Positions 1 to 64,000 of a DNA stretch of 64,000 nucleotides are shown here, one piece after another. The notes beneath the pieces were generated by a model. That model did no database searches and had not been told where the DNA came from. It saw only the letters and a list, made by a program, of their open reading frames with translations. Source of the DNA: Bacteroidia bacterium. Lineage in GTDB: Bacteria; Bacteroidota; Bacteroidia; Chitinophagales; Chitinophagaceae. The translations under genes and the position numbers were made by a program. The stretch spans positions 1,602,806 through 1,666,805 of the forward strand of contig JAUICZ010000001.1 in assembly GCA_030429205.1 (NCBI GenBank), given 5' to 3'. Positions within the stretch are counted from its first letter, which is position 1. Each line of letters starts with the position of its first letter.

Positions 1-505
1 AGATACGGCAAAGGCTATATCGAGCCTTCAAACAGCGTTGCAGGTAGATCCTGAATATAGAGATGCCGTAATACAGCTGGGTATTTTATATGGTTCTCAG
101 GGCGACCCTATTGCGTTGAAGTACTACGACAATGCATTTAAAATGGATACGCTGGATGTATTTCCTATTTATGCAAAAGGTGTATATCATCAGGATAAAG
201 GAAGTTTTGAGCGTGCTAAAGAAGAGTACCGAAATGCCATTTTAAAGGATAACCAGTATTTGAATGCCTACTACAACATGGGGTACATTTATATGCAGCA
301 AGATTCATTGCAAAATGCATATCGTCAATATGATATAATTACTAAAATACAGCCGCAAGATGCAGAGGCATACTTCAACCGTGGTTTGTGTAGCGAGCTG
401 ATGGGACATAAAGAAGATGCCATAAACGATTATAATCAGGCGCTTGTTTTCGATCAGGAGTATGAAGATCCGGTAGAAGGTTTACGTAGGTTGGGTGCTA
501 AATAG
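1..505 (+). CDS. TPR-repeat protein, C-terminal part (5' end outside window)
   Basis: The reading frame is open from base 2, so the gene begins before the window and only about 168 residues are visible. They form successive helix pairs of the tetratricopeptide type (for example AYYNMGYIYMQQDSLQNAY and AYFNRGLCSELMGHKEDAI), each with the small-residue and aromatic spacing of a TPR. Such domains act as protein-protein scaffolds; no catalytic domain is visible. The stop codon overlaps the next gene by 11 bp, so the two are probably co-transcribed. The specific role is unknown. Confidence 0.8.
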   Translation, partial: DTAKAISSLQTALQVDPEYRDAVIQLGILYGSQGDPIALKYYDNAFKMDTLDVFPIYAKGVYHQDKGSFERAKEEYRNAILKDNQYLNAYYNMGYIYMQQDSLQNAYRQYDIITKIQPQDAEAYFNRGLCSELMGHKEDAINDYNQALVFDQEYEDPVEGLRRLGAK

Positions 506-923
506 ATTTTTGAAACGAATAACTACAATAGTAATCATGCTCGTTTTGTCGGCAATGAAATTGTCGGCGCAAACTACTATTACCAATGTTATTCCTTTAA
601 ATGAGAAGATTGAAATAACATTGTTGGGTGGCGATGACGAGCTGCTGCATTGTTACAATCTGTATGGCTTTCACTATTACGATGGTGCAGATAGTGTATT
701 GGGCGAGTTTATTGTTTTAAAAGATGCTGATAGCTTTACTAATAAGGTCGATATAAATATTAAGCTCTGCCGTGTAAAAGAGTTTTCTATTGCGTTTGGT
801 AAAAAGTGCAGAAGCTTAAAAGTAGATCAGGGTATACAGGTAAAACACAAGGGGCAGGCCGAGCCTGTTTTCCTCAATTTTGATCCCTTAGGCCCGGAGC
901 CTGTGTTTATCCCATGTAAATAA
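495..923 (+). CDS. small exported protein of unknown function
   Basis: 142 residues from a GTG start that overlaps the end of the TPR gene; TTG at 510 or ATG at 537 are alternative starts. The N-terminus (KRITTIVIMLVLSAMKLSAQ) is a typical signal peptide with a probable cleavage after SAQ, so the product is periplasmic or secreted. The mature part of about 117 residues is rich in beta-strand-forming residues and has several cysteines. I recognise no family. It lies between the TPR gene and another exported protein, in what looks like a three-gene unit. Confidence 0.6.
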   Translation: MLNRFLKRITTIVIMLVLSAMKLSAQTTITNVIPLNEKIEITLLGGDDELLHCYNLYGFHYYDGADSVLGEFIVLKDADSFTNKVDINIKLCRVKEFSIAFGKKCRSLKVDQGIQVKHKGQAEPVFLNFDPLGPEPVFIPCK

Positions 924-939
924 CTATATTAGTATTTGC

Positions 940-1671
940 ATGGTGTCTCTTTTTCGGTTGTTGGTTATGTCTGTAATTATTTGTGCTACTTCGTGGCAGG
1001 CTTCTTATGCGCAAACAAAAAAAACTGAGCATAAAGACACTACTGTCCGTATTATAAAAGAAAGCGAAACCAAGCGCCCTACCTACCAAAAATTATCCTC
1101 CAGAGATACCCGCCGACGCGTTACGGTCATTAAGCTGACAGATACGGGAAACGTAAGGCCAATGCCAAGAGATACTGTAATTGTGGTGCGTAAAGGCAAA
1201 ACAAAAGAGCAGTTGGCGGCAGAGAAAAAAGCACAATTGGATAAGCTGTTAAAGAGCAACGGTTACCTGTGTAAATGCGTGAAGATGGATATTGATGTTG
1301 CTGATGTATTGCAGTATGAAACCTACCTGAACTACAAATTTATTTTCAAGAACAATTGTAAAATAGATGTGTGGGTCAGCTCGCAGCACTTCAGGTACAG
1401 GCCCTATAATTCTTTTGGTAAACCTGTAAAGGTATTGCGCAAGCTTAGCTTTGTAAAGCGATACGATTATCCGGATTTTGTGCGCATTAAACCGGGGGAA
1501 ACATATACATTCTCATATGGAGACGATGCCTTTTTTGAATATGATCTAAAGAAAGGGCAGGCGTATAAATTTGAGTTTGAGCACAGAAACTTTGGTGACA
1601 AAAGCAAACAAGAGCCGCGCAAAACATACCTCTGCGGACAAAAGCGTACACGCCTCGTTATGGTGAAGTAG
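940..1671 (+). CDS. exported protein of unknown function
   Basis: 243 residues with a signal peptide ending near SYAQ (residue 25). After a basic, Thr/Arg-rich stretch (about 26-105) comes a domain that starts around a C-x-C pair (LCKCVKM) and ends with YLCGQKRTRLVMVK; it contains many aromatic residues and looks beta-rich. No known domain is recognised. It follows the preceding exported gene by 16 bp in the same direction, so an operon with it and the TPR gene is likely. It ends 2 bp before the end of a convergent gene. Confidence 0.6.
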   Translation: MVSLFRLLVMSVIICATSWQASYAQTKKTEHKDTTVRIIKESETKRPTYQKLSSRDTRRRVTVIKLTDTGNVRPMPRDTVIVVRKGKTKEQLAAEKKAQLDKLLKSNGYLCKCVKMDIDVADVLQYETYLNYKFIFKNNCKIDVWVSSQHFRYRPYNSFGKPVKVLRKLSFVKRYDYPDFVRIKPGETYTFSYGDDAFFEYDLKKGQAYKFEFEHRNFGDKSKQEPRKTYLCGQKRTRLVMVK

Positions 1672-1673
1672 CG

Positions 1674-2240
1674 CTATTGTTGAGGCATTTCGTGTCCGGG
1701 GATCAAATGCTTTAAAATAGTGTCATGCATAACACTATCGCTGATGCCTTTAATTGGTTTGATAGATTCTCCTTTCTTTAGAACATGTACCAGTAAGTCT
1801 TTCTTTCCATCGCCATCAATATCCTTGATAGCAAAAGGGTGGTATTGTTTGGTTACTTCTTCGCTGTAGTCTTCCTCTCCATTTTCATTAAAGCCATCAT
1901 AGCTCATGTATTCAAATTTTGGCTCGTAAAACTTATATGATTGTTTACCTTTTTGAGATACAATGAACACAGGCCAGAATTGGGCATCCTCTGTGTTGAA
2001 AGAAACCACAAAATCAGGTATGCCGTCATCGGTAATTGTAGAGGTATCTATTTGGCGATAGATACCACCTTCTCCGGCACAAATGATGTTCAGGCTACTG
2101 TCTTTATACTGTACTTCTATCCTTGCATAGTAATCGCAAAACCCAAGCCTTACGGTGTAATCTCCAAACCGGTGCACATCGTCTTGCGCAAAAGATGTAA
2201 GTGGTAGAAAAAGTATAATGATGAGGGATAGGCTTTTCAT
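1674..2240 (-). CDS. exported protein with a VCBS/FG-GAP-like acidic repeat
   Basis: 188 residues with a signal peptide (MKSLSLIIILFLPLTSFAQ). Two short Asp/Gly stretches (TDDGIPDFVVSF and IKDIDGDGKKDLLVHV) resemble the calcium-binding loop of FG-GAP/VCBS repeats, suggesting a small beta-propeller-like or calcium-binding exported protein. The start lies 9 bp after the end of the MlaE-type permease on the same strand, so it is likely the second gene of that transcript. A role in lipid traffic is possible from position only. Confidence 0.55.
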   Translation of the reverse strand: MKSLSLIIILFLPLTSFAQDDVHRFGDYTVRLGFCDYYARIEVQYKDSSLNIICAGEGGIYRQIDTSTITDDGIPDFVVSFNTEDAQFWPVFIVSQKGKQSYKFYEPKFEYMSYDGFNENGEEDYSEEVTKQYHPFAIKDIDGDGKKDLLVHVLKKGESIKPIKGISDSVMHDTILKHLIPGHEMPQQ

Positions 2241-2249
2241 ATGCTATGC

Positions 2250-2996
2250 TTACAACAATAGTATAGAAAGTACATAGTCGAACAGAAGAATAAGTATACA
2301 GCTAACTACCACTGATGTAGTAGAAGCGCGACCAATTTCCAGAGCACCGCCTTTTACGTAATACCCGTAATAAGATGGTATGATGGATATGACTAGCGCA
2401 AAAGCAAAAGACTTCACCATGGCAAAAAACAGGTTGTACGGGATAAACTCCAGCCTTAAACCCTGCCTGAACTCTTCTTCTGTAATAATGCTGGAGAAGC
2501 TACCGGCGATATATCCGCCGAATATGCTGACAGCAATAGATATCGTAATAAGGCACGGAACAATAATAACTGCTGCAATGATCTTAGGCATAATAAGGTA
2601 TGCCCTGGTATTGATCCCCATGATCTCCAGTGCGTCTATTTGTTCGCTCACACGCATGTTACCCAACTCTGATGCTATTTTACTGCCTACCACACCTGCC
2701 AGTACAATACATATCACTGTCGGTGATAACTCCAGTATAGTAGAGTCGCGGTTGATTTGTGCAATAACAGGTTTGGGAACAAATGGTGCTACCAGCTGAT
2801 ATGCTGTTTGTATGGTAAGTACAGCACCCAGAAAGAAAGAAATAATAATTACGATGGGCAGAGAGCGTATGCCAAAGTCGTAGCATTGCTCTATAAATTC
2901 CTTCCAGTAAACCTTTCTGTTTTCAGGCTTGCGGAAAGAACCGGCCAGCATTAAGCTGATTCGGCCCATGTGTTCAAAAAATCTTTCGAGCATCAT
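2250..2996 (-). CDS. mlaE: MlaE-family ABC transporter permease
   Basis: About 248 residues with the MlaE/YrbE permease pattern: an amphipathic N-terminus, a long hydrophobic segment (PIVIIISFFLGAVLTIQ), the conserved stretch LSPTVICIVLAGVVGSKIA, and ELGNMRVSEQIDALEIMGIN, the cytoplasmic coupling helix typical of the family. Permeases of this family work with an ATPase (MlaF) and an MCE-domain protein (MlaD) to move phospholipids between membranes; neither partner is visible here. The longest frame begins with a TTG inside a TACATTTG -7 box, so I choose ATG 2996 (2993 is equally possible). Confidence 0.85.
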   Translation of the reverse strand: MMLERFFEHMGRISLMLAGSFRKPENRKVYWKEFIEQCYDFGIRSLPIVIIISFFLGAVLTIQTAYQLVAPFVPKPVIAQINRDSTILELSPTVICIVLAGVVGSKIASELGNMRVSEQIDALEIMGINTRAYLIMPKIIAAVIIVPCLITISIAVSIFGGYIAGSFSSIITEEEFRQGLRLEFIPYNLFFAMVKSFAFALVISIIPSYYGYYVKGGALEIGRASTTSVVVSCILILLFDYVLSILLL

Positions 2997-3002
2997 CGAG
3001 TA

Positions 3003-3010
3003 CAAATGTA
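3003..3010 (-). promoter_or_regulatory. -7 promoter box of the MlaE-type gene
   Basis: On the minus strand this reads TACATTTG, an exact match to the Bacteroidota -7 consensus TAnnTTTG. Its end is only 7-10 bases from the two possible ATG codons, so the transcript would be nearly leaderless. No clear TTTG -33 element is seen. Confidence 0.5.
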
Positions 3011-3030
3011 GCTAAATGATGCAATAAAAA

Positions 3031-3059
3031 AACTGCCCCTTGCAAAGCAAGGGGCAGTT
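3031..3059 (-). terminator. rho-independent terminator of secDF
   Basis: A perfect 13-bp stem (3031-3043 with 3047-3059) and a 3-base loop. On the minus strand it is followed by a run of six T (3025-3030), then ATTGC. It lies 22 bp past the secDF stop codon and separates secDF from the MlaE-type gene. Confidence 0.9.
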
Positions 3060-3080
3060 AACTGAATATTTAACAAGGAC

Positions 3081-6000
3081 TTATGCCTGATCTTTCAATT
3101 CTTTGATCTGAGCTTCACGATCCACCTCGTTTTTCAATTTGTCTTTCTTATCCATATCTATCAATACCGGAGCGGCAACGAAGATAGATGAGTAAGTACC
3201 GGTTACGATACCGATCAACATTGCAAATGCGAAACCTCTTGTTACCTCACCACCGAAGATGAATAGAATAAGGATAGTTAAGAATACTGTCAATGCTGTC
3301 ATAATAGTACGGCTCAACGTATCGTTGATCGCGCGGTTGATAACAGATTTTTTGTCTTCTTTCGGAGATTTACGGAAGTACTCACGGATACGGTCGAATA
3401 CGATAACGGTATCGTTCATCGAGAAACCGATCACGGTAAGTATCGCCGCGATAAAGTGCTGGTCGATCTCTAGTGAGAAAGGCACTATGTTTTTAAAGAA
3501 AGAGAATACTGCTAATGTTACACATACATCGTGGAACAATGCCACCAACGTCCCCAAAGAATATTGCCATCTGCGGAAACGTAGTAGTATGTATATCGCA
3601 ATAGCGATTAAAGAAAGTATAGTTGCCCATTTTGCACCATTCACCAAGTCATCAGAAATGGTAGGTAGTACAGTTTGAGAACTTTGTACATACTCTGTAA
3701 TGAACTTGTCAAAGTTTACATCTGCAGGTATCAGGTTCGCTTTTTGTAAACCTGTATATAGTGCATTTTGTACTCTGTCTTCAACATCCTGTCCCGGATC
3801 TTCAATCAGGTAAGCAGTAGTAATGTTCAACTGGTTAGCACTTCCTATTGTTTTAACAACAGGTCTTTCTCCAAATACAGGATCAAGTGCTTCACGAACT
3901 TCTGAAACTTTATGCTCCTGGTCGAACCTTACTGTATAGCTACGTCCACCAGCAAACTCAACACCGTAGTTAAAGCCATTAATGAATGAACCAACACCCG
4001 CTATCAATACCACTACAGATACACCGTATGCAACTTTACGAGCTTTTACAAAGTCGAAGCTTGCTTTACGGAATATTGCTTTTGATATGTTAGTGAAGTA
4101 TTTGAAGTGGCGCTCTTTATTCGTCCACATATCTGTGATCAAACGAGAAACCATGATACCACAGAACATAGATAATAGTAGACCAATGATCTGTGTAGTT
4201 GCGAAACCTAGTACCGGACCTAGACCGAATATGAATAGGATAACAGCTGTGATCAAAGTAGTGATGTGACCATCTAATACAGGTGCGTAAGAGCGGATGT
4301 AACCATCCTGTATGGCTTGCTGGTAGCTTTTACCGGATGCCAACTCTTCTTTTATCCTTTCAAATATAATTACGTTCGTATCCACGGCCATACCAATGGT
4401 CAACACTAAACCGGCAATACCCGGCATTGTAAGTGTTGCATGTAGCATAGAAAGAATACCTACAGTAAATACAAGGTTTAATATCAATGCGATGTTTGCT
4501 ACAATACCACCGGTGTTGTAGTATATCAACATTAAAACAAAGATCACTACGAATGAGATCAGTAGTGAGTTACGACCCGCTACAATACTTTCTGCACCAA
4601 GTGTAGGACCCACCACCTGCTCTTGTACAATACGTGCAGGTGCAGGTAGTTTACCCGACTTAAGGATGTTGGCAAGGTCTTGCGCTTCTTCAATACTAAA
4701 ACCACCGGAGATAGATGTACTACCACCTGCGATCTCTCCGTTTACACGAGGGAAAGAGTATACCTTATCATCAAGTACAACAGCAACAAATCTGCCTACG
4801 TTGTCGCCGGTCATTTTTCTCCATATGCGTCCGCCCGATGCATCCATATCCATTGTTACCTCAGGCTCGCCTGTGATCTGGTTATAGTTCATCCTTGCAC
4901 GGGTAACATGGTCACCTTCCAGCTTAGATTCGTTGATACCAGGTACAGTTTTAAGGGCAAAAAGGAACAACGGCGTTTTAGGATCGCGTGCTTCTTCTTT
5001 CTTCAATGCACCGTATACAAACTTAACATTGTTAGGAAATTTATTGCGCACGGCATCCATTCTCAGGTACTCATTCAGCTTAGCAGTATCCTGCCTGCGG
5101 ATGATACCTACGATAGGACCTTCGCTTACTTTATTATCCTGTACGTTCAGGTTCCAAACAAGGTATAGCGGATTGTTCTTGATCGCCTCATCTCTTGCCG
5201 CAGCCATAGAGTCAGCATTCATTGTAGAATCGCCACTAACGCTGCCGTCAAGTAAAGATGCAAGGCTCGCCGTATCAGTATCAGGTGTAGCAGCCTCTTC
5301 TGTTTTTGTTTCTTCTTTAGTCTCCTCTGCCTCTTCACCATCTTCAGGTACTTCTTTACCGGACAATAGAGCTGCTAATGCATCGTTTGCCGGTTGTATA
5401 AAGTTGATGATCTCATCGTTTGAGTATAACTCGAAGAACTGAAGCTTTGCTGTAGACTGAAGGTATGTACGTACACGATCAGGGTTGCGCACACCAGCAA
5501 GCTCAACGGTGATGATACCTTTATCTTCGTCGAGGTTTACGTTAGGTTGTGCCACACCAAACTTATCAATACGTGTAAGTAGTACTTTGTGTGTACGGTT
5601 AATAGCTTCTTTAGCCTCTTTGTTGATTTTAGATAGTACCTCTTCGTTCGTACTGTTCAGCGTAATATCTGTTTCAGACGGTTTAGTGAAGTAAGTAGCT
5701 AACTTGCTGCTTGGGTTGGCTGTTTCAAAAGCCTCTCCAAATAACGTAACAAAGTTTGCCTGACTATTTGCTTTAAGTTTATTCGCGTCCGCGATGGCTT
5801 TGTTCAGTATCGGATCTTGAGGACGGTTAGACATAGAACGTACTAACTCATCAAGACTTACCTCTAGCGTAACGTTCATACCTCCTTGAAGATCAAGCCC
5901 AAGATTTAACTCTTGTTCTTTTACTTCTGCGTAAGTGTAATCGGTGATACCCAGTAAGCTCATCACTTCTTCGCCCTGCATGCTGTCAGCCATTTTTTCA

Positions 6001-6188
6001 AAATGCCTGTCAGATAGTTTTGCCAGTTCATTGGCGTCAGCATCAGGATTTTCGTAGCGTGCCATTTTATCTGCTTTGGCACGAACTTTCTTCTCAACGT
6101 TGCGCGCTACAAATGTGAAAGACATTTGATACAGCGAGATGAGAATAAGCAATACGGTAAAAAATTTTACCAACCCTTTTAGTTGCAT
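3081..6188 (-). CDS. secDF: protein translocase subunits SecD and SecF, fused
   Basis: 1035 residues, the single-chain SecDF form usual in Bacteroidota. It is the inner-membrane accessory of the SecYEG translocon that uses the proton gradient to pull exported proteins out on the periplasmic side. SecD part: LGLDLQGG at 96-103, an N-terminal membrane helix, a large periplasmic domain with an acidic low-complexity insert (about 280-315), then FVVIFVLMLIYYNTGG and the GMAVDTNVIIFERIKEEL transmembrane motif. SecF part: GVEFAGGRSYTVRF, then GFSMNDTVIVFDRIRE. The promoter has an exact -7 box and the gene is monocistronic, ending at a strong terminator. Confidence 0.97.
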   Translation of the reverse strand: MQLKGLVKFFTVLLILISLYQMSFTFVARNVEKKVRAKADKMARYENPDADANELAKLSDRHFEKMADSMQGEEVMSLLGITDYTYAEVKEQELNLGLDLQGGMNVTLEVSLDELVRSMSNRPQDPILNKAIADANKLKANSQANFVTLFGEAFETANPSSKLATYFTKPSETDITLNSTNEEVLSKINKEAKEAINRTHKVLLTRIDKFGVAQPNVNLDEDKGIITVELAGVRNPDRVRTYLQSTAKLQFFELYSNDEIINFIQPANDALAALLSGKEVPEDGEEAEETKEETKTEEAATPDTDTASLASLLDGSVSGDSTMNADSMAAARDEAIKNNPLYLVWNLNVQDNKVSEGPIVGIIRRQDTAKLNEYLRMDAVRNKFPNNVKFVYGALKKEEARDPKTPLFLFALKTVPGINESKLEGDHVTRARMNYNQITGEPEVTMDMDASGGRIWRKMTGDNVGRFVAVVLDDKVYSFPRVNGEIAGGSTSISGGFSIEEAQDLANILKSGKLPAPARIVQEQVVGPTLGAESIVAGRNSLLISFVVIFVLMLIYYNTGGIVANIALILNLVFTVGILSMLHATLTMPGIAGLVLTIGMAVDTNVIIFERIKEELASGKSYQQAIQDGYIRSYAPVLDGHITTLITAVILFIFGLGPVLGFATTQIIGLLLSMFCGIMVSRLITDMWTNKERHFKYFTNISKAIFRKASFDFVKARKVAYGVSVVVLIAGVGSFINGFNYGVEFAGGRSYTVRFDQEHKVSEVREALDPVFGERPVVKTIGSANQLNITTAYLIEDPGQDVEDRVQNALYTGLQKANLIPADVNFDKFITEYVQSSQTVLPTISDDLVNGAKWATILSLIAIAIYILLRFRRWQYSLGTLVALFHDVCVTLAVFSFFKNIVPFSLEIDQHFIAAILTVIGFSMNDTVIVFDRIREYFRKSPKEDKKSVINRAINDTLSRTIMTALTVFLTILILFIFGGEVTRGFAFAMLIGIVTGTYSSIFVAAPVLIDMDKKDKLKNEVDREAQIKELKDQA

Positions 6189-6237
6189 AGGTCTGCTAAT
6201 TATGAATTTATATTATATGTTAACAAAACAGAGTGGG

Positions 6238-6245
6238 CAAAGATA
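6238..6245 (-). promoter_or_regulatory. -7 promoter box of secDF
   Basis: Minus strand TATCTTTG, an exact TAnnTTTG match, about 50 bp before the secDF start codon. The 226-bp AT-rich gap between secDF and the divergent metalloprotease gene holds no other clear element. Confidence 0.55.
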
Positions 6246-6414
6246 GGATTTAATATAAAAAAATGAAGATTTCGTCAATAGTAAAAAAAGTTCTTCAAAA
6301 AGGGTTAAATAAACGGTTAATAAACAGAGAATTTATGCAGAAATGTTTTAGTATTTTATTAACGAAAACCTTATTTTTACCGTCTGTACAATTATATTAA
6401 AATTATATATCAGT

Positions 6415-9400
6415 ATGATACGTAAAATTACGCTACTGTTAGTGGTATGTTTTGGAGTGAGTTTTGCAGCTGTTGCACAGCCAATTTGCGGAACTGATCC
6501 GATAACTGACAGCCGATATGCTAACGACCCTGTTTTTAAACAATCTTACGACAAGTTTAACAACGATGTCGCTACTTGGTTGGCTACTAACCCCAATGTA
6601 AACTCATTGGTAACCACCAACTCATCAGGGGATACTATTTACGAAGTTCCCTTAGTTGTACACGTAATGCACACAGGTGGTGCTGTAGGTAGTATTTACA
6701 ATCCTACAGATACTCGTATTAATAATACTATTGATTATGTGAATCAGGTATTCGCCGCTACTTGGCCTTCATACCCTAATACATCTAACGGTGGTACAAA
6801 GTTTCCGTTCCGTTTTGTATTGGCTAAGCGTTCGCCTTCTTGCGGCGCTACAGGAGGTATTAACCGTATAAATGTGTTAAACACAACCAGATTTACTAAT
6901 ACTGGCTACGATTACGGACAACACGGTATCAAACGTTCTGCTTCAAATGGTGCGCCTGATACTGCATTGAAAAGCTTGAGTATTTGGGACCATGAGCGTT
7001 ATTACAACATATGGGTAGTAAATAAGATAGATGGTAACGATGGTACTTCTGGTTCATTCGTTGCGGGATATGCATACTTACCTCCGGGTCCGGCTGACGC
7101 AGATGGTACGGTGATTTTGGCAACACAAATGAATATTAACAGAATTACTTTGCCACATGAGTTGGGTCATGCGTTCAATCTGGAACACACATTTAAAGGT
7201 AGTGCGCCACCGAGCACCTGCCCGACAAATACAAACTGTAATACACAGGGGGATTTTGTTTGTGATACAGAACCTCACTATCAATATGGCCCAAGTACGT
7301 GTTACTCTGGTCAGAACAACCCTTGTACCAGTAATACATATGGCGACGCTACAGCTCGTAATATCATGAACTATGCAAACTGTCAAAACAGGTTTACACC
7401 GGGGCAGCGTTCCAGATTTGTAGCATCAATTGTAAATATTCGTAAAGGGTTTATCACTTCTTCTGCATCAATACCACTACCAACTACTCCATTACCAACT
7501 GTTTGTACGCCGGGTATTACCAACTCGTCAAACAGCCTTAACTCTGGTGTATGGGGTGTGAAGATATATGATGCACAGCGTCCATATATAGATTTATCAT
7601 CTAGCGGGTACAATGGCGACGGTAATGCACAGTACAGAGATCTTACTTGTCAGCATCAGATAAACCTGAAAGCAGGACAAACATATAATATGGAGATCAG
7701 CACAAGATTTGGTGATAGTGCTGTAGTATTTATAGATTATAACAACAATGGTAACCTTGGTGATGCGGGTGAGCGTATAGAGTTGACACCGAATTCAACA
7801 GCAAGCTTGCACTCAACATCATTCACTGTTCCTCTTTCTGCAGTTTCTTGTGCACCAATCAGAATGCGTGTAATTGCAGACCGTACTACAAGCAGGTTAG
7901 ACTCTTGTAGTAATATGGTGAACGGACAAACGGAAGACTATGAGGTATTAATATTCGGTAGCAACAACAACACATCGGGTAGTGTAACTATCTCTAACCC
8001 TCCTGTTGGTGGTAACCCGTCTTGTTTCGGTACAACACTTACTTTCAAAGCTACGCCTGGTACAGGCTTAACAGTACTTAATTATCAGTGGTACATCAAC
8101 AGTACACCATTATCTGGTCAGAACGCTGATAGCTTAATGTCTTCAGTGTTTAACGATAAGGACACTGTTTACGTAAAAATGTTCTTTACAGCACTTTGCG
8201 GACAAGATTCTGTAATCTCTAATAAAGTAGTGGTGGAGCGCAGAACAACTATCCCTGCACAAGTAACTATAGGTGTTACGGGTGGTACAAACCCTACATG
8301 TGTAGACGATACGGTTACATTCTCTGTAGTGAGTAATGTAAACCCTGGTGCAGCACCTACATACCAATGGAGAATAAATGGTGTAAATGTACCGGGCGAA
8401 ACAGGTACCAGCTTTAAAGTATATGGTAAGATTGATAGTTTCATATCCGTACAAATGAAGTCCACCGCAAGTGCGCCTTGTGTGCTGATCGATACGGTCG
8501 CTTCTAACTCCATAAAGGTTGACGATACCACAAAAGTGCCTGTAGCACAAATAGCACTAACCATCGGTACCAACCCTGGTTGTGCAGGACAGCCGCTACA
8601 GTTTACTGCTAACCCTACAACAGGCGGTACTAATCCTACATTCCAATGGTCTGTAAATGGTACTAATGTAACAGGGGCAACAGGAGCCAACTTTAATTCA
8701 TCAACACTTCAAAACAATGATAAGGTAAGAGTAACTATGACGTCTAACTCGTCTTGTGCAGTTCCTGCAACGGTTACTTCTGACTCTATTGAAGTAATAC
8801 ATGAGAAAATAACTGCTGACATTCAGATTGCTCAAACATTGGGTACCAACCCGGCTTGTGAGGGTAAGAATGTAATATTCGGTGCTAATACAAACAATGC
8901 AGGTAAGAGCCCGAACTTCCAGTGGTATGTAAATGGTATAGCAATACAAGGTGCAACAGCACCAATTTATACAACAGACTCTTTGAAGAATACTGACAGG
9001 ATTACTTGTGAGCTTATTGCAACTGATTCTTGTGTGGCTAACCCTCGCGATACATCTAATATTATCGTGATGAACATCACACCAAGTTTCCGCCCGAAAG
9101 TGACTGTTGCTATTACAGCAGGTAAAAACCCTGGTTGTTTAGATTCTTTGGTTGAGTTTACTGCAACAGCAACAGATCTTGGTACCAATCCGGCGTTCAC
9201 TTGGTTGATCAATGGTTTCCCAACTATACCGGGTAGTGTACTAAGCACAAACTCATTATTAGATGGTAACGTTATTCAGGTAAGAGCCAACCAAACAGAT
9301 AATGGTTGTTACCTTCCGGATACTGTATTCTCAACTCCGATAGTAATGAAGCGTTCTGTTACACCTAAACCGCCGATCATTTCTTTGATAGGTAACTTGA

Positions 9401-9831
9401 TGTACACGAACTTTGATAGCTCATTTGTATGGTTTGGACCTAAGGGGCAAATGCCTGACGGACCAAAAGGTATCGCACACCCTGACACAGTAGGTTCTTA
9501 CTATGCTGTAACTAATAACAATGGTTGTTGGTCACCACCATCAAACATTCTTGCTATTACATTGTTGGACATCAGCAGCTTAGATATCAGCAAAATGGAT
9601 GTGTATCCTAACCCGACATCTGATAAAGTGATATTAGATTGGAACGGAGAATTGGTGAACTACGAGATTGAAGTATACAGCTCAATCGGTCAGGTAGTAT
9701 TGACAGACAAGGCAAGCAATGTATCTAAGAAAGAGGTACAAATGAGCAGCCTTGCTAATGGTAACTACTTCATCTTAATGAAAGATAACGAAGGAAACAC
9801 CGGCGTAATTAAAGTAACTGTGAACAAGTAG
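6415..9831 (+). CDS. secreted M43-type zinc metalloprotease with GEVED domain, Ig-like repeats and type IX sorting domain
   Basis: 1138 residues. Signal peptide ends near VAQ (22). The zinc site is HELGHAFNLEH (H248, E249, H252, H258), followed by a Met-turn-like IMNYANCQNRFTPGQ; this is the pappalysin (M43) type, but the Gly between second and third histidine is Asn. Next comes a GEVED-like domain (AVVFIDYNNNGNLGDAGERI, ending near GQTEDYEVLIF). From about 525 to 960 there are about five Ig-like repeats, each with the pattern (G)TNPxC, FQWxVNG and an A/V-x-S/T-N-x-I-x-V end. The last 80 residues (MDVYPNPTSDKV onward) are a type A type IX sorting domain, so the product is likely sent to the cell surface. 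Confidence 0.9.
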   Translation: MIRKITLLLVVCFGVSFAAVAQPICGTDPITDSRYANDPVFKQSYDKFNNDVATWLATNPNVNSLVTTNSSGDTIYEVPLVVHVMHTGGAVGSIYNPTDTRINNTIDYVNQVFAATWPSYPNTSNGGTKFPFRFVLAKRSPSCGATGGINRINVLNTTRFTNTGYDYGQHGIKRSASNGAPDTALKSLSIWDHERYYNIWVVNKIDGNDGTSGSFVAGYAYLPPGPADADGTVILATQMNINRITLPHELGHAFNLEHTFKGSAPPSTCPTNTNCNTQGDFVCDTEPHYQYGPSTCYSGQNNPCTSNTYGDATARNIMNYANCQNRFTPGQRSRFVASIVNIRKGFITSSASIPLPTTPLPTVCTPGITNSSNSLNSGVWGVKIYDAQRPYIDLSSSGYNGDGNAQYRDLTCQHQINLKAGQTYNMEISTRFGDSAVVFIDYNNNGNLGDAGERIELTPNSTASLHSTSFTVPLSAVSCAPIRMRVIADRTTSRLDSCSNMVNGQTEDYEVLIFGSNNNTSGSVTISNPPVGGNPSCFGTTLTFKATPGTGLTVLNYQWYINSTPLSGQNADSLMSSVFNDKDTVYVKMFFTALCGQDSVISNKVVVERRTTIPAQVTIGVTGGTNPTCVDDTVTFSVVSNVNPGAAPTYQWRINGVNVPGETGTSFKVYGKIDSFISVQMKSTASAPCVLIDTVASNSIKVDDTTKVPVAQIALTIGTNPGCAGQPLQFTANPTTGGTNPTFQWSVNGTNVTGATGANFNSSTLQNNDKVRVTMTSNSSCAVPATVTSDSIEVIHEKITADIQIAQTLGTNPACEGKNVIFGANTNNAGKSPNFQWYVNGIAIQGATAPIYTTDSLKNTDRITCELIATDSCVANPRDTSNIIVMNITPSFRPKVTVAITAGKNPGCLDSLVEFTATATDLGTNPAFTWLINGFPTIPGSVLSTNSLLDGNVIQVRANQTDNGCYLPDTVFSTPIVMKRSVTPKPPIISLIGNLMYTNFDSSFVWFGPKGQMPDGPKGIAHPDTVGSYYAVTNNNGCWSPPSNILAITLLDISSLDISKMDVYPNPTSDKVILDWNGELVNYEIEVYSSIGQVVLTDKASNVSKKEVQMSSLANGNYFILMKDNEGNTGVIKVTVNK

Positions 9832-9850
9832 TAACAGTTATACGATATAA

Positions 9851-9885
9851 TAATTAAGGGCGCACCATAGGTGCGCCCTTAATTA
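9851..9885. terminator. bidirectional terminator between the M43 protease and murF-alr
   Basis: A perfect 15-bp inverted repeat (9851-9865 with 9871-9885) around CATAG. The stem contains AAGGGCGCAC flanked by AT-rich ends that supply T residues in both directions. It sits between the stop codons of two convergent genes. Confidence 0.85.
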
Positions 9886-9900
9886 CTTTAAATATGTTTA

Positions 9901-12399
9901 TTAAGCTTCGTTCTCGTAAATACGTTTTACCCTTTGAGAGATATTGGTCATCATCTCGTAACTAATGGTATTGGCCCAGGCGGCAACTTGTGTTACAGGT
10001 AACCCTGCCCCAAACACCACAACGCTATCGCCCTCTTTGGCATGTGGAATATCGGTGATGTCTACCATGCACATATCCATACATATACTACCAATGATTT
10101 TTGCCGGTTGGTTGTGGATCAGCACATATGCTTCGTTTTTGTTACCCAGCGCTCTGGGGTAGCCATCTGCATAACCGATAGATATAGTGGCGATACGCTT
10201 GTTTGTATCAGCAATGCCTCTTTTACCGTAGCCTACAGAGTCGCCGGCGGGTACTTCTTTTATTTGTGCGATAGTGGTAGTGAGTGTGCCGCTGTTTTCC
10301 AGTTCGTTTTGTATGGTACTGCTTGTATCTACACCGTACAGCCCCAAACCTATGCGCACCATATCATAATGCAATTCTTTGTGCCTGACTATGGCTGTTG
10401 AGTTGCAAATATGCCTTATAGGGTTAATACCCAGCGCCGTAGATATTTGTGTGGCCATTTGCTCAAATGCTTTAGCCTGCTTTCGGGTAAAGTCATCATG
10501 CACAGATTCTTCGCTGGCAGATAAGTGACTGAATACACTCACTACTTTTAAGTGTGTGTTATTTTGCAGTGTTTCTGTTAGTTCTTCTATATGTGCTGGC
10601 TCAAATCCCAGACGGTGCATGCCGCTATCCAGTTTAATGTGTACCGGGTAGTGTTGCAAGTCTAAAGACTGTGCCAATGTATTAAATGCATTTAGCGATC
10701 GCATATTGAACAGCTCGGGCTCCAGCTTCCAAGCTATCATTCTGTCGAAAGACATCATGTCCGGGCTCATCACCATAATAGGTATTGTAATACCTGCCTT
10801 ACGCAGTTCAATACCTTCGTCGGTATAGGCAACCGCCAGATAGTCTACACCCGCATATTGCAGGCGGTGCGCCACCTCGTAGCTACCACTGCCGTATGAG
10901 AATGCTTTGACCATAGCCATGGTTTTAACACCCCTGTTCAACTTACTGCGGTAAACATTAAGGTTGTGTGTAACTGCAGATAGGTTGATGGACAGTACGG
11001 TTTGGTGTGTTTTTTGTTCCAGCAGGCTGCTGATACGTTCAAAGGCAAAAGGTCGTGCTCCTTTTAGCAGGATGGCTTCCTCTTCAAACGTCATTTGGTG
11101 AAACACTTTTAAAAACTCATCAGTGGTTTTATAGAATTGTGTATTCAGGTCTTGATGTTCAAACAGGTGTTTGTTTTTGTACAATGCGTCTCCAATACCA
11201 ATAAACCGCTTTAACCCTTTTCTTTGAACAAGGTTGGCAACTCTGCCATATAGCTCTTCATCAGGCCGGGCAACCTGCAACATGTCAGACAATATTAAAG
11301 TATGTTGTTGGTGTTGCTTCTGTTGCTCCAGATATTCTAATGCTATTAATAGTGAGGTAAGGTCAGAGTTATAGGTGTCGTTGATGATGGTACAGTCGTT
11401 AATGCCGTGCTTTACTTCAAGGCGCATGCGCACAGCTGTAAGGCCACTCATCCGCTCTTGTATGGTCGCTTGAGGAACATTCAATAATAACATGGCACAC
11501 CAGCAGTGGATAGCGTTTTCTATAGATGCGCTATCTGTAAATGGTATGCTGATGCTTATTGGAGTATTGTTGTAACTGGCAGTGATATTTGTGTTACTAC
11601 CTGCTTGCGCTATATTGGTTATGCTTAAGTCAGCATCATTATTTTTAGACCAGCTAAATAGTTTGGTATTGGTAGTTAAAGCTGCTATACAGGGTTCAAT
11701 GCGCTCATTATCTTTACAATAGATCAGGTGCTCTGCATGGGTAAACAGCTTTAGCTTTTCTTCAATCTTCTGTTTAACCGTTTCAAACCCTTCGCTATGC
11801 GCTTCTCCGATATTGGTGAAGATGCCGATTGTAGGTTGTATGATAGCCGCCAGCTGTTCCATCTCGTTTGGTTGAGAAATACCGGCCTCAAAGATTGCCA
11901 GATCGTGCTGTGCGTCTGTCAGCCAAACAGAAAGCGGTACACCTATTTGCGAGTTGTAGCTTTTGGGGCTGCGTACAATATTATGGTCGGGAGACAGCAG
12001 TTGGTACAGCCATTCTTTTACTATGGTTTTACCATTACTTCCCGTAATACCTATACAGGGTATTTTGTATTGTGCCCGATGCGCTTTTGCTACTTTTTGT
12101 AAAGCGGACAGCGTATCATCTACCAGTACAAAATTAGCATCGCTATATTCACTTGTGTCAATGCCGGTACTTACTAAAAAGTTGCGTATGCCCTTGTTAT
12201 ATGCATCCGGTATAAAGCTATGACCGTCGCGCAGGTTTGTTTTTAGTGCTATAAACAATGCTGTTTCCGGGTGTGCTATTTTCCGGGTATCTATACACAG
12301 CTCATTAATAGCTGCATTGCTTGTTTGTTGCAGCCAGGTTCCGTTAGCCCAGCTACATAACTGATGGATATCCGTTTTATTATCTAAAGCAACTATCAT
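9901..12399 (-). CDS. murF/alr: bifunctional MurF ligase / alanine racemase
   Basis: 832 residues, a fusion known from Bacteroidota. The N-terminal part (1 to about 455) is MurF, which adds D-Ala-D-Ala to UDP-MurNAc-tripeptide with ATP; its P-loop is GITGSNGKT at 117-125, then IFEAGISQPNEMEQL and TIINDTYNSDLTS. The C-terminal part (about 465-832) is a fold-III PLP alanine racemase: the lysine of MVKAFSYGSGSYEVA binds PLP, and the later HIKLDSGMHRLGF and SIGYADGYPRAL blocks are typical. One polypeptide thus makes D-Ala and uses its dimer. It ends the minus-strand run gldF-gldG-DUF4340-murF/alr, 71 bp after the DUF4340 gene. Confidence 0.95.
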   Translation of the reverse strand: MIVALDNKTDIHQLCSWANGTWLQQTSNAAINELCIDTRKIAHPETALFIALKTNLRDGHSFIPDAYNKGIRNFLVSTGIDTSEYSDANFVLVDDTLSALQKVAKAHRAQYKIPCIGITGSNGKTIVKEWLYQLLSPDHNIVRSPKSYNSQIGVPLSVWLTDAQHDLAIFEAGISQPNEMEQLAAIIQPTIGIFTNIGEAHSEGFETVKQKIEEKLKLFTHAEHLIYCKDNERIEPCIAALTTNTKLFSWSKNNDADLSITNIAQAGSNTNITASYNNTPISISIPFTDSASIENAIHCWCAMLLLNVPQATIQERMSGLTAVRMRLEVKHGINDCTIINDTYNSDLTSLLIALEYLEQQKQHQQHTLILSDMLQVARPDEELYGRVANLVQRKGLKRFIGIGDALYKNKHLFEHQDLNTQFYKTTDEFLKVFHQMTFEEEAILLKGARPFAFERISSLLEQKTHQTVLSINLSAVTHNLNVYRSKLNRGVKTMAMVKAFSYGSGSYEVAHRLQYAGVDYLAVAYTDEGIELRKAGITIPIMVMSPDMMSFDRMIAWKLEPELFNMRSLNAFNTLAQSLDLQHYPVHIKLDSGMHRLGFEPAHIEELTETLQNNTHLKVVSVFSHLSASEESVHDDFTRKQAKAFEQMATQISTALGINPIRHICNSTAIVRHKELHYDMVRIGLGLYGVDTSSTIQNELENSGTLTTTIAQIKEVPAGDSVGYGKRGIADTNKRIATISIGYADGYPRALGNKNEAYVLIHNQPAKIIGSICMDMCMVDITDIPHAKEGDSVVVFGAGLPVTQVAAWANTISYEMMTNISQRVKRIYENEA

Positions 12400-12470
12400 A
12401 ACAAACGCCGTATAGCGTTATGTAAATTAATAGATTATCAACAGTATTTACAATGGGTTGGTAAGACAGG

Positions 12471-13499
12471 TTATTTATCATCTGACTGATAAAATTCAAA
12501 ACCACGCCTGAATACCTTGTTAAAGGTTTTGCTTTGAATGATAATGGTGTCTTTATTGTTATTAGTAATGGCGTAGTACCTGTCCGGATCAAATTCGTCA
12601 GGAGTACCGTCACTGCTTCTCAGCAAGTTCTTACTACGCTTGCTGATGGGCATCCAGTATACATCAATGTGCTGTTGATTGTTGCTTAGGCTGGTAATGT
12701 CCAGCGTTAGCCTTTTAGGTGTATTAGCAATGGTGCTATCCAGGTTGGTTACTCCGTTTACAAACCCTTCGCTACCCAGGTGTTGAAAGAAGCTGGCGTA
12801 GCTGTTCGTACGTTTTTTGTTCAGCTCTTTTCCTTTCATCAGGTCGGGGTGGGTATCGATTGTAAAGCTATGGTCAGCAGCTCTTTTGAGCGTAAATGTA
12901 TTTAGTTCTTCGTCTTCAAGATGATAAGTAACGGCTACTTCTTTTATGTCCGCACTGTCCAGTGCAACAACAGTTCTGTCTCTCCAGTCTTTAAGGCTGG
13001 TGCTGTAGCGTGGTGTAAGGTATCCCTGAAATACAGGTAACTGTACCACGTATGGTCTTTTAGCACCCTCTACCAGCATGTAAGTGCCGGAGTTGTCCGG
13101 TGCTTGCCCGCCTACATAAAACTTGCGAATAGGGTCGCCATCTTTATCGTACAGCTCCACCTTAATGGCTCTGCCCGACATGGCTTTAATAATATTATCG
13201 TGTGCTTTTTTAGGAGCAGGGTACTTGGCTTGCTGTCCGCCCAGTGCTTCCATCAACAAAGCCGACATTCTGGTACTGGCTTTATATTTATTATTTAGCA
13301 GCCACCCATCAGCAGTGCGGGTAAGGTCTATTGCATCGCCTTTTTTATCTGCTATATATACACGTTGTATTTTACTCAGGTCTTTAATAGTAAAGCCTGC
13401 TTCATCTGCACTATACAGTTCTTTGTCGTTGAAGAGAAAGTACCATACTCCAAACCCGAAAATACCCAGTAATACTATATAGATGATCGTTTTACGCAT
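12471..13499 (-). CDS. DUF4340-type membrane-anchored protein
   Basis: 342 residues with one N-terminal membrane helix (IIYIVLLGIFGFGVWYFLF) and a periplasmic body. The pattern LTRTADGWLLNNKYKAS, then FYVGGQAPDNSGTYMLVEG and a Y/F-rich C-terminus fits the DUF4340 family, often found after GldG-like or ABC-2 auxiliary proteins. The start is 7 bp after the gldG stop, so it is co-transcribed with the Gld ABC transporter genes and may be an extracytoplasmic partner of that complex. No enzymatic motif is seen. Confidence 0.8.
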   Translation of the reverse strand: MRKTIIYIVLLGIFGFGVWYFLFNDKELYSADEAGFTIKDLSKIQRVYIADKKGDAIDLTRTADGWLLNNKYKASTRMSALLMEALGGQQAKYPAPKKAHDNIIKAMSGRAIKVELYDKDGDPIRKFYVGGQAPDNSGTYMLVEGAKRPYVVQLPVFQGYLTPRYSTSLKDWRDRTVVALDSADIKEVAVTYHLEDEELNTFTLKRAADHSFTIDTHPDLMKGKELNKKRTNSYASFFQHLGSEGFVNGVTNLDSTIANTPKRLTLDITSLSNNQQHIDVYWMPISKRSKNLLRSSDGTPDEFDPDRYYAITNNNKDTIIIQSKTFNKVFRRGFEFYQSDDK

Positions 13500-13506
13500 C
13501 TGCTTG

Positions 13507-15258
13507 CTACTCTTTATTGTTTTTTGTCAATGGCTGCTCGTATTTGCGTTTGCGGAAGAACATGTATGCCGATGCAAATACCAGAACAATCAGTATTGGT
13601 ATACCAATGTTTACAAACTGCCACATTTTTTCTTCCTTCACTATGCGGTTACGATCTAGTAAACGCAGCTTACTGTCTTTTGTTCTTGCTTCCAGAATAC
13701 TGCTGTTGTCCGTCAGGTATTCCATACAGTTTAAGAAGAAGCTCTTGTTAGAGAAACGTGTTCTGGTGTCTTTTTCAAAACCCATCTCTAACGGACCAAC
13801 TTCTCTGGCAAACTCATTCTTAAATATGTCACCATCTGATATAATGATCATACGTACAGAGTCGTTACTGGACGCTACGAACGGACGCTTGATGGAATCT
13901 TTAAGAATGTGCATGAACTTAGGCGATAACCTGCTCTTGAACACAGACCTGAACTTACCCTCCAGCAATACAGCTGTTGTTAAAGGCTTTTTAGGCTCTT
14001 TAAACATGTTTTGTATAGGGTAGCGCAACATGCTCAGGCTTACTCTTGCCGGCGATGCTGCTTTACGACTGTACTTAGATGATGCTAACAGTACTGTCTT
14101 TTGTACTTCCGGGTTAGCAATAGTATCTATACTGCTGGCATACTGTGCCCTAATACCATCCAGGTTTTTTACAATAGGGTGGTCAGACTCAGGGATGAAA
14201 ACAGGGTAGTACATCCACGGCTTCAATTGCCTTTGCGGCTGATCGTTACCCGGCTGATTGATAAGGACAGGCATCATAGCGCATTGTCCGTCTTCTATCA
14301 CATCGGTATTGATACGTACTCCGTAGTTAAACAACTGGTCGTCCAAATTTAAACCATAGTCCAATGCAATGAACTGTTGGTTCACCATCAGGCTGTCGTT
14401 TGGTGTGTACAATTGGTCTATTACCCAAAGTACATTACCACCATGCATGATGTATTGGTCTATCTTAAACTTCTCTTTATCGTCTAGTTTAGATGTAGGC
14501 TTATTGATAACTATCGCTTTGTAGTACGATGGTATGTAAAGACTATTCGGTAAGTCAAACGTATCCAGGTCGTACTGTCCTCCTAACGACATCAACATGT
14601 CATAGTTGTCTACCTGTAAGCTTTCGCCATGCCCAACAATGTATGCAACCTCTGTCTTTTTAGGTTGAGATAAGAAGTGGATAGCATATACCAGCTTATA
14701 CTCCAGTTGAGATTCTGAGTAGTTAAGACTTCCTGCCTCATCCATGCCCATTTTAAACTCTAAAAGAGATACCGGTGCCTCACGCCCTTGGTATTGTACC
14801 AATGCCCATGGGAATACATATGTTTCTGCAAAGCTCTGGTTATCGCGCGTACGAACAGATTTTGCGAAGATGCCCTTCTCTGCCAGGTTGTTGTATACCT
14901 TGCCTTTCTCGTCTTCAGTTTTACCCTCAAACGGATCCTCAAACTTGAACACAAGGTTACCACCCGCATAGTCTTTAAAAGCCTGTAGCTTTTCGCGTGT
15001 AGCTTCTTTTAGTCTTTGATAGCCGGCAGTTAAGTCTCCATCCAGATATACGGTTACTACGGCAACATCTTTCATGCTGCGCAGCTCTTTTTTAGTAGCC
15101 TTAGAAAGGGTAAACTTCTTTTCTTTCGTCAGGTCTATACCCTTGTGAAACCGCGCTGCTATCATGTTGACAAATACCAGAATGGCAGCCAGCATCACCA
15201 GGCGAAGTATTGCCTGTCTTTTTTGTTGCTTTCTTTTTTTCGATTCGTTTTGTGCCAT
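13507..15258 (-). CDS. gldG: gliding-motility ABC transporter auxiliary protein GldG
   Basis: 583 residues. A basic N-terminus with a membrane helix (LVMLAAILVFVNMIAARF) precedes a large periplasmic ABC-2 auxiliary domain with VAYIVGHGES and GGNVLWVIDQLYTPNDS; a second membrane helix (IGIPILIVLVFASAYMFF) lies near the C-terminus. This architecture is GldG, the partner of permease GldF and ATPase GldA in the Bacteroidota gliding machinery. It lies 8 bp after gldF. No gldA-type ATPase is encoded within the operon, as in other genomes where gldA is unlinked. Confidence 0.93.
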   Translation of the reverse strand: MAQNESKKRKQQKRQAILRLVMLAAILVFVNMIAARFHKGIDLTKEKKFTLSKATKKELRSMKDVAVVTVYLDGDLTAGYQRLKEATREKLQAFKDYAGGNLVFKFEDPFEGKTEDEKGKVYNNLAEKGIFAKSVRTRDNQSFAETYVFPWALVQYQGREAPVSLLEFKMGMDEAGSLNYSESQLEYKLVYAIHFLSQPKKTEVAYIVGHGESLQVDNYDMLMSLGGQYDLDTFDLPNSLYIPSYYKAIVINKPTSKLDDKEKFKIDQYIMHGGNVLWVIDQLYTPNDSLMVNQQFIALDYGLNLDDQLFNYGVRINTDVIEDGQCAMMPVLINQPGNDQPQRQLKPWMYYPVFIPESDHPIVKNLDGIRAQYASSIDTIANPEVQKTVLLASSKYSRKAASPARVSLSMLRYPIQNMFKEPKKPLTTAVLLEGKFRSVFKSRLSPKFMHILKDSIKRPFVASSNDSVRMIIISDGDIFKNEFAREVGPLEMGFEKDTRTRFSNKSFFLNCMEYLTDNSSILEARTKDSKLRLLDRNRIVKEEKMWQFVNIGIPILIVLVFASAYMFFRKRKYEQPLTKNNKE

Positions 15259-15266
15259 TTGCTATA

Positions 15267-16016
15267 TCAATCCTGTGTTGCTGTATCCCAAGTACGGCTG
15301 TTTAATGAAAAACGTGTTAATGCTATAAATATCGCTGTCACGGATAGGAAGTACACTATATCTCTGCTATCTATCAAACCACGGCTAATGCTCTCGTAAT
15401 GGAAAGCCATACCTACCATAGACAAATAGTAATCTATACTCTCTGCAAAAGCAGGTAGTGCTGCCAATGAGTCGAACCCGCTGTACAATAAATAACATGC
15501 GAATAATGATATAAGGAAACCTACCACCTGATTATTGGTCAGCGATGAGCAGAAGACACCTATTGCCGTAAATCCGGCAGCTAAAAACATCAATCCAAAG
15601 TAAGAACCTGCTATAGCACCAAAGTCTACCTTATTATCTATCATAGATAGATTATGGATGGTGTATGCATAGAGTAAGGTTGGTAGTAGAGAGAAGATCA
15701 CCAGTACCAGGCTGGCGAAGTATTTGCCCAGTATGATATCCAGATCTGTCAGCGGTTTTGTGTTCAACCACTCAATAGTACCACTGCGAAACTCATCTGC
15801 GAACGAACGCATGGTTATTGCTGGTATCAATAATATCAACAGCCATGGCGCCAGCTCAAAGAACTGATCCAGGCTTGCATAGCCGTATGCCAATATGCTC
15901 GAGCTCTCGAACACCCACAGCAGCAGGCCGCAAGCCACTAAAAATACCAGTATGGCTACATAGCCAACAATGGAGCTGAAGAAAGAATTGATCTCTTTTA
16001 TGAAAATACTGCGCAT
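15267..16016 (-). CDS. gldF: gliding-motility ABC transporter permease GldF
   Basis: 249 residues and six predicted membrane helices of an ABC-2 type permease. Conserved blocks include IPAITMRSFADEFRSGTIEW and LIGKYF-like segment TDLDIILGKYFASLVL, followed by AGFTAIGVFCSSLTNNQVVG. GldF works with GldG and GldA in gliding motility. It is the first gene of the minus-strand run toward gldG, the DUF4340 gene and murF/alr, with an exact -7 box at 16044-16051. Confidence 0.93.
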   Translation of the reverse strand: MRSIFIKEINSFFSSIVGYVAILVFLVACGLLLWVFESSSILAYGYASLDQFFELAPWLLILLIPAITMRSFADEFRSGTIEWLNTKPLTDLDIILGKYFASLVLVIFSLLPTLLYAYTIHNLSMIDNKVDFGAIAGSYFGLMFLAAGFTAIGVFCSSLTNNQVVGFLISLFACYLLYSGFDSLAALPAFAESIDYYLSMVGMAFHYESISRGLIDSRDIVYFLSVTAIFIALTRFSLNSRTWDTATQD

Positions 16017-16043
16017 GTATTGCCCTTAGTTTCCTGAAGTTGG

Positions 16044-16051
16044 CAAATATA
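16044..16051 (-). promoter_or_regulatory. -7 promoter box of the gldFG operon
   Basis: Minus strand TATATTTG, exact TAnnTTTG, 27 bp from the gldF start codon. No clear -33 element. Confidence 0.5.
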
Positions 16052-16166
16052 ACAAAATGGCGCTTGTTTTCCTGTCATAGCAATGTGTTAAAAGCTATAT
16101 GCATCCGTGCCAGCACGTAGTATATTTTACCGAGGCGCGGGTATAAAACACCCCGCTGCTTACACC

Positions 16167-16236
16167 TACCTTTGGCTGGGTGATGTAATGTTACCCCTTT
16201 AGAAAGCGAGCGGGTCCCTACGGGGCCCGTATTTTT
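16167..16236 (+). ncRNA. possible short transcript or attenuated leader ending in a terminator
   Basis: A TACCTTTG -7-type box (16167-16174) is followed after about 36 bases by a GC-rich hairpin, CGGGTCCC (16211-16218) with GGGGCCCG (16222-16229), and a run of T. No open reading frame lies between. This is promoter plus terminator with about 55 bases in between, upstream of the M23 gene. It could be a small RNA or a premature stop point for the M23 transcript. The -33 element is not visible, so the call is weak. Confidence 0.3.
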
Positions 16237-16286
16237 TATATATCAACATTAACAGACTCTCTTTATTAATATTGCCCCCGAAAGGT

Positions 16287-16294
16287 TATTTTTG
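16287..16294 (+). promoter_or_regulatory. -7 promoter box overlapping the apparent start of the M23 gene
   Basis: TATTTTTG, exact TAnnTTTG. It overlaps the TTG codon at 16292 that opens the longest frame, so either transcription starts after that codon or the box is not used. Confidence 0.35.
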
Positions 16295-17290
16295 TGCGCT
16301 AAACGAGAGATTATTAAGCGCGTACGCAAATACTATTATAATACAGACACGCACCGGTTCGAGAAGTTGGAACTGACATGGCGGGTGCGTCTTTTGCGCA
16401 TACTCGGTTTTCTTTCTGCCGCTGCGGTTACCGCCACCATCATTGTCGCTATTGCCTTTCAGGTGTTAGACTCTCCCAAAGAAAAGAAACTCCGCCAGGA
16501 GATGGAGCTGCTCCGCGAGGGGTATAGCAACCTGCAAAAGCAACTCAACGAGATGGACAACTCGCTGGTACAACTCGAGAAGCGAGACAACAATATATAC
16601 CGCGCCGTGTTTGAGGCAGAACCGCTGCCCGACAGCATCCGCAGGGGGAAAGACTACAGCCATATGGACGACGGCGACCTCGTCTCTGTCATCAGTAGCG
16701 AGAAGCTCATCAACATGATGAGCACCAAAGTGTCTGCACTGCGCTACAGGGTAGAGATGCAGGAAACCTCTTACGACACCCTGCAAAAACTGGTAGAAGC
16801 TAAAGAGCGCATGCTCTCTTCTATACCTGCGATACAGCCCGTGAGCAACCGCAACTTGCAACGCGTGGCATCGGGTTTTGGTTACCGAATAGACCCCATA
16901 TATAAAACACCCAAGCTGCATACCGGTATCGACTTTACGGCCGCCACAGGCACGCCCATATATGCTACGGGCGATGGTACGGTACGAGAATCCGGGTACC
17001 ACAGCGGGGGATATGGCTACCATGTGGTCATCAGCCACGGGTATGGGTATAAAAGCCACTACGCCCATATGAAGAAGATGAAAGTGCGCCCCGGCGACCG
17101 TGTGAAACGCGGCGAGGTGATAGGCTGGGTGGGCAGCACGGGTAAAAGCACGGGCCCGCACCTGCATTACGAGATCATTAAAAACGGGGAGAAGATAGAC
17201 CCCATCCACTTCTTTTTTAACGACCTGACGGCATCTGAATACGAGCGCCTGACCAAGATCGCTGCCGCCAACAACCAGTCTTTCGACTAA
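16292..17290 (+). CDS. M23-family peptidoglycan endopeptidase, membrane anchored
   Basis: Up to 332 residues. A short basic cytoplasmic N-terminus with YYYNTDTHRFEKLE is followed by one membrane helix (LGFLSAAAVTATIIVAIAF), a coiled coil (about 65-110, LRQEMELLREGYSNLQKQL) and a LytM/M23 domain with GFGYRIDPIYKTPKLHTGIDFTA and GPHLHYEI, the two zinc-binding blocks. Such enzymes cut peptide cross-links in the cell wall. No ATG or GTG precedes the conserved YYYN segment; TTG 16292 and ATT 16310/16313 are the only candidates, so the start is uncertain. The gene is clearly richer in G+C than its neighbours. Confidence 0.88.
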   Translation: MCAKREIIKRVRKYYYNTDTHRFEKLELTWRVRLLRILGFLSAAAVTATIIVAIAFQVLDSPKEKKLRQEMELLREGYSNLQKQLNEMDNSLVQLEKRDNNIYRAVFEAEPLPDSIRRGKDYSHMDDGDLVSVISSEKLINMMSTKVSALRYRVEMQETSYDTLQKLVEAKERMLSSIPAIQPVSNRNLQRVASGFGYRIDPIYKTPKLHTGIDFTAATGTPIYATGDGTVRESGYHSGGYGYHVVISHGYGYKSHYAHMKKMKVRPGDRVKRGEVIGWVGSTGKSTGPHLHYEIIKNGEKIDPIHFFFNDLTASEYERLTKIAAANNQSFD

Positions 17291-17321
17291 TATGTACCAC
17301 CCCGTCTGACACTTTGTGTCA

Positions 17322-17412
17322 TCCACCCCTCCTAATAACAGGAGGGGAGCAGCTAAACGCGAGTGAACTCTCCGCCTTGGATAAGGAGGAGTACCCGAAG
17401 GGGGAGGTGGTT
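17322..17412. repeat. GC-rich palindromic intergenic element
   Basis: It starts with CCACCCCTCC and ends with GGGGGAGGTGG, which are near inverted copies. Inside, CCCCTCCT (17326-17333) pairs with AGGAGGGG (17340-17347), and a second pyrimidine/purine stretch follows around CTTGGATAAGGAGGAG. It looks like a REP- or MITE-like non-coding repeat rather than a terminator, since no T run follows. Confidence 0.5.
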
Positions 17413-17441
17413 CGATTTGAGTGTTTCCCTTTTTGTTAAGT

Positions 17442-17524
17442 ATTGTTAAGGATAACAATTTATTTTTTAGTGGTCTTAACGATTTCGCAAGCTCAATTGT
17501 TAAGGATAACGATTTATTTTTTAG
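17442..17524. repeat. 29-bp direct repeat pair
   Basis: ATTGTTAAGGATAAC followed by ATTTATTTTTTAG-type sequence occurs at 17442-17470 and 17496-17524, with a single mismatch (A or G at the 16th base) and a 54-bp period. It lies upstream of no start codon on either strand, so its role is unclear. Confidence 0.7.
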
Positions 17525-17852
17525 CACCCTGATTACAGGGCCAAAACCACTTTTTGCATAAAATTGGCCGTTTTGACGAGTTGACAGCAAAACCTGTGCA
17601 ACATTGTTATTATGGCAGCACGAAATGTGTAAACAACTACCGTACCCCTGCATGCAACAGGTAAAACCCATAGTGGCAGTACGAAATTTTGGTAAGGATA
17701 GGGCGGTGAGCATGGTGTATATTTATTATAACCCCGAGGTATCGGGGTCTCCGTATTTTGATGCAAAATACTATGACAAATATACGTAAAAATGACGATA
17801 AATTAGGCTGTAAAAACACCCTTTTACTTAATACTTGGATTGGGGTATTGTT

Positions 17853-19262
17853 TTACTGAATTATTTTTTTGATATATCGAGCATTTAACCAGTAGCATTT
17901 TTTTGATTCTTTCCTTCCTGTAGGAGTTAGCATTTTATCTTTTGCATTTGCTCCTTTAGGTCTTACGTGGCAGATCTTGTTATCAGATATTTTAATGAAG
18001 TGCTTATAATCATCAGCTTTGATCTTTCTCTTGGTATCTAGCCAAAATGCTTTTGCTACCTCTAAATCGTTTGCAGGCATTGTCCAGAACATGACTTTCT
18101 TCAAACGTAAAGTATTATTAGCGTCTTTTTGGAATACTACAAAAAAGAATCTCTTGGTTAGAGTGTCGTGCCAATAAGAGTCCAACCACGATTCATTTAT
18201 GATTTCTGTGAATTTGATCTGTGCGAAAGACATGCTTTCTTTCAAGGAACCGCTACTTTCTAACCTGATAGTCTTCATTACAAGGTCTGCTTTCTCAAAC
18301 TCTTCAATTTTATCATTTTTAACACCCAAAATTGCTTTTGCTAGGAGAAAGAACTTACTTTTTGCAGATGATTTATTAAGCTTAAAATGTTTTCGTATCT
18401 CATCTTCTGATTTTCCATAAAAAGGAGTGAACCTTTTTATTACAAGGTCTTCAAATGTTTCATTGGGGTTGTATTCATATACGCTTTTTACAATAGCTTC
18501 ATGTGTATTGGGTACTAGTGTAGAATAATGATTTTTATTACTGTTTTTTACCCCAAGAATTTTATCATATTCACAATAGTCAATTTCGATTCTTTCCTTT
18601 GCAAAGCTACTTTTGATAATATAGTTTAGGTATTTTGATTTTAATGAGAAGGCTCGTTGCATTGCTTCTTCATGCGAGAAAGGTTGTTTACGTTTTGTTT
18701 TACTAGAAGCTCCTTTGGTACAGGCACCCAAATATAAAGTATCTCCTTCGGAGAGCTCATGAGCTTTTCCTGCCTTGATCTTTTCAATTATTTTAGCCCA
18801 ATCATCTTTAATGATTTTCAAGTCTGTAGGAGGAAACTGCCATAGTCTTACAATTTTGAATAAATAGTCAATATCAAGCTTCTCTTTTTCATGCAAATAG
18901 AACATTAATAGTAGTAATTGGTTCTTTTTCCAAAAACTACTATCCTTGAATTCATGTTTGTATTCTTCGCAATAGTCTATGATATTAAAGACTAACCGCT
19001 CTTTTGATACTAGGCCTTTTGATGTTTTTTTTAAAGGAGTTGTTTTTAGTTCAACTTTTGCTTTTTCAAAGTCAGGTTCGGAGGAAGAATTAGGCTCGTA
19101 TTGAAAAAAAAGTTTTTCTAACAGTTGTCCGAGTCTCCCTTTTCCCTTGTACTGCTGCTTTACATTGCCTAGGTAATCAGACAGTGATTGACCAACTAAT
19201 TGTTGTGCGTATTTCTCAATAGATCTAGGGCTTGTTTCATCATATGGTAGTTTATTGGTCAT
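17853..19262 (-). CDS. Sau3AI/MutH-family type II restriction endonuclease
   Basis: 469 residues, near the usual length of Sau3AI-type enzymes, which carry an active and a degenerate MutH-like domain. The catalytic set E50, D64, E71 and K73 (in GRLGQLLEK, SEPDF and VELKTTP) has the same spacing as E56/D70/E77/K79 of E. coli MutH. Enzymes of this family usually cut GATC; that target is inferred, not shown. The start overlaps the stop of the cytosine methyltransferase by 4 bp, forming a Vsr-methyltransferase-endonuclease operon. The operon is AT-rich compared with the adjacent M23 gene, which suggests acquisition by transfer. Confidence 0.88.
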   Translation of the reverse strand: MTNKLPYDETSPRSIEKYAQQLVGQSLSDYLGNVKQQYKGKGRLGQLLEKLFFQYEPNSSSEPDFEKAKVELKTTPLKKTSKGLVSKERLVFNIIDYCEEYKHEFKDSSFWKKNQLLLLMFYLHEKEKLDIDYLFKIVRLWQFPPTDLKIIKDDWAKIIEKIKAGKAHELSEGDTLYLGACTKGASSKTKRKQPFSHEEAMQRAFSLKSKYLNYIIKSSFAKERIEIDYCEYDKILGVKNSNKNHYSTLVPNTHEAIVKSVYEYNPNETFEDLVIKRFTPFYGKSEDEIRKHFKLNKSSAKSKFFLLAKAILGVKNDKIEEFEKADLVMKTIRLESSGSLKESMSFAQIKFTEIINESWLDSYWHDTLTKRFFFVVFQKDANNTLRLKKVMFWTMPANDLEVAKAFWLDTKRKIKADDYKHFIKISDNKICHVRPKGANAKDKMLTPTGRKESKKCYWLNARYIKKIIQ

Positions 19263-20548
19263 ATTGTATTAATTCGTTCTTGTAAACTAGTTCCTATTTT
19301 TTCAATTATGCCTACAACCAACGCATTTCCCATGAAAAATGCACGTTTCACATCAGAAGCACCTTCTGTATGATTATCAGGGAACATATTAAGCCTTTCC
19401 AGTTCTATAGGAGTTAAGCGTCGCAATTGTCTATTAGAAGCTCTGATCACATGTTTGAATCTTGAAGGGGAAGAGCCTCCTTCTCCTGTAACAATTGTAC
19501 GAGATGGCTTGTCAATGTCATCAGGAAAAACCATCGAGCCTTCTGCATATTTATACTCTATTCCACTAGCCTTGTTAACTCTTGTTTCATTTTTTGCACC
19601 TTTTAAATACTTCCATTTCTCAAAAGAGCTTTCATCAATATAAAATTCATCAGAAACAGCTCCATTTAATAGCATAATGTCTTTTAAAAGAGTATGAGTT
19701 CCTTCATAGTCTGGTAGTGTCTTACATGAACAAACATTCCTGTTTATCATTACACCGCTATTTTCAAATGGGCTGTTCTTTGCCCCAAGGTTAAACTCTT
19801 TTGTTATCTCAGGTAATGAGCCTTTTAGTTCAAAATGGTTTTCAGCAGAAATGTTTTCTTTTAGTACCGGGAAAGAATTTGCTATTATTCCATCATGAGT
19901 TATCCATGATAATGGGTCAACCGTTTTTGAAACTTCCTTGTATAGTTTTGTGCTCTTATGATATCCTAAAAAGAACACTCTTCGTCTTCTCTGAGGGAAA
20001 CCATAATCCGCAGCATTAATAACTCTCCATTCAACAGCATAACCCAAATCCGCTAATGAAGCGAGCATTATAGCAAAGTCTCGACCTCGTTGTTTTGCGG
20101 GTGACTTTAAGAGCCTGTCTACATTCTCAAGAAAAAGGTACTTTGGCTTTTTGTCACCTTTTTCTCTTAGTATACGTTCTATTTGCCACCATAAAACACC
20201 TTTTTTGCCAATTAGTCCTTCTGCTTGGTTTAATGTTCTTGCAACAGAATAATCTTGGCAAGGGAAACCGCCAACTAAAAGGTCATGATCAGGGATCATA
20301 TTTGTTGGTACTTCTGCTATATTAATGTTGGAATGGTCTTTTTGCCCAAACCTTGCAATATAGACATCAGATGCATCTTGCCTTTTAGTAGAAGGTTCCC
20401 ATTGGTTACTCCATACTATTTTGTAACTAGAATCAATATCTTGAGTATAATTTGAAGTTGAAGATTTGCCATTCCATCCTTCCAGACCTAACCTAAATCC
20501 ACCAACACCAGCAAATAGTTCAACAACTTTTATATTCTTTTTAGGCAT
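19259..20548 (-). CDS. DNA (cytosine-5) methyltransferase of the restriction-modification operon
   Basis: 429 residues with the ordered C5-methyltransferase motifs: VVELFAGVGGFRLGL (I, AdoMet binding), GGFPCQDYSVA (IV, catalytic C97), ENV at 141-143 (VI), QRRRR at 186-190 (VIII), a target-recognition region of about 150 residues, RRLTPIELERLNMFPD (IX) and GNALVV (X). All motifs are intact, so it should be active. Next to a Sau3AI-type nuclease, modification of the C in GATC is the likely target. It protects host DNA from the endonuclease and creates the 5-methylcytosine whose deamination the Vsr enzyme repairs. Confidence 0.93.
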   Translation of the reverse strand: MPKKNIKVVELFAGVGGFRLGLEGWNGKSSTSNYTQDIDSSYKIVWSNQWEPSTKRQDASDVYIARFGQKDHSNINIAEVPTNMIPDHDLLVGGFPCQDYSVARTLNQAEGLIGKKGVLWWQIERILREKGDKKPKYLFLENVDRLLKSPAKQRGRDFAIMLASLADLGYAVEWRVINAADYGFPQRRRRVFFLGYHKSTKLYKEVSKTVDPLSWITHDGIIANSFPVLKENISAENHFELKGSLPEITKEFNLGAKNSPFENSGVMINRNVCSCKTLPDYEGTHTLLKDIMLLNGAVSDEFYIDESSFEKWKYLKGAKNETRVNKASGIEYKYAEGSMVFPDDIDKPSRTIVTGEGGSSPSRFKHVIRASNRQLRRLTPIELERLNMFPDNHTEGASDVKRAFFMGNALVVGIIEKIGTSLQERINTI

Positions 20549-20569
20549 GAAACAAAGATAAATTTCTAG

Positions 20570-21028
20570 CTAATTCGATCCAATTTTATTTAATAACAAT
20601 TCGATCCTTGTGACTACAGTGTTGATATTTTCTTTTATTTCGCACTCCCACACTGTAATAACAGACCATCCAATGGCCTTGAGCTCAGCGTTTTTCCTCT
20701 TATCTCGGTCTATATTTCTTTGAAACTTCTCTTCCCAAAATTGTGTGTTGTTCTTAGGTAATTGATAATTGCATTTAGGGCATCTATGCCAATAACACCC
20801 ATTAACAAAAATTGCTAGTTTTTTTGAAGTGAAGGCTATGTCAGGTTTGCCAGGTGCTTTTTTATAATTAAGTCTATAACCTCTTAGTCCTTTATCCCAT
20901 AGTTGTTTTCGTAATAATATTTCAGGTTTGGTGCCTTTTGCTTTATTGGCACTCATAACTTTTGATACATTTTCATTTTTAGGAATCGGGGAACGTTTGT
21001 CTCTTATATATGTTTTCTTTTGGTTCAC
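20570..21028 (-). CDS. vsr: very-short-patch repair endonuclease Vsr
   Basis: 152 residues of the Vsr family, which nicks next to T:G mismatches left by deamination of 5-methylcytosine. KPDIAF (D63) and VNGCYWHRCPKC correspond to the E. coli Asp51 and HGCFWHHH regions by spacing: D63 matches D51 and H81 matches H69. The position of E. coli His64 is Asn76 here, a change worth noting although other family members also vary there. It is the first gene of the operon, 21 bp before the methyltransferase. Confidence 0.9.
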   Translation of the reverse strand: MNQKKTYIRDKRSPIPKNENVSKVMSANKAKGTKPEILLRKQLWDKGLRGYRLNYKKAPGKPDIAFTSKKLAIFVNGCYWHRCPKCNYQLPKNNTQFWEEKFQRNIDRDKRKNAELKAIGWSVITVWECEIKENINTVVTRIELLLNKIGSN

Positions 21029-21328
21029 TACTCTAATTTACTAAATAGTACACCCCCTCACACACTCCCAACATAAAACCGTACATTTACAGTTGAAAAT
21101 ATTGAAAGCGTAATTGCTTTTTGTCTTGCTATAGGAAACTGGTAATTTTTTGGCACAAGACGAAGTAAGTACGCTCACGCTAAAGGCGTGGGCTCTCTTA
21201 TTCGTGCCAAGGTATACCAGTACCTCTATAGCGGTGAGTTGAGTTCCACGCCCGTTTTTTTGCGGTCGGGTCTCACGTATCCTAAATAAGCCTATCAATT
21301 ATTTATCGTGATACTAAACCGTAACTGT
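21029..21328. other. 300-bp stretch without a supported gene
   Basis: An 85-codon minus-strand frame here lacks a credible protein composition and is not called. A hairpin GCTCACGC (21173-21180) with GCGTGGGC (21186-21193) lies in the middle. The region also contains GCACGAA/CGTGCC-type and CGCCCG/CGGTCGGG stretches but no promoter that I can assign. Confidence 0.4.
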
Positions 21329-21556
21329 ATGAATACTTTCACCACCCGCATTGCGGGCTTCCCTTACTCCGGCGCGCAGGTGTCGGCGTACATTTTTTCG
21401 ATAGACACCTTTGTTGTCTCGTTGAAGAACGGGCAGGTCGTCCGCCATACGGCCGACGACCCCAAGCTGTTCGAGCAATGGCTGCGTCACCATGGCGCCC
21501 GCAACATCAACGATAAGGTCGGCTCTATGATCTATAATTTTTATTTTGAGGAGTAG
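21329..21556 (+). CDS. small protein of unknown function (75 aa)
   Basis: ATG 21329 (a GTG at 21308 would add seven residues) opens a 75-codon frame with good codon use and higher G+C than the neighbours. The protein begins MNTFTTRIAGFPYSGAQVS and contains a FEQWLRHHGARN segment; it is soluble with mixed alpha/beta character. It looks like a genuine small gene, but I recognise no family. It lies alone between the restriction-modification island and a repeat cluster. Confidence 0.5.
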   Translation: MNTFTTRIAGFPYSGAQVSAYIFSIDTFVVSLKNGQVVRHTADDPKLFEQWLRHHGARNINDKVGSMIYNFYFEE

Positions 21557-22235
21557 GGTGTTAACAATAAAAATGTCACCCTGAACTTGATTATTCAGGT
21601 CATGTTGAATTTAAAAGGGCTTCATGTTTGCACAGCAATTCAGGGTCTAGAGTAATAAGTATGCGTTTCGCTAGATGCTGAATCGAGTTCAGCATGACCG
21701 TGTTGTTGCGAGATTATTCAGGTCATGTTGAATTTGAAAGGGCTTCATGTTTGCACAGCAATTCAGGGTCTAGAGTAATGAGTATGCGTTTCGCTAGATG
21801 CTGAATTGTGAAGCACTCATTGAGACAAGCTAAAGACATAATGAACGAGATAATCGAGTTCAGCATGACCGTGTTGTTGCGAGATTATTCAGGTCATGAT
21901 TATTTGATTTGGTCTTCATGAATGCGCAGCAATTCAGCATCTCGAGATATGAGTGTTCCGCGAGACCCTGAATCAAGTTCAGGGTGACAACATTGTTTTG
22001 TTCCTTGCAATGACGAGAGGGGGGGCATTTTGTTCCTCGCAACGACGGGAGGGGAGGGGCTGCAATAATAAATTTCGCAGTGTGGATTATTAAGTCTACC
22101 TTCATCGCAGAAAGTGGCTACCGCTTTTGTCTTGCCTGATCGATCGGCCTTCTATATTTTATTTTAGCATTCCTTTTCTTCTTCAGTTCTCGCTCCACGG
22201 CCGCCATACATTTTTTATATTTTTAATTTCATTTT
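21557..22235. other. 679-bp gene-free stretch with intergenic repeat cluster
   Basis: The left half consists of three tandem copies of a palindrome-bearing repeat; around 22001-22060 there are two copies of a short element TGTTCCTYGCAAYGACG. The right part (about 22080-22235) is an AT-rich leader before the RRM gene with no clear promoter match. Confidence 0.6.
21589..21995. repeat. three-copy tandem intergenic repeat with internal palindromes
   Basis: Copies start at GATTATTCAGGTCATG: 21589, 21712 and 21883. Copies 1 and 2 are nearly identical, but copy 2 carries a 48-bp insertion (about 21807-21854). Copy 3 is diverged. Each copy contains hairpins built on TGCTGAA...TTCAGCA or CCCTGAA...TTCAGGG around a TCRAG core, resembling the CCCTGAACTTG-type palindromic repeats scattered through many bacterial genomes. 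Confidence 0.75.
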
Positions 22236-22526
22236 ATGAACATTTTTGTAGGCAACTTGAGTTTTGCCGTAACTGAAAATCAGTTAACCAAATTATTCTC
22301 CGAGTTCGGAGCAGTATCAACAGCAACCATCGTAACAGACAAATACAGCGGTCGTTCTCGCGGCTTTGGCTTTGTAGAGATGGAGAACAAGGAAGATGGC
22401 CAGAAGGCTATCAGCCGTTTAGAAGGTAAGATAATAGACACCCGTACTATTACAGTGAACGAGGCAAAGCCCCGTACAGAGCAACCTCGTAACAGCTTCG
22501 ACAGGAAGACTTACAGCAATTATTAA
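22236..22526 (+). CDS. RNA-binding protein with one RRM domain
   Basis: 96 residues: a single RNA recognition motif with RNP2 IFVGNL at 3-8 and RNP1 RGFGFVEM at 42-49, then a short basic tail. Small RRM proteins of this type bind single-stranded RNA, often in the cold-shock response of Bacteroidota and cyanobacteria. The 5' untranslated region is long and AT-rich, which would suit post-transcriptional control, but no known element is visible. The gene is monocistronic and ends at a hairpin with a T run. Confidence 0.93.
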   Translation: MNIFVGNLSFAVTENQLTKLFSEFGAVSTATIVTDKYSGRSRGFGFVEMENKEDGQKAISRLEGKIIDTRTITVNEAKPRTEQPRNSFDRKTYSNY

Positions 22527-22555
22527 TAGTAATTAGAAGTAACTTGTGTTATAAG

Positions 22556-22591
22556 CGGTGGCGTATATTATATACGTCGCCGTATTTTTTT
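22556..22591 (+). terminator. terminator of the RRM gene
   Basis: CGGTGGCGTATA (22556-22567) pairs with TATACGTCGCCG (22571-22582), with one wobble and one mismatch, and is followed by TATTTTTTT. Confidence 0.75.
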
Positions 22592-22623
22592 GTGCGGGAA
22601 AAAGAAGGGCAGGTGAAACACCA

Positions 22624-22654
22624 TTGTAAATATAAGCGCAGCAGGGTATATTCG
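22624..22654 (+). promoter_or_regulatory. promoter of the first paralogous unknown gene
   Basis: TTG (22624-22626), 20 bases, then TATATTCG (22647-22654), a near match to TAnnTTTG. The same layout precedes the paralog at 23394, with the shared stretch GGGTATATT. Confidence 0.45.
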
Positions 22655-22688
22655 TAGTCCGAGCATTTTTAACCGTAAAAACTGAACC

Positions 22689-23312
22689 ATGAGCGATATC
22701 AGCTTAAACTTCATCAACCGAAGCGAGGATGAGAGTAATGTTAAGATCCTGATCTTTCAGAAAAATACCCTCCCCGGTTACGAAGACCTGACGATAGCCT
22801 GGCGCGTCATTCAAAACTGTGGCCGCGGCGATAACCACCCCTTTATATACAGTACCGATTTTGCGCTCTCTGCCTCGGACGAATGGGGCAATTATACCCC
22901 CCGCGTTGTTGCCGGATATGGAGACACCTGGTATGCCGTGTACGAGAATTATGGAAATGTATTGAAACAAAAGTCGGGCGCAAGTTTAGACCCCGACAGG
23001 CTGGTGATGATCAATAAGCTGGGCAAGGGCACGCTGGCGGCAAATGTTTATTGCGCGGGCAATTTGCTGGCGCTGAAAACAAATATGGCTCCGGGAGATA
23101 AGGCCATGTTCAATTTCGACCCGACGATATGGATCGGTGCTGTTACCGAAGCGGAAGAAGGGCAGAAGGTGAAAAAAGAAATCGTCGATGGCATCAGTAC
23201 AGAGCTGACCTTAACGGGTATTAAAAGTGCAGATATCGTAATGACGGGCGGTGGTAAGGGGGCTAAAGCCACACCCTTTGACTTTCAACTGGAAAATGTG
23301 GTGGAAGAATAG
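22689..23312 (+). CDS. unknown protein, paralog 1 of a tandem pair
   Basis: 207 residues without a signal peptide or membrane helix; beta-rich by composition. Landmarks shared with the next gene are an N-terminal (S/N)DIxLxFIN, IAWxVxxNC at about 37-45, an F(D)xTIWIG block near 150 and TELTLTGIKSADIVMTG near the C-terminus. I recall similar uncharacterised proteins in other bacteria but cannot name a function. A Gly/Lys loop (GGGKGAKATPFDF) is unique to this copy. It has its own promoter. Confidence 0.7.
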   Translation: MSDISLNFINRSEDESNVKILIFQKNTLPGYEDLTIAWRVIQNCGRGDNHPFIYSTDFALSASDEWGNYTPRVVAGYGDTWYAVYENYGNVLKQKSGASLDPDRLVMINKLGKGTLAANVYCAGNLLALKTNMAPGDKAMFNFDPTIWIGAVTEAEEGQKVKKEIVDGISTELTLTGIKSADIVMTGGGKGAKATPFDFQLENVVEE

Positions 23313-23328
23313 GGGGTGAAAACACGCG

Positions 23329-23359
23329 TTGTATAAACAAACAGGGCAGGGTATATTAG
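23329..23359 (+). promoter_or_regulatory. promoter of the second paralogous unknown gene
   Basis: TTG (23329-23331), 20 bases, TATATTAG (23352-23359). Same spacing and flanking GCAGGGTATATT as the promoter of the first paralog. Confidence 0.45.
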
Positions 23360-23393
23360 TTGTCCATTTTAAAACCATTAAAAACATCCAACC

Positions 23394-24026
23394 ATGAATG
23401 ATATTGAACTGACGTTCATCAACGATTACCAGAATATGGAATTTGTAGACGTGGTGATCTCTCAAAGAAATCAGAAACCATTATCGGGGAAACCTGTCTA
23501 CGACGAAACTGCCATCGCATGGACGGTGCTTAAAAATTGCAGGTATCAGCAAAGCTATGTGTTCAACTTCTCTACAGAGATATACATGTCTGTAAGTGTG
23601 CCGGGGTTGGCTACTACGCCGAGAACATTGGTGCAGTACGGTCAGCAGTGGCAGGTGGTGCAAGATAGCTCGGGTATATCGCTACAGCAGCAGGGCACAA
23701 CATCGTCTGATGATGTGTTTGCCGTACAAAATAATATGAAAGAGATGCCCATTAATATAAACCTGTACAGGCACGGCCGCTTAATGGCGACAGAGGAGCA
23801 GGTGCTGCCACAACAAAATGCCACGTTCAGCTTCGATGAGACTATATATATGGGTATCAACCCTGGTGTTAGAGAGGGAGATGTGTTGGAGGCCATGCTT
23901 AGTAATTTTACATCGCAATTGTCTTTATCAGGTCTTTTAAAAGCCGATGTCAGGCTGATAGGTTATCAAGAAGGATTCCAAAACGGATCAATGAGCTTTA
24001 TACTGACGAATGAGGTGAAGCAGTAA
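23394..24026 (+). CDS. unknown protein, paralog 2 of a tandem pair
   Basis: 210 residues, about one quarter to one third identical to the preceding gene by eye over its whole length: NDIELTFIN at the start, AIAWTVLKNC at 42-51, FSFDETIYMGI and SQLSLSGLLKADVRLIG near the end. It is soluble, without a signal peptide. The divergence between copies with conserved promoter layout indicates an old duplication with both copies kept. Function unknown; no link with the adjacent beta-lactamase gene is evident. Confidence 0.7.
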   Translation: MNDIELTFINDYQNMEFVDVVISQRNQKPLSGKPVYDETAIAWTVLKNCRYQQSYVFNFSTEIYMSVSVPGLATTPRTLVQYGQQWQVVQDSSGISLQQQGTTSSDDVFAVQNNMKEMPININLYRHGRLMATEEQVLPQQNATFSFDETIYMGINPGVREGDVLEAMLSNFTSQLSLSGLLKADVRLIGYQEGFQNGSMSFILTNEVKQ

Positions 24027-24079
24027 GGCGGTCTGTCAGATTGGTGGGTTATAGGTTCCTCGCAATGACCCCTTTGTGT

Positions 24080-24087
24080 TATCTTTG
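24080..24087 (+). promoter_or_regulatory. -7 promoter box of the beta-lactamase-like gene
   Basis: TATCTTTG, exact TAnnTTTG, 21 bases before the ATG at 24109. This argues against the ATG at 24076, which would lie upstream of the box. Confidence 0.5.
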
Positions 24088-24108
24088 CCCCCACAAACGG
24101 AAAAGGTT

Positions 24109-24975
24109 ATGCGTTACATCGGGATATTTTTGGCGGCAATGGTGTTTTTGGGTTCGTGCAGAGATGCGCGCATCCACGAAGAGCAGCAGTGGGGAAAGTA
24201 CTTTGCCGAGTATGGTATAGATACGGCAGATGCTTGTTTCATCCTCCGCGATAACAACCACGAGGCGGTGCACTATTTCAATAAAGACCGCAGTATTACC
24301 AGATATTCCCCTGCATCTACCTTTAAAATATTCAACTCGCTGGTAGCGCTGGATATTCCTAAAGTGCCGGACGAGAGCTTTGTAATTCCCTGGGATAGTG
24401 TAGAGCGTTGGTCGCCGGCATGGAATAAAGACATGGATATGCGCGAGGCGTTCAAGGTGAGTAACCTGGGGTATTATCAGGCATTGGCACGCCGCATTGG
24501 TAAAGACTATATGCAGCATTATCTGGACACGGCAAACTACGGTAACAAAACCATCGGTGGTGCTGTAGACTCTTTTTGGATAGATGAAAGCCTGAAGATC
24601 TCTGCCGATGAGCAGTTGGGTATGGTCAAGCGTTTATACTTTAATCAGTTGCCGTTTAACGATCGTGCGCAGCGTATTGTACGCAGTATGATGTTGCAGG
24701 AAGATGGCGACAGCACCAAGCTGTATTACAAAACAGGCTGGGGTATGGATGGCGACAGGGATGTGATTTGGGTAGTAGGTTTTGCAGAGCGTGTAGAAGA
24801 ATACAAAGAGCACGAAAACTCTATGAACAAAAGCGACGAGCGCAGATACCCTTACTTCTTTGCTATGAACTTTGGTATAGCCTCTGACGATCAAACCCAA
24901 AAATGGTTTGATGTGCGTGTAGACATCGTCAAAAAGATATTAAAAGACCATGGTGCTATGCGCACCGAGGATTAG
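24109..24975 (+). CDS. class D (OXA-type) beta-lactamase-like lipoprotein
   Basis: 288 residues from ATG 24109, chosen because the -7 box lies between it and the longer start. Lipobox LGSC puts the acylated Cys at residue 17. Class D motifs: STFK at 70-73 (nucleophile S70, K73), YGN, FWIDESLKIS in place of the FW-x-x-G region, and KTG in YKTGWGM. The SxV motif is SNL (in FKVSNLGYYQ), so its third position is Leu. It may hydrolyse beta-lactams or be a related penicillin-binding sensor; the sequence does not decide. Its stop overlaps the convergent metF stop by 4 bp. No mobile element is nearby, so it looks resident. Confidence 0.85.
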   Translation: MRYIGIFLAAMVFLGSCRDARIHEEQQWGKYFAEYGIDTADACFILRDNNHEAVHYFNKDRSITRYSPASTFKIFNSLVALDIPKVPDESFVIPWDSVERWSPAWNKDMDMREAFKVSNLGYYQALARRIGKDYMQHYLDTANYGNKTIGGAVDSFWIDESLKISADEQLGMVKRLYFNQLPFNDRAQRIVRSMMLQEDGDSTKLYYKTGWGMDGDRDVIWVVGFAERVEEYKEHENSMNKSDERRYPYFFAMNFGIASDDQTQKWFDVRVDIVKKILKDHGAMRTED

Positions 24976-25925
24976 AATAAGCGCTTCAATACGTTCAATA
25001 CCACGTTTGGTCTGCCCAGCGTGTAAAAATGCAGTATCGGTACATTGTTTTTCAACAGGTCTTTACACTGCTCGTACAGCCATTCTTCACCTACTTTCTC
25101 GCAAGCCTCCGGTGTTTTAGCTTCGCTCATAGCTTTAGCCAGGTCGTTAGGGATCTCTGTATTAAAGATGCTCGGTACTACGGTTAATTGTCTCTGGTTG
25201 TAGAGGGGTTTTAAGCCCGGAACAATAGGTGCGTTGATGCCTGCTTCTTTACACTTATTCTCAAAGTTGTAATAGTGCTGGTTGTTGAAGAACATTTGTG
25301 TGGTGATGTAATCTGCACCCAGATCTATTTTGCGTTTTAGGTGGTACAGATCCATATCCATATTTGGTGCTTCAAAATGCTTTTCAGGATAACCTGCCAC
25401 ACCGATACAGAAATCTGTGTTCACTCCGTTGATGATATCATCCTCCAGATACTCGCCTTTGTTCATGTTGATGACCTGTTGTACCAGCTCCTCTGCATAG
25501 CGGTGTCCTTTGGGGTGTGGGGTGAAGAATTTCTCGTTGGCAGCGGCATCGCCACGTAGTGCCAATACATTTTGTACACCCAAAAAGTTCAGGTCGATGA
25601 GGGCATTCTCTGTTTCTTCTTTGCTAAAGCCGCCACATATCAGGTGGGGGATGGCCTCTACCTTATACTTACCCATGATAGCCGCACAAATACCCACTGT
25701 ACCTGGGCGTTTGCGAATTTCCACACTTTCAAAGCTACCGTCTTTACGCTTTTTGTACACCTGCTCTGCTCTGTGGTAGGTTACATTCACAAAAGCGGGG
25801 TCGAACTCCATCATGGGGTCCAGCGTTTTATATATCGACTCGATGCTTTTACCTTTTTGCGGAGGCAGTACCTCTAGCGATATAATAGGTTTTTTAGCAC
25901 CGGATAAGTATTCTGTTACTTTCAT
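24972..25925 (-). CDS. metF: methylenetetrahydrofolate reductase
   Basis: 317 residues, the full length of bacterial MetF, an FAD enzyme that reduces 5,10-methylene-THF to 5-methyl-THF for methionine synthesis. Landmarks: SLEVLPPQ at the N-terminus (the catalytic Glu region of SFEFFPP), FVNVTYHRAEQ, HLICGGFSKEE, NVLALRGDAA and GADYITTQMFFNNQHYYNF. The TACATTTG box at 25934-25941 puts the transcript start within a few bases of the ATG. Confidence 0.95.
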   Translation of the reverse strand: MKVTEYLSGAKKPIISLEVLPPQKGKSIESIYKTLDPMMEFDPAFVNVTYHRAEQVYKKRKDGSFESVEIRKRPGTVGICAAIMGKYKVEAIPHLICGGFSKEETENALIDLNFLGVQNVLALRGDAAANEKFFTPHPKGHRYAEELVQQVINMNKGEYLEDDIINGVNTDFCIGVAGYPEKHFEAPNMDMDLYHLKRKIDLGADYITTQMFFNNQHYYNFENKCKEAGINAPIVPGLKPLYNQRQLTVVPSIFNTEIPNDLAKAMSEAKTPEACEKVGEEWLYEQCKDLLKNNVPILHFYTLGRPNVVLNVLKRLF

Positions 25926-25933
25926 ACGAAAGG

Positions 25934-25941
25934 CAAATGTA
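25934..25941 (-). promoter_or_regulatory. -7 promoter box of metF
   Basis: Minus strand TACATTTG, exact TAnnTTTG, ending 9 bases from the metF ATG, so the mRNA leader would be only a few bases long. Confidence 0.5.
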
Positions 25942-26020
25942 GGGCAAACGCATTACATTTCTAGCCCATTAATTAGCAGTATTTTGGCAAACTAAAAGAC
26001 TGTTGTTACTAGCGGATTGT

Positions 26021-26028
26021 TATTTTTG
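26021..26028 (+). promoter_or_regulatory. -7 promoter box of lptB
   Basis: TATTTTTG, exact TAnnTTTG, 28 bases before the lptB ATG. Confidence 0.5.
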
Positions 26029-26056
26029 CTGCTGACAGCAGACCAAACGCAGAAAT

Positions 26057-26803
26057 ATGTTGAAGATACAGGCAAAAGGATTGGTGAAGAGATATCGCAA
26101 CCGTACGGTGGTGAATGAGGTTTCTTTCGAGGTAAATCAAGGGGAAATTGTAGGGATATTAGGACCAAACGGGGCAGGTAAAACCACATCCTTTTACATG
26201 GTGGTAGGTTTGGTAAAGCCTGATGCGGGCGAAGTGTACCTGAATGACGTAAACATCACCGCATTGCCAATGTATAAGCGTGCGCAGATGGGTATCGGGT
26301 ATTTACCGCAAGAGGCGTCGGTATTTCGTAAACTGTCTGTTGAAGATAACCTTAAGGCTGTGCTGGAGATGACGAAGCTGACCAAAGGAGAGCAGGAAAA
26401 GAAGATGGAGGGGTTGCTGGAAGAGTTTCGACTGACGCATGTACGCAAAAGCCCGGGTGATGTATTGAGTGGTGGTGAGCGCCGCCGTACAGAAATAGCA
26501 CGTGCTCTGGCTGTTGACCCTAAATTTATACTGTTAGATGAACCATTTGCCGGTATTGACCCCGTTGCCGTAGAGGATATACAAACTATTGTTGCCAACC
26601 TGAAGTACAAAAAGATAGGCATATTCATTACAGACCACAATGTGAACGAAACACTTTCTATTACAGACCGCGCCTACATTATGTTTGAGGGTAAAATAAT
26701 CAGAGTGGGTACGGCAGAACAACTGGCGAGTGATGAGCTGGTACGTAAGTTATACCTGGGCACGCATTTCGAGCTGAAGCGTAAAGAGTTCCCCACAGGT
26801 TAG
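26057..26803 (+). CDS. lptB: LPS-export ABC transporter ATP-binding protein LptB
   Basis: 248 residues with Walker [10 protein letters not shown] at 36-44, Q-loop, signature [15 protein letters not shown], Walker [14 protein letters not shown] and the H-loop DHNVNET. The LSGGERRR form and the DPVAVEDIQ stretch are characteristic of LptB, the motor that drives lipopolysaccharide extraction from the inner membrane with LptF and LptG. Those partners are not in the window. The gene appears to have its own promoter. Confidence 0.95.
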
Positions 26804-26880
26804 TATTTCAGCGTGTAAATATTATTTTAGCAAGGCTGAGAAAACACGTTGTTTAGTTTTTAATTGTTAATCGAGGATAA

Positions 26881-28392
26881 ATGAGCCTGATCAGTCCTGC
26901 TTTAAAAGGGTTTTTCAAGTTACGCTCCAGCGTAATTGACAATTTTATGCTCAATCCTATCGATACGCAAAAGCAGGTTTTCAATCACATCATCGGTTCG
27001 GGACAGTTTACAGAGTATGGTAAAAAGTACGATTTCGATAAGATCAACCGTGTAGCTGAATTTAAGAAGAATGTACCCGTTACAGATTACGATGACTTGA
27101 AACCTTATATAGACCGCATTTTAAAAGGGGAGCAAAACCTATTATGGCCCTCGCCCATTAACTGGTTTGCAAAATCAAGCGGTACTACCAGCGATAAAAG
27201 CAAGTTCATCCCCATTAGTAAAGAGTCGCTGGACGATAACCACTTTAAAGGTGGTAAAGACCTGTTTACTTTATATCTAAGGCAGTTCCCGCAATCGAAC
27301 TTTATGTCGGGTAAATGTTTGGTGATAGGTGGCAGCCATCAGATCAACCAGTTGAATGCAGACTCTTTTTACGGCGATCTTTCTGCCGTTATGTTGCAGA
27401 ACCTGCCGCTGTATGGACATATGGCACGTACACCAGAGTTGTCTATCGCTCTTTTATCAGAGTGGGAAGAAAAGATAGAAAAGATAGCGCAGGCCACTGT
27501 AAATGAGAATGTTACTTACATAGCGGGTGTGCCAACGTGGACGATGGTGCTGATCAAAAAGATATTGGAGATTGCCAATGCTAAAGATCTGACTGAGGTA
27601 TGGCCTAATCTGGAAGTATATGTGCATGGCGGCGTCAGCTTTAAGCCATACATTAAGCAGTTTGAGCAGTATATACCCAACCCGGAAATGCGTTATCTGG
27701 AAACCTACAACGCATCTGAAGGCTTTTTTGCCGCACAAGACGATGTAACCCGCGATGATATGCTGTTGTTCCTGAATCATGGTATTTACTATGAGTTTAT
27801 GCCAATGGAAGAATGGGGCAAAGAACACCCTGAAACATTATCGCTGAAAGAAGTAGAATTGAATAAAAACTACGCACTGGTTATTACTACCAATGGTGGT
27901 TTGTGGCGGTATGTAGTGGGCGATACCATACAGTTTACTACTAAAAAGCCGTTTCGCATCAGGGTGACAGGCCGGTTGAAGCACTATATAAACGCATTTG
28001 GTGAAGAGGTGATTGTTGACAATTCTGACGATGCAATTGCAGCCGCATCTAAGATAACAGGTGCTAAAGTGAACGACTATACTGCAGCGCCCGTATACAT
28101 GTCAGAAGCGGAGAACGGTGCGCACGAGTGGATCATTGAGTTTGAACATTTGCCATGCAGCATAGAAGAGTTTACAAGAGTGCTGGATGCAGAGCTGCAA
28201 AAAATAAACACCGACTACGAAGCTAAAAGACATAAAGACATTGCCTTAAGAATGCCTATTGTACACCAAATGCCTAAAGGTGGTTTCAATAAATGGCTGA
28301 AAGATAAAGGCAAACTGGGCGGGCAACACAAAGTGCCCCGCTTGAGTAATGAGCGCAAGCACCTGGAAGAGATCATGCCTTATACCAGGTAA
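26881..28392 (+). CDS. GH3 auxin-responsive promoter family protein (acyl-adenylating-like)
   Basis: 503 residues that match the bacterial GH3 family. The ATP-binding block is SSGTTSDKSKFIPIS; further landmarks are YNASEGFFA and a C-terminal block FNKWLKDKGKLGGQHKVPRL. GH3 proteins in plants conjugate amino acids to acyl-adenylates of hormones; the bacterial substrate is unknown. It follows lptB after 77 bp and precedes a TSUP transporter by about 20 bp. Confidence 0.9.
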   Translation: MSLISPALKGFFKLRSSVIDNFMLNPIDTQKQVFNHIIGSGQFTEYGKKYDFDKINRVAEFKKNVPVTDYDDLKPYIDRILKGEQNLLWPSPINWFAKSSGTTSDKSKFIPISKESLDDNHFKGGKDLFTLYLRQFPQSNFMSGKCLVIGGSHQINQLNADSFYGDLSAVMLQNLPLYGHMARTPELSIALLSEWEEKIEKIAQATVNENVTYIAGVPTWTMVLIKKILEIANAKDLTEVWPNLEVYVHGGVSFKPYIKQFEQYIPNPEMRYLETYNASEGFFAAQDDVTRDDMLLFLNHGIYYEFMPMEEWGKEHPETLSLKEVELNKNYALVITTNGGLWRYVVGDTIQFTTKKPFRIRVTGRLKHYINAFGEEVIVDNSDDAIAAASKITGAKVNDYTAAPVYMSEAENGAHEWIIEFEHLPCSIEEFTRVLDAELQKINTDYEAKRHKDIALRMPIVHQMPKGGFNKWLKDKGKLGGQHKVPRLSNERKHLEEIMPYTR

Positions 28393-28413
28393 ATAACTGT
28401 ATCTTGTTAGTTG

Positions 28414-29142
28414 ATGAATGCGGCATTTCTTCTATTTCTTATACTTTCTTTACTGGCAGAAATACTGGGCACTATAGGTGGGTTTGGTTCCTCAGTTTAT
28501 TTTGTGCCGCTGGCCAATTTGTTTTTAGACTTTAAGGCGGTATTGGGTATTACGGCTATTTTTCACCTGTCCAGCAATCTCTCTAAAATATTCCTGTTCA
28601 GAAAAGGGTTGAATAAATACCTGATGATATACATAGGTATACCCGCTGTGATCATGGTGATACTTGGCGGCATTGTTAGCAACCTGCTGGATGAACGAAT
28701 ACTGCAGATAGCGTTCTCGATATTTATAATCGTACTTAGCTTGTTCTTTTTATTGTTCAGAAAGTATGTGGTAAACCCCAATAAGCGCAATGCAATATTG
28801 GGTGGTAGTGCCTCCGGTTTTTTAGCGGGAGTGTTAGGGTCCGGTGGTGCTATAAGAGGGTTAACCATGGTTGCCTTTAATGTAGAGAAAGAACAGTTTG
28901 TAGCCACCAGCGCTGTAATAGATTTTGCGGTAGACTTCTCGCGCAGTATAGTGTACTACTTCAACGGATATATGCACGCAGAGCACCTGCATTATATGTT
29001 AGCATTAATAGTGATAGGCTTTGTGGGTACATGGCTGGGCAAGTTGGTGCTCTGGCGTATCTCTCAGGAAAGGTTCAAAACAATAGTGCTGGGGCTATTG
29101 CTGGGTATAGGCGTGTTTTCCCTTATCAGGCTGTTTATATAA
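28414..29142 (+). CDS. TSUP-family (TauE/SafE) membrane transporter
   Basis: 242 residues from ATG 28414 (a TTG directly before is less likely) with about eight membrane helices and the TSUP repeat pattern GTIGGFGSSVYFVPL in the first half and GVLGSGGAIRGLTM in the second. Family members move sulfite, sulfoacetate or related anions, but the substrate cannot be read from sequence. It is 21 bp after the GH3 gene and may be co-transcribed with it. A second TSUP gene lies at 39907. Confidence 0.85.
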   Translation: MNAAFLLFLILSLLAEILGTIGGFGSSVYFVPLANLFLDFKAVLGITAIFHLSSNLSKIFLFRKGLNKYLMIYIGIPAVIMVILGGIVSNLLDERILQIAFSIFIIVLSLFFLLFRKYVVNPNKRNAILGGSASGFLAGVLGSGGAIRGLTMVAFNVEKEQFVATSAVIDFAVDFSRSIVYYFNGYMHAEHLHYMLALIVIGFVGTWLGKLVLWRISQERFKTIVLGLLLGIGVFSLIRLFI

Positions 29143-29211
29143 GCTGATAAATATCATTGTTTGCACTTCTGAAAGGTGGTAATATTGTTTACATCATTAA
29201 AAACTATACAA

Positions 29212-29592
29212 ATGAGCAAGACTAGTATTACACATGTAAACAACGAGCATAACGATTGGCTACGCGCACTGGATTTCTATAAAACAGAACTGGGGATATT
29301 AAAAGGGCGGCTGACAGAAGTAGCGGGTAAGAATACAGGCGATGAAGCATCTAAGGGGGCAGAGCATTTCGAAAATCAGCTAAAGATACAAGTGACCAAT
29401 ATTGATACGCTACGCCATGACATTAACGAGAATCTGGCGAAGATCGCTGACGATGCAGCACATAGTGCCGGGCATGTAGAACAAGAACTGATTGCACAGC
29501 ACGACGCTTTAAGAGATCGTTACATAGCTGAAGAGAAAACCATCAATGAGTTAAGGCATGAGTTTAACCGCTATGCGGCTAAGTGGATGTAA
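29212..29592 (+). CDS. small coiled-coil protein of unknown function
   Basis: 126 residues from ATG 29212; an upstream ATG in frame at 29176 would add 12 residues that resemble untranslated leader. The protein is almost entirely helical and charged, with heptad-like runs (DWLRALDFYKTELGILKGRL and QHDALRDRYIAEEKTINEL), suggesting an antiparallel coiled coil with histidines spread through it. No family is recognised. It converges with engB, with stop codons adjacent. Confidence 0.65.
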   Translation: MSKTSITHVNNEHNDWLRALDFYKTELGILKGRLTEVAGKNTGDEASKGAEHFENQLKIQVTNIDTLRHDINENLAKIADDAAHSAGHVEQELIAQHDALRDRYIAEEKTINELRHEFNRYAAKWM

Positions 29593-30210
29593 TTACTCTT
29601 TGTTTTTATGCTCGTAGAACATTTCGTTGAGTTCTTCTACGTAGCTTAATATTTCTTTTCGTCCGTGATATTTTACGGCACTGGTGACAAAAGTACGGGG
29701 CAAAAACTCCCAGTCTTCTCTCATCTTGTCTAAAAAATTACGGACGTTTTTTGCGGTGTCAGACTGTTTGTTCTTGTCAGACTTGGTAAAGACGATATTA
29801 AATGGCACCTGCCATTCGCCCAGCTTTGCCAGAAACTCCAGATCATTTTTTTGTGGTTTCAGGCGGCTGTCTATCAGCACAAATACGGTCATCAGGTTTT
29901 GGCGCTCCATAAGGTAGTCGCTAATCATCTTCCAGAAGCTGTTGCGCTGTTTTTGAGAAACTTTTGCATAACCATAGCCCGGCAGGTCAACAATATACCA
30001 ATGGTTGTCCATCACAAAATGGTTGATCATTTGTGTTTTACCCGGGCTGGCAGAGGTTTTTGCCAGCTTATTATGGCGGGTAAGCATATTGATGAGCGAC
30101 GATTTACCCACGTTAGACCTGCCTATGAAAGCATATTCAGGCTTATCGGGCGTAGGGCAAAGCTCTACACGAGGGCTGCTGACTAAAAATTTTGCTGAAC
30201 CTATTTCCAT
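29593..30210 (-). CDS. engB: ribosome-biogenesis GTPase EngB/YsxC
   Basis: 205 residues from ATG 30210; a longer frame back to 30339 would overlap the divergent ubiE gene and lacks homology-like sequence. G1 GRSNVGKSSLIN at 30-41, G3 DLPGYGYAKV, G4 TKSDK and G5-like TSAVKYHGR are all present. EngB is an essential GTPase acting on the large ribosomal subunit. It diverges from ubiE with 28 bp between start codons. Confidence 0.95.
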   Translation of the reverse strand: MEIGSAKFLVSSPRVELCPTPDKPEYAFIGRSNVGKSSLINMLTRHNKLAKTSASPGKTQMINHFVMDNHWYIVDLPGYGYAKVSQKQRNSFWKMISDYLMERQNLMTVFVLIDSRLKPQKNDLEFLAKLGEWQVPFNIVFTKSDKNKQSDTAKNVRNFLDKMREDWEFLPRTFVTSAVKYHGRKEILSYVEELNEMFYEHKNKE

Positions 30211-30224
30211 TCCGATTGTTAGCT

Positions 30225-30232
30225 TAGTTTTG
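30225..30232 (+). promoter_or_regulatory. -7 promoter box of ubiE
   Basis: TAGTTTTG, exact TAnnTTTG, ending 7 bases before the ubiE ATG, which predicts a leaderless or nearly leaderless mRNA. Confidence 0.45.
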
Positions 30233-30238
30233 CACCAG

Positions 30239-30991
30239 ATGTCGACAAAAGTAGAAAATAATCCCGCGGCTAAGGTCGTACCCGATGCAGCCTCTAATTT
30301 AAGCAAGAAAGAGCAGGTTGCCGATATGTTCAACAACATTGCGGGTAAATACGATTTTTTGAATCATTTCTTATCGATGGGTATTGATAAAGGGTGGCGC
30401 AAAAAAGCGATAAAAGAGATAGGTAAAGTACAGCCCAAACAAATATTGGATGTGGCTACCGGTACAGGAGATCTGGCTATAGCAGCAGCACAGTTGAACC
30501 CCGATAAGATAACTGGTATAGACATTGCCGCCCAAATGCTGGAGGTAGGTAAAGGCAAACTGAAAGAAAAGGGGCTGGATACAATGATTGAGCTACAGGT
30601 GGGTGATAGCGAAAACCTGCCTTTTGGCGACCACCATTTTGATGCGATCACCTGTGCTTATGGCGTGCGTAACTTTGAGCATTTAGAGGCAGGGCTAAAA
30701 GAAATGAACCGTGTGATGAGGGCAGGAGGCAAACTGGCGATACTGGAATTCTCCCGCCCTAAGGCCTTCCCGATGAAGCAATTGTACTATTTCTACTTCA
30801 AGTATATACTGCCGGCATTTGGTAAAGTGGTATCCAAGCACAGCAGCGCGTATTCTTATTTGCACGAGTCTGCTATGGCATTTCCTGAAGGGGAAGACTT
30901 TTGCAAGATATTAGCAAACTGTGGTTTTAAAGAGGCCAATGCACGGCCGCTTACCTTTGGGATCACCACATTATATACCGCAACAAAATAA
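30239..30991 (+). CDS. ubiE: demethylmenaquinone methyltransferase
   Basis: 250 residues from ATG 30239, chosen because the -7 box ends just before it and the longer frame runs through engB. Class I AdoMet fold: ILDVATGTGDLA (motif I), GIDIAAQMLEVG, CAYGVRNFEH and LEFSRP are the UbiE/MenG signatures. It methylates demethylmenaquinone in the last step of menaquinone synthesis. It is followed 2 bp later by an MGMT-like gene and then by porT, an order I recall from other Bacteroidota. Confidence 0.95.
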   Translation: MSTKVENNPAAKVVPDAASNLSKKEQVADMFNNIAGKYDFLNHFLSMGIDKGWRKKAIKEIGKVQPKQILDVATGTGDLAIAAAQLNPDKITGIDIAAQMLEVGKGKLKEKGLDTMIELQVGDSENLPFGDHHFDAITCAYGVRNFEHLEAGLKEMNRVMRAGGKLAILEFSRPKAFPMKQLYYFYFKYILPAFGKVVSKHSSAYSYLHESAMAFPEGEDFCKILANCGFKEANARPLTFGITTLYTATK

Positions 30992-30993
30992 CT

Positions 30994-31407
30994 ATGGCAA
31001 AGAAAACATGGGCAGAAAAGATGAAGCCCGATATGGAGTATAAGGTTGAAGTGACTGAAAAAGACTTTGCAGATGTTCCTGCGGGGCATACGCTACTTAT
31101 TGCCACACCAACCATAGTAGATGAGTATGTGCGCCATATACCTGAGGGAACCCATGTGCCTATTAAACAGATGAGAGAAGATCTGGCAGCCGAATATGGC
31201 GCAGAGTTCACCTGCCCCGTAACATCGGGTATATTCTTGCGTATAGTTGCAGAAAATGCCTACGATCAGCTACAGAAAGGCGAGCCTATAGATAAAATAG
31301 CCCCTTTTTGGCGCATGATAGATAAAAAGAGCACATCGGCTAAAAAACTGGCCTGCGGGCTGGATTGGCTGCAGCAGCAGCGCGAGAAAGAGGGTTTGCC
31401 CTTTTAG
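30994..31407 (+). CDS. MGMT-like conserved protein
   Basis: 137 residues, soluble. The stretch IPEGTHVPIKQMREDLAAEYG followed by TCPVTSGIFLRIVAENA resembles the helix-turn-helix DNA-binding part of O6-methylguanine methyltransferase relatives, but the alkyl-acceptor PCHR motif is absent, so direct methyl transfer is unlikely. I recall uncharacterised proteins of this type in Bacteroidota and Firmicutes. It starts 2 bp after ubiE, which implies co-transcription rather than a shared pathway. Confidence 0.65.
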   Translation: MAKKTWAEKMKPDMEYKVEVTEKDFADVPAGHTLLIATPTIVDEYVRHIPEGTHVPIKQMREDLAAEYGAEFTCPVTSGIFLRIVAENAYDQLQKGEPIDKIAPFWRMIDKKSTSAKKLACGLDWLQQQREKEGLPF

Positions 31408-31473
31408 AAAACTTTAAAAACGGCCAAACATACTATATCTTCGCACTGTTCGTTATATTTACCATTCATACTT

Positions 31474-32178
31474 ATGCGACAATTCTTATTACTGGTACTG
31501 GGTATTTTTATGATGCTGCCGGCGCAGGCACAAAAGAGTGAGATCATGAACCTGCCTGATCATGACACGAAGAAATACTACTTCGGGCTGACGTTTGGTA
31601 CCAATTTCTCTACCTATCGCATGAGGTACGAGCAAAGCTTTATAGATACAGACAGCTTTAAGAAGATACAAACAGGCTTTGGGCCGGGCTTTAACCTGGG
31701 CTTGATGGGTAATATGCGCCTGACTAACTTTGTAGACCTGCGTTTTAACCCCACGTTGATATTTGCTGAGAAGCCTATATCTATGACCATCAGAAATAGT
31801 GTGGGTGGAGACAGTGCGTCTAACAGGGCTATCGAGTCGATATACATGCACCTGCCTGTGCAATTAAAGTTCAAGAGCGACCGTATTCAAAACTTCCGCT
31901 TTTATGCTATTACGGGTGTGAAGGTAGATTACGATATGGCAGCAAATGCACGTTCTCGCAGAAAAGATGAGTTGCTTAAAGTATCGGCAATCGACTTTGG
32001 TTACGAGCTGGGTGTAGGGTTTGAGTTCTATTATCCCAACTTCATATTCGCACCTGAAATTAAATTGAGTCAGGGTTTGGGTAACCAGTTGTTTAAAGAT
32101 GGCAGTGTTCCGTTAAGTAATGCCATCAACTCGCTGAGTACGCGTATGATCGTAATCTCTATACATCTGGAAGGCTAG
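31474..32178 (+). CDS. porT: type IX secretion / gliding protein PorT
   Basis: 234 residues with a signal peptide ending at AQAQ (20) and an outer-membrane beta-barrel pattern: GLTFGTNFSTYRMRYE, SIYMHLPVQLKFKS, FRFYAITGVKVDYDM, ISIHLEG at the C-terminal strand. This is the PorT family needed for the type IX secretion system. It is 66 bp after the MGMT-like gene. The presence of several type IX sorting domains in the window agrees with a functional system. Confidence 0.9.
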   Translation: MRQFLLLVLGIFMMLPAQAQKSEIMNLPDHDTKKYYFGLTFGTNFSTYRMRYEQSFIDTDSFKKIQTGFGPGFNLGLMGNMRLTNFVDLRFNPTLIFAEKPISMTIRNSVGGDSASNRAIESIYMHLPVQLKFKSDRIQNFRFYAITGVKVDYDMAANARSRRKDELLKVSAIDFGYELGVGFEFYYPNFIFAPEIKLSQGLGNQLFKDGSVPLSNAINSLSTRMIVISIHLEG

Positions 32179-32238
32179 TATTTCCCGATACTGGAAATGA
32201 TTTTCCTTTTTCTTGAAATGACAGTTTTATGACATGGC

Positions 32239-32246
32239 TATGTTTG
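32239..32246 (+). promoter_or_regulatory. -7 promoter box of the ABM-fold gene
   Basis: TATGTTTG, exact TAnnTTTG. A TTG at 32213-32215 lies 23 bases upstream. It lies inside the longest frame, which supports the downstream ATG at 32267. Confidence 0.45.
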
Positions 32247-32266
32247 CATGCATAAAACACAGAAGT

Positions 32267-32596
32267 ATGAGCAAGAAGTTTGTAGCAGTAAACTACATTA
32301 ACTGTACGCCGGAATATCAAGAGCGTTTCGAAACATTATTTGGCAGCCGTGCCCACGCCATAGATAAAATGCCGGGCTTTATAGAGATGCATGTTTTGCG
32401 TCCTGAGAAAGAGGGTGATAATTACCTGATTGTAAGTTATTGGGAAAACGAAGATGCGTTTAAAGACTGGACAAAATCTGAGGCGTTTATAGAAGGACAT
32501 AAGCGTGGTTTTGCAGACATTGCAAAAGCAAAAGAAGAGGGCCGCCCTGCCCCTATGACGAGTGATTTTAAAACCTACGAAATAATAGCTAACTAA
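32267..32596 (+). CDS. ABM-fold monooxygenase-like (HmoA/IsdG-type) protein
   Basis: 109 residues from ATG 32267, preferred over the ATG at 32234 because the -7 box lies between them. The dimeric alpha/beta-barrel pattern is clear: FVAVNYINCTPEYQERFETLF, MPGFIEMHVLRPEKEGDNYL, SYWENEDAFKDWTKSEAF. Such proteins include haem-degrading and quinol monooxygenases; a histidine follows in GHKRGF. The cofactor is not established. Its stop overlaps the next small gene by one base. Confidence 0.85.
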   Translation: MSKKFVAVNYINCTPEYQERFETLFGSRAHAIDKMPGFIEMHVLRPEKEGDNYLIVSYWENEDAFKDWTKSEAFIEGHKRGFADIAKAKEEGRPAPMTSDFKTYEIIAN

Positions 32597-32721
32597 TGAG
32601 CATTGCTTTGAGTAAGGCTAAAGCACAGAAGTGGTTGAAACGAGTTGGATTCTGGGGATTCATGTTTTTTCTCGTTAAAGGACTGATGTGGTTGGTGGTA
32701 GGTTATTTTTTAGTGAAGTAG
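32596..32721 (+). CDS. 41-residue single-pass membrane protein
   Basis: A TAATG overlap couples this frame to the ABM-fold gene. The product has a basic N-terminus (SKAKAQKWLKRV) and one membrane helix (FWGFMFFLVKGLMWLVVGYF). I recall similar short Bacteroidota proteins of the pattern K-W-G-F-x-F-F-L-x-K-G-L-x-W-L. The coupling and the terminator close behind support a real gene; its role is unknown. Confidence 0.6.
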   Translation: MSIALSKAKAQKWLKRVGFWGFMFFLVKGLMWLVVGYFLVK

Positions 32722-32744
32722 GCTTTCGACATAGGATTAGAGTG

Positions 32745-32770
32745 AAAAGATACCTTAATGGGTATCTTTT
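32745..32770 (+). terminator. terminator after the small membrane protein gene
   Basis: AAAAGATACC (32745-32754) pairs perfectly with GGTATCTTTT (32761-32770), 6-base loop, followed by a T-rich run. Confidence 0.85.
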
Positions 32771-32852
32771 TTTGTTTGGTAACAAATAGAGGGGTGTTCA
32801 TCACATAAGTTTTAAAGCGTAGTATTTTGGTTGTTGATTTGAAAAAAAATCA

Positions 32853-33896
32853 ATGATTATGAAAAAGAAACTATGGTTTAAGGTATTAATAAACTTTTTG
32901 GCTTGGTGGGTAGGGGTGACTTTTATTGTTGTCACAGAAAGTTTGTTACAATATTGGGATGAGCCAGCGGTAAAGCAAGTGTTTTATTGGAATGCTATAG
33001 CAGGTATGTCAGCCATTATTGCAGTGTTTTCAGTAGGTCACTATTATATTCTCTACGTTCATTTCTTTCAAAAGCGCAAGTATGTACAATACGTTTTACT
33101 ATGCTTATTGTTTTTAATGATTCTAGCCGTTTTAGATGGAATTGTTTTGTACGGCATACCTGATGGACTTAGAGGCCTGAATGACAATTTTATTTTTGCG
33201 TTTCGTGTAGGCTTTTTAAGAGGGGCTGCGTTATACTCTCCAGCCGCCATTTTCTACTCATTAATAAAAGGAAACTTAGGGTTGATGAAGCAGAAAAAGG
33301 AGTTGGAAAACCAACAATTACAGAGTTCTATAGCGGCATTGCAAAGTCAACTTACACCACATTTTTTGTTCAATACACTCAACACTATCTATGCGACTGC
33401 AAAAAGAGAACAAGCGGTCAGAACAGCATCATCTGTGGAGGAGCTGGCAGACTTGTTCAGGTATTCAATAGAAGAAGCAGGAGAGGAGAAAGTTTCTATA
33501 GAGAAAGAGTTGAGCTTTATTGATAAATACATTCAGCTACAACGCCTGCGTATAGATAATAACGATAAAGTAGATATTGATGTAAATATCGATTGGGACA
33601 AACAACCGGTACAGATAGCACCTATGCTGCTATTGCCATTTATTGAAAACGCATTTAAATATGGTGTCAGTTATCAAGCACCTTCTCGGGTAGCAATTAC
33701 TTTAGCTGTTAAACAGGGTGAATTGACGGCCGACATCGTCAATACCAACCATGCTGATAAAGTGCAAACACCATCTACAGGCATAGGCAAAGGAAACGCG
33801 TTGAGTAGATTGCAATTACAATATGCCAACAAGCATAGCTTTAAAGAAGAAAAAGAAAACGGACACTATAAAGTATCTTTAACCATACAGTTGTAA
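32853..33896 (+). CDS. LytS-type sensor histidine kinase
   Basis: 347 residues; start ATG 32853 or 32859. Four membrane helices lie in the first 150 residues, with no extracytoplasmic sensor domain, then a coiled coil and the His_kinase block LTPHFLFNTLNTIYA, in which the phospho-accepting His sits, and an HATPase region (LLLPFIENAFKYGV, GIGKGNALSRLQ). This is the 5-TM-like/LytS type whose partner is a LytTR regulator. The partner follows directly, with 3 bp between stop and start. Confidence 0.92.
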   Translation: MIMKKKLWFKVLINFLAWWVGVTFIVVTESLLQYWDEPAVKQVFYWNAIAGMSAIIAVFSVGHYYILYVHFFQKRKYVQYVLLCLLFLMILAVLDGIVLYGIPDGLRGLNDNFIFAFRVGFLRGAALYSPAAIFYSLIKGNLGLMKQKKELENQQLQSSIAALQSQLTPHFLFNTLNTIYATAKREQAVRTASSVEELADLFRYSIEEAGEEKVSIEKELSFIDKYIQLQRLRIDNNDKVDIDVNIDWDKQPVQIAPMLLLPFIENAFKYGVSYQAPSRVAITLAVKQGELTADIVNTNHADKVQTPSTGIGKGNALSRLQLQYANKHSFKEEKENGHYKVSLTIQL

Positions 33897-33899
33897 TTG

Positions 33900-34580
33900 A
33901 TGATATCTGCCATAGCCATAGACGATGAACCCCTTGCGCTGCAAATAATAGAGGAGCATGCAGCGCAAGTACAGTTTTTAAATTTGAAAGGCTGTTTTAC
34001 AAATGCTGTAGATGCCATACAATACCTGTCTGCCAATGCTGTAGATGTAATATTTGCTGACATACAAATGCCTGATATTACAGGCTTGCAAATAGCAGGG
34101 CAGTATAGCAAAGAGATACAAGTTGTGTTTACTACAGCTTACCCCGATTATGCTATACAGGGTTTTGAGCTGGATGTAACAGACTATTTATTGAAACCAA
34201 TATCCCTGCTTAGATTTTTGCAGGCTTGCCAGAAAGTACAGCAAAGGAAACAGCCGCAGACAAAGCACGAAGATCTGTTTTTTAAAGACGGAGCAGAGTT
34301 TGTGAAGGTAAAGCCTGATGAGATACAATATGCAGAGGCACAGGGTAACTATATTAAGCTGGTAACTACTGCTGAAGAACATTTGCTAAGGATGACTTTT
34401 GCAGAGCTGGAAGAGAAACTGCCAGCACAGTTGATACGAATACATAAAAGCTATGCGGTAAATCCATCCCGTATAGACAGGATAGAAACACATCAGGTAA
34501 CAATAGGCACAGCAAAAATACCGGTAGGTAATAATTACAGAAAAGACATGGTAACAGGGCTAGGGCTGAACAAAGACTGA
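33900..34580 (+). CDS. LytTR-family response regulator
   Basis: 226 residues from ATG 33900. Receiver domain: DDEP near the N-terminus, phospho-Asp in VIFADIQMPDITG, KPI at the end. The C-terminal LytTR domain starts near residue 127 (KDGAEFVKVKPDEIQYAEAQGNY) and includes RIHKSYAVNPSRI. LytTR proteins bind pairs of short direct repeats. It forms an operon with the LytS-type kinase and converges with a small minus-strand gene. Confidence 0.93.
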   Translation: MISAIAIDDEPLALQIIEEHAAQVQFLNLKGCFTNAVDAIQYLSANAVDVIFADIQMPDITGLQIAGQYSKEIQVVFTTAYPDYAIQGFELDVTDYLLKPISLLRFLQACQKVQQRKQPQTKHEDLFFKDGAEFVKVKPDEIQYAEAQGNYIKLVTTAEEHLLRMTFAELEEKLPAQLIRIHKSYAVNPSRIDRIETHQVTIGTAKIPVGNNYRKDMVTGLGLNKD

Positions 34581-34581
34581 T

Positions 34582-34782
34582 TTATTTATCCTTATTTAAA
34601 ACAGAGATGTAATCGTGCATACAATACATGCCTGAGTTGAACATCATAAGCCTGAGTGTTGCATTGCTAACATCTGCGTCTTTTTTCGTGTTTAAGTTTT
34701 GAACGCCTTCTTGTGTCTTTGTCTTATCTGCGTTGTTTACCGTTTCTTGTTGTGTCATAGTTGTGTTTGTTTGCTTTTTCAT
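34582..34782 (-). CDS. 66-residue polar protein of unknown function
   Basis: A short frame, start ATG 34782 (ATG 34758 is possible). The N-terminal two thirds is Thr/Gln/Asn/Lys-rich and probably disordered; the C-terminus ends in LRLMMFNSGMYCMHDYISVL. No signal peptide. It sits between the LytTR regulator and module A and its upstream region contains an 8-bp inverted repeat. Coding status is plausible from composition and start context but not certain. Confidence 0.45.
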   Translation of the reverse strand: MKKQTNTTMTQQETVNNADKTKTQEGVQNLNTKKDADVSNATLRLMMFNSGMYCMHDYISVLNKDK

Positions 34783-34813
34783 TGTTCTCTCGTTAATACT
34801 TCATGGTCATAGG

Positions 34814-34834
34814 GTTTATAGGGTGTCTATAAAC
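34814..34834. promoter_or_regulatory. inverted repeat between the small gene and module A
   Basis: GTTTATAG (34814-34821), 5 bases, CTATAAAC (34827-34834), perfect arms. It lies 32 bp before the minus-strand small gene and 162 bp before module A, so an operator role for the former is likelier. It does not match the palindromes found at 47.6 kb. Confidence 0.4.
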
Positions 34835-34995
34835 GAGGAGGAGAGCCCTCATTAGTCGACTTTTACAAATATCTATCAGTCGTGTAGCCGCATCAACGTG
34901 AATATGTGCAAAACAATGGGGGTATTTTTCACGGGTATGGATTGAAAAGCCGTTTCAAAAACTTTTTCTTTGTAGTAATTAAAACAAACTACATT

Positions 34996-35769
34996 ATGCC
35001 TGTACAACTGCTTTCCAATGACAATTCTAATGACCCCAGAGTCATTAGCCTAGAAATGTATGAAGATGGTCGAGCTAATTTCGACATGCACTACTTCTTC
35101 ACCCAGGCGCAAGCCAGCTTTGGCGGCCAGGTAAACAGTGCGCCATGGGATGAACTACAAACAGCTGTTGAAGATTATTGTACTGATACCGGCGTAGCAC
35201 CTGTTGAAGTAGCACTACGCTTTGTTCACTGTTTTGACGACACGGACCCAAAACTGTACCAACGACTGCAAATATGCCGCATGATACCTTCTGCTATACC
35301 CAGCGGCCAAAATGAAGCCGTATTTGACCTGGATGTAAACGGAGCAGTATGGTACGAGATAAAGAATGGTACCATTGCGACAACTGCTAATCAAAATCTT
35401 GAAGGAATAACATACCTGCATAGTATGTTCTACAAAGTTGAACCTCAATTACAAGAGATGGAGAGATTGGCAGACGGTCCATCAAAGTATGTTCAAAACC
35501 TTGTATTGCCATGGGGTGATGAGATATTGCAAATGTATCTGGAAAACGGGTCTCCTGAAAATGCAGGTGTGAACATTGCTGCCTGTTCATATACGGGCAC
35601 TGCTGCAAATGTTGAGTGGCCACACGGTATAGTGATATACTTATCTGACAGCCAGGGAGCAGCTATGCTGAACGATTACAATTATATCAGCTTATTTCAT
35701 AACAAAGGGGCAGATTTTGCAACAGCTTGTCCGCCGAATTGTAATGTATATATAGCACCTGCACCGTAG
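34996..35769 (+). CDS. module A gene 1: soluble protein of unknown function with C-terminal CPPNC motif
   Basis: 257 residues from ATG 34996; the longer frame starts in untranslated leader. No signal peptide or membrane helix. Features: VEVALRFVHCFDDTDP at about 70-85, and a C-terminal tail with ATACPPNCNVYIAP. The protein of module B has an RFYASVNG stretch and CPNNC in comparable relative places, suggesting distant relatives. It is 10 bp before the membrane-protein gene, with which it forms an operon. Function unknown; a cytoplasmic effector or a ligand-binding partner of the sensor are both possible. Confidence 0.6.
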   Translation: MPVQLLSNDNSNDPRVISLEMYEDGRANFDMHYFFTQAQASFGGQVNSAPWDELQTAVEDYCTDTGVAPVEVALRFVHCFDDTDPKLYQRLQICRMIPSAIPSGQNEAVFDLDVNGAVWYEIKNGTIATTANQNLEGITYLHSMFYKVEPQLQEMERLADGPSKYVQNLVLPWGDEILQMYLENGSPENAGVNIAACSYTGTAANVEWPHGIVIYLSDSQGAAMLNDYNYISLFHNKGADFATACPPNCNVYIAPAP

Positions 35770-35779
35770 TGTTGTAAGT

Positions 35780-36430
35780 ATGGCATGGCATTTATACTTT
35801 ACATTTTTTGCAGAAATTATTACTGTAATATTTGGTATAGGGAGTTGGCATAAATTGCCACTCCCTTACAAATTAATAGTAGTGCAAGTTTTTTTAGCCT
35901 TTAGTGTTGAAGCTACGGGGTTATATATTGTAAAGGTGTATCATGCTAATAATCTTTGGTTATATAACGCTTACTTGTTGTTAGAAATATGGCTGATACT
36001 CTCTGCCGGTATCTTCTTCACAGCATCAAAAACTGCAAGACAAGTGGGAGGGATCCTCATTGCTGTTTTGACATTTTTTTGGTTATACAAGATAATCGCA
36101 TCTGGCTATCAAAAATTTCTGCCACAAGTTATGATGCTTTATTACATAGCAACGCTACTCTTGTTTTTGCATGTGGCATATAATAATGCCGTGTTTTCAA
36201 GTAAGAAGGTTTTGCAGCAGCCGTTGTTCTTGATATGCATTTCATTAATTACAAGTTTTGCCGTAACAATACCGTTATTTGGAATAATGAATTATTTGAA
36301 TGAAACTGATATAGAGCTATCAGGTAATTTGTTTCACATCATTCACATAGCCAGTATTTTTCGTTATTGGTTGGTAGCATTGGCTATATATCTGTACATT
36401 AGACAGGCAAAGAGAGAAATTGCCGTTTAA
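35780..36430 (+). CDS. module A gene 2: multi-pass membrane protein
   Basis: 216 residues with about seven hydrophobic helices, short loops, and an inside-positive C-terminus (RQAKREIAV). The protein of module B at 46295 has the same size and a similar helix pattern (LLLEIWLILSAGIFF here, TVVEFIVFSTAFYWSF there). Position directly before a HisKA_3 kinase that has only one membrane helix suggests it is the sensory membrane partner of that kinase. No known family. Confidence 0.75.
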   Translation: MAWHLYFTFFAEIITVIFGIGSWHKLPLPYKLIVVQVFLAFSVEATGLYIVKVYHANNLWLYNAYLLLEIWLILSAGIFFTASKTARQVGGILIAVLTFFWLYKIIASGYQKFLPQVMMLYYIATLLLFLHVAYNNAVFSSKKVLQQPLFLICISLITSFAVTIPLFGIMNYLNETDIELSGNLFHIIHIASIFRYWLVALAIYLYIRQAKREIAV

Positions 36431-37219
36431 ATGTTCACCAACGATATTGCACTTACCGTAGTTGTCACCACGCTGCTTATTCTGCTGCTAATAGCGGTAG
36501 TTATCATTACTATGATATTGGCCAACCGTAAGCATGTTGCTCAAGAGGTGAAAATGACGCAGATGCAGCTGGATTACGAAAAAGAACTACGTACCGTAGA
36601 ACAAGAGGTGCAGGAGCAAACACTCACCAACGTAGCCAGAGAGTTGCATGATAATATAGGACAATTGCTGACGCTGATGCGTATACATCTGGAAACACAG
36701 AAACTGGATGGTGAAGAAGCCAAACAAAAACTGGCACCTATAGATGATACGCTGAATGATACTATAGACCAGGTGCGTATGCTGAGCCATAGTTTAAACA
36801 CCGACCATATTGCTACAAAAGGGTTGCTGTATGTACTGGATAGAGAAGCCGAACGCCTATCTAAACTCAACAGAATGCAAATAAAGTGGCAGAATGACGG
36901 TGTAGATGTTGATTGGGACAAAGGCCGCAAGATCATGGTGTTCAGAATGTTTCAGGAGATCATCAATAATATACTCAAGCATGCGGCGGCACAGCACATT
37001 ATCATCAGCATGAAGTGTGCAACAGGTTTTGAATTGAAGATTGAGGATGATGGTGCCGGTTTTGATAAAGAAGAGGTACTGAACAATAATAACGGTACAG
37101 GGTTGCAAAATTTGTTGAAGAGGGCTAAACTTGCTGGTGTATCTTTGGATATCAACAGCGAAAAGGGAGAGGGTAGTACTTTTACAATAAGAGCAGAAAA
37201 AGATGGACAAGGCAGCTAA
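36431..37219 (+). CDS. module A gene 3: HisKA_3-type sensor histidine kinase
   Basis: 262 residues. One N-terminal membrane helix (TVVVTTLLILLLIAVVIITMI), a coiled coil and the dimerisation/phosphoacceptor motif ARELHDNIGQLLTLMRIHL, then HATPase_c blocks (FQEIINNILKHAAA, DDGAGFDKEE, GTGLQNLLKRAKLAG). This is the NarX/DesK-type kinase core. It starts on the base after the previous stop codon and overlaps the regulator gene by 17 bp. Confidence 0.93.
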   Translation: MFTNDIALTVVVTTLLILLLIAVVIITMILANRKHVAQEVKMTQMQLDYEKELRTVEQEVQEQTLTNVARELHDNIGQLLTLMRIHLETQKLDGEEAKQKLAPIDDTLNDTIDQVRMLSHSLNTDHIATKGLLYVLDREAERLSKLNRMQIKWQNDGVDVDWDKGRKIMVFRMFQEIINNILKHAAAQHIIISMKCATGFELKIEDDGAGFDKEEVLNNNNGTGLQNLLKRAKLAGVSLDINSEKGEGSTFTIRAEKDGQGS

Positions 37220-37862
37220 GTTGTTTTTGATAGATGACCACGCAGTAGTGCGCAATGGTTTAAAGTCTTTAATAGAAAGGCTGGGAGATTATCAGGTAAT
37301 TGATGAATTTGATCACGGGCAACAGCTGATGCAGGCTTTCCCGTTCAAAACACAGCCCAACCTGATTATAATGGACCTGATGATGCCTGTAATGGATGGT
37401 ACTGCTACCATGAAGGCCTTAAAAGAAAAGGAAATAGATGTGCCTGTTTTGATGCTGACGTTGGAAACTGACGAATCTAAGATCATCAACCTTTTCAGGC
37501 TGGGTATACGCGGCTACATTCCCAAATCTGCCTCTGCCGATATTTTAAAGAAAGCAATAGACGATGTGCTGTTTACCGGTTATTACCACGATGAAATGAT
37601 GGTAAAGGCCCTGAGAGGTGGGGCTGACAGTGTTATAGGCGAAACAGAGCGTATTATTGCCCAGGTAACAGAAAGAGAAAGAACTTTTCTGGAGCTTGTA
37701 TGCGACGAGGCAGAGCCTACCTATGAGCAAATTGCCGACCAAATGGGCGTGAGCAGGCGTACGGTAGATGGCTATCGGGAGTCGCTTTTCAGAAAATTCA
37801 GTGTAAAATCAAAGGCAGGGTTAGTGGTATTTGCCATTAAATACGGGCTGGTATCGCTATAA
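37203..37862 (+). CDS. module A gene 4: NarL/FixJ-family response regulator
   Basis: 219 residues. Receiver with DDH near the start, phospho-Asp in IIMDLMMPVMDG and K in PKSAS; C-terminal LuxR-type HTH (YEQIADQMGVSRRTVDGYRESL). The first HTH block is atypical: TERERTFLELVCDEAEPTY. It should bind DNA as a dimer after phosphorylation by the upstream kinase. Its own target site is not identified in the window. Confidence 0.93.
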   Translation: MDKAAKLFLIDDHAVVRNGLKSLIERLGDYQVIDEFDHGQQLMQAFPFKTQPNLIIMDLMMPVMDGTATMKALKEKEIDVPVLMLTLETDESKIINLFRLGIRGYIPKSASADILKKAIDDVLFTGYYHDEMMVKALRGGADSVIGETERIIAQVTERERTFLELVCDEAEPTYEQIADQMGVSRRTVDGYRESLFRKFSVKSKAGLVVFAIKYGLVSL

Positions 37863-37870
37863 AAACAAAA

Positions 37871-37889
37871 GCTCCGTAGAAAACGGAGC
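37871..37889 (-). terminator. terminator, mainly for the minus-strand rhodanese-thioredoxin gene
   Basis: GCTCCGT (37871-37877) pairs with ACGGAGC (37883-37889); on the minus strand the stem is followed by TTTTGTTTTT. It may also stop module A transcription from the other side. Confidence 0.65.
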
Positions 37890-37944
37890 CTTCTGTATGT
37901 AACAGGTAAACGATACGAAATCACTTAAAGGTAACAATTTTTTT

Positions 37945-38664
37945 TTATTTATAGGTAGCCACTTTTTTAAGCAGATCTTCCTTGCCAATGTACCCCATAT
38001 GGCTGCCTACCATCTTACCATTTTTGTAAAAAAGTAGTGTTGGCAAGCCTGTTATGTTTAGTTCCTGAGATACTAATGCGTTCTTATCAGCATCAATACG
38101 TTGTAGCAACAATGTTTCTTTTTCCTCTTCTTGAATCTCTTTTAAGAAAGGTTCCATTTTCTTACAGGGTGTACACCATGTAGCGTAAAAGTCTACAATA
38201 ACCATTTTGTCGCTTTGTACCATTTTATGGTATTCATCCATGCTCATACCCGCTACAGGTACATTGTCTGTGCTTTCTTTAAAGCCAGCCTGTCTCCAGC
38301 TGCGCATACCACCTTTCATGTCGTATATCTGTGTAAAGCCCATACGCTTTAAGGCACTGGCTGCTGCGGCACTTCTGCCACCTGCCAGACAATACACCAT
38401 TACAGGTTTGTTTTTATCCAGCTTGCCGGCCATTGCTTCAAAGTTTGGTCCGTTCCAGTCTATGTTAGTTGCCCCAACAATATGCCCTTCCTTATATTCC
38501 CCCGGTGTACGTACATCAATCAACTGTTCGTCTTTAAGCTCATTTATTTTAGCACGAAACTCATGTACGTTTAGTTTCTCGTCTTTATTAGGTGTAGACT
38601 GGCAGGATAAAAATGCCATTGAAAGTATTAGAGATAGTATAACGCTCTTGTTTGTCAACTTCAT
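37945..38664 (-). CDS. rhodanese-thioredoxin fusion lipoprotein
   Basis: 239 residues. Lipobox FLSC gives an acylated Cys at about 21, so it faces the periplasm. A rhodanese domain (about 33-130) carries IDVRTPGEYKEGH and the active-site loop YCLAGGRS; a thioredoxin domain (about 145-239) carries WCTPCK and cis-Pro in TGLPTLLFY. Such a protein could move sulfane sulfur from the rhodanese Cys to the thioredoxin, or reduce periplasmic thiols. It is 32 bp after a thioredoxin gene in a two-gene operon. Confidence 0.9.
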   Translation of the reverse strand: MKLTNKSVILSLILSMAFLSCQSTPNKDEKLNVHEFRAKINELKDEQLIDVRTPGEYKEGHIVGATNIDWNGPNFEAMAGKLDKNKPVMVYCLAGGRSAAAASALKRMGFTQIYDMKGGMRSWRQAGFKESTDNVPVAGMSMDEYHKMVQSDKMVIVDFYATWCTPCKKMEPFLKEIQEEEKETLLLQRIDADKNALVSQELNITGLPTLLFYKNGKMVGSHMGYIGKEDLLKKVATYK

Positions 38665-38696
38665 TTTAATATTGTTTAGTGTTTAAATCTAATGAA

Positions 38697-38999
38697 TTAT
38701 GCGTACTGTTCTATGATCTGTTTTAGTGCTTGTGCTGGTTGTACGCCACTTTGGCGCCATTTTACTTCTCCGTTTTTAAAAAGTATCAATGTAGGTACAC
38801 CTTGCACATTGTACGCTTGTGCTGCAGATGGGTTACGGTCTACATCTATTTTTATTATAGAAGCTTTTTCGCCTACCAAACCTTTCAACTCGTTTAATAT
38901 AGGCGCCATCATCTTACAGGGGCCGCACCACTCGGCAGAGAAGTCTACCAGAACTGGTGTGTCTGAGTTGATGATGTCTGAAAATTTTTTTGTTGCCAT
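38697..38999 (-). CDS. trxA: thioredoxin
   Basis: 100 residues, full-length cytoplasmic thioredoxin: [16 protein letters not shown] active site, then [24 protein letters not shown] with cis-Pro. It reduces protein disulfides, including peroxiredoxins. Divergent from the peroxiredoxin gene across a 257-bp gap. A Crp/Fnr-like palindrome (39048-39061) lies at the activator position relative to its -7-like box. Confidence 0.95.
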
Positions 39000-39017
39000 A
39001 TTTTGTGTTTAGTACTG

Positions 39018-39061
39018 CAAATTAAATGTACTACTGTTTCAATTTATGTGACAATAGTTAC
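39018..39061 (-). promoter_or_regulatory. trxA promoter with Crp/Fnr-like palindrome
   Basis: Plus-strand GTGAC-AATA-GTTAC at 39048-39061 is a 5-4-5 palindrome of the Crp/Fnr kind. On the minus strand the -7-like box TTAATTTG (39025-39018) follows; the palindrome axis is 36.5 bp from its last base. The same spacing recurs before 40785 and 60713. Confidence 0.6.
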
Positions 39062-39256
39062 TTAAACCCGCTTTTTCACATTGGTTTAACGCTATTGGAG
39101 TAATGTAACTTTTGTAGCGGAACAAGAACATTTTGTGTCGGTTATTTGCAACCTGAGAATAGAGATTTATCGAGTATTTAACATTAAAACTGATATGCAT
39201 CATATTCTGTTTGAAAGTACTACGGTAGTTTAGTGAAACTTTAAAAACCACAGATT

Positions 39257-39907
39257 ATGGAAGAAATACAAGAAATGACAATGATGCCGAGAATTGGCGA
39301 TCAGGCTCCTGATTTTGAAGCCACGACCACCATCGGCAACCTTAAAATGAGCGATTATAATAAAGACAGCTGGGTGATCATGTTCTCTCACCCTGCAGAC
39401 TTTACGCCCGTTTGTACTACAGAACTTACCGCCTTTGCGCAGGAAGAAGAATACTTCGCATCGAAGAACACAAAACTTATTGGCTTAAGTATCGATAGTA
39501 TTCACTCTCACATAGCATGGGTGAATAATGTAAAGAAGAACATGGGTATCTTAATGAAGTTTCCCATAATTGCGGATATTGATATGAAGGTGGCAAAACT
39601 TTATGGTATGTTACAGCCGGGAGAAAGCCAGACTGCTGCAGTGCGTGCGGTATTCTTTATCGACCCGACAGGAAAGATCAGACTCATCATGTACTATCCG
39701 CTGAATGTAGGGCGTAATATGAACGAGATAAAAAGAGTGTTAGAAGCGTTACAAACCAGCGATAAAAACAGCGTAGCAATTCCGCTTAACTGGCAGCCGG
39801 GCGATAAAGTGATCGTTCCGCCACCAAAAACAGTAGCAGAGATGGAAGAGCGCGAGAAGAGCGACTACGAGATGGTAGACTTTTATTTAGCTAAGAAAGA
39901 GCTTTAA
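39257..39907 (+). CDS. peroxiredoxin of the 1-Cys (Prx6) type
   Basis: 216 residues with the peroxidatic block FSHPADFTPVCTTEL (Cys53) and AVRAVFFIDPTGKIR. I see no second cysteine, which fits the 1-Cys Prx6 group and its extended C-terminus. It reduces hydrogen or alkyl peroxides using an external thiol donor, possibly the nearby thioredoxins. The stop overlaps the next start by one base (TAATG), so it is translated together with the TSUP transporter. Confidence 0.93.
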   Translation: MEEIQEMTMMPRIGDQAPDFEATTTIGNLKMSDYNKDSWVIMFSHPADFTPVCTTELTAFAQEEEYFASKNTKLIGLSIDSIHSHIAWVNNVKKNMGILMKFPIIADIDMKVAKLYGMLQPGESQTAAVRAVFFIDPTGKIRLIMYYPLNVGRNMNEIKRVLEALQTSDKNSVAIPLNWQPGDKVIVPPPKTVAEMEEREKSDYEMVDFYLAKKEL

Positions 39908-40692
39908 TGGAAATAGCAGGATATATAGCATCAATACTTATCGGGCTTTCGCTGGGCTTATTAGGCGGCGGAGGCTCGATACTTACCGTGCCGGTACTGG
40001 CATATTTATTTGGCGTACACCCTACGATAGCAACATCATACTCTTTGTTTATAGTAGGCAGCACCAGTTTGGTAGGTGCTTTTCGTAAGTACAGCATAGG
40101 CCAGGTGAGTGTGCCAACGGCATTATTGTTTGGTGTATCCTCTATTACTACCGTGATACTTACCCGCCGTTTTATTATACCGCGCATACCGGAGCATTTG
40201 GGTATGATTGGTGATGTAGAGATCACCAAAGCAGCAGTAACGATGGTATTGTTTGCGGTGTTGATGTTACTGGCTTCTTTTTCTATGATAAAAGGCAGAA
40301 AAGAAGTAGAAGAAAAAGAAAAGCCCATTAATGTTTTGCCGATGTTGCTATACGGTGTAGGCATTGGGTTGGTTACAGGATTTTTGGGAGCAGGTGGCGG
40401 TTTCTTATTAATACCCGCGTTGGTGTTTTTTGTAGGGTTGGACATGAAAAGGGCAGTAGGCACATCTTTGGCCATCATCGCTATGAACTCCCTGATAGGT
40501 TTTATAGGTGATATAGGCATTGTGAAAGTAGACTGGCAATTGCTGTTGATAGTATCCGGAATATCTCTTGTAGGTTTGTTCCTGGGTATATCATTAAGTA
40601 AGAAAGTATCTGGCCCGAAGTTGAAAAAGGGCTTTGGCTGGTTTGTACTTATAATGGGTGTTTATATCATTATAAAAGAAACTTTATTGTAG
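39907..40692 (+). CDS. TSUP-family (TauE/SafE) transporter of the sulfur cluster
   Basis: 261 residues, about eight membrane helices, with paired TSUP signatures GLLGGGGSILTVPVLAYLF and GFLGAGGGFLLIPALVFF. The context of persulfide and thiol enzymes makes export of sulfite or thiosulfate a reasonable guess; such TSUP-rhodanese-persulfide dioxygenase clusters are known in bacteria that detoxify sulfide. Translationally coupled to the peroxiredoxin gene. Confidence 0.88.
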   Translation: MEIAGYIASILIGLSLGLLGGGGSILTVPVLAYLFGVHPTIATSYSLFIVGSTSLVGAFRKYSIGQVSVPTALLFGVSSITTVILTRRFIIPRIPEHLGMIGDVEITKAAVTMVLFAVLMLLASFSMIKGRKEVEEKEKPINVLPMLLYGVGIGLVTGFLGAGGGFLLIPALVFFVGLDMKRAVGTSLAIIAMNSLIGFIGDIGIVKVDWQLLLIVSGISLVGLFLGISLSKKVSGPKLKKGFGWFVLIMGVYIIIKETLL

Positions 40693-40701
40693 CAATGAAA
40701 A

Positions 40702-40745
40702 GTGATAATTGTTACAGTAATTGAGCGTTTATGTTCGGATATTTG
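40702..40745 (+). promoter_or_regulatory. promoter of the persulfide-dioxygenase-like gene with Crp/Fnr-like palindrome
   Basis: GTGAT-AATT-GTTAC at 40702-40715, then -7-like box GATATTTG at 40738-40745. Axis-to-box-end distance is 36.5 bp, as at the trxA and 60713 promoters. Confidence 0.6.
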
Positions 40746-40784
40746 TATGACAATAATCGTTATAAAAGTTAAAAATTTCAAGTT

Positions 40785-42188
40785 ATGATAATTGAACAAA
40801 TTTATACAGGCTGTTTGGCACAAGGTGCATATTACATTGAAAGTAATGGTGTGGCTGCGGTGATTGATCCGTTGAGAGAAGTACAACCTTATATAGACCG
40901 TGCAGCAAAATCGGGAGCTAAGATCAAGTATGTTTTTGAAACACACTTTCATGCAGATTTTGTGAGCGGGCATATTGACCTGGCTAAGAAAACAGGAGCA
41001 GAGATTGTGTATGGCCCAACAGCACAACCGGGTTTTGATGCAGTAGTGGCAGAAGATGAACAGGTGTTTGAGTTGGGAGATTTAATGGTACAGGTATTGC
41101 ACACACCGGGGCATACTATGGAGAGCAGCTGTTTTTTACTAAAAGACGAGAATGGTAAAGATATAGGTTTGTTTAGTGGAGATACATTGTTTATTGGTGA
41201 TGTGGGCAGACCAGACCTTGCACAAAAGGCAGCACATATGACACAAGAGCAACTTGCAGAAACACTTTATGATTCTTTACACAATAAGATCATGCCATTG
41301 GCAGACGATGTGATTGTATATCCTGCACACGGCGCGGGTAGTGCTTGCGGTAAAAACATGAGTAGCGAAACAACTGATACACTCGGTAATCAGAAAAAGA
41401 CCAACTATGCATTGCAGGATATGACAAAGGAAGAGTTTGTGAAACAAGTGGTAACCGGTTTGATGCCACCGCCGAAATACTTCCCTATGAATGTGATGAT
41501 GAACAAACAAGGATATGATAGTATTGACACAGTGCTGGAGCGTGGTCAACACAAACTATCTCCGGAAGCTTTTGAAGCAGCAGCTAATGAAACAGGAGCA
41601 TTAGTGTTAGATACTCGCGATCCGAATGTGTTTACAGAAGGGTTTATTCCAAACTCCATCAACATAGGTATAGACGGGAACTTTGCCCCTTGGGTAGGTG
41701 CTTTGATACCGGACATCAAACAAGAGATATTGATTGTAGCAGAGCCTGGTAAAGAAGAAGAAGTGGTTACAAGATTGGCACGTGTAGGTTATGACAATGC
41801 AATAGGTTATTTAGACGGAGGTTTTAAAGCATGGAAAGATGCAGGTAAAGAAGTAGACAGCATACAATCTGTTACTGTAGATGAGCTGGCAGCGATAAAT
41901 GATGCAAATATTATGGATGTGCGTAAGAAAAGTGAGTATGATAGTGAGCATGTAGTAGATGCCGAAAATATGCCACTGGATTATATAAACGATAACATGG
42001 CAGAGGTAGATAAAAACAAAACCTACTATGTGCATTGTAAATCAGGCTACCGTTCTGTTATCTTCTCTTCAATACTAAAAGCGAGAGGTTTTGATAACCT
42101 GATCAATGTGAAAGGTGGTTTCGATGCCATTAAAGGAAGTGAGCAGTTTGATTTGACAGAGTATGTATGTCCTACAACGATGCTTTGA
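40785..42188 (+). CDS. persulfide dioxygenase-like MBL hydrolase fused to two rhodanese domains
   Basis: 467 residues. The N-terminal metallo-beta-lactamase fold has THFHADFVSGH (H54, H56, D58, H63), HTPGHTMESSCF and FSGDTLFIGDVGRPDL, the pattern of bacterial persulfide dioxygenases that turn glutathione or protein persulfide into sulfite. A first rhodanese domain (about 260-360) lacks the active Cys (VAEPGKEE in the loop) and looks structural. A second (about 370-460) keeps it in HCKSGYRS. So one chain could bind, transfer and oxidise sulfane sulfur. Own promoter; ends at a strong terminator. Confidence 0.9.
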   Translation: MIIEQIYTGCLAQGAYYIESNGVAAVIDPLREVQPYIDRAAKSGAKIKYVFETHFHADFVSGHIDLAKKTGAEIVYGPTAQPGFDAVVAEDEQVFELGDLMVQVLHTPGHTMESSCFLLKDENGKDIGLFSGDTLFIGDVGRPDLAQKAAHMTQEQLAETLYDSLHNKIMPLADDVIVYPAHGAGSACGKNMSSETTDTLGNQKKTNYALQDMTKEEFVKQVVTGLMPPPKYFPMNVMMNKQGYDSIDTVLERGQHKLSPEAFEAAANETGALVLDTRDPNVFTEGFIPNSINIGIDGNFAPWVGALIPDIKQEILIVAEPGKEEEVVTRLARVGYDNAIGYLDGGFKAWKDAGKEVDSIQSVTVDELAAINDANIMDVRKKSEYDSEHVVDAENMPLDYINDNMAEVDKNKTYYVHCKSGYRSVIFSSILKARGFDNLINVKGGFDAIKGSEQFDLTEYVCPTTML

Positions 42189-42224
42189 GATGAAAAGTAG
42201 TACAAAACAAACAACTTAAGAAGG

Positions 42225-42256
42225 CGGGTGCTTGGACACCCGCTTTTATTTTTTGT
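42225..42256 (+). terminator. terminator of the persulfide-dioxygenase-like gene
   Basis: GCGGGTG (42225-42231) pairs with CACCCGC (42238-42244), followed by TTTTATTTTTT. Confidence 0.9.
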
Positions 42257-42396
42257 TCATTTAATGAAAGATAGCAGGCTGATTTTTTTGAAACAATTTT
42301 ACTATTTTGTTAGAGTCAGTTGTTACTAGCGATCTTGATACATTACAACACCATGATTATATAACCCCCTTTATACTAAACTAACAAGGGTAATTG

Positions 42397-44415
42397 ATGA
42401 TAATACAGAGAAGGAGTTTTTACTACATTGCGATATGTTGCGCTGTGTTGGTGACGATGATGACTGCTATCGTGCTTATGAGCTGGCAGTTTGATTTGGA
42501 GCCCTTAAAAAGCATCATACCCGGTTTACCGGTAATGACGCCGCTGACGGCTGTGTTATTACAACTGTTCTCATTTAGTCTTATTGGATATATCTCTGCA
42601 CAACTACAACACGAAGGTGGTTGGAAAAAGCATGTAGGATTAACCTTTGCCATCGCCGGGCTAATAATTAGTGTGTTTACAGTTGTTCAATATTTGTTTG
42701 GTTTGCCTGCTAGTATTGAGTACTTATTGTATAAGGACAGCGTATTGTCTTATGGTGCAAATTATCCCGGCAGGCCGTCGCCGCATACAGCCATTACAGG
42801 TATTGTTACAGGTGTGGCATTGGTATTTACATATCCCGGTACCCAAAAAAGTGCATTACTATCTTCTGTTTTTGGATCTATTATATTGGTAATACCCTGG
42901 TTGGCTTTGTTTGGTTATATAAGTACATCTGCACCTCTATATGCAATGAAGGAAGACTATGCTACAGGCATTTCTTTGCTTACATCAGTATGTTATATCC
43001 TTTTGGGGCTAAGCGTGATGTTCATCCACCCTGAAAAGGGGATAGTAAAGCTCATCTTTTCTGATAAAGGCATAGGCAAGCTGGTACGTATACTGATACC
43101 TGGAGTGGTGTTGATACAAGTATTGCTAAGCTGGGCAATGCTCTATTATGAAGGGAAGGGGATATTGGCAGGCGTTACGTCTGTAGCTATGATAGGTGGA
43201 GTGAGTAGTATCATCTATATCATTATTATACTTTGGGGTAGTACGGTACAATATAATTACGAACGTGCCAGAGAAATGTCCGCCATTCAGCTAAAAAGGA
43301 TGGTAAACAGTTTAGAACATTCAGAAGAGCGTTTTAGGAATTTGGTGGAGTATGCACCGTATGGTATCATCATCGTCAATAAGAAGGGAGAGATACAGCT
43401 TGTGAATGAACATGCACAACAGCTTTTTGGTTATGAGCCCGATGAGCTGAAAGGCAAAAAGATAGAAGTGCTGGTGCCTGATAGTTATAAAAAAGATCAT
43501 CACCTGCATCGTGCAAAATATATGCAGCACAAACAAAAAAGGCAGATGGGGAGTTTGGACGGAGATTTAAAAGGGCGTAGGAAAGACGGTAGTGAGTTTT
43601 GGGTGGATGTTGCATTGGCTAGTATGAAGTCCGTACAAGAAGATGACACCTTAACTATTGCCACAATAAGAGATATTTCAGAAAGAAGGTTGGTAGAAAT
43701 AGAGCGCAAGCAATACACTAAAGAGCTGGAAGCAAGAAATAAAGAAATGGAGCAGTTTGCTTACATCACCTCTCACGATTTGCAAGAGCCTTTACGCTCT
43801 ATGGCAGGCTTTGTAAACTTGCTGAAAGAAGAGTATAAAGGTAAACTGGATGAAGAAGCAGATACTTATATAGATTTTATATCCGGTGCATCTACCCGCA
43901 TGAGTACGCTGATACATGATCTGTTAAATTATACCCGTATTGGTTCTAAAAGAGAGTTTGCTGAAGTGGATTGTAATAAAGTAGTAGAAGAGGTAAAAGC
44001 AGATCTGACACATAAGATCAATAATGCAAAAGCTACGGTAAATAGTACAGATTTGCCTGTAATACACGGGCTTGAAACAGAGATGAGAATCTTGTTTCAA
44101 AACCTGATATCAAATGCGATTAAGTATAGAAAAAAAGATGTAGCACCAACAGTGGACATCGATTGCGAAAAAAAGGATGATCACTGGTATTTTACCATAG
44201 CAGATAACGGAATAGGTATAGCGGAAAAACATGCACAAAAAATATTCACCATCTTTCAACGTCTGCACTTACAGTCAGAGTACGAGGGTACAGGCATTGG
44301 TCTTGCAGAGTGTAAGAAAATTGTTGAGTTGCACGGTGGTGTGATAGGTGTAAAAGGAACGGTAGGCGTAGGTAGTACGTTTTATTTTACAATACCCCTT
44401 AAAGAGTTAAAATGA
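42397..44415 (+). CDS. membrane PAS-domain sensor histidine kinase
   Basis: 672 residues from ATG 42397. Eight membrane helices (about 8-285) in a MASE-like N-terminal sensor region; a PAS domain with its PAC tail (about 315-440: FRNLVEYAPYGIIIVNKKG to IATIRDISERR); HisKA with the phosphoacceptor in ITSHDLQEPLRSMAGF; HATPase_c with LFQNLISNAIKYR, DNGIGI and GTGIGLAECKKI. The HisKA form SHDLQEPLR is phytochrome/bacteriophytochrome-like, although no GAF/PHY domain is present. It overlaps its receiver gene by 4 bp (ATGA). Confidence 0.92.
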   Translation: MIIQRRSFYYIAICCAVLVTMMTAIVLMSWQFDLEPLKSIIPGLPVMTPLTAVLLQLFSFSLIGYISAQLQHEGGWKKHVGLTFAIAGLIISVFTVVQYLFGLPASIEYLLYKDSVLSYGANYPGRPSPHTAITGIVTGVALVFTYPGTQKSALLSSVFGSIILVIPWLALFGYISTSAPLYAMKEDYATGISLLTSVCYILLGLSVMFIHPEKGIVKLIFSDKGIGKLVRILIPGVVLIQVLLSWAMLYYEGKGILAGVTSVAMIGGVSSIIYIIIILWGSTVQYNYERAREMSAIQLKRMVNSLEHSEERFRNLVEYAPYGIIIVNKKGEIQLVNEHAQQLFGYEPDELKGKKIEVLVPDSYKKDHHLHRAKYMQHKQKRQMGSLDGDLKGRRKDGSEFWVDVALASMKSVQEDDTLTIATIRDISERRLVEIERKQYTKELEARNKEMEQFAYITSHDLQEPLRSMAGFVNLLKEEYKGKLDEEADTYIDFISGASTRMSTLIHDLLNYTRIGSKREFAEVDCNKVVEEVKADLTHKINNAKATVNSTDLPVIHGLETEMRILFQNLISNAIKYRKKDVAPTVDIDCEKKDDHWYFTIADNGIGIAEKHAQKIFTIFQRLHLQSEYEGTGIGLAECKKIVELHGGVIGVKGTVGVGSTFYFTIPLKELK

Positions 44416-44825
44416 AACAACGGTTAGGATGTGTGTTGCTCATAGATGATGATGATGCAACTAATTACATAAACGAACGGCTGATAAATAAATTGGAGTG
44501 TACAGGTCGTATCGTTAAATACAGAACAGCATATCAGGCATTGGAGTATATAAAGGAGCATTTAATTACAGACGAAAATTGTCAAGGCCCTATATTGATA
44601 CTGCTGGATTTGAATATGCCCGTAATGAATGGATGGGAGTTTGTAGAAGAGTATAATAAGCTACAAGTGAGGGATGATCGCGATATAAAACTTGTTGTGC
44701 TGACCACCTCTATGAACCCTGACGACCGTACACAAGCCCTGGCTACAGATGGGGTGAATGATTTTGTGAATAAGCCACTTACAGCCGAAGCATTACAGGG
44801 TTTGATTGAAAGGAACTTTGCATAA
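44412..44825 (+). CDS. single-domain response regulator (Rcp1-like)
   Basis: 137 residues, receiver only: LLIDDDDATNYIN at the start, phospho-Asp in ILLDLNMPVMNGWEF, TTS in VVLTTSMNPDD and K in NKPLTA. There is no output domain, so it probably passes phosphate to another protein or acts by contact. Translationally coupled to the PAS kinase, a pairing common in Bacteroidota. Confidence 0.93.
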   Translation: MKQRLGCVLLIDDDDATNYINERLINKLECTGRIVKYRTAYQALEYIKEHLITDENCQGPILILLDLNMPVMNGWEFVEEYNKLQVRDDRDIKLVVLTTSMNPDDRTQALATDGVNDFVNKPLTAEALQGLIERNFA

Positions 44826-44925
44826 TGACCTCTCACAGGGCAAGACATAGTACGTAAGAAAAAGGGGCTGGTTGTATTGCAAAGCATCTGCCAAATAGCC
44901 TTTAAGATGTATAAAAACGTCTTAG

Positions 44926-45534
44926 CTATAAGATGTCTATTTTATTGTTTACTAAAAACTTATAGAGCCCAATAGGTGTGTTCGTATTGGTTTTTCTGCA
45001 AATGTTTTTTCTGTGTGTCTCAACGGTATAGTGACTGAGGTTTAGTTTTTGAGCAATGCTTTGGGTTGTACTTTCATTAATAATGAGCTTAATGATTTCT
45101 AACTCTCGCGGTGTAAAGAGTTCATCGCTATCGCTTCTTTTAATTAATTCATTCGGGAAGTGAGTGCCACCATCCATAATATTATTAATACAATCCATCA
45201 CCTCTTTCTTTCCGGCATTTTTAAGTAAATAACCCGACGCTCCATAATCAATAGCATCATTTATATATCGCTTGTCGTTATACATGGACAGGATGATAAA
45301 TTTTGTGTCTATTATTTTTTTGAGTTTGATGATTAATTGTAACCCATTCATACCGGGCATTCTCAAATCAATAAGAGCGATATCCGGTTTTTTTATCTTC
45401 AATTCATTGTACGTTGTATCGCCGTCATTAGCCATTCCAACAACCCGAATATTCAACTCGTTGCTTATTAAAAGCTTTAACCCGTCTATGACTATTTGGT
45501 GATCATCTGCGAGGTATAATGTTACATATTTCAT
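44926..45534 (-). CDS. module B gene 4: NarL/FixJ-family response regulator
   Basis: 202 residues. Receiver with LADDHQIVIDGLKLL, phospho-Asp in ALIDLRMPGMNGLQL and K in LKNAGK; LuxR-type HTH with FTPRELEIIKLII and STTQSIAQKLNLSHYTVETHRKNI. It is the last gene of module B and overlaps its kinase by 4 bp. It is the best candidate for binding the TACCTA-N4-TAGGTA palindromes that precede module B itself and two other operons, because those sites are 7-2-7 arrays like those of NarL. Confidence 0.93.
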   Translation of the reverse strand: MKYVTLYLADDHQIVIDGLKLLISNELNIRVVGMANDGDTTYNELKIKKPDIALIDLRMPGMNGLQLIIKLKKIIDTKFIILSMYNDKRYINDAIDYGASGYLLKNAGKKEVMDCINNIMDGGTHFPNELIKRSDSDELFTPRELEIIKLIINESTTQSIAQKLNLSHYTVETHRKNICRKTNTNTPIGLYKFLVNNKIDIL

Positions 45535-46322
45535 GCCGACTCATTTAAAGGTATTTCTATTATGATAGTAGTGCCATGCGTAGATGAATCTATATTCAAA
45601 TTACCGTTCAGGATATTGATCCTGCTTGTTATGTTTTTTAACCCAATGCCCGAGGTAGATTCATACGTTTCTTTTGTAAACCCATTTCCATCATCTTCCA
45701 CAATTATCTGTATGAGTTTTGACATCACGTTAATCTGTACAGAAGCATTTATTGCCTGAGCATGTTTATGTACATTGTATAATAATTCGGTGATTATTCT
45801 GTAGCACTGCAATTTTAAGTTGTTGTTTATATTAATATTTTCAGGTGTGCAGAAAAGACGGTAATGGCAACGTTTTTTTGAGTTCAATTGCTCAATGTAC
45901 TTTTCTATTGAAGTGTGTAAACTATTCTCTGTAAGAAACTCCGGATATATATTATGTGAAATTTCACGTAGCTCATTAATGACCTCGTTTATTCCCTGAT
46001 GAGCATCATTGATGAGGGGGTTGTACGGAGCGTTCTCAGACATAACATGGTCGAGGTACATGTTTAGCCCTGAAAGCTTAGCACTAACACCATCGTGCAA
46101 CTCTTCTGCGATACGGTTCCTTTCTTTTTCTTCTCCTTTTTGCAGTGCAAAAAAAACTGCTTCCTTTTTCTTTGTTTCTTCAAGCTGCATTTTAAACCTG
46201 AAGTAATTGACTTTTTTTTGATGTAAGAATATATAGATCACTATTGTGGTGACTAGTATAAGTATGAACATCGTCCCTGCCAGGTAATATATTACTATAT
46301 GACTTGTGGTTTCTTGAAGCAT
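45531..46322 (-). CDS. module B gene 3: HisKA_3-type sensor histidine kinase
   Basis: 263 residues. One membrane helix (HIVIYYLAGTMFILILVTTI), coiled coil, phosphoacceptor block IAEELHDGVSAKLSGLNMYL, then HATPase_c blocks (ITELLYNVHKHAQ, DDGNGFTKE, SGIGLKNITSRI). It has no extracytoplasmic domain of its own, so sensing probably rests on the membrane protein encoded before it, which it overlaps by 28 bp. It should phosphorylate the regulator at 44926. Confidence 0.93.
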   Translation of the reverse strand: MLQETTSHIVIYYLAGTMFILILVTTIVIYIFLHQKKVNYFRFKMQLEETKKKEAVFFALQKGEEKERNRIAEELHDGVSAKLSGLNMYLDHVMSENAPYNPLINDAHQGINEVINELREISHNIYPEFLTENSLHTSIEKYIEQLNSKKRCHYRLFCTPENININNNLKLQCYRIITELLYNVHKHAQAINASVQINVMSKLIQIIVEDDGNGFTKETYESTSGIGLKNITSRINILNGNLNIDSSTHGTTIIIEIPLNESA

Positions 46323-46972
46323 AAAAAAGATTTGGCATATAAAATATTCGAGATGATATTAATGCCTGCATGAGACAATAGACTTAGCTTAGCTGTATAT
46401 ATAGTATTCTCTATCAGGTAGCGATTGAGCATGAAGTAAAATATGTTCAAAGAAAAATAAACCAACACACCTACCCCTATCCAAAACATCGGTATCTCCC
46501 AGGAGTAGTGTTTCATGTTGTTTTTGAAAAACTGGTAAAAGAAAACCAGAGAGTAGCTTACTAAAGATATAGAAGAGTATGTTCTGCTAACCGTGTTCGG
46601 CGCCCAAATGCCATTGATGATGGTTGCATCGATAATGGCAAGAGTTAGAAACAAGAATGTATTCACGTAGAACATTTTGCTCAGTATTTTGCTTTTCTGA
46701 AAACTCCAGTAAAAAGCTGTAGAGAATACAATAAACTCAACTACTGTATATAAATGCAGCCCCGGCATATTATTACCAAACATTTTTTTGGCAACGGTGG
46801 CCTGTAGCTCAAAAAAGACAGACAAAACAAAAAACCAAAAAAGTAGTTTGAATCTTCTGCCGAGCTTATTGTAAAATATCAAGCCTCCAAGTATTGGTAA
46901 AAGAATGCTTGCCTGAGATATTTTTATATAAGCAAAACGGGAGATGTTTTCATATAGTAACAGTTTTTCCAA
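46295..46972 (-). CDS. module B gene 2: multi-pass membrane protein
   Basis: 225 residues with about seven hydrophobic helices and short loops, like gene 2 of module A in size, topology and place. A basic stretch KLGRRFK follows the first helix. It overlaps the kinase gene by 28 bp, so their expression is tightly linked. I infer that it is the membrane sensor or a signal-transmitting partner of the kinase; no family is recognised. Confidence 0.75.
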   Translation of the reverse strand: MEKLLLYENISRFAYIKISQASILLPILGGLIFYNKLGRRFKLLFWFFVLSVFFELQATVAKKMFGNNMPGLHLYTVVEFIVFSTAFYWSFQKSKILSKMFYVNTFLFLTLAIIDATIINGIWAPNTVSRTYSSISLVSYSLVFFYQFFKNNMKHYSWEIPMFWIGVGVLVYFSLNIFYFMLNRYLIENTIYTAKLSLLSHAGINIISNILYAKSFLCFKKPQVI

Positions 46973-47049
46973 TTGTGTGGCTTATTTAGTTAAAAGAGTG
47001 ATAGAGATAGGAACTAAAGACTAATATATAAATTATTATTTTATAGAGA

Positions 47050-47514
47050 TTAGCTACCACTGGTGGTTCTAACGAAATAATCGGCTACCTGTTCTGCAAG
47101 GTTGGCTTTTAAACTACCTATGTTGCTACAGTTGTTAGGGCAAGGGTCTGCATAATCGTAATAAGGGTAATCATCTTCTTCTGTCAAGTCATCATGACAA
47201 CCGGTACCGTCTGTAGTAGAAACGGCTATGAGTGTTAATTGATCGTCTCCATTTACGCTGGCATAAAATCTTACACCTGTCACTTCTGAGTAGTGAGTAT
47301 AAGATGTTATTCCTAGAAGATTAACTAATGCATCTTTTGTCATAGTCCATGAGATGGGTATTGTAAATGGTGTTGTTCTTGACCTGAACTCAGAAGTAAA
47401 TGACTGTGCTGAACTGTCGGTGATTACATCACTGCGATCTTTTTGGCCGGGAGGAGTTAAGGATTTTAAAAAGTCGAATGCTTTTCCTTCTTGAATTGTG
47501 ATGTTTCTTTTCAT
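47050..47514 (-). CDS. module B gene 1: soluble protein of unknown function with CPNNC motif
   Basis: 154 residues, no signal peptide. Core: MTKDALVNLLGITSYTHYSEVTGVRFYASVNGDDQLTLIAV is split here as LVNLLGI and TGVRFYASVNGDDQLTLIAV; a tail with DPCPNNCSN follows. Small Bacteroidota proteins with a GxRFYxxxxxxGxxTLVxV core and a CPxxC tail are familiar to me as uncharacterised, often multi-copy. It is the first gene of module B, 77 bp before the membrane-protein gene, with an exact -7 box and a palindromic operator upstream. Confidence 0.65.
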   Translation of the reverse strand: MKRNITIQEGKAFDFLKSLTPPGQKDRSDVITDSSAQSFTSEFRSRTTPFTIPISWTMTKDALVNLLGITSYTHYSEVTGVRFYASVNGDDQLTLIAVSTTDGTGCHDDLTEEDDYPYYDYADPCPNNCSNIGSLKANLAEQVADYFVRTTSGS

Positions 47515-47538
47515 GTCTTATAAATATTTAGTTAGACA

Positions 47539-47588
47539 CAAATGTAGTTATACCTGATACCGGTTTAAATACCTATGTGTAGGTATTT
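47539..47588 (-). promoter_or_regulatory. module B promoter with NarL-like palindrome
   Basis: Minus-strand -7 box TACATTTG (47546-47539), exact consensus, 20 bases after a 22-bp perfect-armed palindrome (47567-47588) with core TACCTA-N4-TAGGTA. Read as heptamers it is TACCTAT-N2-GTAGGTA, the 7-2-7 arrangement of NarL sites. Palindrome axis to box end is 38.5 bp. Confidence 0.7.
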
Positions 47589-47606
47589 AGATAGATTTCA
47601 AAGTCT

Positions 47607-47656
47607 ATATACCTACATGTAGGTATATGATATAAACCAGCCGAATACAATTTTTG
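47607..47656 (+). promoter_or_regulatory. caspase operon promoter with NarL-like palindrome
   Basis: 22-bp palindrome (47607-47628) with core TACCTA-CATG-TAGGTA, 20 bases, then -7-like box AATTTTTG (47649-47656). Axis to box end 38.5 bp. Its axis is exactly 40 bp from the module B palindrome; each lies about 62 bp before its own start codon. Confidence 0.7.
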
Positions 47657-47679
47657 TTGATAAAACAGAGCAGAATTAC

Positions 47680-48651
47680 ATGAGAAAGGCATTAGTTGTT
47701 GGAATTAATCAATACCCGGACAATCGGTTGTATGGTTGTGTTAACGATGCAAAAGCAATAGCACAAAAACTGTCGACAAACGATGACGGTTCTGCCAATT
47801 TTGATGTCCGTGTAGAGGAGAATGTAGCCAATAAAAATAAACTGATGTCTCTTGTACACAATCTATTTGATTGTGATTATGAGATGTGTTTGTTTTATTA
47901 TGCCGGGCATGGCGCTTTAAACTCTTATGGCAACGGATACATCGTAACACCTGACAAAAAAGAGTTTGATCAGGGCGTTTCTATGGATGAGATAATACAT
48001 ATTGCCAACCTCTCAAAAGCAAAAAATCGTTTGATAATATTGGATTGTTGTTATGCCGGTGCTCTTGGTTCTCCAGCATTTGCCGGAGGCAAAATTTGTC
48101 ATATCGGAGAAGGGGTAACAATAATGACAGCGACCAGACGAAACGGAAAATCCGCAGAGTATAATGGTCATGGGCTGTTTACGGGCTTGTTATTAGAGGC
48201 ATTGAACGGTGCCGCAGCAGATATTAGCGGTATGATTACGCCTGCAGGAATGTATGCTTATGTAGATAGATGTCTTGGTGCCTGGCAGCAGCGGCCTGTG
48301 TTTAAAACCAATACATCCAATTTTGTTTCGTTAAGAACTGTAACGCCTGAAGTTTCTTTGGCTATACTAAAGGAAATTACGACATACTTTGCTGATGAAG
48401 AGTCTCAACATAAGCTCGATCCGTCTTATGAATATACTAACGACCCTGATATGGAGCATAAGGTGATCCTGCCTTATGCAAAAAAAGAACATGTTCGAGT
48501 ATTTAAAGCTTTACAGATGTTGCATTCAATAGGGCTGGTACGTCCGGTGGATGAAGAACATATGTATTGGGCTGCGATCAAAAAAAAGTCCTGTAAGTTA
48601 ACACCATTAGGGCGGCATTATTGGAAGCTTGTAAAGGAACAAAGGTTATAA
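47680..48651 (+). CDS. caspase-family (C14) cysteine peptidase with C-terminal winged-helix-like region
   Basis: 323 residues. Caspase fold: KALVVGINQY at the first strand, catalytic His77 in YYAGHG, catalytic Cys124 in LDCCYAG, and MTATRRNGKSAE. Residues 1 to about 215 form the peptidase; the rest (HVRVFKALQMLHSIGLVRP to LTPLGRHYWKLV) looks like a winged-helix domain. Bacterial caspases usually cut after Arg or Lys and occur in predicted signalling or defence systems. No signal peptide, so it acts in the cytoplasm. It starts an operon with a SEFIR protein 1 bp downstream. Confidence 0.88.
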   Translation: MRKALVVGINQYPDNRLYGCVNDAKAIAQKLSTNDDGSANFDVRVEENVANKNKLMSLVHNLFDCDYEMCLFYYAGHGALNSYGNGYIVTPDKKEFDQGVSMDEIIHIANLSKAKNRLIILDCCYAGALGSPAFAGGKICHIGEGVTIMTATRRNGKSAEYNGHGLFTGLLLEALNGAAADISGMITPAGMYAYVDRCLGAWQQRPVFKTNTSNFVSLRTVTPEVSLAILKEITTYFADEESQHKLDPSYEYTNDPDMEHKVILPYAKKEHVRVFKALQMLHSIGLVRPVDEEHMYWAAIKKKSCKLTPLGRHYWKLVKEQRL

Positions 48652-48652
48652 T

Positions 48653-49810
48653 ATGCAACACAAAAAACCAAAGCCCCGTGTTTTTATCTCTTATAGTTGG
48701 GATAATGATGAACATAAAGACTGGGTACTTACATTGGCAGATAAGTTAAAGGAAGATGGTGTTGATGTAAAGTTAGACAGGTATGATATGTATGCGGGTA
48801 GAAATCTGCATACATTCATAGAAGAGAACATCGAAAAGGCTGATAAGATAGTAGTAGTTTTTACACCAATGTACAGACAGAAAGCAGAAGGCAGAAAAAA
48901 GTATGCCGGTGCTGAATACTCAATAATAAATGTAGGGTTATATCAGGAAATTGCTTCTCAGGAAAAAATAATACCCATTTTTAGGTTAGGAAGCCTGAAA
49001 GAATGTCTGCCTTTGTTTATGCAACAGTTCCTCAGTATTGATTTTTCGGACACGCAATTATACCAAGAAAAATATAAGGAATTATTAAGAGCAATTTATA
49101 AAACCTCTCAAATAGAATCGTCAAGCGAAGCAGGCAAGAATAGCAAACCCACTGCGGGTAAAAGTGAGTGGCAGACTAGAATTGTTACCTTCTTCAACAA
49201 ACGCAATTTTTGGGCGAGTTTTGTTTCAGTCTTAAGCCTTATAGCAGCGTTAATTACAATATGGCAGTATATGAGGAATGATGATGACAATCTTATACAT
49301 ACTGAACCTATTTCTTCTTTAGATAGTCCCGTGGTTACAGAGACCCCTAAGCCAAAAGAAGATAATGATACCCAAGATACTCCTGCAAATGAGGAGAAGC
49401 AGGTAGGGATTACAGAAGTCCAAAAGTCGAGCAGATCAACTACAGCACCGATTAAGAAGCATGAAAACACTACAAATTATATAGTTGAATATGATAATAT
49501 TGGGTTTCCGGTAAATGGGATATGTCTTGTTGAAAAGCAGGGTAGGTATGGATTTATTAATTCAGATAGTAACAATATTAATGGTAGTAAGGTTGTTGAG
49601 TTAAAATATGATTTTGCTGAGGACTTTAGTGAGGGCATGGCACAAGTGAAACGCCATGGTCTTTACGGTTATATTAATACAACCGGGGAGCTCGTTATCA
49701 ATTACCAGTTTGATTATGCCTGGTCTTTTATTGGTGGCATAGCTAAGGTCAGAAAGGGAGGCGAATCATTTAGTATTAATAAACATGGCGAACGCATAGA
49801 TAATCATTAA
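48653..49810 (+). CDS. SEFIR (TIR-like) membrane protein with WG-like repeats
   Basis: 385 residues. N-terminal SEFIR domain (about 8-150): RVFISYSWDNDEHKDWV, LKLDR-like VKLDRYDM and KIVVVFTPMY. One membrane helix (about 187-205, FWASFVSVLSLIAALITIW), a Glu/Pro/Thr-rich linker, and about three WG/KWG-like repeats from 285 (GICLVEKQGRYGFIN, GMAQVKRHGLYGYIN, GIAKVRKGGESFSIN). Topology would place the SEFIR domain in the cytoplasm and the repeats outside. SEFIR domains are signalling adaptors or, like TIR, possible NAD-consuming effectors. The tight coupling to the caspase gene suggests both act together. Confidence 0.85.
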   Translation: MQHKKPKPRVFISYSWDNDEHKDWVLTLADKLKEDGVDVKLDRYDMYAGRNLHTFIEENIEKADKIVVVFTPMYRQKAEGRKKYAGAEYSIINVGLYQEIASQEKIIPIFRLGSLKECLPLFMQQFLSIDFSDTQLYQEKYKELLRAIYKTSQIESSSEAGKNSKPTAGKSEWQTRIVTFFNKRNFWASFVSVLSLIAALITIWQYMRNDDDNLIHTEPISSLDSPVVTETPKPKEDNDTQDTPANEEKQVGITEVQKSSRSTTAPIKKHENTTNYIVEYDNIGFPVNGICLVEKQGRYGFINSDSNNINGSKVVELKYDFAEDFSEGMAQVKRHGLYGYINTTGELVINYQFDYAWSFIGGIAKVRKGGESFSINKHGERIDNH

Positions 49811-49820
49811 AAAAAAACTG

Positions 49821-50807
49821 TTAGTTTTTCCAATTATTTATGTTGTAATGAGATGCATCTACTTGTTGTTTTTTAGCATACTCAACTGCCATTTCTCTAG
49901 ATAGTTTTTTTACCAATTCAACATCATTCATTTTTTCCTTGTAAAGCTCCTCTTTAAACTTCCATTCGATATTATTACGTTCTCTTATAGTCTTACTCAT
50001 CTCTGCTATTAATTTGTTGATCTCTTTTTTGCATTCCGGAGTTGCATTTATCCCTATTTGGCTAAGAGTATGTGCAACAGAATCTGCACCATCTTCATTT
50101 AGAGAGGCTGCCCATTGAGCCTGAGCTTTAAGCAGTAGTGATTGACAATTAAAAGCAGCCCTCTCGGGTACTATTTTCCTCAATATTTTAAGGCTTTTAT
50201 CAAAACATGTTGAGCATTCTTTAGGCACAAGAGACAAGTAGTATATAGCTTTGTCATATTCGTTGGCAGCAACTAGTAAGTCAGCTTCACGCGTTACTTC
50301 ATCACACTTCGTTTCATAATATTCAACAATTTTTAGTTTGCCTGTACGAACGAAATTTCTGGTAATAGAGTCTGTAGTTGCGATACTATTAATAGCGCTA
50401 TTGTACGCTTTTGTTTTGTTCGTGCCTACTCCTTTAACGTTTTTAGTCATTATTGCAAACACTTTACCTTTAATACCATCTCCAATGAAAAAATTCATTT
50501 CGAGATTTAAGACAATCATCGGTGGAGCTGTAGTGGTAACCTCTTCAGACAAAATATTTGTAACTACAGTGATAACAAATCGTGGGTTTTTCAAATCGCC
50601 ACCGATACCTTTACCATCAGACATTTGTCTTAGTTTCATTGCTAAGGTGTGTTGAGAGGCTGTAGGTATTTCTGTGTCGTCTTGTAAACGAGGGTTCAGC
50701 TGAATGCTTTTAAACGGATCAACGCTTACTGATCCCTGCGCAAAAGTGCTATATGACGTTATAATAAGCAACAGAGTACCTGTTATAATAGAGAAGATTT
50801 TTTTCAT
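49821..50807 (-). CDS. exported protein of a conserved four-gene operon (gene 4)
   Basis: 328 residues with a signal peptide ending near TFAQ (24). An N-terminal beta-rich part (FVITVVTNILSEEVTTTAPPMIVLNLEMNF, split here as ITVVTNILSEEV and TAPPMIVLNLEM) resembles periplasmic proteins of CsgG/LPP20-type loci; from about 165 the protein is alpha-helical and TPR-like (AANEYDKAIYYLSLVP). I recall close relatives beside a DUF6175 gene in Bacteroides. It is 10 bp after the DUF6175-like gene and converges with the SEFIR gene at 10 bp distance. Confidence 0.7.
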   Translation of the reverse strand: MKKIFSIITGTLLLIITSYSTFAQGSVSVDPFKSIQLNPRLQDDTEIPTASQHTLAMKLRQMSDGKGIGGDLKNPRFVITVVTNILSEEVTTTAPPMIVLNLEMNFFIGDGIKGKVFAIMTKNVKGVGTNKTKAYNSAINSIATTDSITRNFVRTGKLKIVEYYETKCDEVTREADLLVAANEYDKAIYYLSLVPKECSTCFDKSLKILRKIVPERAAFNCQSLLLKAQAQWAASLNEDGADSVAHTLSQIGINATPECKKEINKLIAEMSKTIRERNNIEWKFKEELYKEKMNDVELVKKLSREMAVEYAKKQQVDASHYNINNWKN

Positions 50808-50817
50808 TGTTCAATTT

Positions 50818-51765
50818 TTATTTAGCCCCTAATATTAGTATCGCCTGCCCAAGGCCTTTAGCCATCAATCTGCTTTCTATATTATATGGCGGTGCTGCAA
50901 GGTGTTTTTGCAGATTTCTTAAAAATTTTCTTGCATCTATAGCATGATCTTTTTCGTCGAATAGTGGTATTCGTACCTGCTCAAAAAACATACTATTGTA
51001 AGAGAAGTCTGTAAGGTTATATACTTCGTTTACAGTATTGTTCATTATCCAGTCTTCAATAATTGTTACCAGATCGTCTCCATTATATGTCGCATCCAGG
51101 TCTTTGCTCCAACTGTCAAAACGTTTTATACGTACAACTATTTCTCTCCCGTTTTCAAACATGTCGTCAAAGTGATTTTGTAAAGATTCATTGAATATGT
51201 CTATTCGAGAGATAATAGCTTCTTCTATCAGTGTGGCCAGATCTGCAGAAAACGTAGAGGCACCGGTGCCGCTTGCCTCTGCTATTTGTTTGTCTGTATA
51301 TGCGTCTAAACCTTGTAACACACAACTAAGTGTGCTCTTTGGGCCGGTACTATCAACTTTCCAGGTAAGCTGAATGATGATATCGGCCTTTGCTACTTTT
51401 TTGAGTTTCTCTATTGGTGTTTCAGCAATTCCCGCACCTGCTTTAGAGGTCAGAATCGCATCTTCGGCAGATTCATATTCTAATGATTTAATAACAGACT
51501 CCATGTTCTTGAGTGGGAAGCTTCTTTCCGCCATCATGCCATTTATCTTGCTGATAGCAACAATAAGTTCTGCGTTTTCCTGAAATGCCCTTTTGTAGTT
51601 AGGTAGATGAATTATGGTTCCTTGATTGTCAAATGTATCAGTATAGCCGTGTTGAAAACACCAGACATCGCTTGGAACAACCATGATTGTTGGTTTTTTT
51701 GCTTTGGTTGCCCAAGAAACATTAGCTAATAGTAATAACAGTATTGTAAGTATATTTTTCATCAT
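50818..51765 (-). CDS. DUF6175-like exported protein (gene 3 of the operon)
   Basis: 315 residues, signal peptide ending near VSWA (20). The pattern KPTIMVVPSDVWCFQHGY, then PLKNMESVIKSLE, KADIIIQLTWKVD, DAYTDKQIAEASGTG and a C-terminal EQVRIPLFDEKDHAIDARKF fits the family I know as DUF6175 from Bacteroides, a periplasmic protein of unknown role with some likeness to the CsgG fold. It is 15 bp after the preceding gene on the minus strand, in the middle of the four-gene operon. Confidence 0.75.
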   Translation of the reverse strand: MMKNILTILLLLLANVSWATKAKKPTIMVVPSDVWCFQHGYTDTFDNQGTIIHLPNYKRAFQENAELIVAISKINGMMAERSFPLKNMESVIKSLEYESAEDAILTSKAGAGIAETPIEKLKKVAKADIIIQLTWKVDSTGPKSTLSCVLQGLDAYTDKQIAEASGTGASTFSADLATLIEEAIISRIDIFNESLQNHFDDMFENGREIVVRIKRFDSWSKDLDATYNGDDLVTIIEDWIMNNTVNEVYNLTDFSYNSMFFEQVRIPLFDEKDHAIDARKFLRNLQKHLAAPPYNIESRLMAKGLGQAILILGAK

Positions 51766-51780
51766 TTAATGTTTTTTTTA

Positions 51781-52314
51781 CTAGAATCGGTTTAATGACT
51801 GAATGATGTCATCTTTCTCAAGATCTTTTCTTAGCTGACTATACATGATAACTACAGTAACGCCTACCTTGTATAGATCTTTTTTTCCTTTTCGTTTTAT
51901 TTTGATAACGTCTTTCGACTGAGAACCTTCTCCTGTAGCCAGGTTTACGTACTTCATGTACTTACCATGGTCAGAGAAAAATTCTTTAAAATAGGCTGCC
52001 TGCTCTTGTTCAAGATTAGAATTTCTTGTCATTGGGCTTTGTGCCGGGCAACCGGCTTTTCTATTGCCGGCAAACCCTTTAAATATGACTGCATGAACAG
52101 CGTTCTTTTTTGCTTGTAGTGCTGCTATATCTTGTTTCGTAGAGTAGCTCCAAATTTTTATCATTTTAGTGCCTTGAAGACCTATTTCAACACACTCGGC
52201 TTCGTAATGCCATTCTATAGTTTCTTTATTTGCTTTTCTTTTTTGCGCAGTTGCACTTGTGTAAAACAAGGTTGTGACAATAACTGTGAGCAAAAGAGAT
52301 GTGAAATATTTCAT
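51781..52314 (-). CDS. exported protein of the four-gene operon (gene 2)
   Basis: 177 residues with a signal peptide ending near ATAQ (24). Landmarks: ECVEIGLQGTKMIKIWSYS, AALQAKKNAVHAVIFKGF, then KEFFSDHGKYMKYVN and VGVTVVIMYSQLRKDLEK. I recall this pattern, also unnamed, from the same locus in Bacteroides. The middle block resembles a LPP20/CsgG-type periplasmic module (A-x-x-x-K-N-A-V-x-A). It is 10 bp after gene 1 of the operon. Confidence 0.68.
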   Translation of the reverse strand: MKYFTSLLLTVIVTTLFYTSATAQKRKANKETIEWHYEAECVEIGLQGTKMIKIWSYSTKQDIAALQAKKNAVHAVIFKGFAGNRKAGCPAQSPMTRNSNLEQEQAAYFKEFFSDHGKYMKYVNLATGEGSQSKDVIKIKRKGKKDLYKVGVTVVIMYSQLRKDLEKDDIIQSLNRF

Positions 52315-52324
52315 GTTATTGATA

Positions 52325-53581
52325 TTATTTTTGTTTGATCAGCATGCCTGTATAAAAGTTCCGACCTCTCATTTTTTTAAATAATGTTCTGTCTACTTTT
52401 TGGGTGGAATCAGTTGTTGCCATATATCGGTTGTCCCATATTTGAGATTTGTCTACCCTGATCAGCCCGACGTTTTTATAAGATGTAATACCATTCTCGT
52501 CCACCACCTGTTCTAATACATTGTATTTGTCTCCTGCTTCTAGGCCTTCTTTCTTACCTATTTTCGCAGTAAGAGGATCAATAGTATGTATCGGAGATAC
52601 GGTCCTGAATTGCGGATGTTTTTTCTGCAGTTTGGCTATTACAGCATCCAAAGATTTGACAGTAGCTATAGTTACAAGATCCTCTTCCGACTTAGTTGTA
52701 TATTTAGTGGATTGTAAGTCGGCCCACGCTTTTTCTGACCCTAAATATTTTAAGCTGAACAGGTCTGTTTTGTCAAAAGCGGCTTTTCTTTTTTCATCAT
52801 ATGTACGCTCATTCATCCAATAGTTTTTATAGAATAAATTGGCAATAGAATCGTTCCAGTTGAGTTGATATAAATATGATGTAGTGATGACGACATAACC
52901 CTTCCCCAGAGTTTCGGCGCCTCCTTTTAAAACACTGCCGGTTGCAATAACTGTGCTGCTACTGGGCATTTTGCCGGTTACCTTATTGGTTTTAGCCATC
53001 GGCCCGACATTGGGCATATACCCTTTTAGTCTCTCTGCCTTCGCTATTATCTCCTGCGTTTGGCTTACCCTTTGATTGATGGTTTTTGCAAGCTCTTCTT
53101 TACTGATAAACCTGAAATCGCTGACCAGTACAAAAGTGTTTGCAATAAGCGATTCTCCTGCATCGGCAATAAGGGCAGTGCCTCGTTTGCTTTTTTTTGC
53201 TATTGCTACATCAATTTCAGATGCATTGTAAAAACCCCGGTTCGCTACCAGATCCATATTGAAGCAACCTTTTTTATCTCTATTAAACCATTTAGCTACA
53301 GCTTTTTTAGCTATCTCGTTAGTTGTCAGAAAAGCGTTAATAATTGAGTCTTGCAGCGTATCATTTGCGATTGATTTGATCAAACGTATTGATGATGTGT
53401 TATGATTGTTGAACTTATCGGGTATGGGTGTTTTTAGAAAGGTGCTTTTTATTGTGTTTTCATACTTTCGGTTGCCATCAGTTACCATCAAAGTATAAAG
53501 CGAACTTCTTTTATACTTTATTGGCTGTGCTTTTAAAATAGCCGGAAGGATTACAATTAGTAATGAGAAGATGATTTTCAT
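52325..53581 (-). CDS. exported protein of the four-gene operon (gene 1)
   Basis: 418 residues, signal peptide ending near LKAQ (18). Features: YKRSSLYTLMVTD, IPDKFNNHN, KWFNRDKKGCFNMDLVANRG, EVL/VLEQVVDENGITSYKNVGLIRV near the C-terminus. The whole looks like a periplasmic mixed alpha/beta protein; no enzyme motif. A relative stands first in the Bacteroides locus I recall. Its promoter carries the third NarL-like palindrome, which links this operon to module B and the caspase operon. Confidence 0.68.
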   Translation of the reverse strand: MKIIFSLLIVILPAILKAQPIKYKRSSLYTLMVTDGNRKYENTIKSTFLKTPIPDKFNNHNTSSIRLIKSIANDTLQDSIINAFLTTNEIAKKAVAKWFNRDKKGCFNMDLVANRGFYNASEIDVAIAKKSKRGTALIADAGESLIANTFVLVSDFRFISKEELAKTINQRVSQTQEIIAKAERLKGYMPNVGPMAKTNKVTGKMPSSSTVIATGSVLKGGAETLGKGYVVITTSYLYQLNWNDSIANLFYKNYWMNERTYDEKRKAAFDKTDLFSLKYLGSEKAWADLQSTKYTTKSEEDLVTIATVKSLDAVIAKLQKKHPQFRTVSPIHTIDPLTAKIGKKEGLEAGDKYNVLEQVVDENGITSYKNVGLIRVDKSQIWDNRYMATTDSTQKVDRTLFKKMRGRNFYTGMLIKQK

Positions 53582-53633
53582 AGTAGAATCTTATAATGGT
53601 GCTGTCAATTATGTGATGATCAATAAATATCCC

Positions 53634-53643
53634 TTGCATGCAA
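53634..53643. other. short palindrome at the start region of the four-gene operon
   Basis: TTGCATGCAA, a 10-bp perfect palindrome overlapping the -7-like box and presumed transcript start of the gene at 53581. It may be chance. Confidence 0.3.
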
Positions 53644-53690
53644 AGTTGTACAGGAGTGCCGCCAGAGACAATACCTATTGGTAGGTATAT
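53641..53690 (-). promoter_or_regulatory. promoter of the four-gene exported operon with NarL-like palindrome
   Basis: Palindrome ATACCTA-TTGG-TAGGTAT at 53671-53688; minus-strand -7-like box CAACTTTG (53648-53641). Axis to box end is 38.5 bp, identical to the two sites at 47.6 kb. Confidence 0.68.
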
Positions 53691-53849
53691 TGCCATGAAT
53701 GCTTATGATATAAGGTTTACAGCATTAGGTGATCAGTGCTTAAAACTGAAACCATTAAAGATGAAAAATGAGACTCCCGTATAAAAGAAGCACTGGTAGG
53801 TTGAGAAGTAACCAGGGGTGGGTAAGTAACATGAACACCAAGAATGCAA

Positions 53850-54482
53850 CTAATCTGTAAGGCCGGATTTGATTGCGAAAGAAGTAAGACTTGAGCGATT
53901 ATGAATCCCTAGTTTTTTAAACAGGCTAACACGATAATTTTCAACAGACCGTTCGGCTACGCCCATTTCTTGTGCTATTTGTTTGTAAGTCATATCTAAC
54001 TGGCAATATTTTAAGAACTCCATTTCTCTTTTAGATAATTCAGGAAATCTTTTTTGAAGGTTATACTTCCCGGTTGTTAAATAGTCCAGTATTTTCTCAG
54101 AATAATATCTGCCGTTTTCTGACACTTGCCTGATTGTTTCAAACAGTTTTTTAGGGTCGCCGCCTTTTGCTATATGCCCAGACGCACCATTTAAAATCAT
54201 ACTCATTATTGGAAATTCGTCATCATATACAGAGAGCGCTATAACTTTAATTGATGGGTATTCCTTTCTTAATATTTTAAGTGTTTCGTAGCCATTGAGT
54301 TTAGGCATCTTAATATCAAGCAAAACAATTTTTGGTAGTGTATCGCACTTCGCAAGTTTTTCAAGTAAGTCCAAACCATTTTCAGCTTCGACGACAACAT
54401 CTATGTCCTTATGTAGCTTAAATATCTCCACTAACCCTCTTCTGTATACGGGGTGATCTTCTGCAAGGGCAATTGTAACCAT
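53850..54482 (-). CDS. orphan NarL/FixJ-family response regulator
   Basis: 210 residues: EDHPVYRRGLVEIF, phospho-Asp in VLLDIKMPKLNGYE, K in AKGGDPKK and HTH LSKREMEFLKYCQLDMTYKQIAQEMGV split as LSKREMEFL and YKQIAQEMGVAERSVENYRVSL. No kinase gene adjoins it. It lies between the four-gene exported operon and a type IX cargo gene. It could be driven by one of the nearby kinases, and it is an alternative candidate for binding the palindromes at 47.6 and 53.7 kb. Confidence 0.92.
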   Translation of the reverse strand: MVTIALAEDHPVYRRGLVEIFKLHKDIDVVVEAENGLDLLEKLAKCDTLPKIVLLDIKMPKLNGYETLKILRKEYPSIKVIALSVYDDEFPIMSMILNGASGHIAKGGDPKKLFETIRQVSENGRYYSEKILDYLTTGKYNLQKRFPELSKREMEFLKYCQLDMTYKQIAQEMGVAERSVENYRVSLFKKLGIHNRSSLTSFAIKSGLTD

Positions 54483-54532
54483 ATTGAGGACGTTTAAAGG
54501 TTAATGTTCGGTAGCTGTAATTTACTAAAAGC

Positions 54533-54590
54533 ACGTGTTTTTACGATATAAGTCAACGTGTTTATTCGAAAAAAAATACGCGTTTTTCAC
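54533..54590. promoter_or_regulatory. three direct repeats between the orphan regulator and a type IX cargo gene
   Basis: ACGTGTTTTTACG (54533-54545), ACGTGTTTATTCG (54556-54568) and ACGCGTTTTTCAC (54578-54590), spaced 23 and 22 bp, two turns of the helix each. They lie 51 bp before the regulator start (minus) and 88 bp before the cargo start (plus). The period suits binding by a dimeric or LytTR-type regulator on one face of DNA. Confidence 0.5.
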
Positions 54591-54677
54591 CTTGTTAAAT
54601 GATGCGATAAACCCCATTTTTAATAAGACTCATAACATTCACTACGATCTGCATTTTTAACCTTTAAAACATAAAGC

Positions 54678-56807
54678 ATGAAAAAAGATCTAATTAGGAA
54701 TATTAGCATTCTTATAATGCTCTCATTTTTAACATCAACAGCAGCCTATTGTCAAACACATACCTATGTGTATGACGTTGATGATAAAGTAAAAGGGTAC
54801 TCTGTTGAGATGTGTACTGATTATCAATCGAATAACGGAGAAACAGTACAAGTTGGAACTATTTACGATTACCCGAACACTGGTGAGGCATCTGTTCATT
54901 TTATGAATATAGCAGATGACGGAACGGTCAATTACTCCAAGTACATAGATGCGCCGAGCGGGTACGAGGAATTACGAGCTGTTGATATCGTTGGAGATGA
55001 AGGCGGAGGCTGGGGTGCGCCTTCCGGTTCTGCTATTTACTACATTACTTGTTTGGCCAGAACAACTTTATCAAACGATAGGATAGTCATCATACCCGTT
55101 AACTATAAAGGAGATATGGTAGGTGCTGCAAGAGAGATATACGCCACGGATATGTTTGGTTCTCTTGACGGGGACAGGAACTTTTACCCATTACATTCAA
55201 TATATCTTCAGAGTACAGGTTATATATATGTTTGCGGATATTATACTACTGAATACAATGGCCCCGGTGGTACCAGTTTAAGTGGTGGCGGAGAACCGGG
55301 ATACACAAGTGATAAATATGCATTTGTATGTTACGAGGAGTTTAATGGAGCAATGTGGACAGGCAACAGGGTTTTATGGGGAATGACAACGGCTTTTGAT
55401 GATATTTCCACTATACCATCTACTCGTAAAGCAGACCCGGACGGAAATGACTATGACATCGCAATGAGAATGGTTGAAACAAGTAGCGGTCATGTTTTTG
55501 TTACAGGTAGTGTAAATGACGTGAAACCAGATGGAGGAGGGGGTGAATATTGGCATAGCGCGGTAATGAATTACCATTTGGATAATCAGCTGGTTTTCTG
55601 GTCGCCGCACATATTTGATGCAGGGCATTTTACCAACGGAACTGAACAAATCAGTGTAGGGCATGAGTATGGTATTGGTTTGGTTGAAGCAGGACCAAGT
55701 GATAAGTATGTGGTGGGTAACTATTTCTTTAGATGGGGGATTGATGACAAGTTTACAGATATGGAGCCTTCGTTCTTTTTTGTGAATTGGATCAATAATA
55801 ATTTTGACCACACAACTACAGGTGACAGCAGGGCCACTTTTTATGGGTTTGACTATGCTATTGCATTACAAACACTTGAAGGCCCACCTGTTAAAACATT
55901 TACTGCCGGAGACCCGAGTGAGGTGAGGTTTTTGATACCGGGAATAGCGGCAAATGAATGGTGCTCTAACCCGCTGCAGTGGGATGACATACGTACATTC
56001 GTTCATGACATAGAAGTTGATTATAATAGTTCATCAAGCGGCAACATCAATGCTGTGTTTAATAAATGGACAACTTACGGAACATGGAATAACACTACTT
56101 TGCCATATACAAATTGGGATAGTTATTTCTCATTGGGTGGCGGCATTAGTAATGTTGGCTGGAACCCTACATTGGCCGGTAGAGAAAATACTTCTGAAGA
56201 CATATACATAGCTGCTCCTACAACTTTAGGTTCGCCTGATAGGTTACAACTAAAAAATATCAGGGTCGAACATGATGAAACTCTTCCTGACTATTTGCAT
56301 GATAACAATTGCAGCTCAAGTTCTAGTTCAATAGATGATGCATGGGGAGATTGCCTTATGACTGATTATGCTTTTGAATCTGCATATAACTTAGGTCATA
56401 GTACCGCAGTACTTATTAGCGCCGGCGCGCAATTTTCTTCTGCAGTAATATACTCTGATGTAACAACTATACCTGCATCAGGTAGTGGAAGTTTGACAAC
56501 AAATACGTATGCATATACAGAGCTGGACTGTCCTACATACAGTAAATACAAACCGGCGTTAGTTGGTGTAAATGAGTTAGGGCTGACAACAAAGGTTTTT
56601 CCTAACCCTGTCAGCACTCAATTAAACATTCAAAATGCAGATGGCGCAGTTTATAAAATAGTTGATATTACAGGGAGAGAAGTAAGTTCCGGTACACTGA
56701 AAGGCAATGAAGCTGTCATAAATACGGCAAATATTGCGGTAGGTGTGTACATCATCAACATTACCAGAGACGGAGAAACAGAAAAAATAAAATTTGTAAA
56801 AAAATGA
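54678..56807 (+). CDS. large exported protein with type IX sorting domain
   Basis: 709 residues with a signal peptide ending at AAYCQ (26). The body has Tyr/Gly/Asp-rich segments like SGYEELRAVDIVGDEGGGW and YLQSTGYIYVCGYYTTEY, which suggest a beta-propeller. The last 75 residues, from TTKVFPNPVSTQLNIQ to EKIKFVKK, form a type A type IX sorting domain. The product is probably displayed at or released from the cell surface. Function unknown. Direct repeats in its upstream region may make it a target of the divergent orphan regulator. Confidence 0.85.
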   Translation: MKKDLIRNISILIMLSFLTSTAAYCQTHTYVYDVDDKVKGYSVEMCTDYQSNNGETVQVGTIYDYPNTGEASVHFMNIADDGTVNYSKYIDAPSGYEELRAVDIVGDEGGGWGAPSGSAIYYITCLARTTLSNDRIVIIPVNYKGDMVGAAREIYATDMFGSLDGDRNFYPLHSIYLQSTGYIYVCGYYTTEYNGPGGTSLSGGGEPGYTSDKYAFVCYEEFNGAMWTGNRVLWGMTTAFDDISTIPSTRKADPDGNDYDIAMRMVETSSGHVFVTGSVNDVKPDGGGGEYWHSAVMNYHLDNQLVFWSPHIFDAGHFTNGTEQISVGHEYGIGLVEAGPSDKYVVGNYFFRWGIDDKFTDMEPSFFFVNWINNNFDHTTTGDSRATFYGFDYAIALQTLEGPPVKTFTAGDPSEVRFLIPGIAANEWCSNPLQWDDIRTFVHDIEVDYNSSSSGNINAVFNKWTTYGTWNNTTLPYTNWDSYFSLGGGISNVGWNPTLAGRENTSEDIYIAAPTTLGSPDRLQLKNIRVEHDETLPDYLHDNNCSSSSSSIDDAWGDCLMTDYAFESAYNLGHSTAVLISAGAQFSSAVIYSDVTTIPASGSGSLTTNTYAYTELDCPTYSKYKPALVGVNELGLTTKVFPNPVSTQLNIQNADGAVYKIVDITGREVSSGTLKGNEAVINTANIAVGVYIINITRDGETEKIKFVKK

Positions 56808-56928
56808 TATAAAAGTTAGCAAACAACGGTGCGCCCTGCTTTTAAGGGGCTGCATTGTTTAGAAATGGGTGTAGCTCTCCTGCTTTATATATATAAATAT
56901 GTTATTCTTTAATTAAACAAATAATACT

Positions 56929-57402
56929 ATGAAAAAAACAATTTTAGTACTATCCATTTGCCTGATGGCGACCTTTGCTGCATTTGCTCAGCCCGGCAGC
57001 AGTATTACAATCGACAACCAAACCGCGTGTAACATCACTTTTGAAATACACGGTGTTTCATCAACTTCTACAACTTGCCCGGGTACTCCTGCGTCTTCTT
57101 CCGGAAGAATTACAATTACTGCCGGTACTTCTTACACTTTTGATAATGCATTGAATACACCGGGGGCGTTTACAATGGGCGACCTCTTTTCTCATGTAGA
57201 AGTGTACGAGGATGCTTATGCCGGGGCTACTGCATGTGGTGGTAACGGTGCAAACTCTCATTTAGTAGGGGAGTGTGCAGCGCCGTCTGCAGGCCCTGTT
57301 GCACTACACGAATCGGATGCGGCAAACACTATGTGTTTTTGTACGGCAGCAAGTGCAAACATCACCTGGAACTCCGGTACAACTACATTGACGATAAACT
57401 AA
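56929..57402 (+). CDS. small exported protein of unknown function
   Basis: 157 residues with a signal peptide ending near FAQ (21). The mature protein is rich in Thr, Ser, Ala and Gly, with eight cysteines, some in pairs suitable for disulfides (ATACGG, GECAAP, MCFCTA). It starts ITIDNQTACNITFEIHG, a pattern of small beta-sandwich exported proteins. There is no sorting domain. It is 121 bp after the large cargo gene and ends at its own terminator. Confidence 0.65.
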   Translation: MKKTILVLSICLMATFAAFAQPGSSITIDNQTACNITFEIHGVSSTSTTCPGTPASSSGRITITAGTSYTFDNALNTPGAFTMGDLFSHVEVYEDAYAGATACGGNGANSHLVGECAAPSAGPVALHESDAANTMCFCTAASANITWNSGTTTLTIN

Positions 57403-57443
57403 AGAAGAGCGATTGTACTCGATATTTAAGAAGTATATGAATG

Positions 57444-57466
57444 AAGAGCCTAATACTTGGGCTCTT
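57444..57466 (+). terminator. terminator of the small exported protein gene
   Basis: AAGAGCC (57444-57450) pairs with GGCTCTT (57460-57466), followed by TGTTTATG. Confidence 0.6.
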
Positions 57467-57514
57467 TGTTTATGTATGGTAATCAATGAAATCTGAAAAA
57501 AAATGCAGTTAGTG

Positions 57515-57545
57515 TTTGGCTAAATCAAAAAGCTGCATATCTTTG
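57515..57545 (+). promoter_or_regulatory. promoter of tRNA-Val
   Basis: TTTG (57515-57518), 19 bases, TATCTTTG (57538-57545). Both elements match the Bacteroidota primary sigma consensus exactly; this is the best promoter in the window. The tRNA begins 30 bases downstream. Confidence 0.85.
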
Positions 57546-57575
57546 CAATCCGTTTTACGGAAAAGCAATGAAAAA

Positions 57576-57650
57576 GGAGGCATAGCTCAGTTGGTTCAGA
57601 GCATCTGCCTTACAAGCAGAGGGTCCGCGGTTCGAATCCGTGTGCCTCCA
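57576..57650 (+). tRNA. tRNA-Val (anticodon TAC)
   Basis: Full cloverleaf: acceptor GGAGGCA/TGCCTCC, D arm, anticodon stem TCTGC/GCAGA with loop CTTACAA (anticodon TAC at 57611-57613), and T loop TTCGAAT. Discriminator A is at 57650; CCA is not encoded. Confidence 0.97.
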
Positions 57651-57653
57651 CAG

Positions 57654-57683
57654 AAAAAGCCTCAACGATAGTTGAGGCTTTTT
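57654..57683. terminator. bidirectional terminator after tRNA-Val
   Basis: AAAAAGCCTCAAC pairs perfectly with GTTGAGGCTTTTT around GATA. It serves the tRNA (plus) and the sorting-domain gene at 57719 (minus). A near copy lies at 59214-59243. Confidence 0.9.
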
Positions 57684-57718
57684 GCTTTATGGAATAATTT
57701 GTTTGTGATTAAATAGGC

Positions 57719-59116
57719 TTATTGTTTCATAAATTTCTGAATGAAATTTACTTCTGCAGATTCTGCCTTTATCATGTAAAAGCCATTTGGTAAATCACTT
57801 ATGTCAAATGAGATGGAATGGGCTTGGTCTGATAGCTTCTTCGTCTTTAGCAAACTGCCTGAAATGTTTATAAGGTGGATGGTCAATTCTTCCGTTATGT
57901 CCGTAAACTCAACTGTTACTTTATCGCTTGTGGGGTTAGGGTAGAGTCTAAGAGTGCTATTCCCTGATTTCGCCACTTCAATCCCTGTTAGTTTACCTGG
58001 TTTGCTACGAACAGCAGATTCGTTAATAAACATCAAATCTCCGGAACCCACATTGGTAAACGATATGTATGCCTTGTTGTTTACATCAATAAGCGACGAC
58101 CACGCCCCTACCTTGCCCGTGCTGTAAACAGTTTCAAAGCTAGTAGGCCAAGAGCTCCCGATAGCGTTGTTTGCTCGGATATAGCACAGGTCATTATATC
58201 GGCCATAATAAGAAATTGCAGGCCTGCCGTTAACAACAGCTAAGTATGGGAGCTTGCCGGTATTACCTGTTACATCCAGAGTGATTGGGGTATTCCACGA
58301 CGAGCCAGCAGCATTAGTCGCATATGCAAACTTTAGGTCTTTGTCTGTATTATGGTGGTAGGCTATAGCAGGTACACCATTAACTATTTTCATGGATAGA
58401 TCCAGATTGGCAGTACCTGTACCGATAACATCAACAGTATCAGGAGTGGCCCAACTGGTGCCATTTATGTCATTTGCACGTACATACATAATCATTCCAT
58501 TTGTGCTGCTATAGTATGCAATGGCAGGTTTCCCATCGGCTATGACCATAGAGCTTATCAGACCGACTTGCCCTGTAGAGGCTACTGTTACAGGGCTTCC
58601 CCATGCAGCGCCGTTTCCTTGCGTGGCACGTACGTACATTAAATCAAATGTGTTTTGCTTGAAGTAAGAAATAGCAGGAGCGTTATTAACCATTTGCATA
58701 GAAGGGTTATTGCCCACACTACCTGCAGAAACAACAGTCCTGATAGTATCCCACGTAGCGCCGCTACCATCTGCCGCACGTACGTATTTCAAATCGTTCT
58801 GCGTGTCATCAAAATATGCAATTGCCGGTCTGCCATTTACCTCTATTAAGCAAGGCGATTTGCCTGTTTGGCCGTTGGATTCTACTGTAACAGGTGTTGT
58901 CCAGTTGTTTGCTGTGTCGTTTGTTGAGCGTACAAACATTAAATCGACAGATGAGTTGTTTTTGTATGCAATCATAACGTACCCATTCAGAGATAAAATA
59001 GAGGTTGAGTGACCGGTATTACCTGTTGCATCTAAAGTAAGCGGACTGTTCCATTGAGCAGAAACGGTTATGCTGCATAATAGCAAAATCATAACCAAGT
59101 TAGTTTTTGGTTTCAT
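57719..59116 (-). CDS. exported repeat protein with type IX sorting domain
   Basis: 465 residues, signal peptide ending near VSAQ (21). The body has about seven repeats of roughly 48 residues with the pattern (V)NGxPAIAYxxxxxxDLxYVRAxxxxGxxW, each probably one blade of a beta-propeller, like BNR/sialidase-type repeats but without a catalytic set. The C-terminal 75 residues (TLRLYPNPTSDKVTVEF onward) are a type A sorting domain. Surface location is expected. Substrate or partner unknown. Confidence 0.88.
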   Translation of the reverse strand: MKPKTNLVMILLLCSITVSAQWNSPLTLDATGNTGHSTSILSLNGYVMIAYKNNSSVDLMFVRSTNDTANNWTTPVTVESNGQTGKSPCLIEVNGRPAIAYFDDTQNDLKYVRAADGSGATWDTIRTVVSAGSVGNNPSMQMVNNAPAISYFKQNTFDLMYVRATQGNGAAWGSPVTVASTGQVGLISSMVIADGKPAIAYYSSTNGMIMYVRANDINGTSWATPDTVDVIGTGTANLDLSMKIVNGVPAIAYHHNTDKDLKFAYATNAAGSSWNTPITLDVTGNTGKLPYLAVVNGRPAISYYGRYNDLCYIRANNAIGSSWPTSFETVYSTGKVGAWSSLIDVNNKAYISFTNVGSGDLMFINESAVRSKPGKLTGIEVAKSGNSTLRLYPNPTSDKVTVEFTDITEELTIHLINISGSLLKTKKLSDQAHSISFDISDLPNGFYMIKAESAEVNFIQKFMKQ

Positions 59117-59213
59117 GGTATATATTTTAGTTACATAAAGTTACACCAAGTCGTGCGCTCAAAACAGGTGAAAAAGACCCTTTTTCGTAATGACCTTTAC
59201 AGTACAAGCACAG

Positions 59214-59243
59214 AAAAAGCCCCAACATTTGTTGAGGCTTTTT
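59214..59243. terminator. terminator of the YCF48-like gene, copy of the tRNA-Val terminator
   Basis: AAAAAGCCCCAAC pairs with GTTGAGGCTTTTT around ATTT, one C-A mismatch. The preceding CACAG is also shared with the end of the tRNA region, 1,560 bp away. Confidence 0.75.
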
Positions 59244-59273
59244 GTTTTTCTATTTTCAGTTTCGACAGACGTA

Positions 59274-60503
59274 TTAGTCTTTCAATATCTTATAAGAAAC
59301 GCCTTCGCTTTTATTAACCAGGATGTATATACCTGCAGCCAGATCTTTCATGTCAATTTCGATAGTGGTGTTATCCATAGTCCAGCTTTTTACCGTTTTG
59401 CCAAGACAGTTAGTCAGGATAAACTCTTGCCCTATTACCGTATTGTTTTGTGCAACTATGTTTAATGATGAAGACACCGGATTCGGATAAAACGAAAGGT
59501 TGTCATCATTATTATCTGATAAGGAAGAGATGCCTGTTAGCTTAGAATTTCTCAGCATAATATGGTCTGATCCTGCTATAAAGGCTGCCCCTTTGGGCGA
59601 AAAGTCAATGTCGTAAAAACCTATCTCCTGACCAACATGCGGATGGTTGGTGTCGTCTGCCCATGTAGTCCCCCCGTCGTGTGTTACAAATATTGCCGGT
59701 TTGGGTACACAGTTTAAAGTGTTACAATCCAGTCCACCGATAGCAACTCCATTTTGAGCATCACTGAAAGCAATGTCGTGCAGTTTGTATTCTGGGTATG
59801 GAGAGGTCCAGTAAGTAAATGTAACACCGCCGTCTGTACTATGGCCTACTTCTCCATAATCATTTACACAAAAGCCATTTGATTTGTCGTGAAAGTACAC
59901 CGCCGAGATGCCTTTGTGAGCAAATACATCCCAAGAAGCTCCTCCATCAGAAGTTCGATATAATTTATAGTCTGTATCAACGGCAAAGCCATACGATTCA
60001 TCTACAAAGAATACTTTGTGCAGGTTACTGCTTGTAGGTACATTTACCAGAGTCCAGTTTTTACCCCCGTTGATGGTTTTTACAATATTCCCTTCACGAG
60101 TACCTGCATAACCCACTTTAGCAGAAGGCCAGTGCATCGAGGAATATTGGTATTTGTCATGAACTGAGGTCCATGTTTTACCGCCATCAGTTGTTTTTAA
60201 AATATCGCCGGGAGTATTAGAGCCCGGAGAAGTGGCTACCCACCCTGTTTGCTCGTTTTCAAAATGGATACTATAGATCCAGTCAGAAGATCCTATGCCT
60301 ACAGATGTCCAGGTGCTACCTGCATCGGTACTTTTAAAGAATGAACCGCCATAACCACCGGCGTAAATAATATTCTCTGTAACGGCATCAACCGCATAAT
60401 GGTGATAAACAGATGTAGTTTTAGAGCTAAGCCATTGTGCATCAGAGGTTGTGGCTGTAAGCATCAGTGCTGTTGCATACAGTAGTAGTGGTTTCTTTTT
60501 CAT
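59274..60503 (-). CDS. YCF48/BNR-type beta-propeller protein with type IX sorting domain
   Basis: 409 residues, signal peptide ending near SDAQ (22). Repeated blocks of the photosystem-assembly-factor/BNR type: FKSTDAGSTWTSVG, LKTTDGGKTWTSV, VKTINGGKNWTLVN, YRTSDGGASWDVF, GHSTDGGVTFTYW and FVTHDGGTTWADD. These Asp-box repeats form a beta-propeller. The end (LSFYPNPVSSSLNIVAQ onward) is a type A sorting domain. An inverted repeat lies before the gene. Confidence 0.88.
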   Translation of the reverse strand: MKKKPLLLYATALMLTATTSDAQWLSSKTTSVYHHYAVDAVTENIIYAGGYGGSFFKSTDAGSTWTSVGIGSSDWIYSIHFENEQTGWVATSPGSNTPGDILKTTDGGKTWTSVHDKYQYSSMHWPSAKVGYAGTREGNIVKTINGGKNWTLVNVPTSSNLHKVFFVDESYGFAVDTDYKLYRTSDGGASWDVFAHKGISAVYFHDKSNGFCVNDYGEVGHSTDGGVTFTYWTSPYPEYKLHDIAFSDAQNGVAIGGLDCNTLNCVPKPAIFVTHDGGTTWADDTNHPHVGQEIGFYDIDFSPKGAAFIAGSDHIMLRNSKLTGISSLSDNNDDNLSFYPNPVSSSLNIVAQNNTVIGQEFILTNCLGKTVKSWTMDNTTIEIDMKDLAAGIYILVNKSEGVSYKILKD

Positions 60504-60556
60504 GTTTTTTTGACTTTTGATTTCGTGTATCGCTCCTTAAAATTAATTAAATTTTA

Positions 60557-60579
60557 ATTAAACGTTTTAGACGTTTAAT
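60557..60579. promoter_or_regulatory. inverted repeat upstream of the YCF48-like gene
   Basis: ATTAAACG (60557-60564), 7 bases, CGTTTAAT (60572-60579). Perfect arms, 53 bp before the gene start. Possible operator; the sequence around it is very AT-rich. Confidence 0.35.
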
Positions 60580-60651
60580 CTAAAAAATGATTATTAGCTG
60601 GTGGTTAAACTTCTGGTCGGTTTTTAATAGCCTGATTTGTCTGAGTTAAAT

Positions 60652-60695
60652 GTAACCTACATCACATTACACTAAAATCACCTTACTTACCTTTG
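60652..60695 (+). promoter_or_regulatory. promoter of the second thioredoxin gene with Crp/Fnr-like palindrome
   Basis: GTAAC-CTAC-ATCAC at 60652-60665 (GTGAT-GTAG-GTTAC on the other strand), then an exact -7 box TACCTTTG at 60688-60695. Axis to box end 36.5 bp, the same as at the trxA and persulfide-dioxygenase-like promoters. Confidence 0.65.
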
Positions 60696-60712
60696 CAGCA
60701 AATAGAAAAATA

Positions 60713-61084
60713 ATGCCAACAATAAAACTAACGACAGCAGATTTTAAGAAGAAAGTATTCGATTACGAAAACAATAAAGAGTGGAAGTACGAGGGAGAGC
60801 TGCCTGCAATTATAGATTTTTATGCAGATTGGTGTGGCCCGTGTAAAATGGTAGCACCAATATTAGAAGAACTATCGGATGAGTACGATGGGAAGCTGCT
60901 GATATATAAAGTAGATACAGAAGCAGAGCAAGAGCTTGCGGGGGCATTTGCTATACAAAGCATACCTTCTATATTGTTTATACCTGCCGATGCGCAGCCT
61001 ATGATGCAAAAAGGAGCCTTGCCTAAACACGTGTTGAAGCAGGTAATTGACGAGCACTTGGTGAAGGAAACTACTGAAGGTTAA
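60713..61084 (+). CDS. thioredoxin-family protein
   Basis: 123 residues, cytoplasmic. Active site FYADWCGPCKMVAPIL, then YKVDTEAEQELAGAFAIQSIPSILF with cis-Pro. It is longer at the N-terminus than a classical thioredoxin, with an additional VFDYENNKEWKYEG segment typical of a Bacteroidota thioredoxin subgroup. The shared operator suggests joint control with the trxA operon at 38999. It lies 73 bp before the decarboxylase gene. Confidence 0.93.
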   Translation: MPTIKLTTADFKKKVFDYENNKEWKYEGELPAIIDFYADWCGPCKMVAPILEELSDEYDGKLLIYKVDTEAEQELAGAFAIQSIPSILFIPADAQPMMQKGALPKHVLKQVIDEHLVKETTEG

Positions 61085-61157
61085 GAATAGTTTTGCCCTA
61101 CTGCGTTTTACGAAATAAGAACGCATCTTTGCAGTGTAATTTCTATTTGCACGATAT

Positions 61158-62675
61158 ATGAACATCAATGAAGGGCCGCTAACGCATCATCCTATAGCAG
61201 AACATTTTGAAGAGTGGAGTGCTCCGGTAAATGGTAATAAGTTTCTGGAGCAGTTATCTCGTCATGCATACCGTGTGTGCAATTATGATGCTGTAGATGA
61301 AAACTACGACCGTTTTTATGATTGTTTTGGTAACTACGGCACGGTGCATTTTGCAGTAAAAGCCAATGCGCAGCCGCATGTGCTAAAGGCATTGATGGCC
61401 AAAGGTGCAGGGTTTGAAATTGCTACCTATAGCGAGTTGAGGTTGTTGATAGAAAGCGGGCTGACAAAAGATTACATCAGCAAAAAAGTAAACTTCGGGC
61501 AAACACAAAAAGAGCGTGCAGACATAAGGAAGGCGCTAATTGATGGTGTGCGCAACTTCTCTACAGATAATATTCATGATATAAGAATACTGAATGAAGA
61601 GATTGAAGACCTGGATATTAATAACGAAGATATCAACCTGCAAATAAGGTTGTTCAATGCCGAAGGTAATCGTTCAGGAGAAGGCTATTCCCAATCGTTC
61701 AATAAACGGTATGGTGTAAACGGGGGCGGAGCCATGCAGCTGGCCAAAGAGATATTGGACTATGATATGACCGTGTATGGCTTTACATTTCATCCGGGTA
61801 GCGGTTCAGAAGACCCATCGCTATGGGATTACGGTATAGAGCAGGCCGCACAGCTAACCAGAAAAATGAAGGAAGAGCTGGACATAGACATCAATACACT
61901 CAACCTGAGTGGAGGTTTTGACCCGTTGGTGCCTATTGAAAAATACAGAGATCATATACTGCCTAAAATAGAGCAGGCATACCAAAAAGAAGGGCTACCC
62001 ATGCCAGAGCATATTGATACAGAGCCGGGCAGGTGGTTGGTTGCCAATACAGAGGTGTTAATTGGTAAGGTGTCGAACATAAAGATCAACGAAGACGGTA
62101 CAAGAATAGTAACACTGACTACGGGTGTATCAGAAAACGGAACGCTTACGGGCTTAGGCTTAGCATACGATTATTTTATACTGAGGTATGGCAGAGCAGA
62201 ACGCTTGATGAAACGCGAAGATGTGCGGGCAAACATTCATGGTAGGGCTTGTGCAGATTTTGATGTGTTGGAAGAAGATATAGCTATCCCAGATGAGCTG
62301 CACCCGGACAACCCGTTGGCCGATAAAGTATTTGTTGTGATACACGGGGCAGGCGCATACTCACATTATATGGAGCGCAACTTCTGGTGTGGTATTACCC
62401 CGCCCATGAAGGTTGATTATGACGATTTTAAAAAATGCATTACCAGCGATGAGAATTATGAAATGGCGCTGGTGAACTCTTATGCAGAGCGCTCGGGTCT
62501 GCCGCTAAAAAATGCTATGACTTTTATTACAGACAGAACCAGTGAGAAAATTGGTGCTATAAAAGGATCTCAAATAGCAGAGATACTGGACGACCCGCAA
62601 CTGCTAAAAGAGCTGGGTATGCATTTACTACACACGGTAGCAGATTTTGTGCACGACCATGTAGCACAGAAGTAA
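61158..62675 (+). CDS. fold-III PLP-dependent decarboxylase (ornithine/diaminopimelate/arginine decarboxylase type)
   Basis: 505 residues. PLP-binding Lys68 in HFAVKANAQPHVLKAL; FHPGSGSEDPSLW (HxGS-like), LNLSGGFDP, EPGRWLVANTEVLIGKV, and a C-terminal GRACADFDVLEEDI in which the Cys matches the ODC active-site Cys. It probably decarboxylates a basic amino acid for polyamine synthesis, but the substrate is not certain. It is somewhat longer than typical ODC (about 400-460 residues). Confidence 0.85.
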   Translation: MNINEGPLTHHPIAEHFEEWSAPVNGNKFLEQLSRHAYRVCNYDAVDENYDRFYDCFGNYGTVHFAVKANAQPHVLKALMAKGAGFEIATYSELRLLIESGLTKDYISKKVNFGQTQKERADIRKALIDGVRNFSTDNIHDIRILNEEIEDLDINNEDINLQIRLFNAEGNRSGEGYSQSFNKRYGVNGGGAMQLAKEILDYDMTVYGFTFHPGSGSEDPSLWDYGIEQAAQLTRKMKEELDIDINTLNLSGGFDPLVPIEKYRDHILPKIEQAYQKEGLPMPEHIDTEPGRWLVANTEVLIGKVSNIKINEDGTRIVTLTTGVSENGTLTGLGLAYDYFILRYGRAERLMKREDVRANIHGRACADFDVLEEDIAIPDELHPDNPLADKVFVVIHGAGAYSHYMERNFWCGITPPMKVDYDDFKKCITSDENYEMALVNSYAERSGLPLKNAMTFITDRTSEKIGAIKGSQIAEILDDPQLLKELGMHLLHTVADFVHDHVAQK

Positions 62676-62796
62676 CTGAAAATCATTACCTGTAAGGTAA
62701 CCTTCTTATTATTTCATTATTAATGAATGAGGATTGGTATTGCAATTACTTTCAATAAGTAATACCTTGTTGCTTGTACACCACTTATAACTAACT

Positions 62797-64000
62797 ATGA
62801 AAAGTTACTTTCTATTCGCCGCGTTGTTGGCGTGCATTATCATTCCGAATAAATTACTGGCAGACGAAAAAGACGAGCAACCACCTAATGCGATTTACGC
62901 GACCATTAAGCTGTATGAGCTTATTGAAGCAAGTTCTGCTAACAGCCCCGATTCTGTATTGTATCAGAAAAAAATAGAATTATTAAAACTGATCAAACAA
63001 TATTCAGGCGATAAGAAAGATTACCTAACGTTGATTTCGCAGTATGGTAATCTGTATAAGCTTGCGACCAACGTTTTAGAGAGTGACACCTCGGTCGAAA
63101 AAATAATTAAAGCATATAAATCGTTGAGTGAAACGCACAAAAAACTGCTTCCCGGAATTGGAGGGATCATCGCAGAAATAGATAAAATAGAAACAAACAG
63201 GAAACAGCTGACAGAGAAAGTAACAGCGATAAAAAAACACATTACAGTATTAGAAGAGCGTGAAGTAGTGGATATACATGTACCGTATATTAATACGGAC
63301 GCAAAAGAGCAGATCGTTATTCCTATCACCTCGTTGCTGCAAACATTGCAGGAAAAAGCTAAAGAAACAGTTGACGAGAATGCAAAGGGTCTGCAGGGGA
63401 TTATAAAACTTAAGGACAGCCTTCTAAACGAGTACAAACGTCTTAAACCGGATAAGAAAAATCTTTTCTTAAGGCAAGATCGTGCCCTTCAAAAAGCATT
63501 AGAAAGCCGTAATGCATTTTTTGCCGAAATACTGGAAAGCAATCATCGCATATCTGACGTAACGTACACACAAGTAGAAAATATCCATAACCTATATAGC
63601 TCGCCGCAGGGGTTGGCTTTAAAAATGCCTTCAGAAACAGAGGCCATCGACGCCATGGCTATATTTCTTGCCAAGCGGGTAAAACAAGAGGCGGTGCTTT
63701 GGTTTTTTGATGAGTTGAAAAAGAATGCAAGAATATATGAGGACCTGGATACGCTATTCCCAAACTGTATGAATCTATTGCGTAGTAATGAGCTTTATGA
63801 GTCGCCGGATTTAGGCAAAGCATGGCGATATGCTATAGCACAAGACTTTGTGTCCATGCCACAAAAAATTACCAAACTGCACTATGTAAGAAGTTTGTTT
63901 AAAGGAGAAAAAGGAAGGCAGATACTACCATATGTAGAAACAGGTATAAATGTAGCTGTAGCATTACAAAACAGATATACACTGAACGAAACACTGGATT
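62797..64000 (+). CDS. exported helical protein of unknown function (3' end outside window)
   Basis: From ATG 62797 the frame stays open to the last base: 401 codons visible. It has a signal peptide ending near LLADEK (about 23). The mature part is charged and mostly helical, with long coiled-coil stretches (EIDKIETNRKQLTEKVTAIKK, split here as EIDKIETNRKQ and LTEKVTAIKK). A later block AIDAMAIFLAKRVKQEAVLWFFDEL precedes LFPNCMNLL; I have seen similar blocks in large uncharacterised Bacteroidota proteins. No function is assigned. Confidence 0.75.
   Translation, partial: MKSYFLFAALLACIIIPNKLLADEKDEQPPNAIYATIKLYELIEASSANSPDSVLYQKKIELLKLIKQYSGDKKDYLTLISQYGNLYKLATNVLESDTSVEKIIKAYKSLSETHKKLLPGIGGIIAEIDKIETNRKQLTEKVTAIKKHITVLEEREVVDIHVPYINTDAKEQIVIPITSLLQTLQEKAKETVDENAKGLQGIIKLKDSLLNEYKRLKPDKKNLFLRQDRALQKALESRNAFFAEILESNHRISDVTYTQVENIHNLYSSPQGLALKMPSETEAIDAMAIFLAKRVKQEAVLWFFDELKKNARIYEDLDTLFPNCMNLLRSNELYESPDLGKAWRYAIAQDFVSMPQKITKLHYVRSLFKGEKGRQILPYVETGINVAVALQNRYTLNETLD

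Follow-up and report, generated by a model that had tools for sequence, protein, structure and literature searches.

A putative shared operator connects a conserved DUF6175 operon with a convergent caspase/SEFIR operon in a Chitinophagaceae bacterium

Organization of the locus

The window, i.e. the whole stretch of 64,000 nucleotides that was analysed, contains a minus-strand operon of four genes, P1-P2-P3-P4, separated by 10, 15 and 10 bp according to the open reading frames (Table 1). All four products (4/4) are predicted to be exported, as a hydrophobic, signal-peptide-like N-terminus was recognized in each by reading the sequence. P3 belongs to the family DUF6175 (PF19672), with 374.2 bits against a curated cut-off of 23. 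Reading frames, gaps and the Pfam E value thus agree with the first-pass annotation, which had described four exported genes with gaps of 10–15 bp, one of them DUF6175-like. The P4 stop lies 10 bp from the end of a convergent operon encoding a caspase-family protein and a TIR/SEFIR protein. The caspase carries both motifs of the His/Cys dyad of the C14 domain, and the SEFIR protein matches the PADLOC bSEFIR model (180.7 bits, E 2e-53) over residues 5–171 of its 385. To our knowledge, caspase-family proteins are present in many bacteria, and their switch is mostly unknown.

Table 1. Genes and putative regulatory elements of the locus (positions in the window).
Feature	Position	Strand	Remarks
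154-aa protein	47050..47514	-	no family assigned; divergent from caspase gene; third operator-bearing promoter of the locus
-7 box, 154-aa gene promoter	47539..47546	-	TACATTTG, full consensus; 23 bp from operator A
Operator A, TACCTAN4TAGGTA	47570..47585	-	ATACCTAN4TAGGTAT at 47569, 0 mismatches; upstream of 154-aa gene, also upstream of caspase gene
Operator B, TACCTAN4TAGGTA	47610..47625	+	ATACCTAN4TAGGTAT at 47609, 0 mismatches; upstream of caspase gene
-7 box, caspase promoter	47649..47656	+	AATTTTTG; 23 bp from operator B
Caspase-family protein (Peptidase_C14), 323 aa	47680..48651	+	Pfam E 2.4e-16; AGHG and DCC motifs; no signal peptide seen
TIR/SEFIR protein, 385 aa	48653..49810	+	WG repeats; transmembrane-like stretch (by reading); PADLOC bSEFIR
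P4, 328 aa	49821..50807	-	signal peptide (by reading); predicted fold: N-terminal half CsgG/PelC/LptE-like, C-terminal half helical; model pLDDT 84.7
P3, 315 aa	50818..51765	-	signal peptide (by reading); Pfam DUF6175 (PF19672), E 4.9e-112
P2, 177 aa	51781..52314	-	signal peptide (by reading); no Pfam family
P1, 418 aa	52325..53581	-	signal peptide (by reading); FlgT-like fold (predicted); model pLDDT 81.6
-7 box, P1 promoter	53641..53648	-	CAACTTTG; 23 bp from operator C
Operator C, TACCTAN4TAGGTA	53672..53687	-	ATACCTAN4TAGGTAT at 53671, 0 mismatches; upstream of P1
NarL/LuxR-type response regulator	53850..54482	-	Pfam Response_reg and GerE; 163 bp beyond operator C; candidate regulator

Conservation of the four-gene set

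At least 544 DUF6175 matches were obtained in one genome scan. Among 80 loci fetched with a DUF6175 relative, 75 contain all four families in one same-strand run, and the remaining five contain two or three of them. The median gaps in relatives are 15–19 bp, and the P2 gene is duplicated in many of these operons. Gene neighbourhoods therefore support the earlier proposal that the set is an old and conserved Bacteroidota unit. For its occurrence in Bacteroides, as given in the first-pass annotation, no instance was found: judged by their record titles, the 80 loci retained come from Bacteroidota that include Bacteroidales and Paludibacteraceae but no Bacteroides. A search for DUF6175 on plasmids gave no match. 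In the open-licence PMC literature nothing was found on DUF6175 by name, nor on the four-gene operon or its operator.

Operator and promoter geometry

In the 3.64 Mb genome the palindrome core TACCTAN4TAGGTA has exactly four occurrences. Three are clustered in 6 kb within this locus, and the fourth precedes a gene for an exported MORN-repeat protein. AnnTTTG is found at offset 24 beyond the palindrome at all four sites (chance about 1.6e-10); within 60 bp it occurs on that side at no other offset, and on the opposite side it is absent. As four genomic promoters have the same operator/-7 geometry, the regulon appears to be small. At the fourth site, an assignment as operator of an MNT-HEPN gene was rejected because the -7 box puts the MORN gene downstream; the site does not drive a nearby ThsB-type TIR gene, which is encoded on the other strand past the MNT-HEPN gene. 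The claim that the caspase and P1 operons share an operator is strongly supported by the fixed -7 box spacing at all four sites and by the recurrence in other genomes described below.

The geometry was followed in 63 oriented sites drawn from ten genomes, one of them the own genome. In 10 of these sites TAnnTTTG was found at offset 23, and at no other offset did it occur more than once; the shuffle maximum is 2. Among 395 genomes of the class, 32 contain the site followed by N23 and TAnnTTT, with 51 occurrences in total and 5 for the reversed control. Spacings of N25–37, with 13 offsets pooled, gave 46 occurrences in 41 of 390 genomes, i.e. about 3.5 per offset and about equal to the reversed control of 47 (counted by hand). 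The bare site is in clear excess over its reversed control in some of nine genomes (13/1, 11/0, 5/1 and 7/2); the remaining five gave 6/5, 4/3, 3/2, 4/2 and 4/2. Surroundings were read for 53 of the 57 sites of the nine genomes and for 50 of the 51 compound sites. Elsewhere, the compound promoter precedes FeoA (3), a CDF-like gene, a TonB-receptor-like gene and other non-defence genes (named by reading), so that the motif lacks specificity and more than one regulator may recognize it. The same promoter form stands before SIR2-like and Mrr-like genes in two genomes of another family.

It is unlikely, in our estimate, that the palindrome serves a repressor by covering the -33 region of genes for metal or envelope homeostasis, with the caspase operon and the four-gene set as mere envelope- or metal-stress targets that have no role in defence. 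Such an operator would account for the compound promoters that other families have before FeoA/FeoAB, CDF-like and TonB-receptor-like genes (by reading). A TTG resembling a -33 box also abuts the palindrome at 11 of the 63 sites, the P1 site of the window among them, and this arrangement fits a repressor too. However, among caspase promoters with exact sites the TTG is found only in L200, the sites are flanked by GerE-type genes, and the genes behind the sites of two Pedobacter genomes include caspases, a papain-type protease, a TPR sensor kinase, a thioredoxin-like protein and an MsrA-like protein (the last by reading).

Pairing of P1 and caspase promoters

The region upstream of P1 could be scanned in 76 of the 80 loci, and the operator is present in only 6 of them. 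The site with AnnTT at offset 24 was found at 5/76 P1 promoters vs 0/419 other promoters (p 7.6e-5). In total, ten genomes have a site upstream of P1. In two of these, G201 and G467, it lies about 390–400 bp from P1, and that of G467 is without a -7 box. Caspase matches were obtained in four of the ten and comprise 9 genes. An exact site is located 53–94 bp from the start codon in five of the nine genes, spread over all four genomes. The other four lack it (L227 has a near-match); in G483 and G484 the absence at three caspase genes is judged by coordinate comparison. Outside the own genome, the operator recurs at both P1 and caspase genes in two Pedobacter genomes and one Cellulophaga MAG. As control, 51 other DUF6175 genomes gave 23 caspase matches in 18 genomes, and none of the 19 inspectable upstream regions has an exact site; the upstream DNA was absent from view for L242 and L250–L252, of which L250 is below the family cut-off. 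The genome-level Fisher test for the association of caspase and site gave 1.4e-4 with 18 control genomes, 1.7e-4 after merging a duplicate (the rows L231 and L232 are one genome) and 8.8e-4 without the own genome, the last two calculated by hand.

The expected co-occurrence of caspase/SEFIR genes with the operon was thus found in part: all four caspase-bearing operator genomes show the pairing, but 39 of the 61 operon genomes, including 6 of the 10 operator genomes, are without a caspase match. BLAST with the window proteins as queries detected no homologue of the window caspase or SEFIR domain beside the operon in the 80 loci or in 24 earlier loci; a WG-repeat match near the operon of L068 is the sole exception among the latter. 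In six loci of nearer relatives the exact operator is absent. Among 99 relatives, exact ATACCTAN4TAGGTAT occurs three times in the own genome and once in each of eight others. None of these eight sites is at a caspase or P1 gene (by reading eight 3-kb loci), and the regulon is therefore no general feature of the family. The link between operon and caspase is lineage-restricted.

The operator could also be that of a regulator with a broad role in growth phase or general stress; the co-regulation of the caspase would then be real without any functional tie between the two operons. With 13 sites (control 1) in G483 and 11 (control 0) in G484, before genes of varied products, these two genomes are in line with such a regulator. 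We consider it possible but rather doubtful, given the tiny regulon here (4 sites, 3 within 6 kb) and the pairing of P1 and caspase in 4/4 caspase-bearing operator genomes.

Candidate regulator

The regulon is probably controlled by a regulator of the NarL/LuxR type. The NarL heptamer is given as TACYYMT (PMC4886647). In the pattern used for the search, the half-site TACCYA fits positions 1–6 of this heptamer, and the resemblance to the NarL/NarP regulon extends that far; position 7 varies here, and the regulator is a candidate. With a profile built from other proteins, GerE-domain genes were found to flank the sites in 7 of 88 cases, compared with 3 among the 1438 genes in the 80 loci. The response regulator encoded beside P1 would be the first candidate. 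In 18 other genomes, none of the matches listed for it exceeds 43% identity.

Predicted folds of P1 and P4

The best structural match of the P1 model is FlgT, a flagellar basal-body protein, over most of the P1 length (Foldseek, predicted model), with E values of 3.7e-6 (3w1e) and 1.5e-5 (8z5n, LPHT ring). The superposition reaches Z 8.8–9.1 but has an rmsd of 10.6–11.7 over 216 residues, and F1-ATPase barrels match the last 90 residues of the model with Z up to 8.5. P1 has no sequence match to the FlgT chain or family, the FlgT Pfam family not being listed for it at E up to 1. Unlike FlgT, P1 is encoded in a four-gene operon with DUF6175, and some of its relatives (L013, L072) have a long C-terminal extension, by reading an outer-membrane barrel. 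The N-terminal half of P4 resembles, in its predicted fold, outer-membrane lipoproteins of the CsgG/PelC/LpoB/LptE type, being near CsgG (4uv2: E 3.8e-3, TM 0.19/0.26) and PelC. In contrast to these lipoproteins, P4 has a helical C-terminal half and no lipobox-like motif (0/79 P4 proteins). In the sister operons L010, L011, L069 and L071 the P1 slot is filled by proteins with CsgG or LpoB Pfam matches above the cut-off, and P1-P4 of the window have no CsgG Pfam match. Solved structures searched with profiles from the P1-P4 alignments yielded nothing credible, nor did profile comparisons of the CsgG-type P1 slot with P3 and with P1, or of P2 with P4 (probability 21–27%); the folds assigned are those of P1 and P4.

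It is predicted from these models that the P1-P4 set is related to the FlgT/CsgG/PelC class, which assembles at the periplasmic face of the outer membrane, and the products may form an outer-membrane-associated assembly co-regulated with the caspase operon. The envelope link in the first-pass annotation has its support in these predicted folds (P1 FlgT-like, P4 CsgG/PelC-like). They provide a first structural reading, as a predicted FlgT/CsgG class, for the DUF6175 operon. The CsgG/LpoB families in sister operons and the P4 fold near CsgG and PelC would suit a CsgG-like apparatus for secretion or surface-fibre assembly, next to which the caspase operon came to lie by chance insertion; elsewhere no caspase was found beside the operon. 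This explanation seems improbable, as it leaves the shared operator with its matched spacing, and the recurrence of that operator, unexplained.

A possible stress or defence programme

The reading that we prefer, with a probability of roughly 0.6 as a whole, is that P1-P4 form a single transcription unit which constitutes, together with the caspase operon, a small operator-controlled regulon serving one stress or defence programme. P1-P4 would be transcribed from a Bacteroidota-type promoter, with the palindrome TACCYA-N4-TRGGTA centred at about -43 and the -7 box 23 bp beyond it, and the same geometry would serve the caspase/bSEFIR operon, the divergent 154-aa gene and the gene for the exported MORN-repeat protein. 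When the regulator is switched, the cytoplasmic caspase and the TIR/SEFIR protein would be made together with the outer-membrane-associated assembly, as the inner and the outer arm of one programme. Activation rather than repression, formation of a complex and a role in defence are presumed here. The recurrence of the operator pairing in a small number of distantly related bacteria would point to a common stress or defence programme. Of the stress or defence response first proposed, the defence part is suggestive, as indicated by the PADLOC bSEFIR match and by the promoter form before SIR2-like and Mrr-like genes. With a defined operator at a fixed promoter distance, the question of the caspase switch becomes testable, as there would be one regulator, few targets and mutable sites.

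A far-reaching extension, which we regard as speculative and unlikely to hold in full, is a transcriptional immune programme of some Bacteroidota. A NarL-type regulator would activate, through promoters that share a single fixed geometry, caspase-family effectors with a TIR/SEFIR partner and also an outer-membrane ring of the FlgT/CsgG kind that is not flagellar. The ring would be the envelope arm, as sensor, barrier or lysis gate, and would link envelope damage inflicted by phage to cell death driven by the caspase. CapK/CapS (PMC13373217) is similar in that a dedicated regulator controls immune operons at transcription. That system is an adjacent kinase/STAS-type repressor pair, whereas in the present one the operator is a palindrome set at a constant spacing from the -7 box and is common to an envelope operon. 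Likewise, the N-terminal SEFIR domain is shared with the bSEFIR anti-phage protein of PADLOC; here the gene lies behind a caspase gene, and its product contains WG repeats.

Organization and conservation of the four-gene operon

The genes for P1 (418 aa), P2 (177 aa), P3 (315 aa) and P4 (328 aa) are separated by gaps of 10, 15 and 10 bp among the ORFs of the window, and each product opens, by reading, with a signal-peptide-like stretch. A convergent caspase/SEFIR operon ends 10 bp from the end of this operon. The arrangement thus agrees with the first-pass annotation, which had described four exported-protein genes with short gaps facing a caspase operon. P3 belongs to DUF6175 (Pfam, E 4.9e-112); no Pfam family was found above cut-off for P1, P2 or P4. 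G+C content is 0.367 at 44900-54500 vs 0.415 at 1-44000 and 0.410 at 54678-64000, which is compatible with acquisition of the locus without being proof of it.

Searching genome contigs with an alignment of P3 relatives confirmed at least 544 of them, of which 80 loci were kept. All four families lie in one same-strand run in 75 of these and two or three in the other five, so that their predicted co-occurrence is upheld. P2 is frequently doubled among relatives' loci. DUF6175 was detected in 19/395 sampled genomes of the phylum and 7/99 nearer relatives (own genome included in both), and was absent from all three same-genus genomes, two of which are 65% and 87% complete. Sister operons have a CsgG/LpoB-family protein in the P1 slot, followed by P2, P3 and P4; the curated cut-off is passed in L010, L011, L069 and L071, and P2 was not found in L012. 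A rearranged operon (L068) includes a protein with WG repeats, which match the repeats in the SEFIR protein of the window.

Coordinates of the features discussed
Feature	Location	Strand	Remark
Second LuxR-type response regulator with own histidine kinase	window 44926-46322		by reading; near caspase locus
Caspase gene	window 47680-48651	plus
bSEFIR-type TIR/SEFIR gene	window 48653-49810	plus	WG repeats
P1-P4 operon	window 49821-53581	minus
Several exported proteins	window 54678-60503		C-terminal ends resemble type IX secretion sorting domains, by reading
Exported MORN protein	L046:8078-8785		MORN by Pfam
Fourth-operator region	L046:8078-11536		own genome (G000), contig C10, about 13.1-16.5 kb; operator faces MORN gene
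Rearranged operon	L068:9512-15307		G439; P3-P4-WG protein-P1-P2
Operon beside regulator pair	L072:3881-10932		G201; operator between TPR-kinase-like plus LuxR-type pair and P1-slot-P2-P3-P4; first protein with long C-terminal extension

A shared operator and promoter geometry

The palindrome TACCTAN4TAGGTA occurs at exactly four places in the whole genome, and AnnTTTG stands 24 nt beyond it at all four, always on a single side and at no other offset within 60 bp (chance probability about 1.6e-10, from word frequency in the window). TAnnTTTG is given as the -7 motif of Bacteroidota promoters in PMC2483708. The promoters concerned are those of P1, the caspase gene, a divergent 154-aa gene and the MORN protein on another contig. 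The operator earlier proposed as common to the four-gene set and the caspase operon was therefore recovered as an exact palindrome with the same -7 spacing at both promoters. Judging from the operator-to-(-7 box) distances, its centre would lie near -43, a position suited to an activator adjoining RNA polymerase or to a repressor over the -33 box. Two genes near the fourth operator are on separate transcripts, one encoding an MNT-HEPN fusion and the other a TIR protein of ThsB type (PADLOC E 1e-56).

Among the 80 loci, the wider form TACCYAN4TRGGTA was found in 6/76 P1 promoters, five with AnnTT at offset 24, and in 3/419 other promoters, all three being the opposite side of the same intergenic sites; the -7 element at offset 24 occurred in 0/419. 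Outside this set, the P1 promoters of L066 and L072 also carry the site. In L067 it is present and the -7 box is lacking. The nine other operator genomes (those with a site upstream of P1) list 57 sites, with a reversed control nearly as large in several; gene surroundings were read for 53.

The operator at caspase promoters

In Pedobacter polaris the site lies before the gene for an exported caspase that contains DUF4384 and has its His/Cys pair intact; in P. planticolens it precedes the counterpart of this protein, matched by the C14 family, and another site precedes a WD40-caspase. Both genomes together also have sites before genes for a papain-type protease, a thioredoxin-like protein and a TPR sensor kinase, among others. 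The sole caspase match of a Cellulophaga MAG has the site and a full -7 box. Altogether, the exact site is found at 5/9 caspase genes, covering all four caspase-bearing genomes among the ten operator genomes; the other six lack a caspase match. The 51 other DUF6175 genomes, taken as controls, gave 23 caspase matches in 18 genomes, with the exact site at 0 of the 19 whose upstream DNA was in view and a single-mismatch site in L240. By genome, this is 4/4 vs 0/18 (p 1.4e-4). The suggested tie between the four-gene operon and caspases is not obligatory, since 39/61 genomes that carry the operon lack a caspase match.

Predicted folds

The P1 model (pLDDT 81.6) matches FlgT best (E 3.7e-6), loosely with rmsd above 10, and the LPHT ring (1.5e-5); its last 90 residues form a barrel also found in F1-ATPase. 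The P4 model (pLDDT 84.7) matches a Caulobacter lipoprotein, HpaA, CsgG, FlgT and PelC (E 4e-4 to 0.03). Since several of these proteins form assemblies on the periplasmic side of the outer membrane, the models suggest that the operon may encode an outer-membrane-associated assembly, which the regulon would make together with the caspase and the bSEFIR-type TIR protein, whether for defence, envelope repair or cell death.

Candidate regulators and breadth of the motif

The half-site TACCYA agrees with the NarL heptamer TACYYMT, as given in PMC4886647. With a profile built from other regulators, GerE-domain genes adjoin sites in 7/88 cases vs 3/1438 genes in the 80 loci. Two of these adjoining genes, both from Flavobacterium franklandianum, in turn follow a site that has a full -7 box. 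The first candidate for the putative regulator is the response regulator encoded 163 bp away from the operator before P1; the second LuxR-type regulator in the window is an alternative candidate. The F. franklandianum proteins in L205 and L206, GerE-only, 69-76 aa, without receiver domain and behind the operator, are possibly self-regulating mini regulators.

Across the class, the site followed by N23 and TAnnTTT occurs 51 times in 32/395 genomes (reversed pattern, 5); the thirteen pooled spacings N25 to N37 gave 46 occurrences in 41/390 genomes, 3.5 per spacing, not above the reversed control. The genes read behind 50 of the 51 sites are mixed, and named by reading include FeoA (three times), CDF-like, TonB-receptor-like and outer-membrane-like proteins. 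The motif is therefore a widespread operator, with caspases and the four-gene set its targets in some lineages only, and perhaps more than one regulator reads it. FeoA-linked sites may mark a second regulator on the same palindrome; operator and -7 box precede FeoA-like genes, by reading, in L283, L294 and L297, which belong to other families. Two genomes of one genus (G635, G687) hold 12 sites, with four genes matching PADLOC models: two SIR2-like (one weak, L311, E 3e-6), one PDC-S18 and one ZorD/Mrr-like. In L304, L306 and L311 this promoter form precedes the SIR2-like and Mrr/ZorD-like genes, and several sites have similar spacer sequence.
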